Shown piece by piece: positions 1 through 64,000 of a stretch of 64,000 nucleotides of DNA. Below the pieces are notes generated by a model. It did not search any database. It was not told where the DNA came from and saw nothing but the letters and a program-made list of their open reading frames with translations. Positions within the stretch are counted from its first letter, which is position 1. Each line of letters starts with the position of its first letter. Origin of the DNA: Polytrichum commune. Its lineage: Eukaryota; Streptophyta; Polytrichopsida; Polytrichales; Polytrichaceae. Both the position numbers and the translations under genes were made by a program. The stretch spans positions 47,695,554 to 47,759,553 of the forward strand of contig OX485803.1 of the NCBI GenBank assembly GCA_950295325.1. The letters are read 5' to 3'.

Positions 1-389
1 ATATTTGACATATTTCAGTTGACGTTCAACTTCAAATCCAAAGTGTCAAGTGACGTTTTCAAGAACAAAAATGAATGTCAATTGACATCTACATTATCTT
101 CTAAAATGTCACCTCAATTTTGGGTTACACAATATTTTAGGAAAAAACTAATATTTTGAATAATCAAAATACAATGTTGATTTGCAACAACAAAAAAACT
201 ATCAATCGAGTGTAAGTATCTTTCCGTCTCACATGTTTTCCAAATGTTGAAGATGGGCATGTATTCATGAATTCAGTGTCACTCAGTAAAATGTTCACCC
301 CTAACTAATTTTTAGATTTGGCAAAATAATGCATGTTTTGGGAATTAGTACCACACACACTACATGGGATATTTAATGTAGTTGGGCAT
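1..389. other. Intergenic, no gene seen
   Basis: AT-rich sequence with several short TGTCAATTGAC-like words near the start. I see no coding potential or structural RNA. Confidence 0.5.
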
Positions 390-1410
390 TGACCAAACAA
401 AGTATCTACCACAAGTGTAGAGGGTAAAATTGATGAGAGTGGAATATGTCCCAACATCTTAGATATTGGGACAAATCAAGTGACGAACTTCGGGGCCTTG
501 TGAACACTAATAAAGCCCAATATCACACCCAAGTGCACATCTACTGCTCTTCCCCCTCTGATATAATCATACGGCTCCTCTTTCTTCAAATCCTATGGGA
601 TCCCTTGAACTTCAATTCTAGCATTGTATTGAAGCATTATGATTTCCACATCGTACATTGAACTCAATTGAAAGGAATCATGCAATATGCAAGCCTACCA
701 CCTCAAATCATCATGTCAAGTTGAGATGTCTAATCAACCTAACTGACTAAAGATTGAACTGGGTGGGAACTAACCAAACCATAATATCTAGCACAAATGT
801 AGATGTCATCACTGGTGAGAGTGGAATATCTACCATTATCCTAGATATTGGGGATAGACTTAGGGGATGAACTTCGAGGCAGCATGAACATTGATAGCAT
901 TCCACTCACAAACTCAACAATGCTATTGATTCCAATCTAATGTCAACTCAAGCATTGCATTGAATCAATGAGAATTTCACATTGTATATTACATTGATCT
1001 CTGCCCTATGCAAGACCTCAAAATTCAAATTAGTCTTAGCTGAGATGGCTACTTTCCCAAATTTTTAATCAAACAAAACACTCTAGATCTCCTCCCATTT
1101 TAAAACTTAAATTCAAGTGACTTAGGAATTGACCATACAAAAGTATTTATCAGATATGTAGGCAATGTCACAATATGAGAGTGGATTATCTACCACTGGC
1201 TTAGAGTACGAACTTTTGGGACTTGTGAACGTTGATGGCGTTCAAATCACAAACCCAACAACAATATTGCTTCCAATGTAGCTTTTAATTCAAGTATTGT
1301 GTATTGTACATTGTACATCAAACTCAATTTGAAAGGGATCTTTGCACTATGAAAAATCTACCTCAAATCATCACAGTGTCAAGCTGAGACGCCTCATATT
1401 AAACCCAATA
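390..1410. repeat. Diverged tandem array, about 3 monomers of 360-380 bp
   Basis: Three successive blocks starting near 390, 770 and 1127 share the same word order: a 'gaccaaac..gtat' start, 'gagagtggaatat', 'acgaactt..gg', 'cattgtacatt' and 'cctcaaatcatca'. They are clearly homologous but diverged, so this is an old local satellite or segmental duplication. The short ORFs here are not conserved between monomers and I treat them as non-coding. Confidence 0.7.
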
Positions 1411-1974
1411 TTTAACCAGCCAAAGCACCACCCTTTGAGATCTCCTGGGGCAAATTGTTCATTCACATGCCTGCACAAAACAACCGTGGAAATACATCCA
1501 CAAGAGACCAAGAACAATGCTCTTGTCGGCCTTGTACTTAGCCTCCACCACCTCTCTAATCACCGTCTCAATTGTAGAGCCTTCCTGGTTACAAAGGAAA
1601 GTACAAGAACAAGGTTGCACTTAAGTATGTGAGTGAGTGTAGGAAGTTCTCCTACTGTTATGGGTTATGTTTTCGGATACTTGAGTTGCAGTTTATTATA
1701 ATAAAGTTGCCTAGTATTACGTGTCATTTCAATTTCTAGCATGTCAATTAACGGTTTTTTTTTCTCCTTCACAAGTCACAGTACGTACGTGTCAACTTCT
1801 AACTTGTGCGTGTCAATTGACGTGCATTTTTTTATAAAAAAAAATTGTGCATGTTTTTGCGTGTCAAAATTGAAAAACTTGCAAAAACTTTGTCAAACAT
1901 ACTATATATATATATATATAGTCGCCATAAATGTCAAAGAAACTGCATGAGTCAGGAAGCACATACACAACTTA
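1411..1974. other. Intergenic with a short (TA)n tract
   Basis: No gene recognised. A TA dinucleotide run lies at about 1902-1920, and several TGTCAA/TGTCAATT words resemble those at the start of the window. Confidence 0.5.
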
Positions 1975-2505
1975 TGGGGCATTCCCACCTGACATTAGTT
2001 AGAAGTAGTTTTAGTTTAAAAGCGGTTTTAGTTATCTAGGGTTCACACATACGGCTCTTTTTAGTGCCGAGCCTAGGTGGCAAATGATGTGGCATGGCTT
2101 AAAAGTGGAGGTTTTAAGCCTCAACCACTGACCCTCCCATCGGTACCTAAACATGAGGCAAGAATATAGGAACTTTAAAAGTGTCGCCTCCCACCCTTGT
2201 GATTGGTTGCTTTTTAGTCTCAGCTATGAGGGCACGAGGAGCTTCATTAACAAAAACCGATGGTAAGATAGGTGAGTAGTAAGGCATTTGGGGATGGGAC
2301 AAAAACTACCCAACATGTCATTGCGTGGTAGATAAAACCATGACATGTGTGAAAGCTACTTAACTAAAACCTACTTGAAAATCTCCGGAGCAAGTTCTTG
2401 TAGGTGCATTGGGATAGTCGGATGCCTCCGCTATAACCAAGGGAGCTTTACCCGGTTTTTAGGAAATACTTTGGGTCTTAACTAAAGTCAGGTGGGAATG
2501 CCCCA
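1975..2505. mobile_element. Tourist-like (PIF/Harbinger) MITE with TTA target duplication
   Basis: Terminal inverted repeats: the left end reads TGGGGCATTCCCACCTGAC and the right end is its reverse complement. The element is flanked on both sides by TTA (1972-1974 and 2506-2508), the 3-bp target duplication typical of PIF/Harbinger insertions. It is about 530 bp and no transposase frame is visible, so it is non-autonomous. Confidence 0.82.
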
Positions 2506-2508
2506 TTA

Positions 2509-4621
2509 CTATAGTACTTGTGAGAGAAATCGGTATGAAATGTCTTGAAACGCCAACTCCTTGAAGCCTGGGACCTAGCCTGTCCACTCATGTCGATATT
2601 AAGTTACTCAAATGAATAATTAGTTCCATTTTATTTATAACCTGACTCAGAGGCCACAGCCGGACAGGAAGAATATGGGCTAATAAAGTAATCTTATTGT
2701 AGTCAACACCATGTCCTGACTCCTCAGCAGAGTGTCACAGGTACGTCACTTTTCATAGTTTAATATCAAATGAAATTGATCTTAAAGCATGTTGACATCT
2801 TGCACTTACACCAACCACAACAAAAGGGGTGCTAATTTAGGTAACATTCTTTTAGAGGGGAGTAATCTTATTGTATGTCTCATGCATTCATTCTAGAGTA
2901 GAGACGTCCATGACCGATCAATTTAGAGATTTTGCGCCATGTTTGGAGAAGTATAAGGCGGTGCAAATTTTCTCTATGTAGGAAGATAGAAATCAAGAGG
3001 ATTGCAAATTTTTCAATAATTTTATTCTTTAGATTGAAATTACTATGAAATTTTGAAGCCAAAAATTGGCTCAAAGATATTGCCAATTTCTACAGTCTAT
3101 CATAACTGCTCATGTAAACCGCTCATTCCTCCTCACTTTAGGACTCAAAACCAAGACATGTGTCATGGCACTATTGGTTCCGACTTGGTCGAAATTGAGT
3201 CCTAGCCTAATCGAAATTGACCCCCAGCTTGATTGAAATTATGCTACCCTATAGATTGTCGATGGGATCCTGATCGGGGTTAGTCGCCTTTATTATATAT
3301 GAGCTTCATAAATTATGGGTCATGTGATCAAAACTACTATCTTATTATACGCAAGGTTGTACATAGAAATAGTTGAAGCTAATCTACTATTTGGTCAAAG
3401 ATTGTGAGGTATTAATAGTTGATTCTCTTATAAGGTCGGGCCATTTATAATCGACCATGTCCATTTAACTGCTCACTAGGGTCATGTAATGCCGACATAG
3501 ATGAGATCCATATGTTTTAGGCGAACAAAGATAAACTTTATGTGGTGGCAACTTGTGCTTGACTACCCTCATAAGAGTTTTAACACTTATTATAGCCAAG
3601 AAGTGGTATTGAGAAGAGTGGTTATGGGTTAATGTATAGATCAACTACATGTAGCCCTAAAATTTATGCTTCAAAATTTGTACTAATTTCCATATTCATT
3701 ATTTATTTATTTTAATTCATTCTCTTGAGAACATGTTTCTTGTCACAAGAAAAATAATTCCCCACTAGCACTCCTCCTAAACATATGCAAACTCTTTTAT
3801 TTTAACAATTATAGATGCCTCAACCTTAGAGGAGTTGAAAGCAAGGGCACGAGCTATTCTAGCTTGGGAGAGCTTTTTGGGCTCCACCAACTGTACAATA
3901 ATGGTTGGGCCTCACGTGTGGATCCAACGCCCAGGCTAAACCTGATATTGTCCCATTGCGGGGGCTTGTATTGATAATAGGTGAACATGCTCTTATGGGA
4001 ACCACACTAACACTAGTATAATAGTGGGGTTTTTTTTTACATCCCCATTGAGCCAAATTTGAGCAGCCATGGACGTGCCCATTAGACTAAAAGGTGGCAA
4101 ACACTATGTACCATCTAGCATTCACATGTGTGGTTGGTGTGGAGTCCTATAGACCACAACAAAGGTGTCATTTGACATGTTTAAAATCTATTGGATTCTA
4201 TTCTTGGGCAATTGTTAGATCCAACATTGTGGTTAACTTAAGTAAATTGTGTGCAAACTTGTTGGAGCGTTATGTTGAGAGATTTTTATTTTTATTCACT
4301 TTCATTCTTAAAGAGTTTGAAGTTTTATAATCCCAAGGACAATTACATTCCTCATTCCACATTTCACTTCACCTTTCATATTTCTAGAGTGTCTACTTAG
4401 TAGGAGCCTAGGTGCTAGCCTAGCATAATTAGTAGCCAAGGGGATTGGAGCCCAACACCTCATGAATCCCAAAGCAAGTCCTTGGCCATCAACTCTACTC
4501 ACATCGCATGTGCACACAACTAGACGGTAATGACCTTACTGAATTATTGCATGTAGTTATTGTACATACTTATAAAACATAGTTACGGGTAGTAAACATG
4601 AAGTGGATAGTAAAAAATCAA
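2509..4621. other. Intergenic, nothing recognised
   Basis: AT-rich DNA with only short, unsupported ORFs on both strands. No repeat structure was recognised. Confidence 0.45.
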
Positions 4622-4965
4622 TTCTTGAAACAATTTTGCAAATTTGTGTAGGTTGCATATGAATTTATTATTTTTTACAAAAAATAAAATATCTATATGT
4701 ATTTAGATCTCTAAAATATTTTTGAAATTTCTCCAAGCTATTTCACTTGCCTAGAAGGTCCATTTCTTGGAACGACTTTGTGAATTTGTGTAGGTTTCAA
4801 ACGAGTTTATTATTTTGGGGAAATATATAAATATATTTATATTTGTAGGTATTCATATACATATACATATATATATATATATATATGGATTTTTATGGAA
4901 AATTTCCAAGTGATTTAACTTGCCTATCAGTCAATCTTAGGCTTTGCAAATTTGCCAAGGTTGCA
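4622..4965. repeat. Tandem duplication, unit about 142 bp
   Basis: The segment starting 'ttcttgaaacaattttgcaaatttgtgtagg' at 4622 recurs at about 4764 as a diverged copy. Both contain 'gtttattatttt' and end in 'cacttgcct..' or 'aacttgcct..'. A third partial copy ('ggctttgcaaatttgccaagg') follows. A (TA)n run lies in the second copy near 4860-4886. Confidence 0.6.
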
Positions 4966-7248
4966 CGGCCAAACAATAAGGCTTGCCAAATGACCATATC
5001 CTCAAAGTGACACAAATTTGTCAACAAAGACCATGGTCTTGAGTCATGTCATTAGGGTGTAAAAGTGACCACCCAAATGGTCCTTTCACATGTCACAAAA
5101 TTGGTTTGTATCAAAGCCAAGTGTGTTGGAGTATATCCTAGTAGTGTGAGTAGGGTCACACGTGAGATTAACACTAATTTCTTTAAGTTTTCATAAATGT
5201 CTATCCTACTTCCTTTTGCTATGATAGTAATTGAAATATTGGACCAAAATTATTAAAGAAAATAAATTATTGTATTAAATAAGTAATAAGACACACTCAC
5301 ACAGCTCCACATGTCAAAATTTGAAATTGACTTTATCTTAATAACTTGGAACCACAAGTCAATTTAGTAAATCAATCTTTTCAAAATATAACACAAATGG
5401 CCTTATTTAATGCAAAATTATCTCAAGATGGTGTCAGGCTTGCTAATTCTCTAAGAGACTTGAGACTATCCAATACTACATTGTGAAATAGGAACGAAAT
5501 CAATCTCTAACAGAATTGTAAAAGGGCCACTCCAACACAATGTGTCTCATTTTTAGCTACATTTTCACAAGAAATATAATTTGGGAACGGGACCAAATAT
5601 AACCCCCAATTTGGAAGGTAGCTTCCTACATGTCCAATTGTCTATGCCCACTTGTGCAGGCAAAGAGGAAATTTTGAGGGATTGGGGTCCTCCAACCAGA
5701 GTGGGAAGCCAAAGCCTAAATTTCTAGAAAGCTATATGTAAGATAGTATAGGTTGCCATCATAAATTGGTATTTGTGCAACAATCATGTTGACATCAAGT
5801 GCAAATTTTTAGATGGGCCAAAACATAAAAGGGCCAATGCAATCAAGAAGGACATGTAAGTTTGTATTTGACGGGAAGTGGATGGACCCAAATTTACTGA
5901 GGCTAGAAATCTTGAAGGATGTGACTCTTGGGTGAAGGGTAAGGCCCAAAAATGGGGGGGGGGGGTTTTATTATTATTACTCAAACAATTGTTTGCTAAA
6001 ATTTTCCCGACTCCTAGAATAGGTGAGGTGGTGACCCCTTGAGCAACCAAAATCCAATAGATTTTTGAGTGGTGGGATCCCATGGCCAAAGGGTTGTCCA
6101 ATACCCTTACCACCAAAACAATTCCTTGAAAGGAATCAAAGTTGAAGAAGTGGTCAAGGATGTCGGGCCCATTCCAATTATTGTGGATTCTCAATACATG
6201 TAAGGTGGTCATCTTGAAAAGCAAGAAAAGGGGGTGGGGGAGATGGGGTGAAGATTGAGGATAATAAATGTTTGTCTCCGGATATTACATGGGCCCAAAA
6301 AACTCCAAATATTGGTGATCTACAAAGCTAAGATCCAAGCTAATGCCGAGGCATGTGTTTTAAAGAACACGCATCTTGGCTTCATCAAGTTTTGGTTGAT
6401 CGATAATGTGTCCAACATGGGCTACACACTATGGTGGAATGGGGGAACTCTACGAGAAATGAATATTCAAGACAGAGCACATCGCCTGAATGCCAATCTC
6501 GCGTAATTACTGCAATCAAATAGCAACTAGTTCCAGGCCAAGATCATACAACAAGTTTGGGTTTTGTTATGGATCATGGTAGAATTGCACAATGCAAATA
6601 TGCAACACAACAATATTTCCATATGCAACATTATGCTCCATTGGGAGTTGGACGTAAACCTAAAGATCCGACTGTGCGATTGAGGGTGTGCATCGCATAC
6701 AAGTGAGAGTATTCAATCAATGTAGCATCCAAAAACCAAAGAAGTGAAGGACAAATTGAAGAAGAAGAAGATTTGGGTGCCACCCTGATTTTTTAGGATC
6801 CACAATAGTAAACATCAAGATTCGGAACAATATTACACCAAGGAGGTTGAGTGTTATGTAGCTTAATATGGCAAGAAATTATTTGCAACTTGAAGTGTAA
6901 GTACAAAAACCCACCTCTACCCCTAATGCTCTACCTCTACCACATTCATGTCAATGTGCAATTCTATGCATTTGGAGTGACAAACAACGAATTGCAACTT
7001 GAAGTGAAAGTAGAAAATCTGCCACATTCATTGATCATGTGCATTTACATGCATTTGACAAGAGGAGCGAGTGAAGATGGAGAGGGAGAGTTGGGGATGC
7101 CAAGAAGCCCAAGATGCAGTGACCTTAACCTATGCATATGGTGGTGGCCATCGTGGCTTCTACATCTGAGTTTCTCCTCACCTACAACTAGCATGTCTAA
7201 GGAGAAACCCGACACCGTAGCCCACGACATGGCTATGACTCACAACCA
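4966..7248. other. Intergenic, no convincing gene
   Basis: A 146-codon minus-strand open frame at 5784-6224 spans a G10 homopolymer and shows no recognisable domain, so I do not call it a gene. Nothing else is recognised. Confidence 0.4.
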
Positions 7249-7457
7249 ACCTTGGTAGCAGCCCATGCGCTTTGTTGGCGTTCAAATCAATGTTTCGTAG
7301 GGTCTCTTTAGAACTCGTAAGGTGCCCACAAAGATTGACTAGCCATGACATGGTTGCCTACTGTCCATTTCCACTACTGCCCCCGTGATGTGGATATCAT
7401 GCCCAAACTTGGTAGCAACCCGTGTGCTTTGTTGGCATCCAAATCATCGCTACGTAG
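7249..7457. repeat. Tandem duplication interrupted by a solo LTR
   Basis: The sequence 'cttggtagcagcccatgcgctttgttggc' near 7251 recurs near 7409. The first copy continues as 'cgtagggtctc..gcccacaaa'. The second copy stops at 7457, where the solo LTR begins, and its continuation ('cgtgaggtccttaaaac..gcccacaaaa') resumes at 8430. The duplicated DNA therefore existed before the LTR inserted. Confidence 0.7.
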
Positions 7458-8429
7458 TGTCGCAACCCTTGCTAGCCCCCCCTTGACCATCTTGCCAATT
7501 TTCAATTCTAGCAAATGTTACGAGTGGCTAACCCTTCGCATACCGCCATGCAAATGGTTAGCTCCTCTAACCCCGGACCAATAGTTCATAGGAGGGAACC
7601 AACCCTCCTACTTTGCTTTCGGGACTCACCCCTTAATCGGTAACCCATTTCCCCAATGTGGACTTCCATCCATGGAAGTCCAATCCTATGTTGATCATCG
7701 CGTTGCCGGAGCAACACTACAACAACCCGAAGCATACTAGGCAACTATGGCCTCACAATAGGCCAAAGCCCATGGAGGCCTTGCCATTCGGCCTTGCCGT
7801 TCGGCCTCGGGTGGGTGAGGCCACACCACCTCACCCATATAAGCCTCTAGGACTTCACGCGGGGCCCCTACCCCACCGTCAACCAACCTCTTGTCTCTCT
7901 ACCAAGAGTTGGGGCCAAGTGGACATTTTCCTTTAGCTGCTGGGCCTAGAACCCCCCAGCAGCTTCAGACCATCATAACTTCCTTGTATGATGTCTGATC
8001 ATAACAACCAACCACTCCATCTTCATCTACGCTTCACGTAGATGCCTATGGACTCCTCACTTGCCCCATTCGGGCAAGTATTGAGGAAGTTATGCCTGTT
8101 TGAACCTTGGCAGTCCCGGGAATCACTCCCAGGCACTGCTGTACCAGGGCGCCCCACTCAAATGGCCATAACTCCTAGCTCACACCTCCGATTGAGGTGT
8201 TCTTGAGCTTTCTAGAATCACCACGCCATGAGCTACGCATAACTCATGGGCTTACCCTTGTGCCTCCTAGTCTTCGTGGGTGGGAGGCGTTCCCAACGCC
8301 CGGGGCCCTCACCCACACTAGGATCACTTGGGCCCTCTCACCAACGGCGCCACAAGTCCCGGGTGTCACTCCGGGGTCCCCCTTGTGCCCATGGTGTTTC
8401 GGGCACTCCTCATGGAGAGGTGCGCGACA
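7458..8429 (+). mobile_element. Solo LTR, family R, copy 1
   Basis: It begins TGTCGCAACCCTTGCTAG and ends GGTGCGCGACA, so the termini are the inverted TGTCGC/GCGACA expected of an LTR. It is collinear with copies at 26745-27723 and 43055-43991 (shared landmarks: 'tccatggaagtcca', 'cctctaggact', 'ttgaaccttggcagtcccgg', 'tgaggtgttcttgag'). Flanks CGTAG and CGTGA form an eroded 5-bp target duplication. No internal retroelement sequence adjoins, so this is a solo LTR. Confidence 0.8.
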
Positions 8430-8479
8430 CGTGAGGTCCTTAAAACTTGTGTGGCGCCCACAAAATTTGACCAAACCAA

Positions 8480-9844
8480 GACCCGACTGAACAAACTATT
8501 TTTATGAGCTAGAAGAATTCATGTAAACTTTGAAAGCTTCACTAAGATCATGGCTAACTCTTCAATTATAGCATGCATATATATAGACTAAAATATGAAG
8601 GTATGAAATGATGGAATCATTGTTATAATAATAATAATAAATATATTGTCAATTATTTATCATTGCAATATTTATTGAGGAAAATCTCATAAACCATGGA
8701 AACTATCGAGATCATTAGATGATTAAAAATGAAAATCTATCTAATCGTCACAAGAGGGAGATGACTCAAATGTTGCCACTATAGTGAAATTTGGTGTTGT
8801 CATCTATAGATCCTCCACCCCAACCCCTACGCGCATGTGCAAACACACACACACCCCACCCCTACCATAGCATATGGGACATGTGAGCTCAAGGAATGTC
8901 ATTCAATAAGCCTAGTAGATGCAATCAACTATGGAACATTCTACAATTTAAAGCATATCATTGAATCTCACGGAAGTTTACATACACATAACATATCAAA
9001 TATCTATTATATCAAATTCTAATATGACATAGCCCTAAAAATTGTCATTACTAGTGGAGGATATTATAATGCACCAATGAACCTCAAAGGTAGACTACTA
9101 GTTATCATATGTCTACCAACACTACAATATGGCTACAGTCTACTCCCTATAAACTCCAATGGTGATGGATAATTTATTGATAGAGATAGTTCTACAAAGG
9201 TGGAGCAACAACTAAAATTTGAGAAGGCCATCAATCCACTTGGATTTAATCACCAACCACACATGCTTGGAATGCCGGGTAGTGTAAAGAAAGTAGATGA
9301 AAAAAGGGCTTGGAGCTAACTAAACAAGTGACTATCATAATCAAGGTTTTGATATGTATAACAATCAAATTTATTCAAGAGCTTGAAGGGTTCTTTGGGG
9401 AAGCCTTTGGAGGGTTCACTTGGGAAGCCTTGGGAGTCTGCATTCAAATAATTCTCACTGCAATTAGAGACAATCCAAACCGTAGTCAAAGACAAGTTAT
9501 ACCCTTTTGTGGGTGAAATTTTGGGTGGATAGTTTTTTATACCCTTTTGTTACATTCCATAAATATCTTACCACATGCAATAAATATAGTCTTGCTTAAT
9601 GAGGGTCAACTTGTATTTGTAAATAAGTAAAGTTAGGGTGTTTTTTTTTTTTTTTTTCCCTCTCGAAATGATTGGTGAGCTCGACTTCTAGCACGATCTT
9701 AATACCAACAAGATGAATCCCCCATGAATCCTCACCCAAAATAACCAAAACATTTCCCCGAGAATCCCATTGGACCTTGAAAAATGGGCATGACTATGTG
9801 AAGAAATAGACAAATCCATTTTAAGTTGAACGGACAGTTGCTAA
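8480..9844. other. Intergenic, nothing recognised
   Basis: AT-rich sequence with a short (ATA)n tract near 8627-8640 and a T-run near 9640-9657. No gene supported. Confidence 0.45.
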
Positions 9845-10434
9845 GGGCCACTTCACACATGAGCCAAGAGCCGTGACCTTGTAATGGTGAGGACCCTTGA
9901 CTCTCATCCAAAGGCCGTACCATGGGTGTTGGGAAAGCCATTTTATGTAGTCTTTGGCCCTCAAGCATAGTGTGAAGTGAGAATGAACCATGTTGCGGGA
10001 CCATTGCATATTTTGTTGGCGGAAAAAGAGGGGAGGATTTGGTTTAATATAATATGTCTCCAAGTTTATCAATTTAAGATAACTACTTGGTGGTGTTTGT
10101 CTGTTCTGGAATCTGTCCTGAAATATGCCATGCAGTCTGTCCTGAAATCTGTCCTGCTGGAAAAAATATTAAAAAAATCATGGTCTCCCGGAATTTTCGT
10201 CAAGCCCACCTCTTGGAGGTGGGCCTGACGCAAATTCCGGTAGACCATGCACCCTTATCCACAACTAGCCATGTAGGACTCCATGTAGACTTTTCATCCA
10301 CGAACTTTTCTTTGGGCCTTTAGGCCTTCACCTCCTAGTGTGAAGTGAACTTGGACGGTCTCCGCCTTTTCGACCAATGAGAGCTCTTACATTGCCATGG
10401 TCAAGGGCCTTCAGCCTTGTGTGTGAAGTGGCCC
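9845..10434. mobile_element. Tourist-like MITE with TAA target duplication
   Basis: Left terminus GGGCCACTTCACACA, right terminus TGTGTGAAGTGGCCC, flanked by TAA at 9842-9844 and 10435-10437. GGGCC termini and a 3-bp TAA duplication are characteristic of Tourist/PIF-Harbinger MITEs. The interior holds a separate near-perfect hairpin at 10179-10249, which may be a second insertion. Confidence 0.85.
10179..10249. repeat. 71-bp near-perfect hairpin inside the MITE
   Basis: The sequence from CATGGTCTCCCGGAATTTTC to its reverse complement ending GTAGACCATG folds on itself around a TTG loop near 10214. Arms are about 34 bp with few mismatches. It could be a nested small foldback element. Confidence 0.75.
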
Positions 10435-10820
10435 TAAGTGTTGTGTATAGATGCCTTGCAACATATTATGTACATAATCGAAACTTGTAGACTTAGTTCA
10501 AATAGCCTCTACATGAACTTACGCCAACTAGGAGCCTTTCAAAGCTGGATATTTGTACAGTCAGAATAGTAAAAACATAGGACCTACAATCATAATACAT
10601 TGACTTTCTTTTGGCTCGCCTACTTAAACGTCGATAGAACTGAATTTACATGTACAGAAAACAGAGCGTGCAAAAATTGAACAGGTAATTGTCTCCATGA
10701 ACATGGTCATCTTGGTAATGGTGGATACATATGTATATTTAGTGATCTAATTACTTCAAACCTTCGATACCCATTCATGAAGTGCGTGTTTGGAAAGTAT
10801 GTACATAAGGTTCAGGGTAG
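10435..10820. other. Intergenic, 3' flank of the 117-codon ORF
   Basis: No gene or repeat recognised. It probably includes the 3' untranslated region of the minus-strand ORF ending at 10821. Confidence 0.4.
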
Positions 10821-11174
10821 TCAAGAATGCACCTTACTGAAGAAACCCAGAAACCACCTGTAGAGTTTAACAAAATTCTCGTCATTGGTTCGGCCCTCAC
10901 TTTTCCTCGGTTTATTGGACTTCCATGCAAGCTGGCCTTCCTTCATGTAGATCTCAACTTCCTCATGTTCCGTACAATCATCTGAGGTGAGAATGACATT
11001 ATCCCCCCTTGGTTGCACGGCACACCAGTATTCCCGATACGTTGTATGTTCATTGACATCCAAAAGAAGGGACTCACCATCTTTCACATCCCCAACCTTG
11101 CTGTACACCCCTGCATTTCCCTCTTTAATCTCAACAAGAACTCCAGAGCTGTTTTTCACTGTGGTTTTGCCCAT
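10821..11174 (-). CDS. Small hypothetical protein, 117 aa
   Basis: An ATG-initiated open frame (ATG at 11172-11174) encodes 117 residues starting MGKTTVKNSSGVLVEIKEG. It is soluble in appearance, with alternating hydrophobic/charged segments suggesting a small beta-rich fold and a Trp/Phe-containing tail (YRWFLGFF). No signal peptide or membrane segment is visible. It vaguely recalls short uncharacterised plant proteins beginning MGKTT, but I cannot name a domain. GC content and codon use are higher and more gene-like than the surrounding AT-rich DNA. The ATG lies only 48 nt downstream of the stop codon of the preceding minus-strand gene, so it is either the second cistron of a shared transcript or has a promoter inside the upstream gene's last exon. 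Confidence 0.65.
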   Translation of the reverse strand: MGKTTVKNSSGVLVEIKEGNAGVYSKVGDVKDGESLLLDVNEHTTYREYWCAVQPRGDNVILTSDDCTEHEEVEIYMKEGQLAWKSNKPRKSEGRTNDENFVKLYRWFLGFFSKVHS

Positions 11175-11222
11175 TTCGCCTTAGAATTGCCGACACAATT
11201 TAAAACTTTCGAATACTTGCAG

Positions 11223-12916
11223 TTAGTTCCACCCTGGGAGGACCCACTTATCGCACAAAATCACGAAATATGACAGAATCAAGAGGACTGTAAATACAAT
11301 CAGTGCCCCGATAACAGCGAGGCACTTGAGACCCCAGTATGTTGGTGTCGACTTTTTGTCCCTGTCACGAATGTCGCGCAATTTGAAGTCTGGCCCTTTC
11401 CTTCGTAGCGTTTCTGCTTTATTTGCTGCCGCCTACATAACATGCATCCCCACCACAATGATCAGATAATGGAAACATCGACACACTCTGAAAATCTCTC
11501 ACTCAGGACCATTAAAATTTCAAGACCCTATATGAGGTAGAGGATGCTAAAACCAACACCAGATCCAAAACCAAAATTGGCCGACACTCTAAAATGTTGC
11601 ATAGTAAATGCGTATTTTGAGAATATCCACCACCTTAATATCATGCTAATGTGTTGGTTTTGAACCTTTATAACTTTTGCATATGGAGTTCAAATAGGGC
11701 ATATTGTTTGGTGCATTGAAATCTTCTTTCAGTTGCTAATAAGTACCATCTACAGCTTTATCAATTGAGTAATAGTAGATACACGAGCACCGCTTAAGGT
11801 GACGATTTTAGCGTCATCTACCGGGCATCTACCTTAGCACACAAGGTGGTGGCCTATGTCGTTATAATTGAAAGACAGCAATTTTATTCGCGTCTCTGAG
11901 TGGCGTACTACCTTCTCAATTCAACCACTTTGCTTGCCAAAATTTTCCCTTTATTTTCATGTTACGGCAACGTTCTCAAATGCTTCAATCAACAACTGTA
12001 TGATAGGTGGCACCCTTACTCGAGAAGACAAATCATCTTCCGCTAAAATTGATTAGGCACTACGGTGTTGGGCCGATCACGATGATTTTGGATGTACAAG
12101 CAAGAATGCGATGCGTAGCCGACTCGGCTGTAATTGAACTGGAGACATAGTGCGTAGAAAACGAGACTTCCACTTGTTAGATCGAGACAGGGTAGAGACT
12201 TTCGACTGTAGATGAGCTTGGAATTATCAACTCGAGACAGCTACAACAAAGCTCTGTATATATGTAGCATGTGAGAAACCACGTACACTCTGGTAGTGCT
12301 TCTCGTCGGATATAGACTCGTCCAATGTGTAGAGATGCTTGAACTTCAGTATCACCGCCACAACCGAAGCGACGGCCGCGAGCGCCGACAGGACCACCGG
12401 AACCCACACTTTCCCGCACAACGGCCTCGCCTGTGTCGCGCCAAGTTGCGTCGTCACGGACGTCGACAGCTGCGTCACGGCCGTCAAGATCACGCCCTGG
12501 AACACGCTGAAGAAGCCGACGAGGTTGAACACTTGGTTCGTCAACTCCTCGACGCGCTTCTCCCGCCGGTCCACTCGCTGGGTGATCAGGTTATAGCTCC
12601 CCTCCGCGTCCTGCAGCAACTCGTCGTACACCGTGTTCTCCTTGATCCACAGCCTGTTCTTCAACCGCTTAAACGCCGCGATTGACTCCAAGTTCTCTTC
12701 GACTCCCTCCTCTGCTATCACACTCTCCAACAACTTGCCGTGAACTGTGAACTTCTTCGCGGGCCTAGGCGCCTCCTGGATCGCCTTCACCTGCTCCTCC
12801 AGTGACTTCAGGTCTGCAAGAATGCCAAGTATGTCGATTCTGAGGTCAGGATCGCTGGGGCTCTCCTCGGTGCGGCTGCAAGCTTCTTCCCCGTGCTGCG
12901 TCCCGTTCAAAGCCAT
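11223..12916 (-). CDS. Three-TM plant membrane protein of unknown function, 2 exons, about 279 aa
   Basis: Exon 1 runs 12916 to 12287 (ATG MALNGTQ..), exon 2 runs 11432 to 11223 (TAA). The intron has a GTACGT donor and a TATGTAG acceptor and is phase 0 on both sides. The N-terminal half is acidic and helical, with a coiled-coil-like stretch around residues 25-50 and a conserved-looking block near residues 95-125 (LWIKENTVYDELLQDAEGSY, then RVDRREKRVEEL). Hydrophobic segments lie at about residues 129-150 (FNLVGFFSVFQGVILTAV), 170-190 (WVPVVLSALAAVASVVAVIL) and, in exon 2, about 243-265 (CLAVIGALIVFTVLLILSYF). I recall similar proteins of unknown function in land plants, but have no named domain. 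An in-frame upstream GTG extends the open frame to 12940; I chose the ATG. The GC-rich exon contrasts with AT-rich surroundings. Confidence 0.78.
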
Positions 12917-13429
12917 AACATAACTTATGGCCGGTCTCACAGCCTTACGGCCATAACTTTATGCTTCATGAACAACACCAGTTTGTGACTCAAGCACCTA
13001 TACTGGTACTGCACCATCTGGTGAGTCGCCTTATTAAAAGATGTACCTTTTAATTGTTAGGGTTTCTCAAAGAACGGGCAGAACTGGCCACTCCTCCACC
13101 CTTTATGGATTTACGCAAACTAATCCATACACTCGTCCCTTGTTGGATGCCTCAACCTTTGCCTCCAAGGAACCAGTGTACGGGGTGGTTCGCACTAGCC
13201 CCCTTTATGGCACTTATTGTGACACACTATTCGGAGTTTCATAGTGCTATAAGTATTTATTGAGAATGTGAGAAATCTAACAAGCACTTTGTACCAAGCA
13301 TAAGTCATTTATGTTCTATAATGTCCAAACAACCTACTCAACTTTCGTGAATAAAGATTAAAGTCAAGAGTGAGGCGTTATTGCACTTCGTAATTCCCAA
13401 ATAGGAAGTGACACCAAATACCACAAACG
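12917..13429. other. 5' flank of the membrane-protein gene
   Basis: Short overlapping plus-strand ORFs near 13041-13263 look random. It probably holds the promoter of the minus-strand gene; no element can be assigned. Confidence 0.35.
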
Positions 13430-13800
13430 GTGTAGTGATAGATGAACCAACCGGTTGAGTTCGAGAAATAACCGGGTTGAAGTTCAAGACCTCATGAAAA
13501 TTACCCATCATTTTAGAGGAATTTAGAGAATATACCTCAAATGAATAAAGGAAAATGGAAAGATGTCAACATGTGACCGGTTAGACTTGGAAACACTAGA
13601 ATCTCAATTGGTTATGCCCATAAATCTCCCCCCAAGTCCAATGAACGGGGAGAACTGACCACTACTTACAGACGAACCACTTGAGTTTGCGAATTAATTG
13701 GTTAAAGTTCGAGACCTCGAAAAAATTACTGATCATCATATAGGAATCTATAGGATATATCCCAATTTAATAAACGAAAACCAAAAGATGTCAACAAGGT
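13430..13800 (+). repeat. ACCGGTT-rich dispersed repeat, locally duplicated
   Basis: The block with 'aaccggttgagttcgagaaataac..gttgaagttcaagacct' at about 13446 recurs diverged at about 13676 ('aaccacttgagtttgcgaatt..gttaaagttcgagacct'), a spacing of roughly 230 bp. An inverted relative lies at 48880-49090, and short relatives occur near 47325-47370. Confidence 0.6.
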
Positions 13801-14033
13801 ATCAACAAGTAAAAGGGGGGGAGGGTAACATTCCCCACTCGGGATGCTCAAAACAGGTAAACAACTGGAGGAAAAATTCCAGAATCGGTCAATGCAACTA
13901 TTGTCGGTAAATGTGTCAAAGATAACTTTATGGGGGAATATGACACATAGTAAGATGTACCTTCATAAAATAAATGGTAGCATTGATTATACAAACAGCT
14001 CGACAGTGGACTCGAGGGCAGGGTATCTGAGGG

Positions 14034-14374
14034 CCCGGGCTAGATGGCATCTTCATTCGGCTGGGTCCCGCCCCTCCCATGCCTTCTTCACTACCCAGTC
14101 TTCTTGTCTGCATTTGTGTAAGAACTCCTCCCCGTTGGGAACCAATGTGACAATACCCGGTCAAAATTGCAAATATTGAAATTGACATCACTTCCATTAT
14201 TCTCAAGTTAATTGATGGAGTTCCTTCACATGTCAAAGGAGCTTAAATGACTTAAGCGACCAGATATTATCACATGGAAGAGTTCCCATGTAAGTACTGG
14301 CAGGAAGACCGGGCAATGAAAGAGGCGTGGGAGGGGCCAGGCCCAACCAAATGAAGATGTGATCTAGCCCGGGG
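14034..14374. repeat. Foldback inverted repeat, about 97-bp arms
   Basis: Left arm 14034-14130 (starting GCCCGGGCTAGATGGCATCTTC) pairs with right arm 14278-14374, whose reverse complement starts CCCGGGCTAGATCACATCTTC. By eye the arms match about 75-80% over their length, separated by about 147 bp. No target duplication was identified. Confidence 0.65.
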
Positions 14375-14940
14375 CGGATCCAAGTGGGTAAACTTTATTA
14401 TAGTGGAACGGGTCCATGAGGAACATGTCACAAAAGAAGAGAGGACTTGGGACAACATGATAAATTGCGTAATTGTAGGCAACAGTGTGTAGATGAAAGG
14501 GAATTTCCACATACGACGGGACCTAAAATAATATGTGCTCACTGCACTAATAATTGTGAATTTGGTAAAATTTGTAATTATTTTTTTATAAATAATTATA
14601 CAAGTAATGTTATGGATGATTGAAAATGAGATGAAAACTTACCTAGTATACGACGGTAATTACAACATCATAAATCTATAATGCCCAAAAAAAATCTACC
14701 GGGAATGACAAATAATGTTAGGTAAAGTACACTTATTGTCAGTGACACTACGAGGGTGGTTCACAATTGATATTGAGGAAGAGAAATAGAATCGGTGACA
14801 CTAATCACGATATTCAGTGTAGTGCAGATTTTACATTTTTGTAGTTGCTTTGACAATATCAGCTTCAAAGACCTTGAAGAAGTCTAGTCAAGCACACTGC
14901 CATGAATAAGCCACAAACCTATAAGTAGTGCCAAGTTTTG

Positions 14941-15035
14941 CATGGATAGATGAATGGTGCATTTGTATGCAACAATTCTCTCGTGGCCATGGATAGATGA
15001 AAGGTACACTCGTATGCAACAATCCTCTCGTGGCC
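14941..15035 (+). repeat. Tandem duplication, 47-bp unit x2
   Basis: Two adjacent copies of 'catggatagatgaa.ggt.ca.t.gtatgcaacaat.ctctcgtggc' at 14941-14987 and 14988-15035. A weak relative occurs near 17893. Confidence 0.7.
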
Positions 15036-17600
15036 ATTATGTACAATGTAGGTATCGATAAAGCTTGTCTCATCATATTCACTGGTTGGTAAATGCTATA
15101 TTCTGATCTTGTATCAATACGGTAACTACCAAGGGTGGACCCTACATTGAAGACCTAAATGACGTGTGTGGGTCCATATGAAATTGAACCCCCTATATAT
15201 GAGAAGTTTATAAAGAAAAACAAATGTATATGTACTAACAGCAAGCTAGAAAATGGACTCATGTATTTATTCTACGCTTTTCAATGTAATGTAATAAACG
15301 CCTCCACTACATATACAAAATATGCATCTCAAATTAAATAATCATATATTACATATAAAATCTACATTCACTTCCAATGAGAAAGACATTGAACATTTTT
15401 TCATTCATAGCATGTAACTCAATGATTGCACGATTCAAGGAAAAAGCACAAAAACTTAGCCACAATCTAAAGAGCAAAACTCAAGGGAGCCCATGAGTGC
15501 TTCAAAAGCCTCTAGTTTGTAAAAACCTAAAACCCAATTACAACATTACTCCAACAAGAATGGACAAGGTGGTCATTAAGGACTCATATTATATGACAAC
15601 AATGGATGAATTGAATTAAATCAACACATCTATTGTCAATTTTTTTCTTTAAAACCTTGGGGGCCCCTTTTGTACATCTACCTTTACTTCAACATTCTTG
15701 GTAGCATTCTTCAAAGTATACACTAGAAGAAGAAGAAAAATACCTCTCCCTTATGCACACTATGCACGCTAATGCCTCAAATAATGTCCTCCTCGCACTC
15801 ACGTTAGTTCATACATGGTATAAAGAGTCCACCCCATGGGTAACTACACCTTTCATCTTCATTTTAAGTAGCTATATATCGAGCTATTATCATTTCAGTA
15901 TCTAATTTTCTATTGCCCTTCAAGTTGTTGGTTATATAACTAGGTTTTTAAAATATGTAAGCATGTGGTTTTTGGACACCATATGAAAAAACCCTTAAAT
16001 CATCAATTAGTGTTGATCACAGATGTGTCCAAATCCAACCTTAGGTTTGTATGTTCGAACCATGATCATTTTGGACAAGAGATATTGTGAAAAGTTTCAA
16101 TAGTGGTCGGTTTAATGTATTTCATACAACCTTCAATTTTTTGCAAAAGGGTTATGTTTTATATGACTTACGCATCAATTACAAATAATTCAACCTCACA
16201 AAATATATGTTAGGTAACTCATTATAACTTGTGGGCTTACCTCTCAAAGTAGCTAATGGTTATATACACATTTGTTTTTGCAAAGATAATTTGTGGTTAT
16301 TCTATATATTAGACCTCATATGAGAGCTTAGCTAAATGGTCACTTGGAAGGTTAACTCCCAAATGGGTATTATTTCTAAATTTCCCCTCAATTTGCGCTG
16401 ATTCTTCTGAGGTGGTTATACTTCAGTTCCTTTCTTACAATTGAGTTTTCAATTTGTGCCAAAAATTTAAAACACACACACACACACACACACATATATA
16501 TGAGAGGTTAGTAATAATCAACCATTACTACAAAGATGCCTCTAGTTCAACTTTGATTATATACGAAGTGATAATGAACGAAACAATGTTGAAAACAACA
16601 ACAAAAATGCGATTGCTCTCATAAATGAGAAAGATTTCTACAAATCTTTAACCCTTATTTGACTTCAACTACCAAAATCTTTGTCAGATGGCATATTGAA
16701 CAACTTAATCTAAGTGAACAACGTAACCTTGGGTGAATATATACACATGTAGATATATTTCAGAATCGCATGTAAAGGATATATTCGATCCCACCACTCA
16801 TAGTTGGTTTGATTTAAGTTTGTTATAGTTGGCCTACCTCGAGGTTATTAATAGTCATTGCTGCCCAATTTTACCATGTTACAATTATGATTTTGGTGAT
16901 AACATGGTCATATGGTGCATATCAAGGTCATTCATAACTGACAATTAGTTTTAAGGGAAAGAAAATAAGACATAACCATCACATTATAGATACATACAAG
17001 CGTTGGCTCCAGGGTGGAGAAAGCATAACTAAAGAGCCTCTTTGCCCTCAAGTTACTTCTCCTTTTAGGGGGTGGGTTCTATATGTCGTATCCAAACAAT
17101 GATTGTCACTAGGTCAAGGAGTATATTTTAAAGGCCATGGTCATGTGGATTTGGTCAACTTACATTAGTACGAAGCATGGTTCTTTTCCGTACCAAAAGG
17201 AAAGTGAACTGATACTTTTGAGTGACCACCACACATGTCATAGAGGTTGCAGCCATTGTGGAGATGGTGTCATCTTGGACTAGTCTTATTTCTTAGTAAA
17301 TGGGATGTCAAAATCATGTCATGGTATACTTAGGTGCAATTTTTTATGAGGATGGTATTTTTTATTATGAGTAAATTTCAAGGGTAATTTTATGACTTTA
17401 GTGTTTTCATATATCTTATTAAAAATCACACATAGTTGGTAGGTCCCCCCCCCCACTGTACCTTTGATACATGACCAACTGCAAGGCCAGGCTAAGGGCC
17501 GAGGCCAAAGGATTCGAACATTGAACATCATGGTTCCCACTTAGAAGCCTTAGCCACAAACTCATTGCACTGCACATGTTAAATGTGTAGTGCTCCAAAT
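15036..17600. other. Intergenic, nothing recognised beyond a (CA)n tract
   Basis: AT-rich sequence. A (CA)n/(TA)n microsatellite lies at about 16472-16501 and a C-run near 17447-17455. ORFs are short and unsupported. Confidence 0.45.
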
Positions 17601-17615
17601 GTTTTTATGCGAGAA

Positions 17616-17876
17616 AGCTACTATTCATTGTACATTATTTACTATTTATTGTCTATTTGTTTACTATTTATTGTCTACTTCTTAATATTAGTATTTATTT
17701 TTCTATTTATTGCTCAATGTTTATTTTTTAAAGATTTACTATTTATTGTCTATTATTTATTATTCGATATAACTTGTTTGATGTCTACTATTTACTATTT
17801 ATTGTTTATCATCTACTATCTACTATTAAATACTAACTCTCTACTATTTATTATTTATTATTAACTATTTATTATT
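17616..17876. repeat. AT-rich minisatellite of TTTACTATTTATTGTCTA-like units
   Basis: Imperfect reiterations of 'tactatttattgtctat' and shorter 'tactatttatta' variants extend over about 260 bp. They create a spurious hydrophobic plus-strand ORF (17583-17864), which I do not annotate. Confidence 0.75.
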
Positions 17877-18546
17877 TCAATGCTTCTATATTGGATGAAT
17901 GAAAGACACACTTGTATGCGATAATTGCCTCTCTCCCACCTTAGTAGTTATTTAAGAAGGTGACTCACATGCAGATCTAGATCTAGAAGACATATAAAAC
18001 TAAACAAAGATAGAACATTCCTTCACGGACATTTTGTATAACAAAGAAGTGATACAACTCCCACATATGTCATATAAAGTGCTAATTACTATTCATCCTT
18101 GTTGGCTCGAACTCGAAGCTCAAAACTCCGACACAAAAGTTTTATATGTCATGGGCCCATGTCAAAGTGACCCTACTTCCTACTAGTGTTAGGGTTGAGT
18201 AGATTGGTTGGCGGGTGTCGGTGTGTAATGTTTGTGAAGGTCCATATTTAAAATCCTAAGAGATTTCTTAGGAAGCTAGTGTTGCAATAAAATGTTATCC
18301 TTTAATTGAGTCTAATTGGCAACATATCCACCAACTACTTGCATAATTTCCGAATACAGTGACTCCAAAAACTGAGTTTATGCAAGGAACTTGAAACTTC
18401 AAATGACGATGCCGGAAACAATTGTGATCGAAATCAAAAGTTATAGAAACAAAATTTGTAGAGTATAAAGTTCTACACACCACAATAATGATACAATCAT
18501 TATTTTAATTACAACAAAGTAGATAAAGATGTTGAAAAAAGTATGT

Positions 18547-19750
18547 ACATAGACTCGGTTTTGCACTACAATGTAGAAGACACTTAAAAATATGTCCATC
18601 GCATGTTTGCAGCTAAAACAACTGCAATTCGATCAGGCATGCTAGCATACAATCGTCTACACTCCTCTAGACCAATAAAGTCACAAACTTCTTGCACTTG
18701 AACCCATAATTGAGGAATACAACTTAGAGGACTACAACATGAGTTCAATTGTCGTTTCAGTAAAGCCCATACGTGCTCAATAGGATTTAAGTCAGGGCAT
18801 TGTGCATGCCACTATAAAACACAAAATGGTTGCTTCCCAAACCATTCTCAAACAATCTTGGTTATATGCACGACATCATTGTCTTGTTGAAAAATGATTT
18901 TCTCCAAGATTGAACCCAAATGTGAGCAATGTACTACACATATCTTGCTCTAAAATTACAATGTAGCCTTTAGCATTCAAGTGCCCTTGTATATTATGCA
19001 ATGACCCCAATCCTCTACAGTCAAACAATCCCAAAGCATTATAGAGCCTCCACATGCTTCACATTTTGGTTCACAACACGCACATGGATGTTTTCTTTGT
19101 CCTCTATCCAACACCAAGTCCTCCCATCTAAATTGAAATGACATATTTTAGTTTCATCATTGAACACCACCCGCTCTCAATTACTCACAGTCCAATCTTT
19201 GTGCATTTGAGCAAAGCAAAAACTATCTTTGATGTTTTTCCAACTCAAAGCATGCTTCTAAACCTTCGTAAAAGAAGACATTCCTTGTTCTCTCACTGCA
19301 TTCCTCAAGGTATTGTCGCACATTTTTATACCCATCTCTCTTCAAAGCATTTTTTATGCCTATGTTGCAATTTCTAAACCGCCAACAGTAGCTAGCCGTG
19401 AAGCATAACGCTTCTCCCACTTTATTAGGACCTTAAGACGACCTCCTTTAGACAATGCTACACTCGTAGAAAGCCTTTTTCTCACTTTATTAATTATAGA
19501 TTGTGCTAAACCCACACTCTTTGCAATCTCTATATTGCTCCTCCCCTTCTCTATAAAGGCTACAATATTTTGCTTTTTTTCTCGTGAAATAGGTCTCATC
19601 TTTCCATACAACCTCCACAAAGCCACAAGAAGTATTCAACATGATACACACGAAACCCTTAATTTTTTTTGACTCAAAATAATGAAGAAACAAGAAAATG
19701 AGAGCTCTTAAAGAAGGTAGCAAGCGGTGCCTCAAAAACTGAGTCTATGC
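18547..19750 (-). mobile_element. Decayed Tc1-like DNA transposon (DD34E)
   Basis: A minus-strand transposase relic is bracketed by inverted termini: left 'catagactcggttttgcac' at about 18547 and right 'gtgcctcaaaaactgagtctatg' at about 19727-19749. Further TIR-like words occur outside (near 18365 and 19913), so termini may be duplicated or nested. The coding region contains a helix-turn-helix N-terminus and the QQDND..PDLNPIEHVW catalytic core, with frameshifts and stops. Confidence 0.75.
18600..19602 (-). pseudogene. Tc1-like transposase pseudogene
   Basis: Reading from 19602 downwards, the frame starts MRPISREKKQNIVAFIEKG and continues into an HTH-like block (IEIAKSVGLAQSIINKVRKR), the paired-like DNA-binding part of Tc1 transposases. 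It shifts frame near 19360-19420. The catalytic core lies further down: QQDND, with its first Asp codon at 18881-18883, and PDLNPIEHVW, with the Glu at 18776-18778. Exactly 34 codons lie between those Asp and Glu codons, the DD34E spacing of Tc1. Two in-frame stops fall between them (after TKIV and before WHAQC). The tail 'LYASMPDRIAVVLAANM' is typical of the family C-terminus. The gene is non-functional. Confidence 0.75.
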
Positions 19751-20994
19751 AATGTCGACATCTCTCTTCCTCTCACCAAAATCCTAGTGAAGTTGATGAC
19801 ATCACCATGACATCATCTAAAAGTCAACGTCTAGTTCTTTAACAATTACATTTTATATTTCCTAAATATATCATTATCTTTTTGTGAAATGCCCATGAGA
19901 ATCCTTGTTTGATGCATAGACTTGGTTTTTGTATGGGATGTGTGAATATGTGCCATGAATTGGGGAAAATAGAGGGGGCCATGGTTCGGGGAAATGTCAT
20001 GGTCATGGTGGGCTTTCTTCAATATGGATATGAGGTGTGGGATGTTCATCTTGGGGAGGATCACGGGGAGGTCAATTTTTGAAGTTTATTAAACCACATG
20101 AGTAGAAATATTTATATAAAACTTTGAATTACTATAGCTTGGATGAAATCACCCATACAATATTATTTATGAGATAAGGTAGGTGACAAATATAAGTAGT
20201 ATATACTATTTATTAATAAATTGCAGTATTTTTTATTTGGAGGAACGAATAATTTATGTGAGGTTCAATGCATGTCTTTGGATTGGATGAGAAGTTGCCT
20301 CAATTAACTAGAAATAATCAAATTTAGATGTTGGCAAGCTTGGGATGGCCACTTAAGGTTTTAAGTTAAATTTCAAGATAGTGCTAGATTGTTTAAAGAT
20401 AGCATTGCAACCAAGTACCATTCAATTTTATTTGCACGTATCATTAAGAGCAAGCACGGTCATCAAGTAGCATTCAATTTTATGTGCATGTACCGTTAGG
20501 AGCAAGCATGGTCAAATGTACCCCAAAAATGCTTTCGTTTACTAAAACCGTTACCTTTTTTGTCAAACACCTAAAAGTAGTAGCAAAATGTTGTTTAAAT
20601 TGGATTTTTTTCTCCATGGCAACCCCTATTGTTGTGTTAGATACTCAAATATATAACATTAAGATGAGATCTTCAATACTTATCATTAAAAATGATGCTC
20701 AAAAGGTAATGGCTAGATACAGTTTGGATGTGGATTTCATGACCTTAAATATTTTGAAGTTGGATTTTTTTCCATGGTCCTTAAATTCATTATAACCTTG
20801 AGGGCATCATTAAACAAATTCGTAAAAGCATAATAAATTTAATGTAGGTCTATCATGTTTGAAACAAATTTTAGACAATTATTTGTTCAATGTTGTCTAC
20901 TTGCACACTACTTGCATTGTTTTCTAAACTAAGTGTATATTTTTGCAATTTATTTTTCCAGCATAAAGTGATTGGCTTTGTAGATCAATGTGAT
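19751..20994. other. Intergenic, nothing recognised
   Basis: AT-rich sequence with short ORFs on both strands and no recognisable domain. A TIR-like word 'gcatagacttggtttttg' at about 19915 resembles the Tc1 termini. Confidence 0.4.
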
Positions 20995-23330
20995 TTAAAA
21001 AGGTCTATGGTAGTGATGGTGGTGTTTCCACTTTAGTGTGGTAATGAGGAGGATGCCGAGGTAGGTATAAGGTTTGTCTGGTTTTGGGAATGGGAAGGGC
21101 GTGCCTTTGTATTTGACTTGTGCGGAGAGGGTTTTGCGTAGGGAGTCCACAAAAAGTTTTGAGTGATGTGTGGCTCCTATGATTAGCACACTTGGGAGGA
21201 CTAAGGGTAAGGCCCACTCATTTGTTGAACCTTTCTACTTTGTAGGTTTGTTTAACGAGTTGTATGAGGGATTCGAAGAGGGTTAGAACATCATCTATGT
21301 ATGCCCCACCTAGGAGTTCTATTTGGGATGTATGAAAGCAACAATCTGTATTTCCACAGTCGAGCCAACGCATGAGGGGTTCTAGGAAGACAATGAATAG
21401 GAAGGGGCTAAGAGTGTCACCTTAGACAATGATTGGCATAATAGGGATTGGTTTTGTGGTGCCAATGTGTTGGCCTTTGAAGGAGGTAGGGAGTTTGTGT
21501 AGATATCTACAATTTGGAGGATGGCCTCCATGGGGTAGCCAAAAGCCACCATGATGCAAAGAATTTACCATGATTGATGGATCCAAAGGTGTTTGAAGTC
21601 TAGGTAGAGTAGGCATATGCCTTTATAGGAGCTCTAGCATCTTCTAGAGCGGCGATGATAGTTTGTGGTTGTTGTGTGGTGTTACGTTCTACTATAATTC
21701 CTTCCTAGATTGCGTTAAGGATTTGAAAAGTCTCATTATATGTGGTCATAGCTTTTGTGAGGGTGTTGGTGAAAAGTTTATAAACTATATTTGCAAGGGA
21801 GTTTGGGTGTAGGGATGGAAAGAGAGTGGAGGCTTCTTTTTGGTGTAATAAAATCGATTCGCTATGTTATTATTGGGTAGGGATTCTTTGATGTTTGTAA
21901 GAGAATGTGAAGAGTGTGATAGTAATGTTTTTATGATCCATATGAAGGTCTTTTATGGCTTCAATTGGAATGTTGTCAAGATAGGGGGGCTTTGGAGGAA
22001 GGTATGTTGTGTAGGCATTGGTCAAAAATTCTTTGTTGAACGTGGAGATGAGAGGGGTAAGAGAGTCTCCATTATTTTTGAGGCATAATCCATCAAAATC
22101 ATGCCATGGAATTTTTTGAATATTGCACAAACAAGATTTTAAGTGGAGGGAATGAGAGCATGCGATGGTGGTTGGGGAGAAGCATTTTGACTCGTAGCGG
22201 CAGATCTCTTCATTGGTTTGGGAGGGTGTTGTTAAAGAAGTGTCCGTTGCTAACTTGTATAATGTGTAGAGGTTCTGAGGGGATGGTGGAAAATATGGTT
22301 TTATGTATTCTTTTTTGGGTGTTGTATTTGTGTGTAGTTGTATTTTTCAATAAAGATTTTGTATTTTTCAAGGTGTTGGTTGCTTATGATTGAGGGGGCA
22401 TTTTGGGAGCATTTTTCATATATAGCATTATGTTGCATTGTCCAAAGTTTTTTAAGGTGTGCAAAGGTTGTCCCACATGTAAAGCTTATTGTGGGCAATA
22501 AGTTTTGGATGTTGTTGTATATGACTTTGAATGTGTACATGGTTCATTCTCATAATCAATCTTGCTCTTTTGAAGGAGGTTGTTTGGGATAGGAGAGAAA
22601 AATCTTGGTTTTGTGGATATTGGGGAGGGGGTGCTATGGGTATTGTGTGTGTTGGGAATGCGACATGTATGGGGAGATGATCATAGTTGAAGAAATGAGA
22701 TGTGTTCATGTGTCCAATGGATAGGTTTGGAGGAAACGATGGTGTCCAAAGGTAGAAGCCATCAATGAGAGTTTGTGAGGAATAGTTAAGGTTGGTAAAT
22801 ACTAGAGTGAGAGAGAATGAGAGTGTGTGAAGTCGTTTCCATTCATGTATGTCTTGGGGAAGAGGGAGATCCATGAGATATTGGGAGAGTGTGAGTGATG
22901 GTTGAGGAGTGGAGAGTGTGGTGAATGGCAATAGCTATTCCTCCTTGAACCTAGGTGTAGGGAATGTGGCATTTTCATGGACTTTGGTTATGCATGATTG
23001 GGTTGTCAAAGATAAAGTGATAGTGGGGGAAAGTTTGGTGCGGTTAGGTTATAATGTTCGAATTGTGGGGGCTCTAGTGGCAGGGTGGGGTGGGGTGGGG
23101 TGCATTGTTGGGGGAGAGAACATGATGAGGGGATGTGCTAGCAATGTGGTGGAGATAAATGAGAATTTTGTTTGTAGGCTAGTGAATGTGGGAAGTTGTT
23201 GTTGGGGGTGGAATAAAATGTAGTCATAGAGTATTTTGTGTCTATCTTTTGGATTGGTGAGTGTTTGTGTTCCACATTGTGCAAGGGGTGGGGGATGGCT
23301 TGGTAGTTGAGAGGAGGATCCAATGCAAGG
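20995..23330 (-). mobile_element. Decayed non-LTR retrotransposon (LINE), endonuclease-RT
   Basis: Minus-strand fragments in several frames read in order as a LINE ORF2. A possible endonuclease region (22452-23323) has a YDHLPIH motif near 22680, matching the terminal (S/T)DHxP box of APE endonucleases. RT fragments at 21422-21616 include LDFK and MVAFGYPMEAI. An intact catalytic box AYIDDV lies at about 21288-21304, and the thumb region (LTLSPPKC..; KPDKPYTYLGILL) at 21000-21220. The coding strand is A/C-rich, giving a visible G/T bias on the plus strand. Many stops and frameshifts make it inactive. No poly(A) tail or target duplication was resolved. Confidence 0.65.
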
Positions 23331-24371
23331 TTACCTAGGTTGATGAAGAGGTTGATACCATTCCTTGTTCTTCTTTGAGGAAGTAGTTACACAATTTGGG
23401 GATAGGTCCTTGTGAGCAAGAATCCTCCCCACCCTTGAGTGCGTCCTAGTCCGGGTAGGGAATTTTTTTTTCACAACTACTAGTGAACCACTCACACATG
23501 TGATTTTATTCCCTTCAATTGAGAGGGGAGTGGTGTACATGACACCATTTTATAAAGGCATACAAACATTTACATATACTTGAGTTACACACATTGTCAT
23601 TAAAACACCAAGCCTAACAACCTCACCCTTCGATGAATGCTCTAGGTTCTAGATTGCACCATCACTCAAGCACCTATCACATGCACCACGTTGCCCTCTG
23701 CATACACTACCCTTGGCAACCCATTGATACCAAGCTCAACCTTCACTTGCTAGTTGTTGTATCCTTCTTATCACATCCTTCACACTACTTAGCTCCCGTG
23801 CACAACCACTAGCTAGACCCTTTGTAACTGCCCCCATTTCTCAAAAACTTGCGGCACAAATGCAATACAAGACACCCTCCACCCACCTTTGAGACCTAAT
23901 CCAAATGTGGTTGTTAAGCAAGATCACATCTCATGAACAAAATGTAAAATCTCACCCCTCACCAAGATGCAGGAACGCAAACATGTAGTTGCCCAACAAC
24001 ATCCATGCTAACTCAATTAATACGAAGTGGCCTTCTAGCCTTCTTCTAGGGTTGGCCTTTCAAAGTTTCAAGAATTGAGACACATGGAAAGGCAAATGAC
24101 CAACAACCCACCCATAATCATCTCAAAATCTAAGTGATAACAATTGCACCTGATGTGAGTACTTGCGGAAATCACCATCAACACAATGTATAACCCCCAA
24201 GAAGAAAGGACTTGGAGACTTGATCTTCAGCTAGCACCGCTCACAACTTCCAAAACATAAAAACAACAATAAAATAAAGCTCATACCTCACAATGACTCA
24301 CCAGGCCACACACATCACTCACTCTCCAACCTTTACCAATTCCTCACAACAGTCTGAACACGATTGGGCAC
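23331..24371. other. Intergenic, nothing recognised
   Basis: No coding or repeat structure recognised. The left part may be 5' sequence of the LINE. Confidence 0.4.
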
Positions 24372-24374
24372 TAA

Positions 24375-24929
24375 GGGCCAAGTTCCATGTGCCGGTCCCG
24401 GTCTGTTTTTTTCAAAATAAATGGGTGGGCCGGTGAAAAGAGGGTGGTGCCATGTGCCCATCCTTCTCACCCAAGGACCGGTACCCCCCATGGATGGGTG
24501 TCCCACATTTTGTGTTGTGCAAGAACGGGTGCCAAAAGACCGGCGGTCCTAACGGTAACATGAAGGACATGTGCCGGTTAGAAAGCTCCAGTGACCAGAT
24601 TGGCCGGTCACCTAGGGTACACCCTTGGATACTAAAGGCCACTTTGTTCTTCTAATCCCTTCTTTTGAGGAGTACTCCTAGGGAACCGTGTATTTTATGA
24701 TGTTTTTAGAATCTAGATGACCTTCATTGCCGGTGACCTTCATAAAGTGTCATGTCTTGTCACTCACCAAATTTAGTTAGAAAGTAGGAAATCGGAAAAA
24801 ATCGGCACCCCACATAGAAGTACCCCTCCATAAAATGGGTGACATCACCCATTTTTTGGATAATGTCACCCGTTTCTCACCCATTTAAAAAACGGACCGG
24901 GACCGGGACCGGCACATGGAACTTGGCCC
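24375..24929. mobile_element. Tourist-like MITE with TAA target duplication
   Basis: Left terminus GGGCCAAGTTCCATGTGCCG and right terminus CGGCACATGGAACTTGGCCC are perfect inverted repeats, extending imperfectly inward (GTCCCGGTC). TAA flanks both sides (24372-24374 and 24930-24932). The interior carries repeated ACCGG words and no transposase. Confidence 0.88.
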
Positions 24930-24932
24930 TAA

Positions 24933-26739
24933 GTCCCTTCCATCCTCTTGCCTACCTCTTTTTACTAGAATTTGTTTCCTTTTGTGACACCACACTCCCT
25001 TTGACAAAACACCGACACAAAAGTTTCATGTCACACCCAAGAAAAATTCCCTCCACCTCACAATCACTACTCTCTAGCCAAGTTTCGGCAACAATCCTTT
25101 ACTACGTTTTTTTTTTAAAAAAAAATCTTAATTCTCAAATGCTCAATGATGACGAACAAATCGTTGCTTAAATGACCTTCTTGGGTACAAACATTAATTT
25201 TTGACACATGAATGAAGAAGCTTGTGATCCACTGATACTTTAGCGAAGTGCACACTTCCCCTCACATATGACCTCCTTCATCATCCTCACAATATGGCAA
25301 TGGGTGGATAATGTCTCTTTCAATTTGCAACTCGCATCTGAATGATGATCACCACCAACCCATTCCAACTTCCTTACCAAAAATTTAATATACCTCAATT
25401 ATCATTCTTTGAAATATGTGACGATAACACCATAAGTGAGATGGCGCATATAACTTAAGTCACATATAGAAAGAGTCCTTAACAACAGTTCCCACTCCGA
25501 ATGGTAAGGTAGTAGCTCGTGACCCCATCCGGCAGTTATTGATGTCTAAGAGCCTGAGAGCTCTACAACTCTGGAAACGAATTGAGATTTGCACCCACTT
25601 ACAATGAATTGATGTATTGCCTACATCATATTAGATTCAGAGCTTGACATTGTTTGTATTCATCTTTGCAACTCACTACTTTCCAAAGCTCAATCATGGA
25701 GTGCTTAGCAGCAACAACAATCTCATTGCAGAACCACAATCCCTGGTGGTGATCTTGACGATTTTGATGGGCCTTGATTCCAGTCACTGAAGTCTAACGT
25801 AATATCTCCAAAACTACAAAAGATGACTTGCCAAAGCTTATTGTACGTGTAGTACTATTTCCACATCACCTAGTACTACAACCAAAGTTCACATGTAGAG
25901 CGAAGAAGAAAATATTATACCATTGAATCCATATTCTATTCACATGCCACTACTCCATAAGATCTATTGTGCACGGACCACAACAACCGTCACCCTCACG
26001 CAATTATTTCATGCCAAGCTCTCCGCTCAAGAAAAGAACGTCCCTAACCTTTCTACCGATCACTTACATCGGTGATCATAATTTTGAGGTAACGCTCCAA
26101 CTACGGAACAACAACGACAACAACAAATGTTGCAACTAGATTTGAAAAGGAGCCAACAAACATTGCGGTGAGATAATGCAAACAAAATTCAATTCTTCAT
26201 CAAATGGAAAGGTACAATTTCTCCCTGTTGTAGAGCTTCCACCTCCTCACTCCTCCTCAACCACGTTCGAAACCCAATTCAACCCTTGTCCACGATCTCC
26301 GACCAACATGCTCCAATCATAGCGCTTCCATGCCCCCATTCTTGCCACCTCCACAATGTAGAGGCGAACCCACCTACCGCGTTGCTCTCTCTCGCATCTA
26401 CATACAACTTTCTCAATCGTTCTACACAGGAGGTTACAGCCTCTCATTGAGGAAGGGTTTATGGCATGTGCCGTGCCCACTCCTCCTCCAGTATCTTCTC
26501 TGGTTTGGTTTTAATCCCTTGACATAATTCTAGCATTCACACTCCACCTTGTTACCACACGATGGCATTTGGAAGCAATTAAGTTGTGGACTGCAAAATG
26601 TAACACTCCTCCTCCTCCTCCTTCCTAGCACATTGAAATCCTAAAAGATCTGACTCTCCTCACCCAACTCATCACTAGTGTCCACTTCTTCAATCGATTT
26701 CCTTGAAGAAAACACCTCCATTCCCACTGCATTTCCTCA
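24933..26739. other. Intergenic, nothing recognised
   Basis: No coding exon with clear borders and no repeat was recognised. The short ORFs at 26247-26527 are unsupported. Confidence 0.4.
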
Positions 26740-26744
26740 CTCAA

Positions 26745-27723
26745 TGTCGCAACCCTTGTTACCTTCCTTAACAATTTTGATCCATTTTCAACTCTAGCAA
26801 GGGTCACGAACGCTAGCCCTTTGCATTCCGCCATGCTAATTTCGCAGACCTCTTATTTTATAGGAGGGAGACCAACCCTCCTACACTTGCATTCGAGACT
26901 CACTGCTTAATCGGTAATCAATGATAAGATGTGAACTTCCATCCATGGAAGTCCAATCTTTAATTAATCATTGCGTTGCCAGAGCAACACTACAACAACC
27001 CAAGCCATACTAAACAACTATGCCCCCATGTTGGGCCAATGCCCATGAAGGCTGTGTCGTTTGGCCTCGGGTGGGTTTGGCGGCCACACCGCCTCACCCA
27101 TATAAGCCTCTAGGACTTTTGGCAGGGCCCCTACCCCATCGTCAAGAATCTTTTTGTCTCTCTACCAAGAGTTGGGGCCACGTAGACATTTTCCCTTAAC
27201 CGTTGGGGCTAAAAACCCCTAGCAGCTTCAGAACACCATAACTTCCTTGTATGATGTCTAATGCAAATAAACAACCACTCCATTGTCATCTACGCTTCAT
27301 GTAAATGCCGATAGACTCCTCAATTACTCCATTCAAGAAAATATTGAGGAAGTTATACATGTTCAAACCTTGGCAGTCCCGGAAGCCACTACCAGGCCAC
27401 TATTGTATCAGGGCGTTGTCCTGGGAGAGCGCCCCACTCAAATTGCCATCACTTAAATTGCCATATCTCCTAGCTCACACCTCTGATTGAGGTGTTCTTG
27501 AGCATTCTAGATCCACACGCCATAAGCTATGCACATCTTATGGCTTTACCCTTGTGACTTCTAATCTTCGTGGGTGGGAGGTGTTCCCAATGCCCGAGGC
27601 CCTCACCCACACTAGGATCACTTGGGTCCCCTCACCAACAACGGCACAAGTCTCAGGTGTCACTTCGGGATCCCCCTTGTGCCCATGGTGTTTCGGGCAC
27701 TCTTCATGAAGAGGTGTGCAACA
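26745..27723 (+). mobile_element. Solo LTR, family R, copy 2
   Basis: It begins TGTCGCAACCCTTG and ends GGTGTGCAACA. It is flanked by a perfect 5-bp target duplication CTCAA (26740-26744 and 27724-27728). It is collinear with the copies at 7458-8429 and 43055-43991, and no internal retroelement sequence is attached. The duplication shows it inserted as a full element that later collapsed by LTR-LTR recombination. Confidence 0.88.
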
Positions 27724-27728
27724 CTCAA

Positions 27729-28900
27729 CTACTGCACACAAATCTTCCAAATCCATCCTACCTATAACTACAAACAACACTGCTACCACTTCCTCTCCAC
27801 ACCGAGGCAAGGCTTCCGCAGCATCTTCCATCTTCCTCTCTCTCCTTCCTAGGTGTTTCTAATGAGCCCCTCTTCCCCGAGCTCCCAAGACACCTCCCTT
27901 CTTGCTCTTTTTTTTCCCGGCGATGCTTGACATCTTTTGGGGCAACCCGCAAAAAAACCAAGCTACCCCTTGATTTTTTTCTTTTTTTCTTCTGATTTCT
28001 TGCCTCACAACTTGACTTAACTTAAGTTACCTAAACCTTAACTTAACTTGCGTTCCTCTCGCCATCTGAGTGTTTCTTAGGTTCTTGATTTGTTTTCAAC
28101 GTCAAAATTACATTACTCTTGGATTCCTCATGCATGTGGGCACAATCTTGGGCTCATAGTCCTATAGCGCAAATTAGTGCAATTAATATATGCTAAGAGG
28201 AAAGTGGTAGCATGTGAAGTATAAGTTGGATAAGTGGAGAAATTGGGTGGGAAAGAGGATGGGAATTGTATTTGTGAATGGCAAAAGAATTATTTGTTAT
28301 GTGGGTGTATGCCAAATGGAGGTGACAATTCCAGTTTGGAAGTATCGAGTGCATCAACGACGAATATCTTTTGGGAACTTCCATTGAGAGAGGGCATTGG
28401 GGGTCTTGGTTTAGTTTCTACGTTGCCTCCGATATATAGTAAGGTGCTAAAAACAACACCTATAAATGCCTCTCAATCACCAACACCCTTCTACCTTGAA
28501 AATTTCCCATGGAAGAGGAGCGTCGGGGCCCAAAGAGTGAGGGGTTTAGGTGCTATTAGTGGTGTCACCGCAAAACCGGCCTCCTCTACCTCCATATAGG
28601 GTAGGTAACGGACTCCACTCTATCTTGGTTGATTCAAGGTGGGGTCAAGGTGGCTTGTCAATGTCTATTCTAGCCATTGTATTCTCGGCGCGCCGGGGGG
28701 GGGGGGGGGGGGGGGGCCGATCGGTTAGGGGTACAAAGGGGGTTGGTTATGGGCACAAAGAGGTTGGGATGCAAGGGGACGGTTTTACAACCGAACCAGG
28801 TGGGATCATGAAGGCCATTTTGGGCTTTGATCTGGGTTGGGTTTAGTACCCAACTATGTTGTGTTGGTTCTAAACAATCATGTGTTGGTTCTAGGTAATG
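27729..28900. other. Intergenic with a G22 homopolymer
   Basis: No gene recognised. A run of 22 G at 28695-28716 sits next to GGCGCGCC. Confidence 0.4.
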
Positions 28901-29760
28901 GAGGTGGGGGCCCTCATCATATGCAAGGTCATCATATAAAAAGCCTAGGGGTCAGTGTAAGGAAGCTAGTGGTTTTGACTTTAATTTTTTTATCCAATAT
29001 TCATTTGAGGCCAATTTATTTTCATCATACTTTTGTTTATCTAAGGCAAATAATGCTTAAACCAATTATGGAAGTTGTTGTACATACATATGGCTATGTG
29101 GTTAATGCTATATTCAGTGTATGGTGTGAGGATGGGGATTATGTTAGGATGTTTTGGGTTAATTATGTAGGTGTGTGGCTTGTTGTTTTGTTTGAGTAGG
29201 AAGAGTAGTGGTTCTTAGGTGTAGGGGTTGTTGGGTGTTGGGGGTGTCGTAGTGTGGCGGTGTTGTGGTGGTTACCAACAATGTTTTGAAGGTATAAGTT
29301 GTTATAAGGGTTGGGTTCTCTATTATTTTTATAATTCTTGGTAGATTTATAGGTGGTGCTTGTGGTGGTGAGGGGTGCGTGGATTGAATGGTATGTATGC
29401 TCATTTCTAGATAACAAAGGTGTGAGAATGAATGCATTTTTTGTGTTGTGTTGGTGTTAGTAGAGTTGATTGCTTTAGAAAGGGAATTGTGTTCAATGTT
29501 TGCCAATGGTTGTTGAATGTTAAGCTCTTTGTGTTTTTTGGGTGGCCATTTGTGTTGAAATGTTTGTTCGATTTTGTCATTTATGACAAAAGGGTTGCTT
29601 TGTATATTTGTATTTTTCCTTGTGATTGGTTGTGCAATATGATAGTGTTTGCTCTATGGAGGGGTAAGTTTGTGGAGTCATTGTATGTGTTATTCAATGG
29701 GTTATGTGTAGGTGGGAGTTGTGGGCTTTGAGGAAACTCATTGTTGGTTTCTCGTTAGCA
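28901..29760 (-). other. Strand-asymmetric tract, possible LINE fragment
   Basis: The plus strand is strongly G/T-rich, as in the coding part of the LINE at 20995-23330, so the minus strand is A/C-rich and has long Thr/Pro/His-rich open frames (for example 29159-29506). No RT or endonuclease motif is visible. It may be an old 5' part of a related LINE. Confidence 0.25.
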
Positions 29761-30129
29761 TGTTGTTTTAGACTAGATTTGTGATTGGGATTTTAGACAT
29801 TAAGATCATGTGCATGGACTTTATAGGAGGAAATTGGTTTATGAGTACACAAGTGTTAAAAAACACTCGTCACTCTCATCGCTTAGCGTTACATCCTCTT
29901 CTGCAATTCTTCGCCATTCACTCCCAAGTTCGTTCATTCTTCGCCATGGCACCCTTGAGTGCTTGATTACAATCCCAACAACTTAACTACAAGTTCCCCC
30001 CCTTGATATCACCTTATGATGCCTTGTAGTCAACTCCCTAGCTAAATGCTCATTACCTAATTAACATTAGGTAATATTCTTATTAACTAACTATGACCCA
30101 ATCTAATGTCCCAGCTGTCTAACTTCTGA

Positions 30130-30285
30130 ACCCAATACTGTATTTCCAGCAACTAAATACTATATTTCCAACAACTAACCCTCCGACTAAATACTGTATT
30201 TCCAGCAACTAACCCTCTGACTAAATACTGTATTTCCAGCAACTAAATATTGTAGTTCCAACAACTAAATACTGTATTTCCCAAA
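30130..30285 (+). repeat. Minisatellite of ACTAAATACTGTATTTCCAGCA units
   Basis: About six imperfect copies of 'actaaatactgtatttccagcaactaa', some with a 'ccctctg' spacer, repeat at 22-45 bp intervals. Confidence 0.75.
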
Positions 30286-30289
30286 GCTC

Positions 30290-31879
30290 TAAGAGTTCAA
30301 CTCCTTAGAGGAGAGAGAGCTTTAAACTCAACATGAATGTGAATGCTACAATTCTAAATGCTATGATTCCAAACACTATAAATCTTAATATCATGAATCT
30401 AAATTCTATAAGTCATATACAACAAGCTAAGCTCTAAATGTCTCAACCAAAGACTATTCCTAACAAATGTCAAATTAATTTCAAGGTGAATTAGTCTTGG
30501 TTCTTCACCTTGAGACCTTGCACGCACATGTGCTCCGTTCTTGCTTTCCACACCCATACTTATAACACGTGGGATGCCAAGGAGCACGAAGGAAAGAGGA
30601 TGAGAGAGGGATAAGTGAGGATTTTGTATAGTGAGTTGACTTTGATACTTTGTAGACTCTCATCCTATCCTCTAAGTCTTCAACTCTTAAACCAACAACT
30701 TAGGTCCTAATTCAAACATTTAAATCAAGGAGCTACCCTTGGTTCACTATACACTACGCTCACTTAACTAAGGAATTTTCTTCACACCCCTAAACTTTTA
30801 ATCAACTACTCCACACGAGCCTAAGATCTAAACATAACTTCATTCAAGCTTCACTTTTTTTATATTTTTGTGAATAATCATAAAACATCAAAACATAACT
30901 TCTAATGATTTCGAAGAGTTAAGAACACATGTGAGCACCATTTTGGGCTCACATGTGGCCTCTTCACAAAGTGGTTTTTAAAAATGACTAAATATATTTA
31001 ATTTTAAAATAATAATGATGTCGTTTCATTGATAGTGGGAGATGTGAGTTGAGAGGTCTTGTACAAATTACGCATAGAATTGCTCTATATGAGCAAAAAC
31101 ATGTTTGGTGATAGTCGCGGTGATCCTTTGTTCCATCTTATCTTCATGTGAATTAATCTTGTTTTTTGAAATTTTGATTCTTCTTGTCATTTGGAAGGAA
31201 CGAAGTCTAATAAGGAAAAAAACAATGTGCCCTCCCCCTTGATGTTAGTGATATTGTACATCTCAATTGTGTTTGCCAATGCCTTATTATAATTCCCGAT
31301 CCGTAGTTTCTTTAAGATCTTTAGTGTTGGTTTCTATGTGCCGGTGATGTTGTGCTTGTAACCATTGAAATTGATGAAACCCTTACCGTATCAAATAATT
31401 TTCGTGTGCATGCACAAACAAATGAGTTGTCCTTGAATGTGATATTGTTTCTTATTTCTTCATCTCCACAAAGTGGATTTCTTTGATACTCGCATTGGAT
31501 ATTATGTTTGTTGAAGGTGGTGAAAAAACTTGCATGTGTGTCTTGTTTCGAAATCTAAGAAATTGTCGGTGTAAGGGCGAGATCCATGGTTGTTTGTTCT
31601 TGCTCCTACACTCTCATCCATTTCTCCTTCTTGGGTGTAGTTTGGAAGAAGACGTTTTCTCAAAAAGTACATCATCTATAATAACACCACAAATCCATAA
31701 ATCAAGAAAAAAGACTTGGCTCAACCCTCAATGTACACAACATGCACCCAAACCCAACCCCTCAAATCCTTAGCAAGCACTTGCCATGAAACCCACAACA
31801 ATGCAAGACTAGGGCATTCCAAAATAAGACCGACAAAAATAATCAAAGAGGAGCGCCATGGTTGAATAACCAACCCTCG
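30290..31879. other. Intergenic, nothing recognised
   Basis: AT-rich. The 96-codon plus-strand ORF at 31483-31773 has no recognisable motif. Confidence 0.4.
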
Positions 31880-32745
31880 GAGCACTATCCACTTCCAAAT
31901 GCACTCCTAAATAGATAGCATTCAAATTCTATTTGTTTAGCGTGCACTTGGTGATCCGCCACCTGACACCAGACCCAAAAAATACCTTATAAAAAGTGGC
32001 TAAGGGCCGGTTCACACTATGCCCAAGTCGAGAGGAGAAGCGTCACTTTTCTAGACCAAACTATATCGAGAGGAGAAGCCTTTGGGTTGGAAAAGTATAT
32101 TAAAATAATCCACGGCTAAAAATGTTCGGCCTCTCGACAGAAGTTTGGGTCGAGTATTTTGCTCGACCCAAACTTGGCTCGAGAGGCCGAACTCTTCCCG
32201 CCATATTTTCCTAAAAGTGTTGCCACCTAGGCTCTTTTGGAGGCGACGTCCTTTGGACTTTGGCCTCTAGTGTGAAGGCCGAGAGGACGGACTTTGGACA
32301 TTTTTGCATTTTCAGTGGTCAAAACGCTTCTCCTCTCGAAGTTTGGCCATAGTGTGAACCGGCCCTAAGTTCTTCAACCCCACATTTTCAGGATAACCAC
32401 CATTTCCAAATGCATTCCCAAATGGGCAGCATTCAAATGCTATGTTTTAAAGCTTGTATATGGTGATCATTCACCTAGAATCGAATCCCAAACAATCATT
32501 CAAAAAATGGCCAAGTTCTTGAGCTCCACTTTTTTAGGATGACCACCACCTTTGAATGCACTCCCGAATAAAAAGCATTTAAAAGCTATGTTATTTACCA
32601 CGCATTTGGCAATCCTCTATACAAGACCAAACCTTAGAACTTTGTTAAAAATAATGGTCAACTTCTTGAACTAATCCATATATAATTAACTACCACCACT
32701 AAATGCACTGCCAAATAGATAATATTTAAATAATATTTTAAAAGA
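31880..32745. repeat. Diverged tandem array of about 140-bp units, split by a MITE
   Basis: The motif 'ccac..ccaaatgcactccc.aat....agcatt.aaa..ctatgtt' recurs near 31887, 32398, 32547 and 32695, each followed by a '..ggtgatc..' or '..ggcaatcc..' part and 'aa.ggc.aagttcttga'. The first unit is interrupted by the MITE at 32004-32365. Confidence 0.6.
32004..32365. mobile_element. Tourist-like MITE with TAA target duplication
   Basis: Left terminus GGGCCGGTTCACACTATG and right terminus CATAGTGTGAACCGGCCC are perfect inverted repeats, flanked by TAA (32001-32003 and 32366-32368). The subterminal TCGAGAGGAGAAGC is repeated. It is 362 bp and non-coding. It inserted in one unit of a ~140-bp tandem array. 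Confidence 0.88.
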
Positions 32746-34640
32746 TTGTATTTATCATATATTAGCAAAATTTGACGAACATCCTGCAAAGTAATCCATA
32801 GACTCACATCTACTATGTGAAAATTATTCATGTAGCCGAAAATTGAGGGGATGTGCTAAATATAAACTAGACTACATAGTTATAGGCCCCTTACTCATGT
32901 TGTTCTAGTTTCATTCTTTTGTGATAGGAGTTGTTTAATTATGTATTTTTGGGGTAAAACCATAATTTTTGCAAGGCTCAAAAAAATAATTTCATTCTTT
33001 TTTAATTAGAAACTAGACATCATGAATTGAAATCATGAAACTACAAAGTGACTGCAAGCTACAAATACAATATTTATTTCACAAGTGGCATTTTTGGTCA
33101 ACATGTCTTGCGAGATAAAAATATTTCATGAGGTACAAATTGTAACCTTAGATTAAAGTTTTTGATCAAAGCTTCAAAGTTGGTAGACAAAATAAATTAC
33201 ATAGATAGTCCATGTTCTCCTTCTATCTAGAAGCATTGTCTTATGTTTGACAAAAAAATAGATGAGCACCTAACATACTATTGTCCTACCTAATTACACA
33301 AATCTTTCTATCTTTAGGTTGCTTTGACACTCCCAAGTCTTAGATTCAAATTGAAAATGTATCAAATTTTTTTACATGCCTTTGATGCTAGAATCAAATA
33401 TTCATTGATTCATGGTCCCATGATGCAAAGGTTTATTTAAACTAGTGTCAACACTAATTTCTCACATGATTAACCGAGTTGTTTGTGTCAACATTGCTTT
33501 AAAATAATTAAAATTGATTGGTTGTTGCATAAATGGAAGTAGGAATGGCAAAGTCACCAGGTGGCTCACTATTGGCAGCTGCAAGTATGAAGGTGATGGT
33601 GACCTTCTATTGACAAGCCCTTGGAAGATTCTTTATCACTGCGGTGTGCAGTTTATGCTTGGGCCTTGTCCTTAGTTGATGGTGGTATGAATTCAAGGTT
33701 TGCCCTTCTCTCATGAGGAAATTTTTGGTTGGACCTTGTTGGGTTTTGAGGATATGGATTTTAGTCTTGCATCCTAATTTGTCATATTGTGTTTTGGTCA
33801 TCCAAATGAAAATGGGCTTTAAATAGGTCCAAGACTGTGAGTTGTAGGGTTTGTTATCCCAAGTTCTTGTTGCTTTGCGATGTGAGTGTACTATGTTGTG
33901 ATTGTTTGTGCAAGGTCTTTAAATTGTGTGCACATTGCATGTTTTGAATTTTTGATAGCCCATCTTGCTCAACATGAAAGATGTTTTCCCATGATATGCC
34001 TTCAAGAAAAGAGATTCTCTGTGCATGTGAGTCAATTGTAAGATAGAACAAAAATGTGTTGCAATTGTTGTGTGTAGATCTTGTTTGGGATTGCATTATG
34101 AGGTTCATTGTTGTTTCTTTGGTCTTTGCTATGACTTGCCACAACATTGGAGTGCGTGGGTCCCTTGGAGAAAGGAGATGGTGAACAAATAGTATGTTTT
34201 TGCCTTAATTCACAGTGGGAGAAAGAAGAGGTGTAGAGGTTGTTGAGTTTTTGTATTATACTTGCCCTTTTTAGTGAAGTATGTTTTGTGTTTATTTGTC
34301 CAACCTTGTTATTTTCTTTTCTATTTTTTTCTTGAGAGGTTCAACTATACTATTACAAGAGTCATTGAGTACAACGTCATTTGCAATAGTCATATGGGAC
34401 ACCCTGTATATCTTAACAAAATGAATTGTGTGATTGGCCGAGACTTGAAGTTGCAAAGGGTTGGCATGCTTTGTAGGGAACCAACAAGTGGACCCCGTGA
34501 GGAAGAAGGCAACATCATGCGCTTGGGTGATGATTTGACAATCTCGTATTGTATGTTTGCTTGCTTTGATCAAGGGGAATATTGGTGATTTGAGGTCGCT
34601 TTCATTTGAGGATAATATCGATGTGTTGTGTTTTTGGTTG
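32746..34640. other. Intergenic, nothing recognised
   Basis: Short open frames on both strands near 33607-34588 overlap each other and show no domain. No exon model can be supported. Confidence 0.35.
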
Positions 34641-34646
34641 GTTGGT

Positions 34647-34745
34647 GTGTGTGTGTGTGTGTGTGTTTTATTTTATTTTATTTTAGTTTACTTTACTTTA
34701 CTTTTTGGGGAGGGGGAGGGGGAGGGGGAGGGGGAGGGGGAGGGG
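34647..34745 (+). repeat. Compound microsatellite (GT)n-(TTTTA)n-(GAGGGG)n
   Basis: (GT)n at about 34647-34666, then TTTTA/TTTAC units, then (GAGGGG)n to about 34745. It makes a low-complexity Gly-Glu ORF that is not real. Confidence 0.85.
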
Positions 34746-36300
34746 TGATATTTTTAGCATAATTTGAATTTTTGGTTTTCTGTATGTAGCTTCCAAAATC
34801 ATGGCTCCAAGAAACATGAGGGAAACTGCTTATGCATAGGGACAACGGTGAGCTTGAACAACTTTGAAATGTCTTGAGGCTTCCGTTATAATTTCTATTC
34901 ATGGAATTGACATCGATGTTTGTTTTGGTAGAAATGAGGAGGTTTCTACAGGAGCATTATATCTTGCATGTTTATGTATTATGCAAAGCATAGGTTCTCT
35001 CACTCACAAGCACTTTCAAATGGTTGTCAAGGGTTATTTTAGTCATGTCATGAAGAACATCATGGTGTCTCCTAGGTGGGAGTAGAATCCTCATGTTGGT
35101 CATATTGTGTCTTTAAAAATGAAAAGATGAAGGCTTGGACACATTCTTGAGTATGGTTGGTTATTGTTTGAAGGACAATGGGGAGGACTATTTTGAGTTT
35201 GTTGTTCATCATAACGCTTTTTTTAAAGATACAAATGAAGGCAAATTGGAGTATGCAAGGTTTGAAGAATAGGGTGAGCTTGTCACGCAACAACATCTTA
35301 TAGGGGATCCACCAATGGGCAAGACTTCAAATGAAAAAGCATTTGGGTGTAAGCTTATCCGGTGCATTGTATCACATGTGCAAGAGTGGCACATGTGAGG
35401 AGGGTTGCCTTCATCTAGAGGATAATCGTGGATCCTTGTAACACAAAATGAAAGATATTTCCCCCCCCCCAAAAAAAAAATTATACTATTAGTGGTGTTT
35501 CAATGAGATACTTGAGTGTTCAACATTTTGCATTTAACCACATGGTTGAAGAAAGAGATATAGATCATACATTGCATGACGATGATTTAGTTGCAATGGA
35601 TGCATCTGGTAGAGATGCTACACTCATAGGTTTGCGAGATATGGAGGGAAAAAAGTTGAGAGGTTGGTGTGGTAGAAATCGACACTCCTTGATAGAGGCA
35701 CCTTGCAACTAATGGCAATAGATCAACAACAAAGTTGCAATGTTAGCAAGGCGGTGCTAGTGTGGCCGCCAATCCCAACACATGTATTTTTATTTTTTTA
35801 TTTTTTTATTTTTGTTTGTTTCAAACACATTTATAATCTAGCTCTTTGCAAAGCTTTACCATTATTGGGTTTGATAGCGCTTCTTGACATATGTCCCTTG
35901 TATATTTATCTGCTAGGGGGTTACCTCAAGATAACAAAGAAGAGGTTTTAAGAAGGCCTTATGTAAACATTTTTGTTTTACTTCTGTAATATGTGTGTGT
36001 ATATGTAATTTAATGTAATAGATAGTGTTTTTTTGCAATGTAAACATACGAGTTTCATTTACTTTTGCACATGAATACCTTTCCAATATGCTCCTTGCAT
36101 GGGTGAGTTATTCTAACAAACTACTATGGACCCCATATGTTAGCACCATGGGACTTGAGCAAAATCTCACATCAACTAAAAAATTTGCAATAATTATCTT
36201 GTCACTTTTATTAATTGGACACTTCTGAATTATAGAGTGTTGTATGGTAAGGTTTAAAATAAACACCAAAGATATTACATTATTTATAATGTTTAGTGCC
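34746..36300. other. Intergenic, nothing recognised
   Basis: A C10A10 run lies at 35461-35480. ORFs of 60-87 codons occur on both strands without recognisable motifs. Confidence 0.4.
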
Positions 36301-36650
36301 ACCGGCTTAGTAGTGTCACTTGCCCTATTATGAGGTTAATGTGTAGGTTACACTAATAATCAACAACTTGTCATTAAGTGTAACCACATGACACTTGGTA
36401 GAGTGCGCTTACTGATATCTTGATATTAAAATGTTTAAAAGTGTTATGAGGTTTGTGCCTAGGTTACATAATCGCCAACAAGCTATTCATATGTATAAAT
36501 ACATGACATTTGGCATTAAGTTGTTCAATATTATCTCCCTCTTGCCAACTAAAATGTAAACAAATGATGCTTGTCATTAGTATCCTCAATGTTATCTTCC
36601 ACTTGCTTACTAAATTATAAATGCATGACACTTGGCATTAGTGTGCTTAA
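36300..36650 (+). repeat. Diverged tandem copies around ACATGACACTTGGCATTA
   Basis: 'acatgacacttgg', 'acatgacatttggcatta', 'atgatgcttgtcatta' and 'gcatgacacttggcatta' recur at about 36386, 36502, 36565 and 36623, with similar flanks ('aatgttatcttcc.cttgc'). Confidence 0.5.
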
Positions 36651-37449
36651 TAATGGCTTGCGTACTAATTGATGGAAGACTACCATCTCAAGTACTCCAA
36701 TGTGCTACGCTCAATGTCATACCGTATAATATCATTCACCCTTCAAATTTCCTTATATTGACAAATAATGTTGTGTTGACGATTAGCATTCGCGACATTT
36801 CTCCCCATTTCTAAGCCTCTAAGCAACCTAATTTAGACCCTTTGCAAATAGTGTACATGCCACTAATTACCTTAAACAATGTATTACTACAAGGGATTTT
36901 ACTATGTGGCCAAAATGTAGACACCATTCTAGCTAGGTCATATAGGCCTTGACCCCTCCCAAGGCCCCCCAATGTTGATTGATGAGACTAGAAGGGAAAT
37001 CCTATTTTTAGCACATAGCCCAGTCTCTTTTAAATACATGACTTTTTTGTATCCAATTTTAGAGCCACACCTATCCACATACCACTCAAATATAGGTGTC
37101 TGATTAAGTGAAGATAAGGCACGTGTAGCATAGGAGGAACTATATGACTACTTAAAGGGAAAGAGAATGTTCACTTTGACCTCATGCGGCTATTGCATCC
37201 CAACTCTAGTCATCAAACTTGAAATGACAATCCATTTACACTAATCGGATGTGACAATTGTCAATAAGTTCCAATATCAAATCTGTATGCAAAGTTGGAA
37301 GTGCCCACAATAAGGAAACACACCTTATTATCAATAATATACAACTCCATCAAATTTGATGTGCGCAATGGAAACTCCAATTATTTGCCTTAATTAGACA
37401 CATGCATTTAATTGGTGCGTAATTAAGAACAAACACCCAATACACATGT
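36651..37449. other. Intergenic, left flank of the retrotransposon
   Basis: No gene or repeat recognised. Confidence 0.4.
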
Positions 37450-37998
37450 TGTCGTATAAATACCAATCGTGTGTCACTGCAGCTCGAGTACCAACCATCA
37501 CTAACAAACAACACTAAAACATAGCAAGATCACATATGAACAACACATCTCGACATAGAATGAAGAGAGTAGAAAACTCATAATAACTCTAAATCTCTCT
37601 TCAAATGTACACAATTAGTCAAGCTATCTCTCACTCCACCAAGGGAGAATCCAAGAGTGTAAGTAGAAGGAGAAAAACTCAAGATTTATTGCAAAATCAT
37701 GCAATCTACACCTCACACAAGCTCTCTCCACACACTAACTCACAAGACTTGACTTGGTAAGAATGCCAAGCTAAGGAGGAGGCTCCTCACTTAGGAGCCT
37801 TACATTCCAAAACTAAGGTTCATCCATCCAACTCTAAATGGATGAAACCCAACGGATAAGGTGTGGCTGCCGACGCCGCATACCGTGACAGCTGTCGTAT
37901 AAATACCGATCGTGTATCACTGCAGCTCGAGTACCAACCACCACTAACAAACAACACTAAAACATAGCAAGATCACATATGAACAACACATCTCGACA
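37450..37998 (-). repeat. Candidate 3' LTR region of the gypsy element, with internal direct repeats
   Basis: In element orientation the region starts TGTCGAGATGTG directly after a polypurine tract (GTTAAAGGGGGC, complement of 38000-38010) and ends ATTTATACGACA, giving TGTCG/CGACA termini. Inside, a ~107-bp segment occurs twice (37450-37556 and 37895-37998) as direct repeats around a 332-bp core (37561-37892). The core recurs, about 94-95% identical by eye, at the other end of the element (47888-48223). Whether the LTR is the whole 549 bp or the core alone is unresolved. The 107-bp repeat contains TATAAATACC on the plus strand. Confidence 0.55.
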
Positions 37999-38283
37999 TG
38001 CCCCCTTTAACTGACTATGGAGTCCTGCCAAGCAGCTAGGACCAACGCCAATCGAAGGGTATGGATAATGAAGGATTGCTCTGCAACCAACTAGTGTGGT
38101 AAAAGTCATACTAAGGAACTGTAGGCTGGGTGCAATGTGAACCCCATCTTTAATCGCCTCTGATGGTTGGCCATCAGATTCCACAGAATTAATTTCACCG
38201 CCTCATATCGATTGCGTCTCTAAGCCATAACTCCTCATCTTCCATTTGGACAGGCATAAGATGATGAAAACCACACATGATCA

Positions 38284-38480
38284 TTAAGTACGATTGGTAG
38301 AAACACCAAGTACTGAAGATCCTCGACAACGAGGACAACTCCACTGTCCAGATGGTAGAGACGTCAATGGTAGCCTCAAGCATGCCATGTGTCAACCACG
38401 TTGACACTGATCATACAAGAGCATAGTAGCCGCTCCTTTCTTCTCTCCATACACAAAACATGGAAAATCCTCTGGCACGA
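38284..38480 (-). pseudogene. PHD finger at the C-terminus of the integrase polyprotein (broken)
   Basis: After the integrase tail (NCAPCHLP..) the frame reads PCFVYGEKKG, then LLYDQCQRG, a TGA codon at 38392-38394, HMACLRLPL, then GQWSCPRC, and ends at TAA 38284-38286. This is the Cys4-His-Cys3 layout of a PHD finger (Cx2C..Cx2C..HxxC..WxCPxC), with two expected Cys read as Tyr and the conserved Trp before HxxC replaced by TGA. All three changes are G-to-A on the coding strand. PHD fingers bind histone H3 tails, so in an intact copy this could tether the integrase to particular chromatin, as chromodomains do in chromoviruses. That role is inferred. Confidence 0.72.
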
Positions 38481-39625
38481 CGGCTAGTTCAGGATGAACT
38501 GTACCCTCAATGGGTAGATGACATGGGGCACAATTTTTGGAATGCTCACGACATTCCATGCCATCCTTGCCTTCCAACAACAACAAACCACTCGGCAACA
38601 CCTCCTTCACCCGAAGGATAGTGCGCCCCACCCTGACATCCAATGTCGTAGGTGCCTCACGTTGGAGATAAACATAATCCCCTTGCCGGAATCTCCGCAA
38701 CTGAGGTCGGTAAGCATCACTACGAATGCGTGCATAACGCAATGTGTCACGGTGCAGAGCAATGGACAAATTCTCCATGGCCATAGGCATGGCCCTCTGG
38801 AAGAATTGAGCCCGCTCCTGCAAACATTTTGCCCAAATGTTTGGGTCATCCAAGTCCACAACATGAGCTAAATTTTCCTGAATAGAAATCGGGAGAGTAG
38901 GCTCACGTCCATACAATAACTGATACGGGCTGTAGGATGCTAAAGAGGCCTGCCTACTAAATCGATAGCCCATAGCAATCCAAGGCAACATAAGGTCCCA
39001 ATCCCGGTGGCTTCCCCGAAGTAATCCATACTTCCTCAAGCCACGTTTGATTGTCTGAACAACCCGTTCAGCCAAGCCATCTGCCTCCGGATGATCCTGA
39101 GAGGTGGTGTGGTTCTCCAAAACGTGCTAACACACAATCCAAAAAGGCGGCCGCGGCCAACTCTGCAGAGTTTTGGGGTAAAGCAACAAGCTCAATCCAC
39201 TTGCTAAAATGCTCCACCATCACCAAAACGTACTTTGCTCCACGTGGTGTAACTACCAACGGCCCTGCAAAGTCCAGCGACCAACGGTAGCTTAGTCCCA
39301 TGATAGGTAAGGGCTGTAACTGAGGTGATAAGGTGTTAAAGCTAGACCTGACCCGGTCACAAACTTCACACCTCCTGACATAGGCAGCCACCTGCTGATA
39401 CATGCCAGTCCACCAATATTGGCCACGCAACATCGAATGTGTCCTGCGTATGCCAAAATGGCCAAATTCCTCGTGCACTTGTCGCACCAAGGAGGCCTTC
39501 TGATCCGGCCTTGGAACAATACGCCTTGTTCCATCCGGCCACAATCGAAATAACAAACCGCTCTCCCAACGGAACCTTGTTATTCGATGTCCAATCCTAT
39601 CATTTTCCATTGCCGAAATAAACAA
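38392..39625 (-). pseudogene. Integrase (HHCC zinc-binding and rve core), internally deleted
   Basis: The frame from 39625 contains an HHCC zinc-binding module (HEEFGH..CEVCDR), then the first catalytic Asp in RWSLDFAGP and KYVLVMVEHFSKW. After ARFGEP the frame breaks at about 39110. The second frame (39120 down) resumes with SQDHPEADGLAERVVQTIK, the motif containing the catalytic Glu, so the stretch with the second catalytic Asp is missing. The C-terminal part keeps a gypsy-like GPY-type region (RQGDYVYLQRE, PSGLLLLEGKDG). It is followed by the PHD finger. Confidence 0.82.
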
Positions 39626-39637
39626 AGGAAAGGTATC

Positions 39638-40465
39638 TTATTGAAGCTTATGCAATACGGGAAGATCCTCCCATATATCCGCAATAGCTTGAGGCCGATC
39701 AGTCTCATCATCCGAGCCCTGTATCGGAATCTCAATAGATGCACCAGAAAACAAAGTGAGGTAGGCAGCCGCGTGCCAACCTGGAACCGCCTCTCGATCA
39801 CAATCTCCATGCCACTTGGCCCCGGTCAAGTCCTCGTCTGAAGGACTTGGATTGCGTGAGAGTCCATCTGCATCCATGTTGGTAATCCCAGTACGGTGGA
39901 CCACCTCAAAGTCATACTCTTGGAGCAACAAAGCCCACCTAGCAAGCTTGCCAGTAAGCTTATCCGACTTCATGAGCCACCGTAACGGCTGATGGCCAGT
40001 CACTAAAGTAAAGTGCTGACCATAAAGATACGGCCGAAAATGAGCAATAGCCCATACCGCCGCCAATGCTTCTCCCTCGTAGGATGAATAATTAGCCTTC
40101 GCCGTGTTATTGCTTTGCGAAGCGTAAGCAACAACGAACTCCCGGCCAAAATCATCCTTCTGAGTGAGAACTGCTCCTAAACCCAATGAACTCCAATCCG
40201 TATGCAACTGGAAAGATTTGGAGACATCTGGACGTCGAAGCACTGGAGCTGTACCCAGTTTCTGCTTCAATGTCTCAAACTCCTGTTGTTGCTCACGACC
40301 CCAAGTCCACAGTTGGTCCTTGCTCGTGAGAATGGTGAGAGGCTTGGCGATCAAGCTAAAGTTCTTGATGAATCGCCGATAGTAATTCGCCAAGCCCAAG
40401 AAAGCACGAAGTCTTCTGCAAGGCGTCCACCTTAGCTTGTTGTACCCCAAAACTTCATGGAACAA
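39638..40465 (-). pseudogene. RT thumb/RNase H domain of the gypsy-type polyprotein
   Basis: The frame contains the RT connection (RRLRAFLGLANYYRRFI), then RNase H: LHTDWSSLGLGAVL (first Asp), YEGEALAAVWA (Glu), and VTGHQPLRWL where VTDHQPL is expected, so the third catalytic Asp is Gly. The gypsy-typical RTGITNMDADGLSR follows. It ends at a TAA in the same frame as the integrase ORF, 12 nt before its first listed codon. The stop replaces what is probably a CAA codon, so RH and IN were one reading frame. Confidence 0.85.
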
Positions 40466-40547
40466 TCATATGCCCTAGATATGCCAACCGGTCATGGAAA
40501 AATTTGCACTTGCCGTGGTACAAACGCAATTCCCACCGCCGAAATCG

Positions 40548-41321
40548 CTAAAAAACGGCTTGAAGATGCTTTACATGCTTCTGTGGTGTTTTGCTAAAAA
40601 TGATTACGTCATTAATATAACACCGAGCAAAAAGCAAGCCAGAGAGAACTTGGTCCATCATTCTCTGAAACTCAGCAGACGCATTCTTGAGGCCAAGTGG
40701 TAGAAACTTCCAATGATAAAGTTGATTTTTCCGATCTTGATCAACTCCCCAGAATCCGGTTTTCACGTGATCTCCCACAAACAATGGGAGCTGGTGATAT
40801 CCGGATCTCAAGTCCAAGGTGCTAAAGACCCGAGAAAATCCGATGGCATCGAACAACTCCTCGGGGATTGGCATGGGATACCGATCCGACTTGGTCTTCC
40901 GATTAACTGGACGGTAATCCCCACACATCCGTTTCTCCGTCCAATTGCCAAAGATATCCTTCTTTGATGGCATAACCGTAGAACAATCATACTTCATGTT
41001 GGAAAGTCCGATTAGCCCTGCTGCCAAGAGCTCTTCGCAACGAGCCTGAACGCCAATTTGCTCGAAAACACTGAGCCTGTAAGATCTCCGAAAAATGGGA
41101 TGGTTGTCTTCCAACTGAATGTGGATGGATTTTCCTTTATAATCTTTAAGATCCTGAAGGCTAAAAGCAAAACATCTACAATACGAGCGAATAAATGCTC
41201 GTACCTTCCGTGCCTCAGCACCAGTGAGACGAGGGCCTAATTCAAGTGGCCAATCATCAAACTTTGTAGTCTCCCTCTCCACCAAAGGACAACCACTTGA
41301 TGCTAGCACAAATTCTAATTG
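40548..41321 (-). pseudogene. Reverse transcriptase, catalytic box mutated to YIND
   Basis: Follows the methyltransferase frame directly, separated only by an in-frame UAG (41322-41324). Conserved RT blocks: HPIFRRSYRLS (template entry), DYRPVNRKT, YPMPIPEELFDAI, FSTLDLRSGYHQL (first catalytic Asp), FLPLGLKNASAEFQRMMD, and CYINDVIIFS where YIDD is expected. The Asp-to-Asn change (codon complement at 40611-40613) removes a metal-binding residue. Downstream, two stops (TAG near 40536, TGA near 40460) and a frameshift break the link to the RH frame. Confidence 0.88.
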
Positions 41322-41324
41322 CTA
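41316..41324 (-). other. In-frame UAG-CAA-UUA between methyltransferase and RT
   Basis: In coding orientation the stop at 41322-41324 is TAG followed by CAATTA, matching the UAG-CAR-YYA consensus known for tobamovirus-type stop readthrough. The frames on both sides are the same. It may instead be a CAG-to-TAG mutation in a dead element. Confidence 0.4.
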
Positions 41325-43049
41325 ATGAGAGGAGGGGGCATTAACCATACCCCCAGTTTCGGTGCTAGTACTAGAGTCTGACATTTCTTCATCACCACCA
41401 ATATGTGATGATGAAGCCACCACTGGAGGCGAAGAAACTGAAGCAGTGTAAAAATGTTGAACTCGAAGCTCCTCCATCACATGTTGCTCGAATTGAAAAA
41501 TTCGTTCGGCTTCTCCAACCATGGCGTGAATTCCCTCCTCCATAGGTGTGGACCGCTGTGCCCCCTGACCAGAGTCCTCTGCCCCCAGAGACAACCACTG
41601 GTCACCACGATGCCTTTGCAATGAAAGGCATAAAGCAACAGTCCACAACATGGTATGAAGATCCATAGCTTGGCCCAACACGAAGCGTCGTTGGCCCTCA
41701 GAAAGGCCGGGAGCTGCGGTGGTGCCAGTGCGGAATCCCATGGCACGCTCCCGTTCGTCTGCCAATGGTTCAGTGTGGGTTTTGGTGTGAACATCCCACA
41801 CCATACCCGGCCCCCTATCGCGGAAAGCGAATGACTGTGGAAACGTCATAAATGTGGGAAAGGCCCGCCGTGGCGTCCCCATTTTGTTGACCAATGCCAA
41901 TGGGGGTAAATCATCTCGAACAACCGGCAAAGAAGTCCGGTTTGGATCGAAGATGTCATCCACCTTTTGATCAAAAGGTGGAGGCACTGCAGAAAATGCT
42001 GCAGCTAAAGTAGATGACGGTACGAGGTTGGTCCAAATCCACCGAGGTTGGTGGGCATAAGAACCAATGCTCACGGCATCCACAAAAATGGGATCTCCAA
42101 GGTGTTGACGAACATAATAATCGCCTTCCAACACCTTGTCCCGAGAGTCTCCCAACAAAGGTACATTCTCGAAAATATACCTTGAAGGGAAACGTTGGTG
42201 GGAATACCACCACTATATGAGGCGGATGAGGTCCCAAAATAGAGTAGACCTGGGATCCTCTAGTCCTCGGCCTGCTCCAGCACGTGAATGGCCTTGGCAT
42301 AGCCATCCTGCAATCACCATATCAACCGGACCTAAGTGTCGTAAGTCGGCCTCACTGATGAGTGTGACATCACGAAGGAGATGTGAAAAACACTTACGAA
42401 TGGCAGTCGGGTGTAACTGCTGTGGGTACAACACCATCAACCGGTGAAGATGATGACGAGCCGCACGGGTGGACACTAGAGAGTTGTCCACATAGACATA
42501 TCGGTTGACCGTAAGGCCAACCTCCAATACGGCTGCCAAACCTGTGCCAATGCCCCCAAATAGCTCCACCAAAGTAATTCCATTGTCTGGAGGATGCCAC
42601 AAAATGGGGCGTGCCAACGTGGATAGACTATCCGATATGACAGGTTTGGTAGAACTGAGAGAGATGACAATGTCATCACACCTTTGGAACAAGCCAACGG
42701 AATCACGCCACGGAGGTAGAGGGTCTTTGGGATGTCGCACCAAGGAATGCCTAGGTGCCATGTCATGTGGGTCTTCAACACTCCCCATGAACGTTAATGA
42801 CTCCTCCAATAATACGGATCCATGAGGCAATGTATCCACCATAGCACTGCATCCAGAAACCATGGATAATGGTGCAATGGTGGCGGCCGCTGCGAATGCC
42901 ACATGAATGAGTTCCTTACGGCCGTTCCCAGCCGACCAACCGGGGCGGATCCAAGCCTCCTCAGTCCAGTTGTCCAACCCAAAGCCAAGAGGGTAAAGTG
43001 CTTGTTGACCAACTAAAATGTCATAGTTGGTCGCATCCGTCACCGCACA
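41322..43049 (-). pseudogene. Cytosine-5 DNA methyltransferase domain inside gypsy pol (with the 3' end of the protease)
   Basis: Just after the nested LTR the frame carries the protease-linker end (DILVGQQALYPLGFGLDNW), then a C5 methyltransferase. Motif I is LVELFGGIGTGLAAV (42541-42566). An acidic AdoMet-contacting motif is VYVDNS. Motif IV is VIAGWLCQGHSRAG, with the catalytic Cys at 42297-42299 and Leu where Pro of PCQ is expected. The typical GLEDPRSTLFWDLIRL follows. Motif VI is YIFENVPLL (ENV at 42162-42170), motif VIII-like QPRWIWTN, and motifs IX/X are ERERAMGF and FVLGQAMDL (about 41655-41740). An in-frame TAG at 42213-42215 separates motifs IV and VI; both halves are in the same frame. 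A Ser/Glu-rich linker leads to RT. The RARYFWGN-like motif VIII hints at DNMT3/DRM-type relatives, but this is unsure. Confidence 0.85.
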
Positions 43050-43054
43050 CCTAA

Positions 43055-43991
43055 TGTCGCACACCTCTCCATGAGGAGTGCCCGCAACACCATGGGCACA
43101 AGGGGGACCCCGGAGTGACACCCGGGACTTGTGGCGCCATTGGTGAGAGGGCCCAAGTACTCTTAGCATGGGTAAGGGCCCCGGGCGTTGAGAACACCTC
43201 TCACCCACGGGGACTAAGAGTCATGAGGGTAAGGCCATAAGTTATGAGTAGCTTATGGCGGTGGAATTCTAGAATGCTAAGGAACACCTCAATCAGAGAT
43301 CCTAGCTAGGAGATATGGCCATTTGAGTGGGGCGCTGTCCCGGGACAACACCCTGGGACAGCAGTGACCTGGGAGTGGTGCCCGGGACTGCCAAGGTTTG
43401 AAGAGCCATAACTTCCTCAATGCTTGCCTGAATGAGGCAAGTGAGGGGTCCATCGGCATCTACGCAAAGAGTAGGTGACGATAGAGCGGTCCCTAAATAG
43501 CATCAGACATCATATGTAGAAGTTATGGTGGTCTGAAGCTGCTGGGGGGTTCCAACCCCAGCGGCTAAGGGAAAATGTCCACTTGGCCCCAACCCTTGTA
43601 GAGAGACAAAAGGATACTTGATGGTGGGGTAGGGGCCCCGCCCAAAAGTCCTAGAGGCTTATATGGGTGAGGCGGCTTAGCCGACCGACCCCCCCGGAGC
43701 ATACTTGGCAATGTGCTCCGGGTAGTTGTAGTGTTGTTTTGGCAACACGATGATCAACTCAAGAGTGGACTTCCATGGATGGAAGTCCACCTTAGCCATT
43801 GGCTACCTACTAAGGGGAGAGTCCCGAATGCATGTGTAGGAGGGTTTGGTGACCTAGCCATGAGCTTGAAGGTCCGCGGTTTTGGGAGCTAACCATGCAT
43901 GTGCGTGGGATGTGCAGGTTAGCGCTCGTGGCACTTGCTAGGTTGGAAAGGCGGTCAAGCTAAGTGAAAGAAACTAGCAAGGGTTGCGACA
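43055..43991 (-). mobile_element. Solo LTR, family R, copy 3, nested in the methyltransferase retrotransposon
   Basis: In minus orientation it begins TGTCGCAACCCTTGCTAG and ends GGTGTGCGACA, flanked by perfect 5-bp duplications CCTAA (43050-43054 and 43992-43996, plus strand). It splits the protease/linker reading frame, which resumes in phase on the other side once the LTR and one duplication are ignored. The LTR therefore landed in an element whose frame was locally open. The host element is older than the insertion. Confidence 0.93.
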
Positions 43992-44621
43992 CCTAAGAAG
44001 AAAAGGTGCGGGTGAATCTCCAGGCTTCAGTCGGAAGCTAAGCTGTAATGGCTCCCGAGTATAACCAGTGGCCCGCTCCACGTGGCCAATAGATGTGACG
44101 ATGGTAAATGGGCAAGGAGCCAAGTTGTCGGCCATCAATCGCAATTCTTGCGCAAGTTTTTTGCCGATCATAACAGGTTGTGCTCCTGAATCCATCATCA
44201 CACACTGGGGAGCAACTCGAATAGGGTTGCCCCCAGTCCGACCGACCATTAAAATGCTAGAATCATTCACCATCCGTACAACGCCAGGTCGAATGCCTCG
44301 ACGCTCGCGAGCAGGTCGAGCAACTACATCTGAAAGATAAGCTGCACCTGTGGAGGCTGGTGAATGATAAGATGAGGTGGACTCTTGGCCATCCAAGGTG
44401 TGTGCGTCAAAAGACGCAATGGCCTCCTCCGCAAGCCTCGCCCACCGTTTGGCGGCTTCCTCAGGATCCTCCGTGGCAGGAAGATCAGCGGTTGCTTGAG
44501 CCATAGTAAAAGAAGAGGGGGTTGCCTTTCCCTCCAAAATCCTACCTGCTAGGTGAAAAACCTTAGCAGGGTGGACATCTGATGACGACCATTCCATCGC
44601 TGTGAACAAAGGGGTGTGCAA
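43992..44621 (-). pseudogene. Aspartic protease (retropepsin-like) region of gypsy pol
   Basis: The frame reads EWSSSDVHPAKVFHLAG, an Ala/Glu-rich linker, then QCVMMDSGAQPVMIGKKLA, in which DSG at 44184-44192 is the retropepsin active site. It then reads IVTSIGHVERATGYTREPL and is cut by the nested LTR. Its frame is -1 relative to Gag, overlapping the end of the Gag frame near 44600. It could be a programmed frameshift or a decay indel; no classical slippery heptamer is obvious. Confidence 0.8.
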
Positions 44622-46345
44622 ACTTTGGATGCCAAAATGTGCACCACGTCGGTCTCCGGATTCGAAGCCTCCAAGCTCGGATTACGACCACTGATAGATT
44701 GAGCAGCATCAGCCAATCCAAAAGACAATGGAAGACGTGTCTGGCCAATCTGATCCGCAGGACCATTGTTCCGAGCGCGTAAGTTATCCACAGACTCCCC
44801 TGTGGTCGGAGGCGTGGCTTGTGACACAGTTTGAGCACGTATCACCGCTGCGGAACTCACCACCTGTCTAGAAACTCCAAATATATAATAATCTGGTTTT
44901 GAAGAACTAGCCTTAGTTCCGGAGGTAGATGGTGAGTCCAAAATTTGGCTGGATGACGACAAAGTTTTGAACCTCTCCTCCAAGACACCAATCTTCGCCT
45001 CCAACGTCTTTTCCCATTCGGAAGAAGGACGTTTCTCTGGATGGAGAGCGAAGCGGTTTTCCACCGAGTGATTGTTCCGCCCACAATGGGAACACTTCAA
45101 TTGTTTGGGTAATTGATTACCCGCCCCCTTCACCGAGCCCTTAGCGGAAACAAATGGTTTCCGCTTCGGAGTAGTGATGGTCTGGGCTTGCCTTTGCTTT
45201 GAAGGACAATCCTTCTTAGCATGGCCCGCCTGCCCACAAGACCAACAATGCAAGGTCTTGTCCACCTCTACTTCCGCCAACCCCGCAGCTGCAACCGGAA
45301 CCTTCCGAGATTTGCTAGATTCTACTAGCATGGACACCAAATCAGTGGCGTCGTGCTGACACAAGGCACGATCACACTGCTCAACAATGGCGAAAACTTC
45401 CGCTAGTGTCGCTCGGCCACCATGATCCATGATGATCCTAGGCAAAACTAAGTCAATGAGGCGTTTGTCAATATTTGACAAAAACACCTTTACCAACTGG
45501 CTCTCGGCGAAAACACCTCCAGATTCTCTGGCAAACCTCGCCAATCTCGTGTACATGGTACGAGGAGTGTCATCTTTCTCCCGTCGAAAGTCCTGGATAC
45601 GCTGCATTTGATCGCGGCGGAAGCCTCCATATTCCTCCTCCAAATGGAGTTGGAATTCATACAGAGGATCAAAATCCGGCGGAGCTCCTAAAGAAACTAA
45701 TGCCGCCTGGGTGGCCTGGGCATAACGTGACAGTGGAAGAATGGGGCTTGAAGTACTCGCCGCCGCGGAAGCAGGACCCGTAGCCCTCGGCTCACCATGA
45801 GGAGCTCCCTCCACATCCACCACATAACCTCCTTCCGATACCTCTGATTTAACCTCAGGAACGGCCATTAAACTAGAAGCTGCGCCTTCCTTCAATGAGG
45901 ACACCAACTCAACCCGAGACTCCCAGTACCGCTCCACCTGGCGCAGCTCCATCCAATGAGCATCTGTCCATTGCTCATAGATCAGGAGAGCTTCGTGCTC
46001 TAAATGTTGTGACAGAAGCTCAAACGCATACCAATCGTTGAAGTTGGTGTTGCGTTGACGCTTCTCCCACATTCATGTTCTGAAACGAATTTTCCAATCT
46101 TGCAGGGAAATGGTTCCCGCTCCACCAGAAAATCGGTCATGGATGCCGCCTCGCGTCTTCTCCTCCATATCGTCAAAGGATCCCACCCAAAGGACGTGAG
46201 ACCGAGTAACAATTCCCCACGCCGAAGTAGGCTGAAAAGCCTCGTCGGGTGCTACCACGGGTTCACTGTCCAAAAGGTCCGAAGATCGACCTTGCGATGA
46301 TGTCGGAGACAAAAAACGATAATGTTGGCTCTGAGTTGTAACCAT
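44549..46345 (-). pseudogene. Gag of the methyltransferase retrotransposon
   Basis: The frame begins at the ATG at 46345 (MVTTQSQHYRFLSPTSSQG), is interrupted by TGA at 46073-46075, then continues in the same frame from MWEKRQRNTNFNDWYAFE. The central part (FQLHLEEEYGGFRRDQMQRI, TPRTMYTRLARFARESGG, FLSNIDKRLIDLVLPRI) resembles retrotransposon Gag capsid. A zinc knuckle CWSCGQAGHAKKDC (CX2CX4HX4C) follows at about 45209-45251, then a second zinc-like module CSHCGRNNHSVENR whose expected third Cys is Arg. A coiled-coil-like segment (EKTLEAKIGVLEERFKTL) lies near the C-terminus. Confidence 0.85.
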
Positions 46346-47887
46346 AAACCCGCAATGGATTTGGTCACTGGAGCCAACAACCTAAACTAATGTGGTATTA
46401 GGGTAAAGGCAATCCGCACCTGCAACCACCACCAAATCTTATGGTCTGCTGGTCATCAATCCAACCTTACCATAAGGGAATACACACACAAGGGTCTCGT
46501 CGGTCATTATTCCGACCTCACCCCACAATACCTTATCACAAACTAGGACAACACAAAATGGGGCAATGTTGGAAGACTCCAACACAACAGTCCGCCATGG
46601 GAGAAGGTACCATAACAAAATACAAGGAATAATGCAATAACAACACTGGATCCTCTTCCCCAAAACAACACTTAAACAAAAATGGAAAGCGACCGCAACC
46701 AACCGGTACCCGCCTGTGGTTGGTGATCAAAATGAAGAGCCCCTGTTGCTTAAGAAAAGAAATTGCATAAGCAGATCGCTCATCTAGTCTACAACATAAA
46801 ATCTTGTCTTCCCCGAAGTCCCGGGAATTTGTGTTTCTAATCACAATTCACCCTTAACAATGATCTTGTTAAGTTGAATGGTAATTCCAGGTGCTAATTT
46901 GTCCCATCCCTCGGCAGTTCCCTCAACAAAAACAAACCTATCCCAAATTCAATGCTTAAGGAAACTTGTGGAACCTGTGTCCATAAACACAATTCGACCT
47001 CAACATAGGTCGAACGGTGATTCCACATGCCACACCACTCCTTGTGGCAATTCCTTTGCAATCCTTAAACAATCCCCCAAATGAATCCACATTACCTTAA
47101 TATTTCATAAGAAGTTTGGGGTTCATTTTGTATTCTTGATAAATGAAAACAAGAAATTAACCTCTTAGAGAGAACATAAAAATTAGAAGTTGAAAGGAAA
47201 CATAACATAAAATTAAATTAAATTAAATTAATAAAAAATTAGTTTTTAAAAATTAATTAGTACCTTAATTAATTTAAATTTAAATTTAAAAAACAACATA
47301 AAAATTTAAGAAAACTTGTTAATACGTAACCGGTTGGACTTACAAACACCCGGATCTCAACCGGTTACGAAAATGAAAATGTTCCCAATCGCTACCCCCG
47401 TGTCGGGGTTGGGTAATTCGCGCGTCTGCTGCCTCCTGCCCTGCCTTGGCGTCTGCTGCATGCCGCCGCGAGCCGCTGGCCAGGGGCTAGCAACAAAAGC
47501 AGCAGCAGCAGAAGCAGGCTGCGGCTGCTTCCTTTAGGTTTTTTTTTAAATTTAAATTTTTTTTAATGTCACAAAATTTGTGTGTTTGTATCACAAATTC
47601 CTGTACTTAGAATTACAAATCCTCTTCCAAACTTAATGTCACAAATTCAAGCTTGAATGTGAGTAAAACAACATGAAATTCCGTGGAAAATGCAACACCT
47701 TATCACCAGAATTCACATTGAAGTGACATTCACAAGTAAACATTCTTCGTGTTGCTTCGCAAATTCGTTGTGTTCTCACTCCGGAATTTCACAACTTCGT
47801 CACTCCTTGTCTTCATGCCCTCCCTTGCGCGTTACATCTCAAGAATGAAGAAGAAAACATCAAAGATGAAGCATTCTTGCCAAGTGA
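46346..47887 (-). other. 5' leader of the retrotransposon, nothing coding recognised
   Basis: Lies between Gag and the right LTR core. It contains AT-rich runs (47200-47300), a GC-rich patch (47390-47530) and an ACCGGTT-family word near 47329. No primer-binding site could be assigned with confidence. Confidence 0.4.
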
Positions 47888-48223
47888 GAAGAAAGAGAGT
47901 AGAACACTCATAATAGCTCTAAATCTCTCTTCAAATGCACACAATTAGTCAAGTTATCTCTCATTCCACCAAGGGAGAATCCAAGAGTGTAAGTAGAAGG
48001 AGAAAAACTCAATATTTATTACAAAATCATGCAATCTACACCTCACACAAGCTCTCTCCACACACTAACTCACAAGACTTGACTTGGCAAGAATGCCAAG
48101 CCAAGGAGGAGGCTCCTCATTTAAGAGCCTCACTTTCCAAAACTAAGGTTCATTCATCCAACTCTAAATGGATGAAGCCCAACAGATAAGGTGCGGCCGC
48201 CGACGCCGCATACCGTGACAATG
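47888..48223 (-). repeat. Candidate 5' LTR core of the retrotransposon
   Basis: In element orientation it begins TGTCACGGTATGCGGC and matches the core at 37561-37892 over about 330 bp with roughly 18 substitutions by eye, nearly all transitions. The homology ends at the same base (TGTCACGG) in both copies. The 107-bp segments flanking the left core are absent here. Confidence 0.65.
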
Positions 48224-48810
48224 CATCTAGAAGAGATTGGACTATCTGCTCATACTTTGCTAACTATTCTAGGTTCAATAATCAACCTATTTTGGGGGGA
48301 GTATTTTATATGATATTTTTAAACAAAAGATAATCATCAATTTGATAATAAATAAGATGTTGATATGAACTCCAAAAACTACAAGAAAAATGGCTACACC
48401 CTCAATTTTGATTTACCAAGTAATCATCTTACACTACTTAATCGCTCACTTAATATCATAGGAGAAGTGGGCTCAAGGTAGATGTGCCTAATTCATTTAT
48501 TAATCTCTATTGGACACGTATGTTTGAGTGATATGCGGCTATATGTGGCTCCAAGAACGAATACTAAAAAGACATGTGTTTAGAAGAGATTAGACTATGT
48601 GCTCACAAATTGATAACTATTCTAGGCTCACTGTTCAATACAATCTGGAAGATCTATATGACCATTTAATGAACACAAGAATCCTCACTTTAATAATGAC
48701 TAAGATATTCTTGTGAGCTCCAAAAACTATGAGAAAATTGGCTACTGTTTTGATTAGGATTAACTAACCACCTTGTACTAATCACATATCCTCAAAGAAG
48801 TGGGCCAGTT
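48224..48810 (+). repeat. Tandem duplication, unit about 335 bp
   Basis: 'atgcatctagaagagattggactatctgctca..taactattctagg' at 48224 recurs at about 48562 as 'atgtgtttagaagagattagactatgtgctca..taactattctagg'. Later landmarks also recur: 'ctccaaaaacta.gagaaaa.tggctac' and 'gaagtgggc'. The left edge of copy 1 is the edge of the retrotransposon. Confidence 0.7.
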
Positions 48811-48879
48811 GGAAAAAGTAACCATTATTTATTTATTTGAAAAAAAAAAAACCATTCAAGACCCACCCTCCACCTTAGT

Positions 48880-49090
48880 GCACAATCGGTCAAAATCCTA
48901 GTGTTTCGAAGTCGAACCGGTTACAGGATACGATCTTTCAGTTTGTTTCTTCATTAATTTGAGGCAAATTCCATAGATTCTTCTAAAATGACCGGTATTT
49001 TTCCTGGAGTCTTGAACTTCAACCGGTTATTTCTCAGCCTCAACCGGTTCATCTGTAACTAAGGGTAGCGGTCGATTCTCCCCGTTCACA
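48880..49090 (-). repeat. ACCGGTT-rich dispersed repeat, copy in inverse orientation
   Basis: Contains GAACCGGTTACAGG, CTTCAACCGGTTATTTC and CAACCGGTTCATCTG with the linking words 'gaggcaaattccatagattctt' and 'cccgttcac'. Its reverse complement follows the 13430-13800 repeat in order. It sits just upstream of the Kir-like gene. Confidence 0.55.
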
Positions 49091-50133
49091 TGTGGACCAT
49101 CGAACTTTGGAAAAGGAAAATCAAAGTAGAGAAAATGGGGGAAAAACTTCAAATGAAAGTTGCCATTTTTCCTAGGTTTTGTCCTGTGTTGTCTCTCACA
49201 GAGAGGTTTGTGTGGCGATTTCGGGGTTCTGATTGGCGTGTTCTCAGCTTTCTCTCACTTCCTTCTGTCTTTTTGGTGTCTTTTTGTTGTTGGCCATGGC
49301 GACTATGGCGGACTACACCAAGACTCCATAGCGATGGCGATGATTCGCATGCAGCCGGACCTCCAATTTCTTTCGCCACAAAATCCTCCACACACCGTTG
49401 TGCTTCGGGTTGCTACATGTTTGGAAGGAATGATTTCTCAGGTCGCCGTGAGGTTTTTCGGTCGATTGGCACCCATGCATGTGTGCATGCACACATGAAT
49501 GGGTATGGTGGACTCTCCATTTCGGCCTCACGAAAATGAGCACTGGGCCAGAGGTTAAGTCGGTTATGGGTTCTTAGTTTACGGTTTATGCATTTCTTGA
49601 TGTAGAGCTCACGGATTTTTTTTGTTTTATGTTTTTTTGTTTTTCCAGAATTGGGGAGGGCTAAGTAATACATGTTCTTGTCGGCGGAGTCTGTTTGTGC
49701 AATTTCTGAAAAGGAGTTCACATGCCTAGTTTTGCAATTTCGGGTCAATAATATCTGAATTTCGGCAGCTGTAATTTCCTCCGTTTGGGGTGGTTGGGTT
49801 CTGCTTACTCCATGACGTCGATCGTGCTTAAGTGCGGCCATATACACCATCTCACATTGCGAGATTATGGTATTCGAAGAAGACGTTCCATTCAAGAATG
49901 GAAATTACAACATGGTAGACATGACTTGATGGGAGGGACATGGGGGGGTGGTCATGAGCGGATTGCCTTGATTGGATTCAGGTCTCGACGAAGGGAGGGA
50001 TTGTTGCAAACCCCACATCTTCGATTTGGATCGAACAAGCGTATCTTCCATTTTGTGAGCCTAATCCTGCACCCTAATTTGGTTCCGTCATGCTTGACTC
50101 ATGTTGATCACTAATCTTCCAAATTCAATAAGC
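49091..50133 (+). other. Upstream region / probable 5' UTR of the Kir-like gene
   Basis: Open frames such as 49090-49539 show no domain. ATGGCGACTATGG near 49297 opens a frame that closes after 12 codons. It may hold non-coding first exons; no promoter element is assigned. Confidence 0.35.
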
Positions 50134-50685
50134 AGCTGAGAGGTCTGATTTTCCTGGAACATTTACATCCTGATTGGTGATCCATGGCTGTGCTTCGCAG
50201 CGAATTCGTCCAGATTGAATGGCATGCGTGCCCCTATTCTAAGAATGTGCATGCCAAATTGCGACAACCTCACAGTATCACTCATTTAGGATTAGTGGCC
50301 TTGGGCAATCCTGTTTGGAGTTATCAGAAGACTGCACCCTTCTTTTGATTGCCCATGTCAGAATCTGCTTGTCACATATCTTGTCAGCCATTTCTGATGT
50401 GCCTTTTCAATAAGTTGAGGCCTGAATTTTCTGGACCATTTCATCCTGATTGGTGATCCATGTCTCCATTCCTCAGAGAATTTGTCCGGATTGATCTGCA
50501 TGCGTGTCCATAATCAAATTTGCATGCCAAGTTGCGACAACCTCACAGAATGACTCGTTAAGGTTTACCTTTGAGTTTGTCAAATCCCATAGGAGTTGTC
50601 AGAAGACTGCCCACTTGTTTGGATTGCTTATGTCAGAATTCACTTATCGCGTGTTTTCAGCCATTTCTGATGTGCCGTTAATGCT
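50134..50685 (+). repeat. Tandem duplication, unit about 275 bp, at the 5' end of the Kir-like gene
   Basis: Copy 1 (about 50138-50412) and copy 2 (about 50413-50685) share 'catcctgattggtgatccatg', 'cgtccagattga', 'gcatgccaa.ttgcgacaacctcacag', 'gttatcagaagactgc' and 'cagccatttctgatgtgcc'. The spacing is 276 nt at the start and 273 nt at the end. The chosen start codons at 50630 and 50681 lie in copy 2. Confidence 0.8.
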
Positions 50686-53600
50686 GATATGCCAGGACAC
50701 TGCTGTAAGTAGTTCATCATATGTAAGAAGCTATGCCATCGGAGGTGTTGATAACAAGAGATTGCAGAAAGATCAAGGATCTTCTTTGCCATGTGATGAG
50801 GCGGACGAAAGCAATCTTAATGGGACCTCGGAGACATCAAACTCAAAATCAATCCACTGTGTCCAGGGAGAATCAGAACTCAGGGAAGCAAGGGAATGTA
50901 GTGAAGAAGGAAGCTCAAGAACAGAGGGCAATCTACAGGGAGAGGCTGATGACCCTATTAGAATAGCTACATCTAAGGAGGAGGAAAGCAAAAGCACCTT
51001 TGGAACTGAAGACGGCATCAGGACAGAAAGGAAGAGGATGGGGCGCCCTAGGAAGAAGAAGAAGAAAGCTCACTATGCAGGGATTGCAACTTATGACGAA
51101 TCTTCAAACAGTATACGACTGAAAGAGGAGAGTGCTATTGAAGTAGGGAAAAAGTCTTCACCAGGTGCTACTCAGAACCTCCAAACGGAACTGCAGCCTC
51201 AGTGTGATTCGGTAGGAAAAGATCCACTTGGAAAAAGCAATTCCAAGAAGGAAGAACCAAGATTAGGGTTTAAGGGAACATTGAAGGATTTACCCCTCAA
51301 TAAGGCCATCTCGGTGAGTGCGATGAGTGCAGAGCAAGAGGTGAATCTCAAGAAAAAGCCAACAAGAGAGTCTCTAAGTGCCAAGGAACATACACATTTG
51401 CCAAGTTTGCAAGGGTTTAAGGAAAAGTACAGTAATGAGGAGACAGCGATGAAGAAAGATGATGAGAAGGGCACTGTTTTCTTCGAACAGAAACCTGATG
51501 ATGGTGCCAGAAATTCACAGAAGATAAGTAAGGGTGTTCCAGAACTTGTGAGACCTAGAGAAAGAAATGATAGAGGTTCTGTGCATAGTTTAAAGGCTGC
51601 TAAAACCTCAAAGAAAGACAAACAGCTTGATTCAGAGCATCTAAGTGGGGAGTCCTGTGTTGAGACTGATGCAGAGGTTGTCAAAGTTCTCACCCCTGAT
51701 TCAACACAGCTTCTTCATTTGGTATCTCAAAAGGTTGGGGCTGATTCAGAAGCCTCTGATATGAAACGACTTACTGGTCCTGCTTCTCTTCCCTGGGAAA
51801 CAAATCAAGAACATGCCCTACACTTCAATTACCTGGAGGCAGAACAACAATCTACTTTGGACATGTCTACAACAAGCTTTGAGTCCAAATCTGAAGCACC
51901 TTTTGGCAAGGTGAGAAACATCGTTGCTGAAAACAACAGAACTGATGGTAATGGTCCTGGTGGTACAGTGGGCACTGTGCATCTGAACAGCTGTATTATG
52001 GAAGCTACCACACAAAATGCAGATGGTATGCAATATAATAAAGCATATGTCTCAATTACGTAAAGTTTCATGATCAGAGAAATGAGCACCTAACTAAACG
52101 TGCTAGAAAGTCAGGTATCCTTGACCTCAGTACTGTGTTCAATTCGGTGGTCATACCCTTACATATGTTAATATCAGAACATAGAAGTGCAGATTAAAAT
52201 TAGAACTTTATGTTGCGAACTAAGGGACATTTATGCACGCATTTCAGGTGGACTACTATTTTGGAGTAAGCCAGAAAGCCTTTCATGCCAACGATAGATG
52301 ATAAGTGTATATATCCAAACACAAGAAATTTAATGTTCTTCTAGTCAGCATTTGACCTTTTTATGTAACTTTTTGAACATCTAACGTATCTAAGAATCAG
52401 CAGAAATACCGCTGTGAGCTAGTAAAGAGTAGTGGGAGTCTTTCTTGAGACCTCCAGATTTTGGTTTCTGCAAGTGAAGAGAATTGTTGGTTCTCATAGT
52501 TCACCTAACAAACTATGTAGAAAAATCAAAGATATACCACATGCTTTTGCGAAAGTCAACCTCCAACCTGTCTCAGCAGTGATGTTACAGGCTTTTGTAG
52601 CAGTCAAAGAGCAAGCAAAGGAGATGACTTTGGAGGTTCTTTCAAATACCGTTATTGAGCAAGTTGGCCAAGTTGCTCAAGAGGTTGACAAATGCCATTA
52701 TGAATATTATTACAGACACGGACGTACTTTCATTGCCCATGTTCTAAAGCTAGAGTGCACATGCCTAGTCTTGCACAGGAGAGTGGATTTTCTGCATCAT
52801 TTCTCTGTCTTATTCAGATGTATCATTTTTGTCTCCCAACACTTAACAGAGTTGCTGGTGCCTGTACAGACCACGCAAAGCATCAAAACGAAACTGGTAG
52901 AGCCAGTTCTTGAGGTTCTTCCAGAGACTGTGATTGAGCAAGTCAGCCAAGCTGTCAATCAGGTAGGTCACCAGAAACCTCTTAACTCGCTGATCAGATT
53001 CCACAACATCCTCTCTCATTCTGTAACTATAATTTTGTGTATCATGCAAGTTTAAAGAACCTAATTTCTAACTTTAGCTTAAGTAGACTTCAGAATCAAT
53101 CAAAAGAAAAGCAGTGGAACGATTTTGGAGGTTGTCATTGAGAAAGTTGGCAATATTGTGCAGCAGTTGCTTCTCTTCTTTTAGAGATGTTTCGTGGTTT
53201 ATTGAGCACTGCACCAATTTTCTGATAAGTGACTGAGCACCTGTTAATGTTTCTCTTCTTTTTATGCGTTAAGCTGAAAATTTACTATTGGATGAACAGG
53301 TAGAGCAGGTCAAGGTGAATGCTTCTATAGCAACGGAAGTAGTGACATCAACTGCTGGCCAAGTGGCCGAATCTATGACAACAACTGCCAATCAAGTTAA
53401 AAAATCCATTAGCGAAAAAGCAGCTCAAGTATCTACCACATTGACTGACATATTACTGGAAGGGTTCGACACTGAAGATGAATTTGAGGCTTTCAAAACC
53501 TCTGAACTTGCGGAGTTTCGGGGTGTGCAAGGCTTGGAAAATTTTGAGGTCTTGCAAGAAGACACAGGGATACTTGTCAACCTACAGGATTTTTATTTCT

Positions 53601-55781
53601 ACATGCTCAAGAAGCCATTCCCTGAGTTTGCTGCTGGGATGTTTGCTGCACCAATTGCACTCAGTGTGATGTTCACTGTCCTCTATATGCCTCAATTCCA
53701 AGGACTTGCATTGGATGAAACAGCACGGAGCTTTGTAAATTCAGTTAATGGTATGATGGTGTTTCCTTCTTCTTTCATCAATGACTGACTACTTAGCATC
53801 CATCAACACTTGTTAGTCTTGAGAAATTAATCTCATGGTTGTCTAGAAGAAGCTAGGTGACTCTAGTGAATTTGAAAGCTTCTCCTTCCAGTTTCAACCT
53901 CTTGGTACCTGATCTTCTGATTCTCCAGGTGTGGAGGTTGTTCGCGAAGGTGCTATTGGCCTAAAGCTTAGTTGGACCACTTTATTTGAGGTCTTCATGT
54001 TCAGCCTTTCTCTCTCAACAGGCTTGCAACCGGAGCTAGCCCCTCTTTCACCCTACACATTGGTGGTTGCAAACTTGAATGCACTACTTGCACAACTTCT
54101 TTTTGCTTTCTTAAGTGCAGCAGGTACGGAATATTTTTAAACAATCTCTTTTATATCATAGAAAAATCCTTAATGCACGATGTACTCTTACCTTTTCTTG
54201 CACCAGCAAGAGCATGCAAAGATTTAATTTGACTTCTTATTAAAAACCATGTGGATGATGATGATGTGTTTGTTCCCTTGAAAGCCTCCTCTGTTGGCTA
54301 AGTTCCTGCGGCCTGCAAGGTTATTGCTGGGGATTGGTAGCTGGTTATGTGAATTCAATTTGTCATTGGTGGCTGAATTGTGTGTCAGAGTCTTTAACCA
54401 TTCCACGTTTTTCCTTACTGCAACAAACAAAGATGTTTGCTCTACCAACATGAGGATCTCACTTTTGAAATGCTGTGCCAGTGTTTGCAAGGTTATCACA
54501 ACCCTCACAACCAGTGAAATGTTCTGAAGTGGCGCTTATATGCTCCAACAACAAGCAAAGGCGACAAGCAGGCCAGACTGTGAGCAAGTATGGTCTCCAA
54601 GACTTCCTGGGTTTTCTATCATCATGATTACTGCTATGCACTCCAGTTACAGAATCAAATTCAAGAACAATTTTCTTTCTGGTGTAAAGAAGAGGATGCT
54701 GTTACCAACACTAGATGCAATGCAAGAGAGGATCGAAAAATTGCAATTATAGAGTTTTAGACATAACCTTTGGCAATGTATGGTTGTGAATGCAGGGCAC
54801 TGATGATCAGATGCATTCTAACAGGACCTCAGCCCTGTGAGCTGGTGGATGTGAAGGTGGATTTGATGTACAACTTCAACTCGGTCACAGGTAGTGGTGC
54901 CTGTTTTCGTGGTGCCCAATCACTGAAGCTGGTAAAGACCTACACAGCCTTTCCTCCTGCACCCTGCTTTGAAGTACAGTACAAACTTGTCAAATATTTG
55001 TGCCTGAACAACTGTGTTCTTGTTGATTCCAATTGTAAAAACCAAAGAATTCCTTGAAGCTAATCTTGACACTTTACTCTTGAGAGTGATTTGTTAAAGC
55101 AACGTAGTATACAAGTTTCTCATTGAGATCCACATGATGTTTGTAGCAAAAGAAATTGGGTGTATTCTATGCGGGCATATTTAGAATAGTAATTCAGAAA
55201 CGATCAGTGGGAATTGAGGGTGAAGGGTTGCTGCAATACTTGGAAAGAAATGTTGTCTACATCATGGGTTGTCAGTTTCTTTTTGGGGGGAACTTGTAGA
55301 TCAGGAATACACAAAGGCTAACTGTTTGAAGTTCTGTGTATGTCTTGCTCTCTCTCTCTATAATGAGCAGGTGCGGCCGCAGATAGCATTTCTAAACCAC
55401 GGGATGCTTGTTCGCCACATTATTGATGAGAAGAGCCCTCTGCATTGTCAATCGCCCAAGTCTTTGCATAGAGATGACACAATTTTCATACTTAGTGTGG
55501 TGAGCTTTCCTACCTGCCATTACAAGCTATGGCAATCATCAAGAAACTTTTTTTGACATGGTAATGACAAGCTCTTGTTTGATGTCCTAAGATCTGATTG
55601 GGTTATTATGCAGACTGGGACAGAAAGGTCATCAATGCAGGCAGTCTTCCATGTACAATACTATTCTGTGTATGATGGACAGGTAGTATGGGATGCTGAG
55701 TTTGAAGATATGATTCTCATCAACCAGAAAAACCAGCGTATTCTAGATCCTTCAAGGCTAAGCTCGTGGAGATCTGTATAG
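50681..55781 (+). CDS. Kir/KirBac-type inward-rectifier K+ channel-like protein, 9 exons, about 880 aa
   Basis: Exons with GT..AG borders and compatible phases: 50681-51910, 52591-52683, 52870-52962, 53300-53750, 53929-54123, 54482-54587, 54796-54973, 55371-55499, 55614-55781 (TAG). Residues 1-410 are polar with an AT-hook-like GRPRKKKKK. Two 31-codon exons repeat LEVL..TVIEQV. Exon 4 has a slide-helix/TM1 block (NLQDFYFYMLKKPFPEF, AAPIALSVMFTVLY). Exon 5 has the pore loop and TM2 (FMFSLSLSTGLQPEL..LLAQLLFAFLSAA), and exon 6 continues VFARLSQP as in KirBac VFARFxRP. Exons 7-9 match the Kir cytoplasmic beta domain (ALMIRC, LKLVKTY, MLVRHIIDEKSPL, ERSSMQAV, WDAEFEDMI). The filter is STGLQ where TxGYG is expected, so K+ selectivity is doubtful. 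The start could also be the ATG at 50630. An alternative last exon may lie at 56095-56157. Confidence 0.78.
53074..53166 (+). pseudogene. Relic third copy of the 31-codon exon, in an intron
   Basis: The sequence ILEVVIEKVGNIVQQ (ending CAGCAG at 53166) aligns with LEVLSNTVIEQVGQVAQE and LEVLPETVIEQVSQAVNQ of the two preceding 93-nt exons. A 93-nt window ending there would start just before a TTTAG acceptor, but contains an in-frame TAG and is followed by TTGCTT rather than a GT donor. It looks like a dead duplicate. Confidence 0.55.
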
Positions 55782-57546
55782 CTGGAGTAATTCAGCATGA
55801 AAAATTGCATCCTCCCATAAATGTGGGCAAAAAGGGGCAGGATGACAGGATCAAAAATATTTACTGGCATGCAGTGGCCCTTAGGGGTCATTGTCAGCAC
55901 ATATTCTTCTGTAACACAAATTAACTTACAAATACATGCAATTTTGCCGTGAATGTATATTCTGTGATGACCTCATGCATGTTGTAACGAATAGACAAAT
56001 CATGCTCAAAGTAAATAATAGACCTTTACATACCTGAAAAGAGCTTGTTAATCACACACATCTCAGTGTGATGTCATGACATACTTGTGCCAGATTCCTG
56101 AGCTGAGGGACATGATTGTAGAGAAGTTTTACAGGAACATGTGCTTTGATTCAATGTGAACAAAATGGAATAAAGATATACTCCAATTCATTTTTGAATG
56201 GATGACCATCTTTTAGTACTGGTAGGAATTCATTTGCATGCAGGAAGAGATGGAATTTCCAAGGCCTAAATACAGACATTGCTTTGTTTGCATAGGAAGC
56301 TGTTTATCACATGGATAAAATACCTACTTATTTATGAAAAGCCGAATCCTTGCAATCAGCTATAGGCCTCAAAACAAAAAAAAATCCCTAGTAGTGTGCA
56401 AATGCAAGTAACTCATGAGTGGTTTAAGTCATGGGGCCATTATGAATGTGTCACCTTGGTATTCAAAGATGTGAGGCCCTGTCTACAAGGGTTGCAATTA
56501 CTTGAGTGTCCTCCGTGCAAGCTGTGTTCGCCGCACACAACACACAAATCCTATGTACAGGAGAAGCACAACTTTAGAGTTATGCTCAAAATAGACTTTT
56601 AGTTAGGAGTTGGTTGTCTTGCATACAACACCTCCAATGTTCGTTTTAGCACCTCAATTAACCAAAATAGGTTACTCTTCATTCAAATTCAAACACTACC
56701 TCCAAGCATGCCCCAAGAATGGAAAGAAATTTTGATATTATATGCAAAACAACCAATGGAAATTCATAGGGGACCAACTACTAACAAAAAGTCCCTTTGA
56801 GTTTGAAAGGATTCAAAGAGAGTTCCTTTCTCTCATGAGATCACAATCATTAATTGGAAGAACAATTATACAATAGGAGGCACTTGATTCCACCTTGGAT
56901 GATAGGATTGTGACAAATTGATAGCAGACAGCATTTTAGTGTTGATTGTAATCTGTAAATAATATATACAGAGAAAAATGGTAGATTTGTTCCCTACAGA
57001 TAAAGCTTATCACTTGGCAAACTCAGCTGAAACAGATTTCATTCCTGTGTGCAGTCTACATTCACAGTGGCTGCCATGCATTGAGAGACAGTACTTGAAA
57101 CCTCAACCATTTTCTGCTACATTCTATATACACATGTCAGCTGTTTGGCACAGAAGACCTTTTCAGGGCTTCTTACCCACCAATCAAACGCCCGATTATG
57201 TGACATGCCTTGTTTTTCCAAGCAAGTGCATCAAGGTTCATAGCAGTTTGAGCAAACTTCTTGCAACCTAGTGATGAGCATGAAGAACAGATTGATGAAC
57301 TTAATCCAAAATTTTGAAAATGGTTTTCCATTCACTAATGCATACATTTAGCTGCAACTCTTTTGAGTAGCACAGATAGAGGAAGACCTAAACCAGAATC
57401 GAATCTAGTACTTACCAACTAAAATATTATCTACTTGAAGTTCAAAGCCCAGGTTTGAGAACAGAAGCCAAGCTATCACGTTGGTGCAATCTGGTTTGAT
57501 GCATAACACCAAAATTTATCAAAACAGGTTCTACTTAATGTATGGA
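55782..57546. other. Intergenic between convergent genes
   Basis: Lies between the Kir-like gene (plus) and the ZSWIM7 gene (minus). A plus-strand frame after a TTGTGCCAG acceptor near 56093 reads IPELRDMIVEKFYRNMCFDS before a stop and could be an alternative last exon of the Kir-like gene (donor GTATAG at 55776). Nothing else is recognised. Confidence 0.35.
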
Positions 57547-60388
57547 TCAACAGTGAAGAAGAAGATGGGCAAGGTCATTGTCCGAAACTGTCACGTCCCT
57601 GTATCTGTGCAGCGCTTTTGCAAGTTTAGCTGCCAATTGATGCTTGCACTGTGTCAACCCTCATGCCGCACCAGAACCAAATAATATTAAAACGTGAGCC
57701 AAAAAAAACTGAAAGATTTCTGATATGTTGAAAGTTTTAAGGCCACATTCCGAAAGGTACTACAGACAGAATGAATCCTGTGACCAGATTATGTTGATTG
57801 ATTAGTAATTTAGCGTATCAATTCCCCTACAGCTAGAATGTAGCAAATTCAATTCTAGAAGCAAAGAAGACAACATTCTTGTAGGAACAAGAGAAGTCAT
57901 TGAATGTTTTACTTCCAAATCTTTGGATGAAGTATTTTACCAGAAATAGAACATATAAAAGGGATTTGATAACCAAAATGACCTGTAAAAATGAACCTTG
58001 TATTTCAAACATATTGAAGCTTAGGTTGTACTGATTTGAGTGTGGTGAACAAGAGCAAAAAAAACATGGCACTTACACAAAGTTGTTCATTCCGAGAGAC
58101 AACGTCGAAGAAGAACGACTGGCAAGAGCAAAAATGTTCTGGGAAGCACAGGTAGCTGTTGGGTCCACTTTTTGACTCTCCAATGACCTGTCAGTTTAAA
58201 CAAAAATATACCACCTGAATACAATCAGAGCAACCTTCTAACATCGTCGAAGTGCTTCTTCATAGAGGGTGCTGGATTCTAGTGAACCCACGATGGAATT
58301 ATTGCTGTCGAGGTCCCCTTTACACTAGAGCTCAAAGTTGAGAGCTCAAAATTGCAATTTTCTAGAGTTTGATACTTGGAGTTGACAAGCTTTCATCCAT
58401 GGCTCAAACTATTCAAAACTTGAAGTGTAAAGTGACCATGCTCAAAGATATCAAGGGAGGATTGATACTTAAACAGAGAAGCATTCATGACAAAGCCAAA
58501 GAATGCTTATAAGTCCATTGGCTTGGGGCCCACAAAATGAGACCTTGAACTCTTGACATTCCTAAGCTACCTCCATGAGGTAGCTTAGGAATATGACCGA
58601 AAGCTTGTCATAATTCCACATTGGATCCATCAAGGTGCCATCTAAGCGTTGTAAGCCTGGTAAAACTTTCAAGCACACAAGTTGAAAGCACAAGTGTGAA
58701 GTGGATTTGAGTGACCAAGCATGCATAAGAGGCTCTCCACCGATGAGCTCTCAACCTCTCTAGTGTAAAGGGGGCCTGCGATTGCAGTCTTTTTACAGAA
58801 TAACCTTTTGAGAGTCAACAGCTACACCATATAATAATTGCTAGGAAGCAACTGTCGTACAAGAAAGCTAGAAAAGAAGTATACAAGAGACGACAGAAAA
58901 TATTGAATACATTACTGTTAGGGTGTGGGAGCAGGGACCTGGAAAACAGAGCGACGGCTTGGGTGCGAGATAATACATTGCACTCCACCTTGGTCTAGTA
59001 TGCGCAGTGCCCTCTCTAAATTCTTGTCAAACATGAAATAGAGCCTGCAGTGTCAACAACTATAGGTTAGAATGCCGTGTGCTCACAAGTTTTTGTTGTT
59101 AGTCCATATCTCCATCTAAGACAAGAGTATAGGGTGAGGTGAAAGGATTTTTAGTGGCTTTCTCAATATTTCAGTGAGATCAGAGTCAATGTAAAAAATG
59201 GGAATTGTTAAATCAACCATGTAGTTTGTTAAAACGACCACAGAATGCATCGCGCAGTCACATGACATGTCATTGATTCTTCATTGCACACATGAAGAGG
59301 ATCAAGGTATCAACTTTGTGTTAGAAATAATAAACTTGGTGAACTTGAATGACAAGTCATAGCCTAATGTCACCTTCCATTTTGACTCTGGTCGTTTTAA
59401 CCAATGTGCGGTCGACTAAACAATCCCCTATATAAATTGTCTGTTTGTTTCGTAAATAGCATGTCCTAAAACCCTTGAAAAGCAGTACACAGTATGGAAG
59501 TGAAACTTTTGAGTATGAGAAATTTCATAGATTGAAATAGCAAATAAAGATATCACAAAGATGATGAAATGAGTAATTTTCTCTAGCAGCAAGAAAGACC
59601 ATTACCATAGAGGCAGGAGTACTCCTTACATGGAGGGAGCTCTTCCGTAGGTCCTAAAAGTGACAAACATGTTTTTTTTGAAAGAGAGATAACAACATAC
59701 ATAAGGAAAAAGTCCATCAGCCAATGCGTGAGGATGCAAAACTTACATGGAGAGCTGGTCATCTGTCACTGCTCGCCCACATTATTGCGAAAACAACCAA
59801 ATGCCCACAACGTTTAGAAAAGAAAGGTTGAAGAAGACTCGAAACTCAGACTTGAAACTGGGCAACTGCCGGCGTGAGTGACACTAACTGCATTCCTATC
59901 TGGAAAAAAATTCTACAAATACATCCTTGCAAATTACAATTCGGTGTAATAGTAATGCAGCGGCAGAAAACACCAGCCCAAACAACATTAGCTTCAACCC
60001 CAAACCTTAAACTATGGTAACCAACAATAGCAAGCAGCGCAGCGTGATTTGGTGTACCCAAGTATTAAATGGACAAGTCGGAATTCCTTGAAGTCAGGGT
60101 ATCACGCTAGTACTCTCTTTCATTCAAGCTTTACGATTGCAACATTTCAACCACATTTCACGAATAAGAAGGCAGGGGTGCTCGATAATCTTGATGGTGA
60201 GGGTGACTTTCCGACGTGGGTTTTCTTTTCTATGTTTCTCATCTCAAAATAATCCGACTCATGCGTACTTCGTATTTAGAAACAAGAATATGTCAGGTAT
60301 GGCGGAAAGAAGCACCTGCCCCGGAGGACTCAATCGCTTTCATGATCTCCTGGACTGCCGCTTCAGCGGTGGCCATTTCTGCCTCCAT
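57547..60388 (-). CDS. SWS1: SWIM zinc-finger protein, ZSWIM7/SWS1 homologue, 5 exons, 137 aa
   Basis: Exons (minus): 60388-60316, 59768-59747, 59044-58939, 58187-58077, 57648-57547. All junctions are GT..AG with matching phases, giving 414 nt including TGA. The protein starts MEAEMATAEAAVQEI, continues VTDDQLSMLYFMFDKNLERAL and ILDQGGVQCIISHPSRRSVFQ, then carries the SWIM zinc finger CSC..CCKH (CxC..CxH). It ends VTVSDNDLAHLLLHC. Length and motif order match plant and human ZSWIM7. SWS1 is the SWIM subunit of the Shu complex, which helps RAD51 filaments in homologous recombination and meiosis, and acts in the nucleus. The 22-nt exon 2 is a microexon. The donor of exon 3 (CAG|GTCCCT) is weak. 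Intron 3 holds a MITE-like element (58312-58776). Confidence 0.9.
58312..58776. mobile_element. MITE-like element inside an intron of the SWS1 gene
   Basis: Left end GGTCCCCTTTACACTAGAG and right end CTCTAGTGTAAAGGGGGCC are inverted repeats, followed inward by GAGAGCTC and its complement. It is about 465 bp and non-coding. Flanking bases give no clear TWA duplication, so the superfamily is uncertain. It lies between exons 3 and 4 of the minus-strand gene. Confidence 0.75.
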
Positions 60389-60581
60389 TAAAAATCTCGT
60401 GTCGCCTCAAAATCTGTAGGACTCGCCCAAAACCTGAACCAGACATGGATGAATGAATGAATAGACCCTAAATCCCAACATTAAGGTTGAAGATGAGGCT
60501 AGAAAGTGGACATGCCACATCAAGATTCTGTGCCATGGCAATCTACACAACTCACATGGAATGCCTCGAATTCGAACTCAC

Positions 60582-60787
60582 CTGAAGACTTTGGAAATTG
60601 AGACTATCATCAAGAGTAGCTCATGAACCTCTTCGACACTTGCTGAAACTTCTAAATCAGGAGATTCCAAACTCCGTCTACACGATAGTATTCGCATAAG
60701 CTCAACCGGCAATTGTACCAAGTAATCGTGTCTGCCATTCAAGAGTGGTTCGCAACACCATTGAATTAGTTCCGGGTTCAAGTTTTT
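60582..60787 (-). other. Exon-like ORF, copy 2 of a tandem pair
   Basis: A 206-nt segment bounded by a TGTGTAG acceptor and a CAG|GTGAGT donor encodes NLNPELIQWCCEPLLNGRH.. then LPVELMRILSC and ESPDLEVSASVEEVHELLL. It is clearly homologous to 60888-61094. I recognise no family. It lies between the 5' end of SWS1 and the 3' end of the TRF-like gene and could be an exon of an unmodelled gene, a 5' untranslated exon, or a relic. Confidence 0.4.
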
Positions 60788-60887
60788 CTACACAAGGAAC
60801 TGATATGTCACATCAAGACTATGTGCGATGGTAATCAACACAATCCATTTCCTATGATCACATGGAACACCTCGAATTCGAAGTCAC

Positions 60888-61094
60888 CTGAACGCTTTTC
60901 GAATTGAGAGAGTATCACCAAGAGTAGCTCAGTAACCTCATCGATAATTTCAGAAACTACTAATTCGGGAGATTCCAAACTCGGACTACACGATAGGCTT
61001 TGCAGAAGCTCCAACCGGCAATTGTACGAGTAATTATGTCTGGCATTCAAAAGTGGTTCGCCATCCCATCGAATTAGTTCGGGCTTCAAGTTCT
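60888..61094 (-). other. Exon-like ORF, copy 1 of a tandem pair
   Basis: A 207-nt segment bounded by a CTTGTGCAG acceptor and a CAG|GTGACT donor encodes NLKPELIRWDGEPLLNARH.., LELLQSLSCSPSLESPEL and EIIDEVTELLLVIL. The conserved framework with copy 2 (PELI.W..EPLLN.RH.Y, LSC..SLESP.L, E..ELLL) implies past coding constraint. End phases do not allow copy 1 to splice directly to copy 2 in frame, so they may be alternative exons or decayed. Confidence 0.42.
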
Positions 61095-61538
61095 CTGCAC
61101 AAGAAGGAACTTACTACGGGTAGCAATAAGTATCCATCGAAGTATCACACGAGAGTAAATCACCGAGTAGGGTAAAGCGATAGTTCGATACACAACAACT
61201 CCTAAAGCTCACACACCAAAAGTTTGACGCGAAACCTCCAATTGCATGTCCGATGCAAGCACAATCCGGGAAACATTACCAACCCTAATTTGCTAGGAAG
61301 CTTGGTGAGAGGTCGGAGCATCTATGTAGAGAGGAAATAAACCAAAAGATTAATTAAATATGCATACAGGTACTCGTAAGAAATTGTGGGTTACCCTCTT
61401 TTGAGTTTACGTATCCTCAGATAAGGTAAGCCTTCAAAGTGGAACACTACGATAAGTAAGAATCATCGACAAGAAGACAAGTATGCGATCTGCATCGAAA
61501 CATCGAAACAAAGAATAGCCATCGAATATCCTCCCCCG
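61095..61538. other. Intergenic, nothing recognised
   Basis: No coding exon or repeat seen. Confidence 0.4.
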
Positions 61539-61784
61539 AAATGCAGATCCTCCTTATTTCCTCATTATTGCATAAAATCAAGTGTGAACACTTTATTGAT
61601 CCCGGATTTAACAAAACCTGAAATGCAGATTCTCCTTATTTCCTCATTATTGCGTAAAATCAAATGTGAACACTTTATTGATCCTGGATTTAACGAAACC
61701 CAAAATGCAGATTCTCCTTAGTTCCTCGATATTGCGTAAAATCAAATGTGAACACTTTACTGATCCTGGATTTAACAAAACTCA
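61539..61784 (+). repeat. Tandem repeat, 82-bp unit x3
   Basis: Three consecutive copies start at 61539, 61621 and 61703 with 'aaatgcagat.ctcctta.ttcctc.'. Each continues 'attgcgtaaaatcaaatgtgaacacttta' and 'gatcctggatttaac.aaac'. A few substitutions distinguish them. Confidence 0.9.
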
Positions 61785-62786
61785 CATTCAGGAAAGAAAC
61801 TCATCACGATCTGTAGCTTGTGCAGAAGAACAGTGCTCACACTCAATATGGACCCAAGTCAATTGTTAGGTAGTCTAGCAAGAAGATGCTCTATTAAATT
61901 ATTACATTGGACCACAAGTCTACTTGGTGGAATATATACAACAGTATTTGTGTATCAGAAGGTCAAGGTGGAGGGAATAGAGGTGATATTATTTTAGAGC
62001 CAACTGCACTATCAGAAGAGCCTTCCAGTTGCTCAACGCTTCCCAGGTATAATAAAGCTTTACACAGTATTAGGGAGCAATGAAAGGGAACTACCAATGA
62101 CCTCCAGAGAACCACTGATTCCCACATAAGTTGCACACACGAGGGAAGACAGGAACATAAAGGCATGACATGCAAGAATTGACCAAAAGACAATAATTGA
62201 AGAGGAAACCACTGAAGGAAACATAGATAATATCATTGGAGACAAAAGCTCCAGTGAAGAAAACATAAGGAAAGGTGAAAATGTGCAGCTCCATCTTTGC
62301 CAGTGAGTGCCTTTAGATTACAAGCTGTAGTTAACAGTCCAACTTGAAGTGAACACACCACATCATGTTGAATCCAGGCAGCCTTGAACTTCCAAAAGTC
62401 AAGAATACAGAGCTGTAGGACACTGCAGACACAGGCCAAGAGAAGCAGTTGGCTGATTTAAAGAGACTCTAAGTAACCTCATGATACAAATCTACAATCC
62501 CCAAATTGATATCCTCTTCTACTACCTGATTAAGTATGACCCCGTAATACACTTTCACGAATTGAAAACGGAAAGATATCACACCACAATAATGTGCACT
62601 TTCCACTTTTCTACAAGTCTATTGATGTGAATACTGAACCTGAAAAAAGTGTGGGGTCAGACCTGTTTTAAGAGGTCAAGAATCAATGTTCCAAAATAGA
62701 AGGGGATCAGAATCCGGCATATGGGAATAACAACTATCGTTATCAAAACAAACCCAGATGCATAGTACCAAAGCAGATGTGTGAAG
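61785..62786. other. Intergenic / probable 3' UTR of the TRF-like gene
   Basis: Short minus-strand ORFs (for example 61963-62294) show no domain. The right part probably holds the 3' untranslated region of the minus-strand gene ending at 62787. Confidence 0.4.
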
Positions 62787-63971
62787 CTATTTCCTATGTA
62801 CAGTTCGCCCACTGCGGCTTGTGCTTCCACCAGAGGAAGCAATTGGAGGAATCTGATTTTGCAGAGCTGCCAATTCCCTGACACGAGCTAAGATTGGAGC
62901 AGGAATTGCTGCTGTGAACTGCTTCTTTCTTTCACCCTTTTGACAAAAACCAGAATCTAGTTAGTTCATGGAACTCCTGCAAATAAAGAGATTGCTCACT
63001 CTAGACATTGTGACAAAAGAAGACCAGGTATCAATTAACTAGAGAGGTCAAAATGCACTCATATCAGATGAAGACCCACTGATGAAGCATACAATGTTGG
63101 AAGCTGGACATCCTTAAACAGATCTACGACATAACAAGAGGAGCGCGTCAGGGTCGGTTCTACCTGCTTAGGTGGATGCAGCTGCGCTCGACTAGCTCTT
63201 AATAGATTTCGCCACTTGTCCTGCAAGGAGAAACAAAACACTTCAAATATCTGAAATTTTCTCCACAGGAACATCAAGCTAACTCTTCAACAAAATAAGA
63301 GAAAAACCCTTTGGTTTGGAGACATTGAACATCCACATGAAAAAACAGGTTTCCAGAAACTGCTTGTAGTAAGCTATATTAATCTCTTGATATACGAAGG
63401 GCTCTGCCTCAACAGTGAGGATCCAGCAATCTTACCTCTCAACACTTCATAGTTTTAGCTATATAACACATGCTTTCATGAGAAAATAAGAAAAAATCGG
63501 CCCATAGGCTGAGGCATTCGTCTAAAAATGAACAAATGTGTAGAAAACCACAACAACCAATGGAAGAAAAGCCGCTTTGAAACTGAAAGGAAAAAACCTC
63601 CCAACTCATGACCTCTTGAAACCACTTATCAAAGATGGTAAGTGCCAACTAATAACACTGACCTTTAAATCAACTGCAGTCCTATACCCAACAGCTGCAA
63701 ATGCTAGCTTCTTGATATCCGCCCATTTTCCCCCGCCACACCGAGCAACACCCTCAACCAATGTCATGACTTCTCGCAGAGTCCACGGCCTGTGATGTTT
63801 CCGCCTTGTTCCACCATTAGCAGTTGGAACAGTTGCAACAGGCTGTTCACCCTCGGGTGCCCTGCTATCTAGAGGCAAAATTTGCGGGTTTATGGAAGAA
63901 TCAACTGGCAGGACTGGCAGTAAACATGACACTTGGTCCCCAGCTCCTCCATTCAACTCAGTTAAGCCATC
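62787..63971 (-). CDS. TRF-like Myb-domain protein (TRFL), 3' part; continues beyond the window
   Basis: Three last exons (minus): 63971-63663, 63220-63164, 62936-62787 (TAG). Junctions are GCAG|..AAG|GTCAGT, GCAG|GACAAG..CAG|GTAGAA and AAAG|GGTGAA, all phase 0. The first exon ends with a Myb-like DNA-binding domain (RRKHHRPWTLREVMTLVEGV, GGGKWADIKKLAF, YRTAVDLK), completed by DKWRNLLRAS in the 57-nt exon. VDLKDKWRNL is the 'telobox' signature of plant telomere-repeat-binding proteins. The tail IPAPILARVRELAALQ is typical of plant TRFL proteins. The likely role is double-stranded telomeric-repeat or related promoter binding in the nucleus. The 5' exons lie beyond 64000, so length is unknown. 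Confidence 0.88.
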
Positions 63972-64000
63972 CTGCCAACAGGCAGACCTTGTTAGGATCA

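Follow-up and report, generated by a model that had tools for sequence, protein, structure and literature searches.

A decayed Ty3/gypsy retrotransposon carrying a DNMT3-type methyltransferase in Polytrichum commune, and the split-repeat family to which it belongs

The 64,000-nucleotide stretch of Polytrichum commune DNA analysed here (hereafter the window) almost certainly holds a decayed Ty3/gypsy retrotransposon of the KnitGypsy-Dnmt3 sort. On its minus strand, positions 41325-43054 encode the last part of a retropepsin and the whole of a DNMT3-type C5-methyltransferase with its motifs un-rearranged, in frame with a Ty3-type reverse transcriptase (RT). The preliminary description had placed a C5-methyltransferase between protease and RT of a Ty3/gypsy element, and Pfam matches, translation and alignment to L018, an intact copy from the same genome, all agree with that reading. 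We consider it likely that this identity, the architecture described below and readthrough at a UAG giving a Gag-protease-methylase product hold together. To judge from its intact, recently moved copies, the family is alive in this genome. The parts of the window copy are as follows.

47887-48220, minus strand: left repeat A1 (334 bp), starting TGTCACGG
44609-46357, minus strand: Gag with CCHC knuckle, residues 3-586 of L018 ORF1 (tblastn, 84% identity)
near 44615, minus strand: frameshift after the Gag part (tblastn against L018)
43989-44621, minus strand: end of Gag and first part of the aspartic protease, L018 residues 582-792 (tblastn, 85% identity)
44169-44198, minus strand: protease DSG, within 43989-44621
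43055-43991, no strand assigned: solo-LTR-like insert of another family within the protease, foreign to the element (TGTCGCA...TGCGACA, duplication TTAGG)
41325-43054, minus strand: protease end, linker, C5-methyltransferase and ORF1 tail, residues 790-1366 of L018 ORF1 (tblastn, 85% identity; PF00145)
42563 to 41658, minus strand: methylase motif I to motif X, the span of the C5-methyltransferase domain
42213-42215, minus strand: in-frame TAG inside the methylase, a mark of decay (translation of the window copy)
41316-41324, minus strand: TAG CAA TTA, the leaky-stop motif UAG-CARYYA between ORF1 and ORF2
40413-41321, minus strand: RT (RVT_1, E 3e-15; tblastn against L018)
39071-40414, minus strand: RT end, RNase H, integrase zinc-binding domain and core, in another frame (Pfam; tblastn)
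38287-39123, minus strand: C-terminal part of the integrase and PHD finger, the latter at about 38326-38460 from the L018 alignment
37893-37998, minus strand: repeat B1, right after a purine-rich tract resembling a polypurine tract (PPT)
37557-37890, minus strand: repeat A2 (94% identity with A1); the GC within the palindrome GACA-GC-TGTC links it to B1
37450-37556, minus strand: repeat B2, 97% identical to B1; its ACGACA is the right end of the element

The window copy is dead, as shown by its frameshifts, the TAG in its methylase and the solo LTR in its protease. A single frame runs from the retropepsin end through the methylase into the RT with TAG at 42213 and 41322 (open reading frame listing and translation). 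Over the whole length of the copy, alignment to L018 shows one change of frame in ORF1 and two in ORF2. The insert measures 937 bp, and the protease parts on either side of it share one frame (tblastn against L018). The methylase reads WLCQ, with LC for the catalytic PC, where all 15 aligned copies read WPCQ, and the PHD finger is interrupted by a stop. Pfam matches across 39071-40414 are strong for RT_RNaseH (E 4e-35) and Integrase_H2C2 (E 1e-18) and fall just under the cut-off for rve (E 5e-7); the zf-CCHC match (E 8e-4) is also under its cut-off. The flanks read GCAT at the A1 end and ACAT at the right end, three of four positions matching, and are probably a decayed 4-bp target duplication. 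Since A1 and A2 differ by 6% and B1 and B2 by 3%, and the duplication has diverged to GCAT and ACAT, this insertion is older than the bounded copies described below. The CpG observed/expected ratio of the element is 0.69 and that of the remaining window sequence 0.44, a difference without bearing on self-methylation. Elsewhere in the window, two further stretches (7457-8429 and 26874-27723) are about 76% identical to the solo-LTR-like insert, and two tandem copies of a 273-bp unit, with 77% matches, lie at 50140-50676, where they overlap the beginning of a long ORF on the plus strand (50495-52063), perhaps a host gene. At 20000-24000, 26000-30000 and 34000-36000 the GC skew is strong, with a magnitude of about 0.3, perhaps reflecting other mobile elements. 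A scan of the window for tRNA and Rfam families gave no match.

The methylase domain is closest to DNMT3 among the C5-methylases of solved structure, to which the comparison was confined. The six motifs quoted in the preliminary description were all recovered in the order I, IV, VI, VIII, IX, X, an order unlike the rearranged one of DRM; the profile search proposed there returned PF00145 with E 1.7e-8 for the first half of the window methylase and no match for the second half. A profile search against solved structures ranked DNMT3A first (E 2.7e-23), followed by DRM (6.7e-10), HhaI (2e-7) and DNMT2 (2e-3). P0037, an intact relative, was modelled with AlphaFold2 (pLDDT across residues 11-345 mostly at or above about 90), and this model likewise placed DNMT3A/B first by Foldseek and VIA-align. 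A bacterial methylase or DRM as nearest kin was rejected, as both gave weaker matches than DNMT3. The un-rearranged motif order is accompanied, as in DNMT3, by the catalytic PC, ENV and RxR: PC, ENV and RPR are retained in 15 of 15 aligned ORF1 copies, and among 35 relatives the motif IV cysteine is kept in 33 and the PC pair in 30. Between the two subfamilies defined below, dN/dS is 0.11 for the methylase, 0.08 for the protease, 0.075 for Gag, 0.04 for RT, 0.014 for the integrase and 0.10 for the PHD finger, with 0.29 for the protease-methylase linker and 0.63 for the ORF1 tail; for the methylase it is 0.23 inside subfamily II and 0.56, on few changes, inside subfamily I. The suggestion in the preliminary description that the element could methylate its own or host DNA is plausible; the conserved catalytic residues and the constraint indicate only that an enzyme-like domain is kept.

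A search of the genome (408 Mb, 64 contigs) gave at least 123 matches to PF00145 from 353 candidates, at least 133 to the C-terminal half of the methylase (562 candidates, 132 scored) and at least 148 to the RT from 1444 candidates. The union amounts to at least 195 distinct methylase loci, one of which (L049, C2:4702500-4705500, locus C2:4703606) is a probable host DRM gene because its later methylase motifs lie before the earlier ones. To judge by this DRM-type motif order, the host is a streptophyte. A listed RT lies downstream in 109 of the 195 listed methylase loci, and a listed methylase within 6 kb upstream in 108 of the 148 listed RT matches; reading 20 of the remaining 40 showed a methylase in 17. 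Among the 148 RT matches listed, 125 of the 128 examined are therefore preceded by a methylase, and the remaining three show none within the 901 bp read. A one-off insertion, named at the outset as the finding that would overturn the reading, is rejected by the at least 195 loci and by these 125 of 128 copies. Twenty copies, picked for long frames and thus a non-random sample, were fetched; they fall into subfamily I (ORF1 of 1386 aa) and subfamily II (about 1366 aa), to which the window copy is assigned by its repeats. In half of them (L009, L011, L012, L013, L015, L017, L018, L020, L021 and L023) both ORFs are full length or nearly so, which supplies the intact copies of the same domain order that the preliminary description had suggested looking for.

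In the intact copies ORF1 encodes Gag, protease and the DNMT3-type methylase, and ORF2 encodes RT, RNase H, integrase and PHD finger, the two lying in the same frame and separated by one TAG-CARYYA stop. The order protease, RT, RNase H, integrase with a DDE integrase is that of Ty3/gypsy elements, although the zinc-knuckle matches and, in the two intact copies scanned, the protease matches fall under their Pfam cut-offs. ORF1 reaches its normal end in 16 of the 20 fetched copies and terminates early in the other four; in all 16 the TAG is followed by CAATCA, CAATTA or, in one copy, CAACCA. UAG followed by CAR YYA is the context termed essential for readthrough in TMV (PMC2754532), and as synonymous sites are saturated between subfamilies I and II, the UAG-CARYYA motif is likely kept by selection. 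Because the methylase ends ORF1 before this TMV-type leaky stop, it is expected at the level of Gag and not at that of RT. Other relatives (P0180, P0211) carry methylase and RT in a single ORF without a stop. At the far end of ORF2 a PHD finger closes the frame in the two intact copies scanned (PF00628, E 1.4e-10 and 2e-10, over the cut-off), with CHD4, PHF12 and KMT2D as nearest solved kin. The PHD finger also occurs in long relatives with no methylase match (for example P0186, P0215, P0218, P0272 and P0273), so the two modules are not tied together.

The ends of the element depart from the direct LTRs expected at both ends of a Ty3/gypsy element. Ends were sought in 16 copies, three of which (L009, L010, L019) lacked some part within the fetched stretch, leaving 13 scored; 12 of these have exact 4-bp target duplications, within the 4-6 bp usual for Ty3/gypsy, and the thirteenth (L022) was excluded as a chance left match had been used and its A1 was not found. 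All 12 bounded copies show the order A1-coding-B1-GC-A2-B2 and the ends TGTCACG...ACGACA, a DIRS-like arrangement as in the KnitGypsy-Dnmt3 figure legend (PMC5890265). The A and B pairs of 10 of these 12 copies show no more than one substitution in all, not counting gaps. Ahead of B1 stands a purine tract, and after A1 the copies share ACTTGRCAA; the latter was inspected by eye and assigned to no tRNA, and no primer-binding site was identified. In L016, 21 bp of A2 are absent exactly at the A2-B2 joint, with CTTG on both sides, which may be the scar of imprecise circle joining.

The combination of DIRS-like A-B-A-B repeats with 4-bp duplications suggests that the integrase makes its cut within the repeat, and the ends of the bounded copies are what a joined circle of B-A-repeat DNA would give if cut at its inner B-A palindrome. 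That the ends arise instead from a DIRS-like recombinase cycle is very improbable: the repeat order is indeed that of DIRS elements, including SymbioDIRS-Dnmt3 (PMC5890265), but Pfam found H2C2 and rve and no tyrosine recombinase, the DIRS feature, in the two intact ORF2 copies scanned, and the exact duplications in 12 of 12 bounded copies are the mark of an integrase.

Protein searches returned 101, 88 and 4196 relatives. Methylase-bearing relatives from named organisms come from Klebsormidium nitens (P0217), Marchantia polymorpha (P0257, P0261), Calypogeia fissa (P0118, its RT and integrase lying in a separate protein, P0194) and Closterium (P0225, P0238, P0281 and others). RT and methylase trees were built from 21 of the 27 proteins with both domains and two copies of the window family, six partial or oddly placed proteins (P0134, P0161, P0183, P0260, P0275, P0279) having been excluded beforehand. 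Both trees join the window family near Marchantia, in a set of six including P0172 and P0180 for RT (support 99/98) and in four rows for the methylase (93/91), and they agree on a Closterium group and on a group with the order RNase H-methylase-integrase. The latter order is seen in five metagenome proteins (P0212, P0223, P0226, P0230, P0232), which form one group in both trees. The window family and the K. nitens element both stand among the methylase-bearing rows, with weak deep branches and no close grouping, and in the RT tree P0249/P0250 group outside these rows, among other Ty3 elements; owing to these three points a single capture is not shown.

A genome-contig search returned five loci, four from Streptomyces and one (L086, CADCWO010000201.1) labelled as the cyanobacterium Synechococcales MAG81. 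The L086 contig holds a partial Gag-protease-methylase ORF, a leaky stop (TAG-CAATCA) and a whole RT-integrase-PHD ORF, the ORF1 part being 55% and ORF2 88% identical. Given these features, L086 and P0037 (labelled Obscuribacterales) are most likely plant DNA in metagenome bins, and the bins holding them seem contaminated. Searches of viral contigs with P0001 and P0171 gave no match; alignment to viral contigs gave 16 loci of 30-58% identity over short segments.

That the methylase is a chance capture, a neutral passenger in a few copies or an assembly artefact is extremely improbable. The broken window copy and the three of 20 RT copies read without a methylase in 901 bp could be taken that way; the locus count and the 125 of 128 examined RT copies, the constraint on the domain, the relatives in liverworts and charophyte algae and the agreement of RT and methylase trees speak against it, and the conservation of the methylase in itself argues against passenger status.

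Methylase-bearing Ty3/gypsy elements are already in print as KnitGypsy-Dnmt3 of the alga Klebsormidium (de Mendoza et al. 2018, PMC5890265), and the preliminary description was right to name algae as a source of such fusions. Its remark that such an element is unusual in a land plant holds in part: according to an article from 2019, land plants lack methylase transposons (PMC6338049), but proteins of the same kind exist in Marchantia and Calypogeia. KnitGypsy-Dnmt3 resembles the window family in having a DNMT3-type methylase in a gypsy coding frame, in many copies and under purifying selection, and in P0217 (KFL_009030040) the methylase is followed by RT and then by integrase; a DIRS-like repeat order is also noted for the K. 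nitens element in a figure legend. It differs in that its methylase lies in the Pol ORF with RT, whereas that of the window family lies in ORF1 with Gag and protease, before the leaky UAG (PMC5890265); the words PHD and readthrough are absent from the main text of that article. The Marchantia proteins (Mp_2g26090, P0257; MARPO_0091s0058, P0261), the nearest organism-named rows in both trees, have the methylase followed by RT and, unlike the window family, no visible stop between them; they are known from gene models alone. SymbioDIRS-Dnmt3 of dinoflagellates shares a DNMT3 in a retroelement with A-coding-B-A-B repeats but has a tyrosine recombinase and is DIRS, not Ty3 (PMC5890265).

The chromodomain of chromoviruses sits at the end of the integrase. 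In these Ty3/gypsy elements (PMC2864245) it is a chromatin reader, and the window family has a PHD finger instead.

The rice gypsy element RIRE2 carries no methylase to our knowledge. Readthrough has been proposed for it (cited in PMC2754532), the likeness being that of a plant gypsy element with a readthrough candidate. A survey from 2025 mentions DNMT3s in streptophyte and dinoflagellate retrotransposons and DRM as limited to streptophytes (PMC12344493). In our searches of the open-licence literature we found no methylase Ty3 elements in land plants, nothing on Mp_2g26090 or MARPO_0091s0058 as methylase elements, no split-repeat Ty3 elements except those of de Mendoza et al., no PHD fingers of Ty3 integrases and, for methylase Ty3 elements, no leaky stop, target duplications, second domain order or liverwort presence. 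Judged by sequence, what is added to the known kind would be kin in liverworts (Marchantia, Calypogeia) and in the genome of the window, that of a streptophyte; a conserved leaky stop of TMV type at the end of the Gag-protease-methylase ORF; an integrase bearing a PHD finger; 4-bp duplications flanking A-B-A-B repeats of DIRS-like order; and relatives whose methylase stands after RNase H and before integrase. Of these, the leaky stop, the PHD finger and the A-B-A-B repeats go beyond the preliminary description.

These features suggest a scheme for the life cycle. Most ribosomes would stop at the UAG and yield Gag-protease-methylase, and a few would read through, adding RT, RNase H, integrase and PHD finger, which probably makes the methylase a major particle protein at a Gag-like dose. 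Reverse transcription, using a priming site that follows A1 and the PPT ahead of B1, would give DNA with B-A repeats; a joined form (a 2-LTR circle or equivalent) would then be opened by the integrase at the internal palindrome GACA-GC-TGTC, losing the GC and leaving A-coding-B-A-B. We give this series of steps, from reverse transcription onwards, an even chance, and the same balance applies to the proposal that the PHD finger, by reading a histone tail, contributes to the choice of insertion site. The methylase may act on CG sites of the new element DNA, in the particle or soon after nuclear entry, so that the insertion would arrive methylated and resembling host DNA. This self-methylation is a tentative reading, somewhat short of probable, favoured by a domain placed to enter the particle in quantity, by the de novo CG methylation that the dinoflagellate enzymes perform and by the constraint on the catalytic residues. 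For SymbioDIRS-Dnmt3 that activity was shown in yeast; KnitGypsy-Dnmt3 gave no methylation there, a result called inconclusive (PMC5890265). An abundant Ty3 family of the same genome (many single frames of 2086 aa) has no methylase match in the one copy read (L091), so a methylase is not needed to spread. In L091 (C2:68976600-68982900) neither a methylase nor a PHD match was seen in 1774 aa.

Two other roles of the methylase can be weighed against self-methylation. It might act on the host, adding or spreading CG methylation at target chromatin or close to it, for a heterochromatic niche or against host silencing. The retained catalytic residues, the PHD finger as a chromatin-reading module in the same element and the Gag-level dosage expected from the leaky stop fit such action, but nothing in the analysis points to nuclear action beyond integration and the K. 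nitens methylome is land-plant-like despite such elements (PMC5890265), and we regard it as unlikely. Alternatively, the domain could serve the particle structurally or by binding DNA or RNA, with catalysis incidental or directed at RNA. The C-terminus of Gag-protease is where a nucleic-acid-binding module would serve packaging, and RNA methylation was raised for a LINE case by de Mendoza et al. (PMC5890265). However, the retention of catalytic residues by all 15 copies and of the motif IV cysteine by 33 of 35 relatives exceeds what binding would need, and DNMT2, the RNA enzyme, is a remote match to the profile, leaving this role rather improbable.

Coupled with self-methylation of new element DNA, the scheme can be extended to a speculative whole that we think unlikely to hold in every part: an integrase-bearing lineage, reaching from charophyte algae to bryophytes, would have moved its attachment site inside the repeat and would integrate from a joined circle, and in the branch of the window this would be coupled to a methylase at Gag dose, set by the leaky stop, which methylates the circle before integration, while the PHD finger picks the chromatin. 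If true, this would be a third design of retroelement ends beside LTR and DIRS, with self-methylation built in. Why a transposon carries the silencing enzyme of its host is a question put as unclear by de Mendoza et al. (PMC5890265). The many intact, recently inserted copies in two subfamilies make the purpose of the methylase testable; the leaky stop leads to a concrete prediction on its dose and place (the particle, not the polymerase alone), and the split repeats with target duplications offer a clean test of the use of a circle by an integrase. The relatives in Marchantia and Calypogeia argue against the printed claim that such transposons are absent from land plants (PMC6338049).
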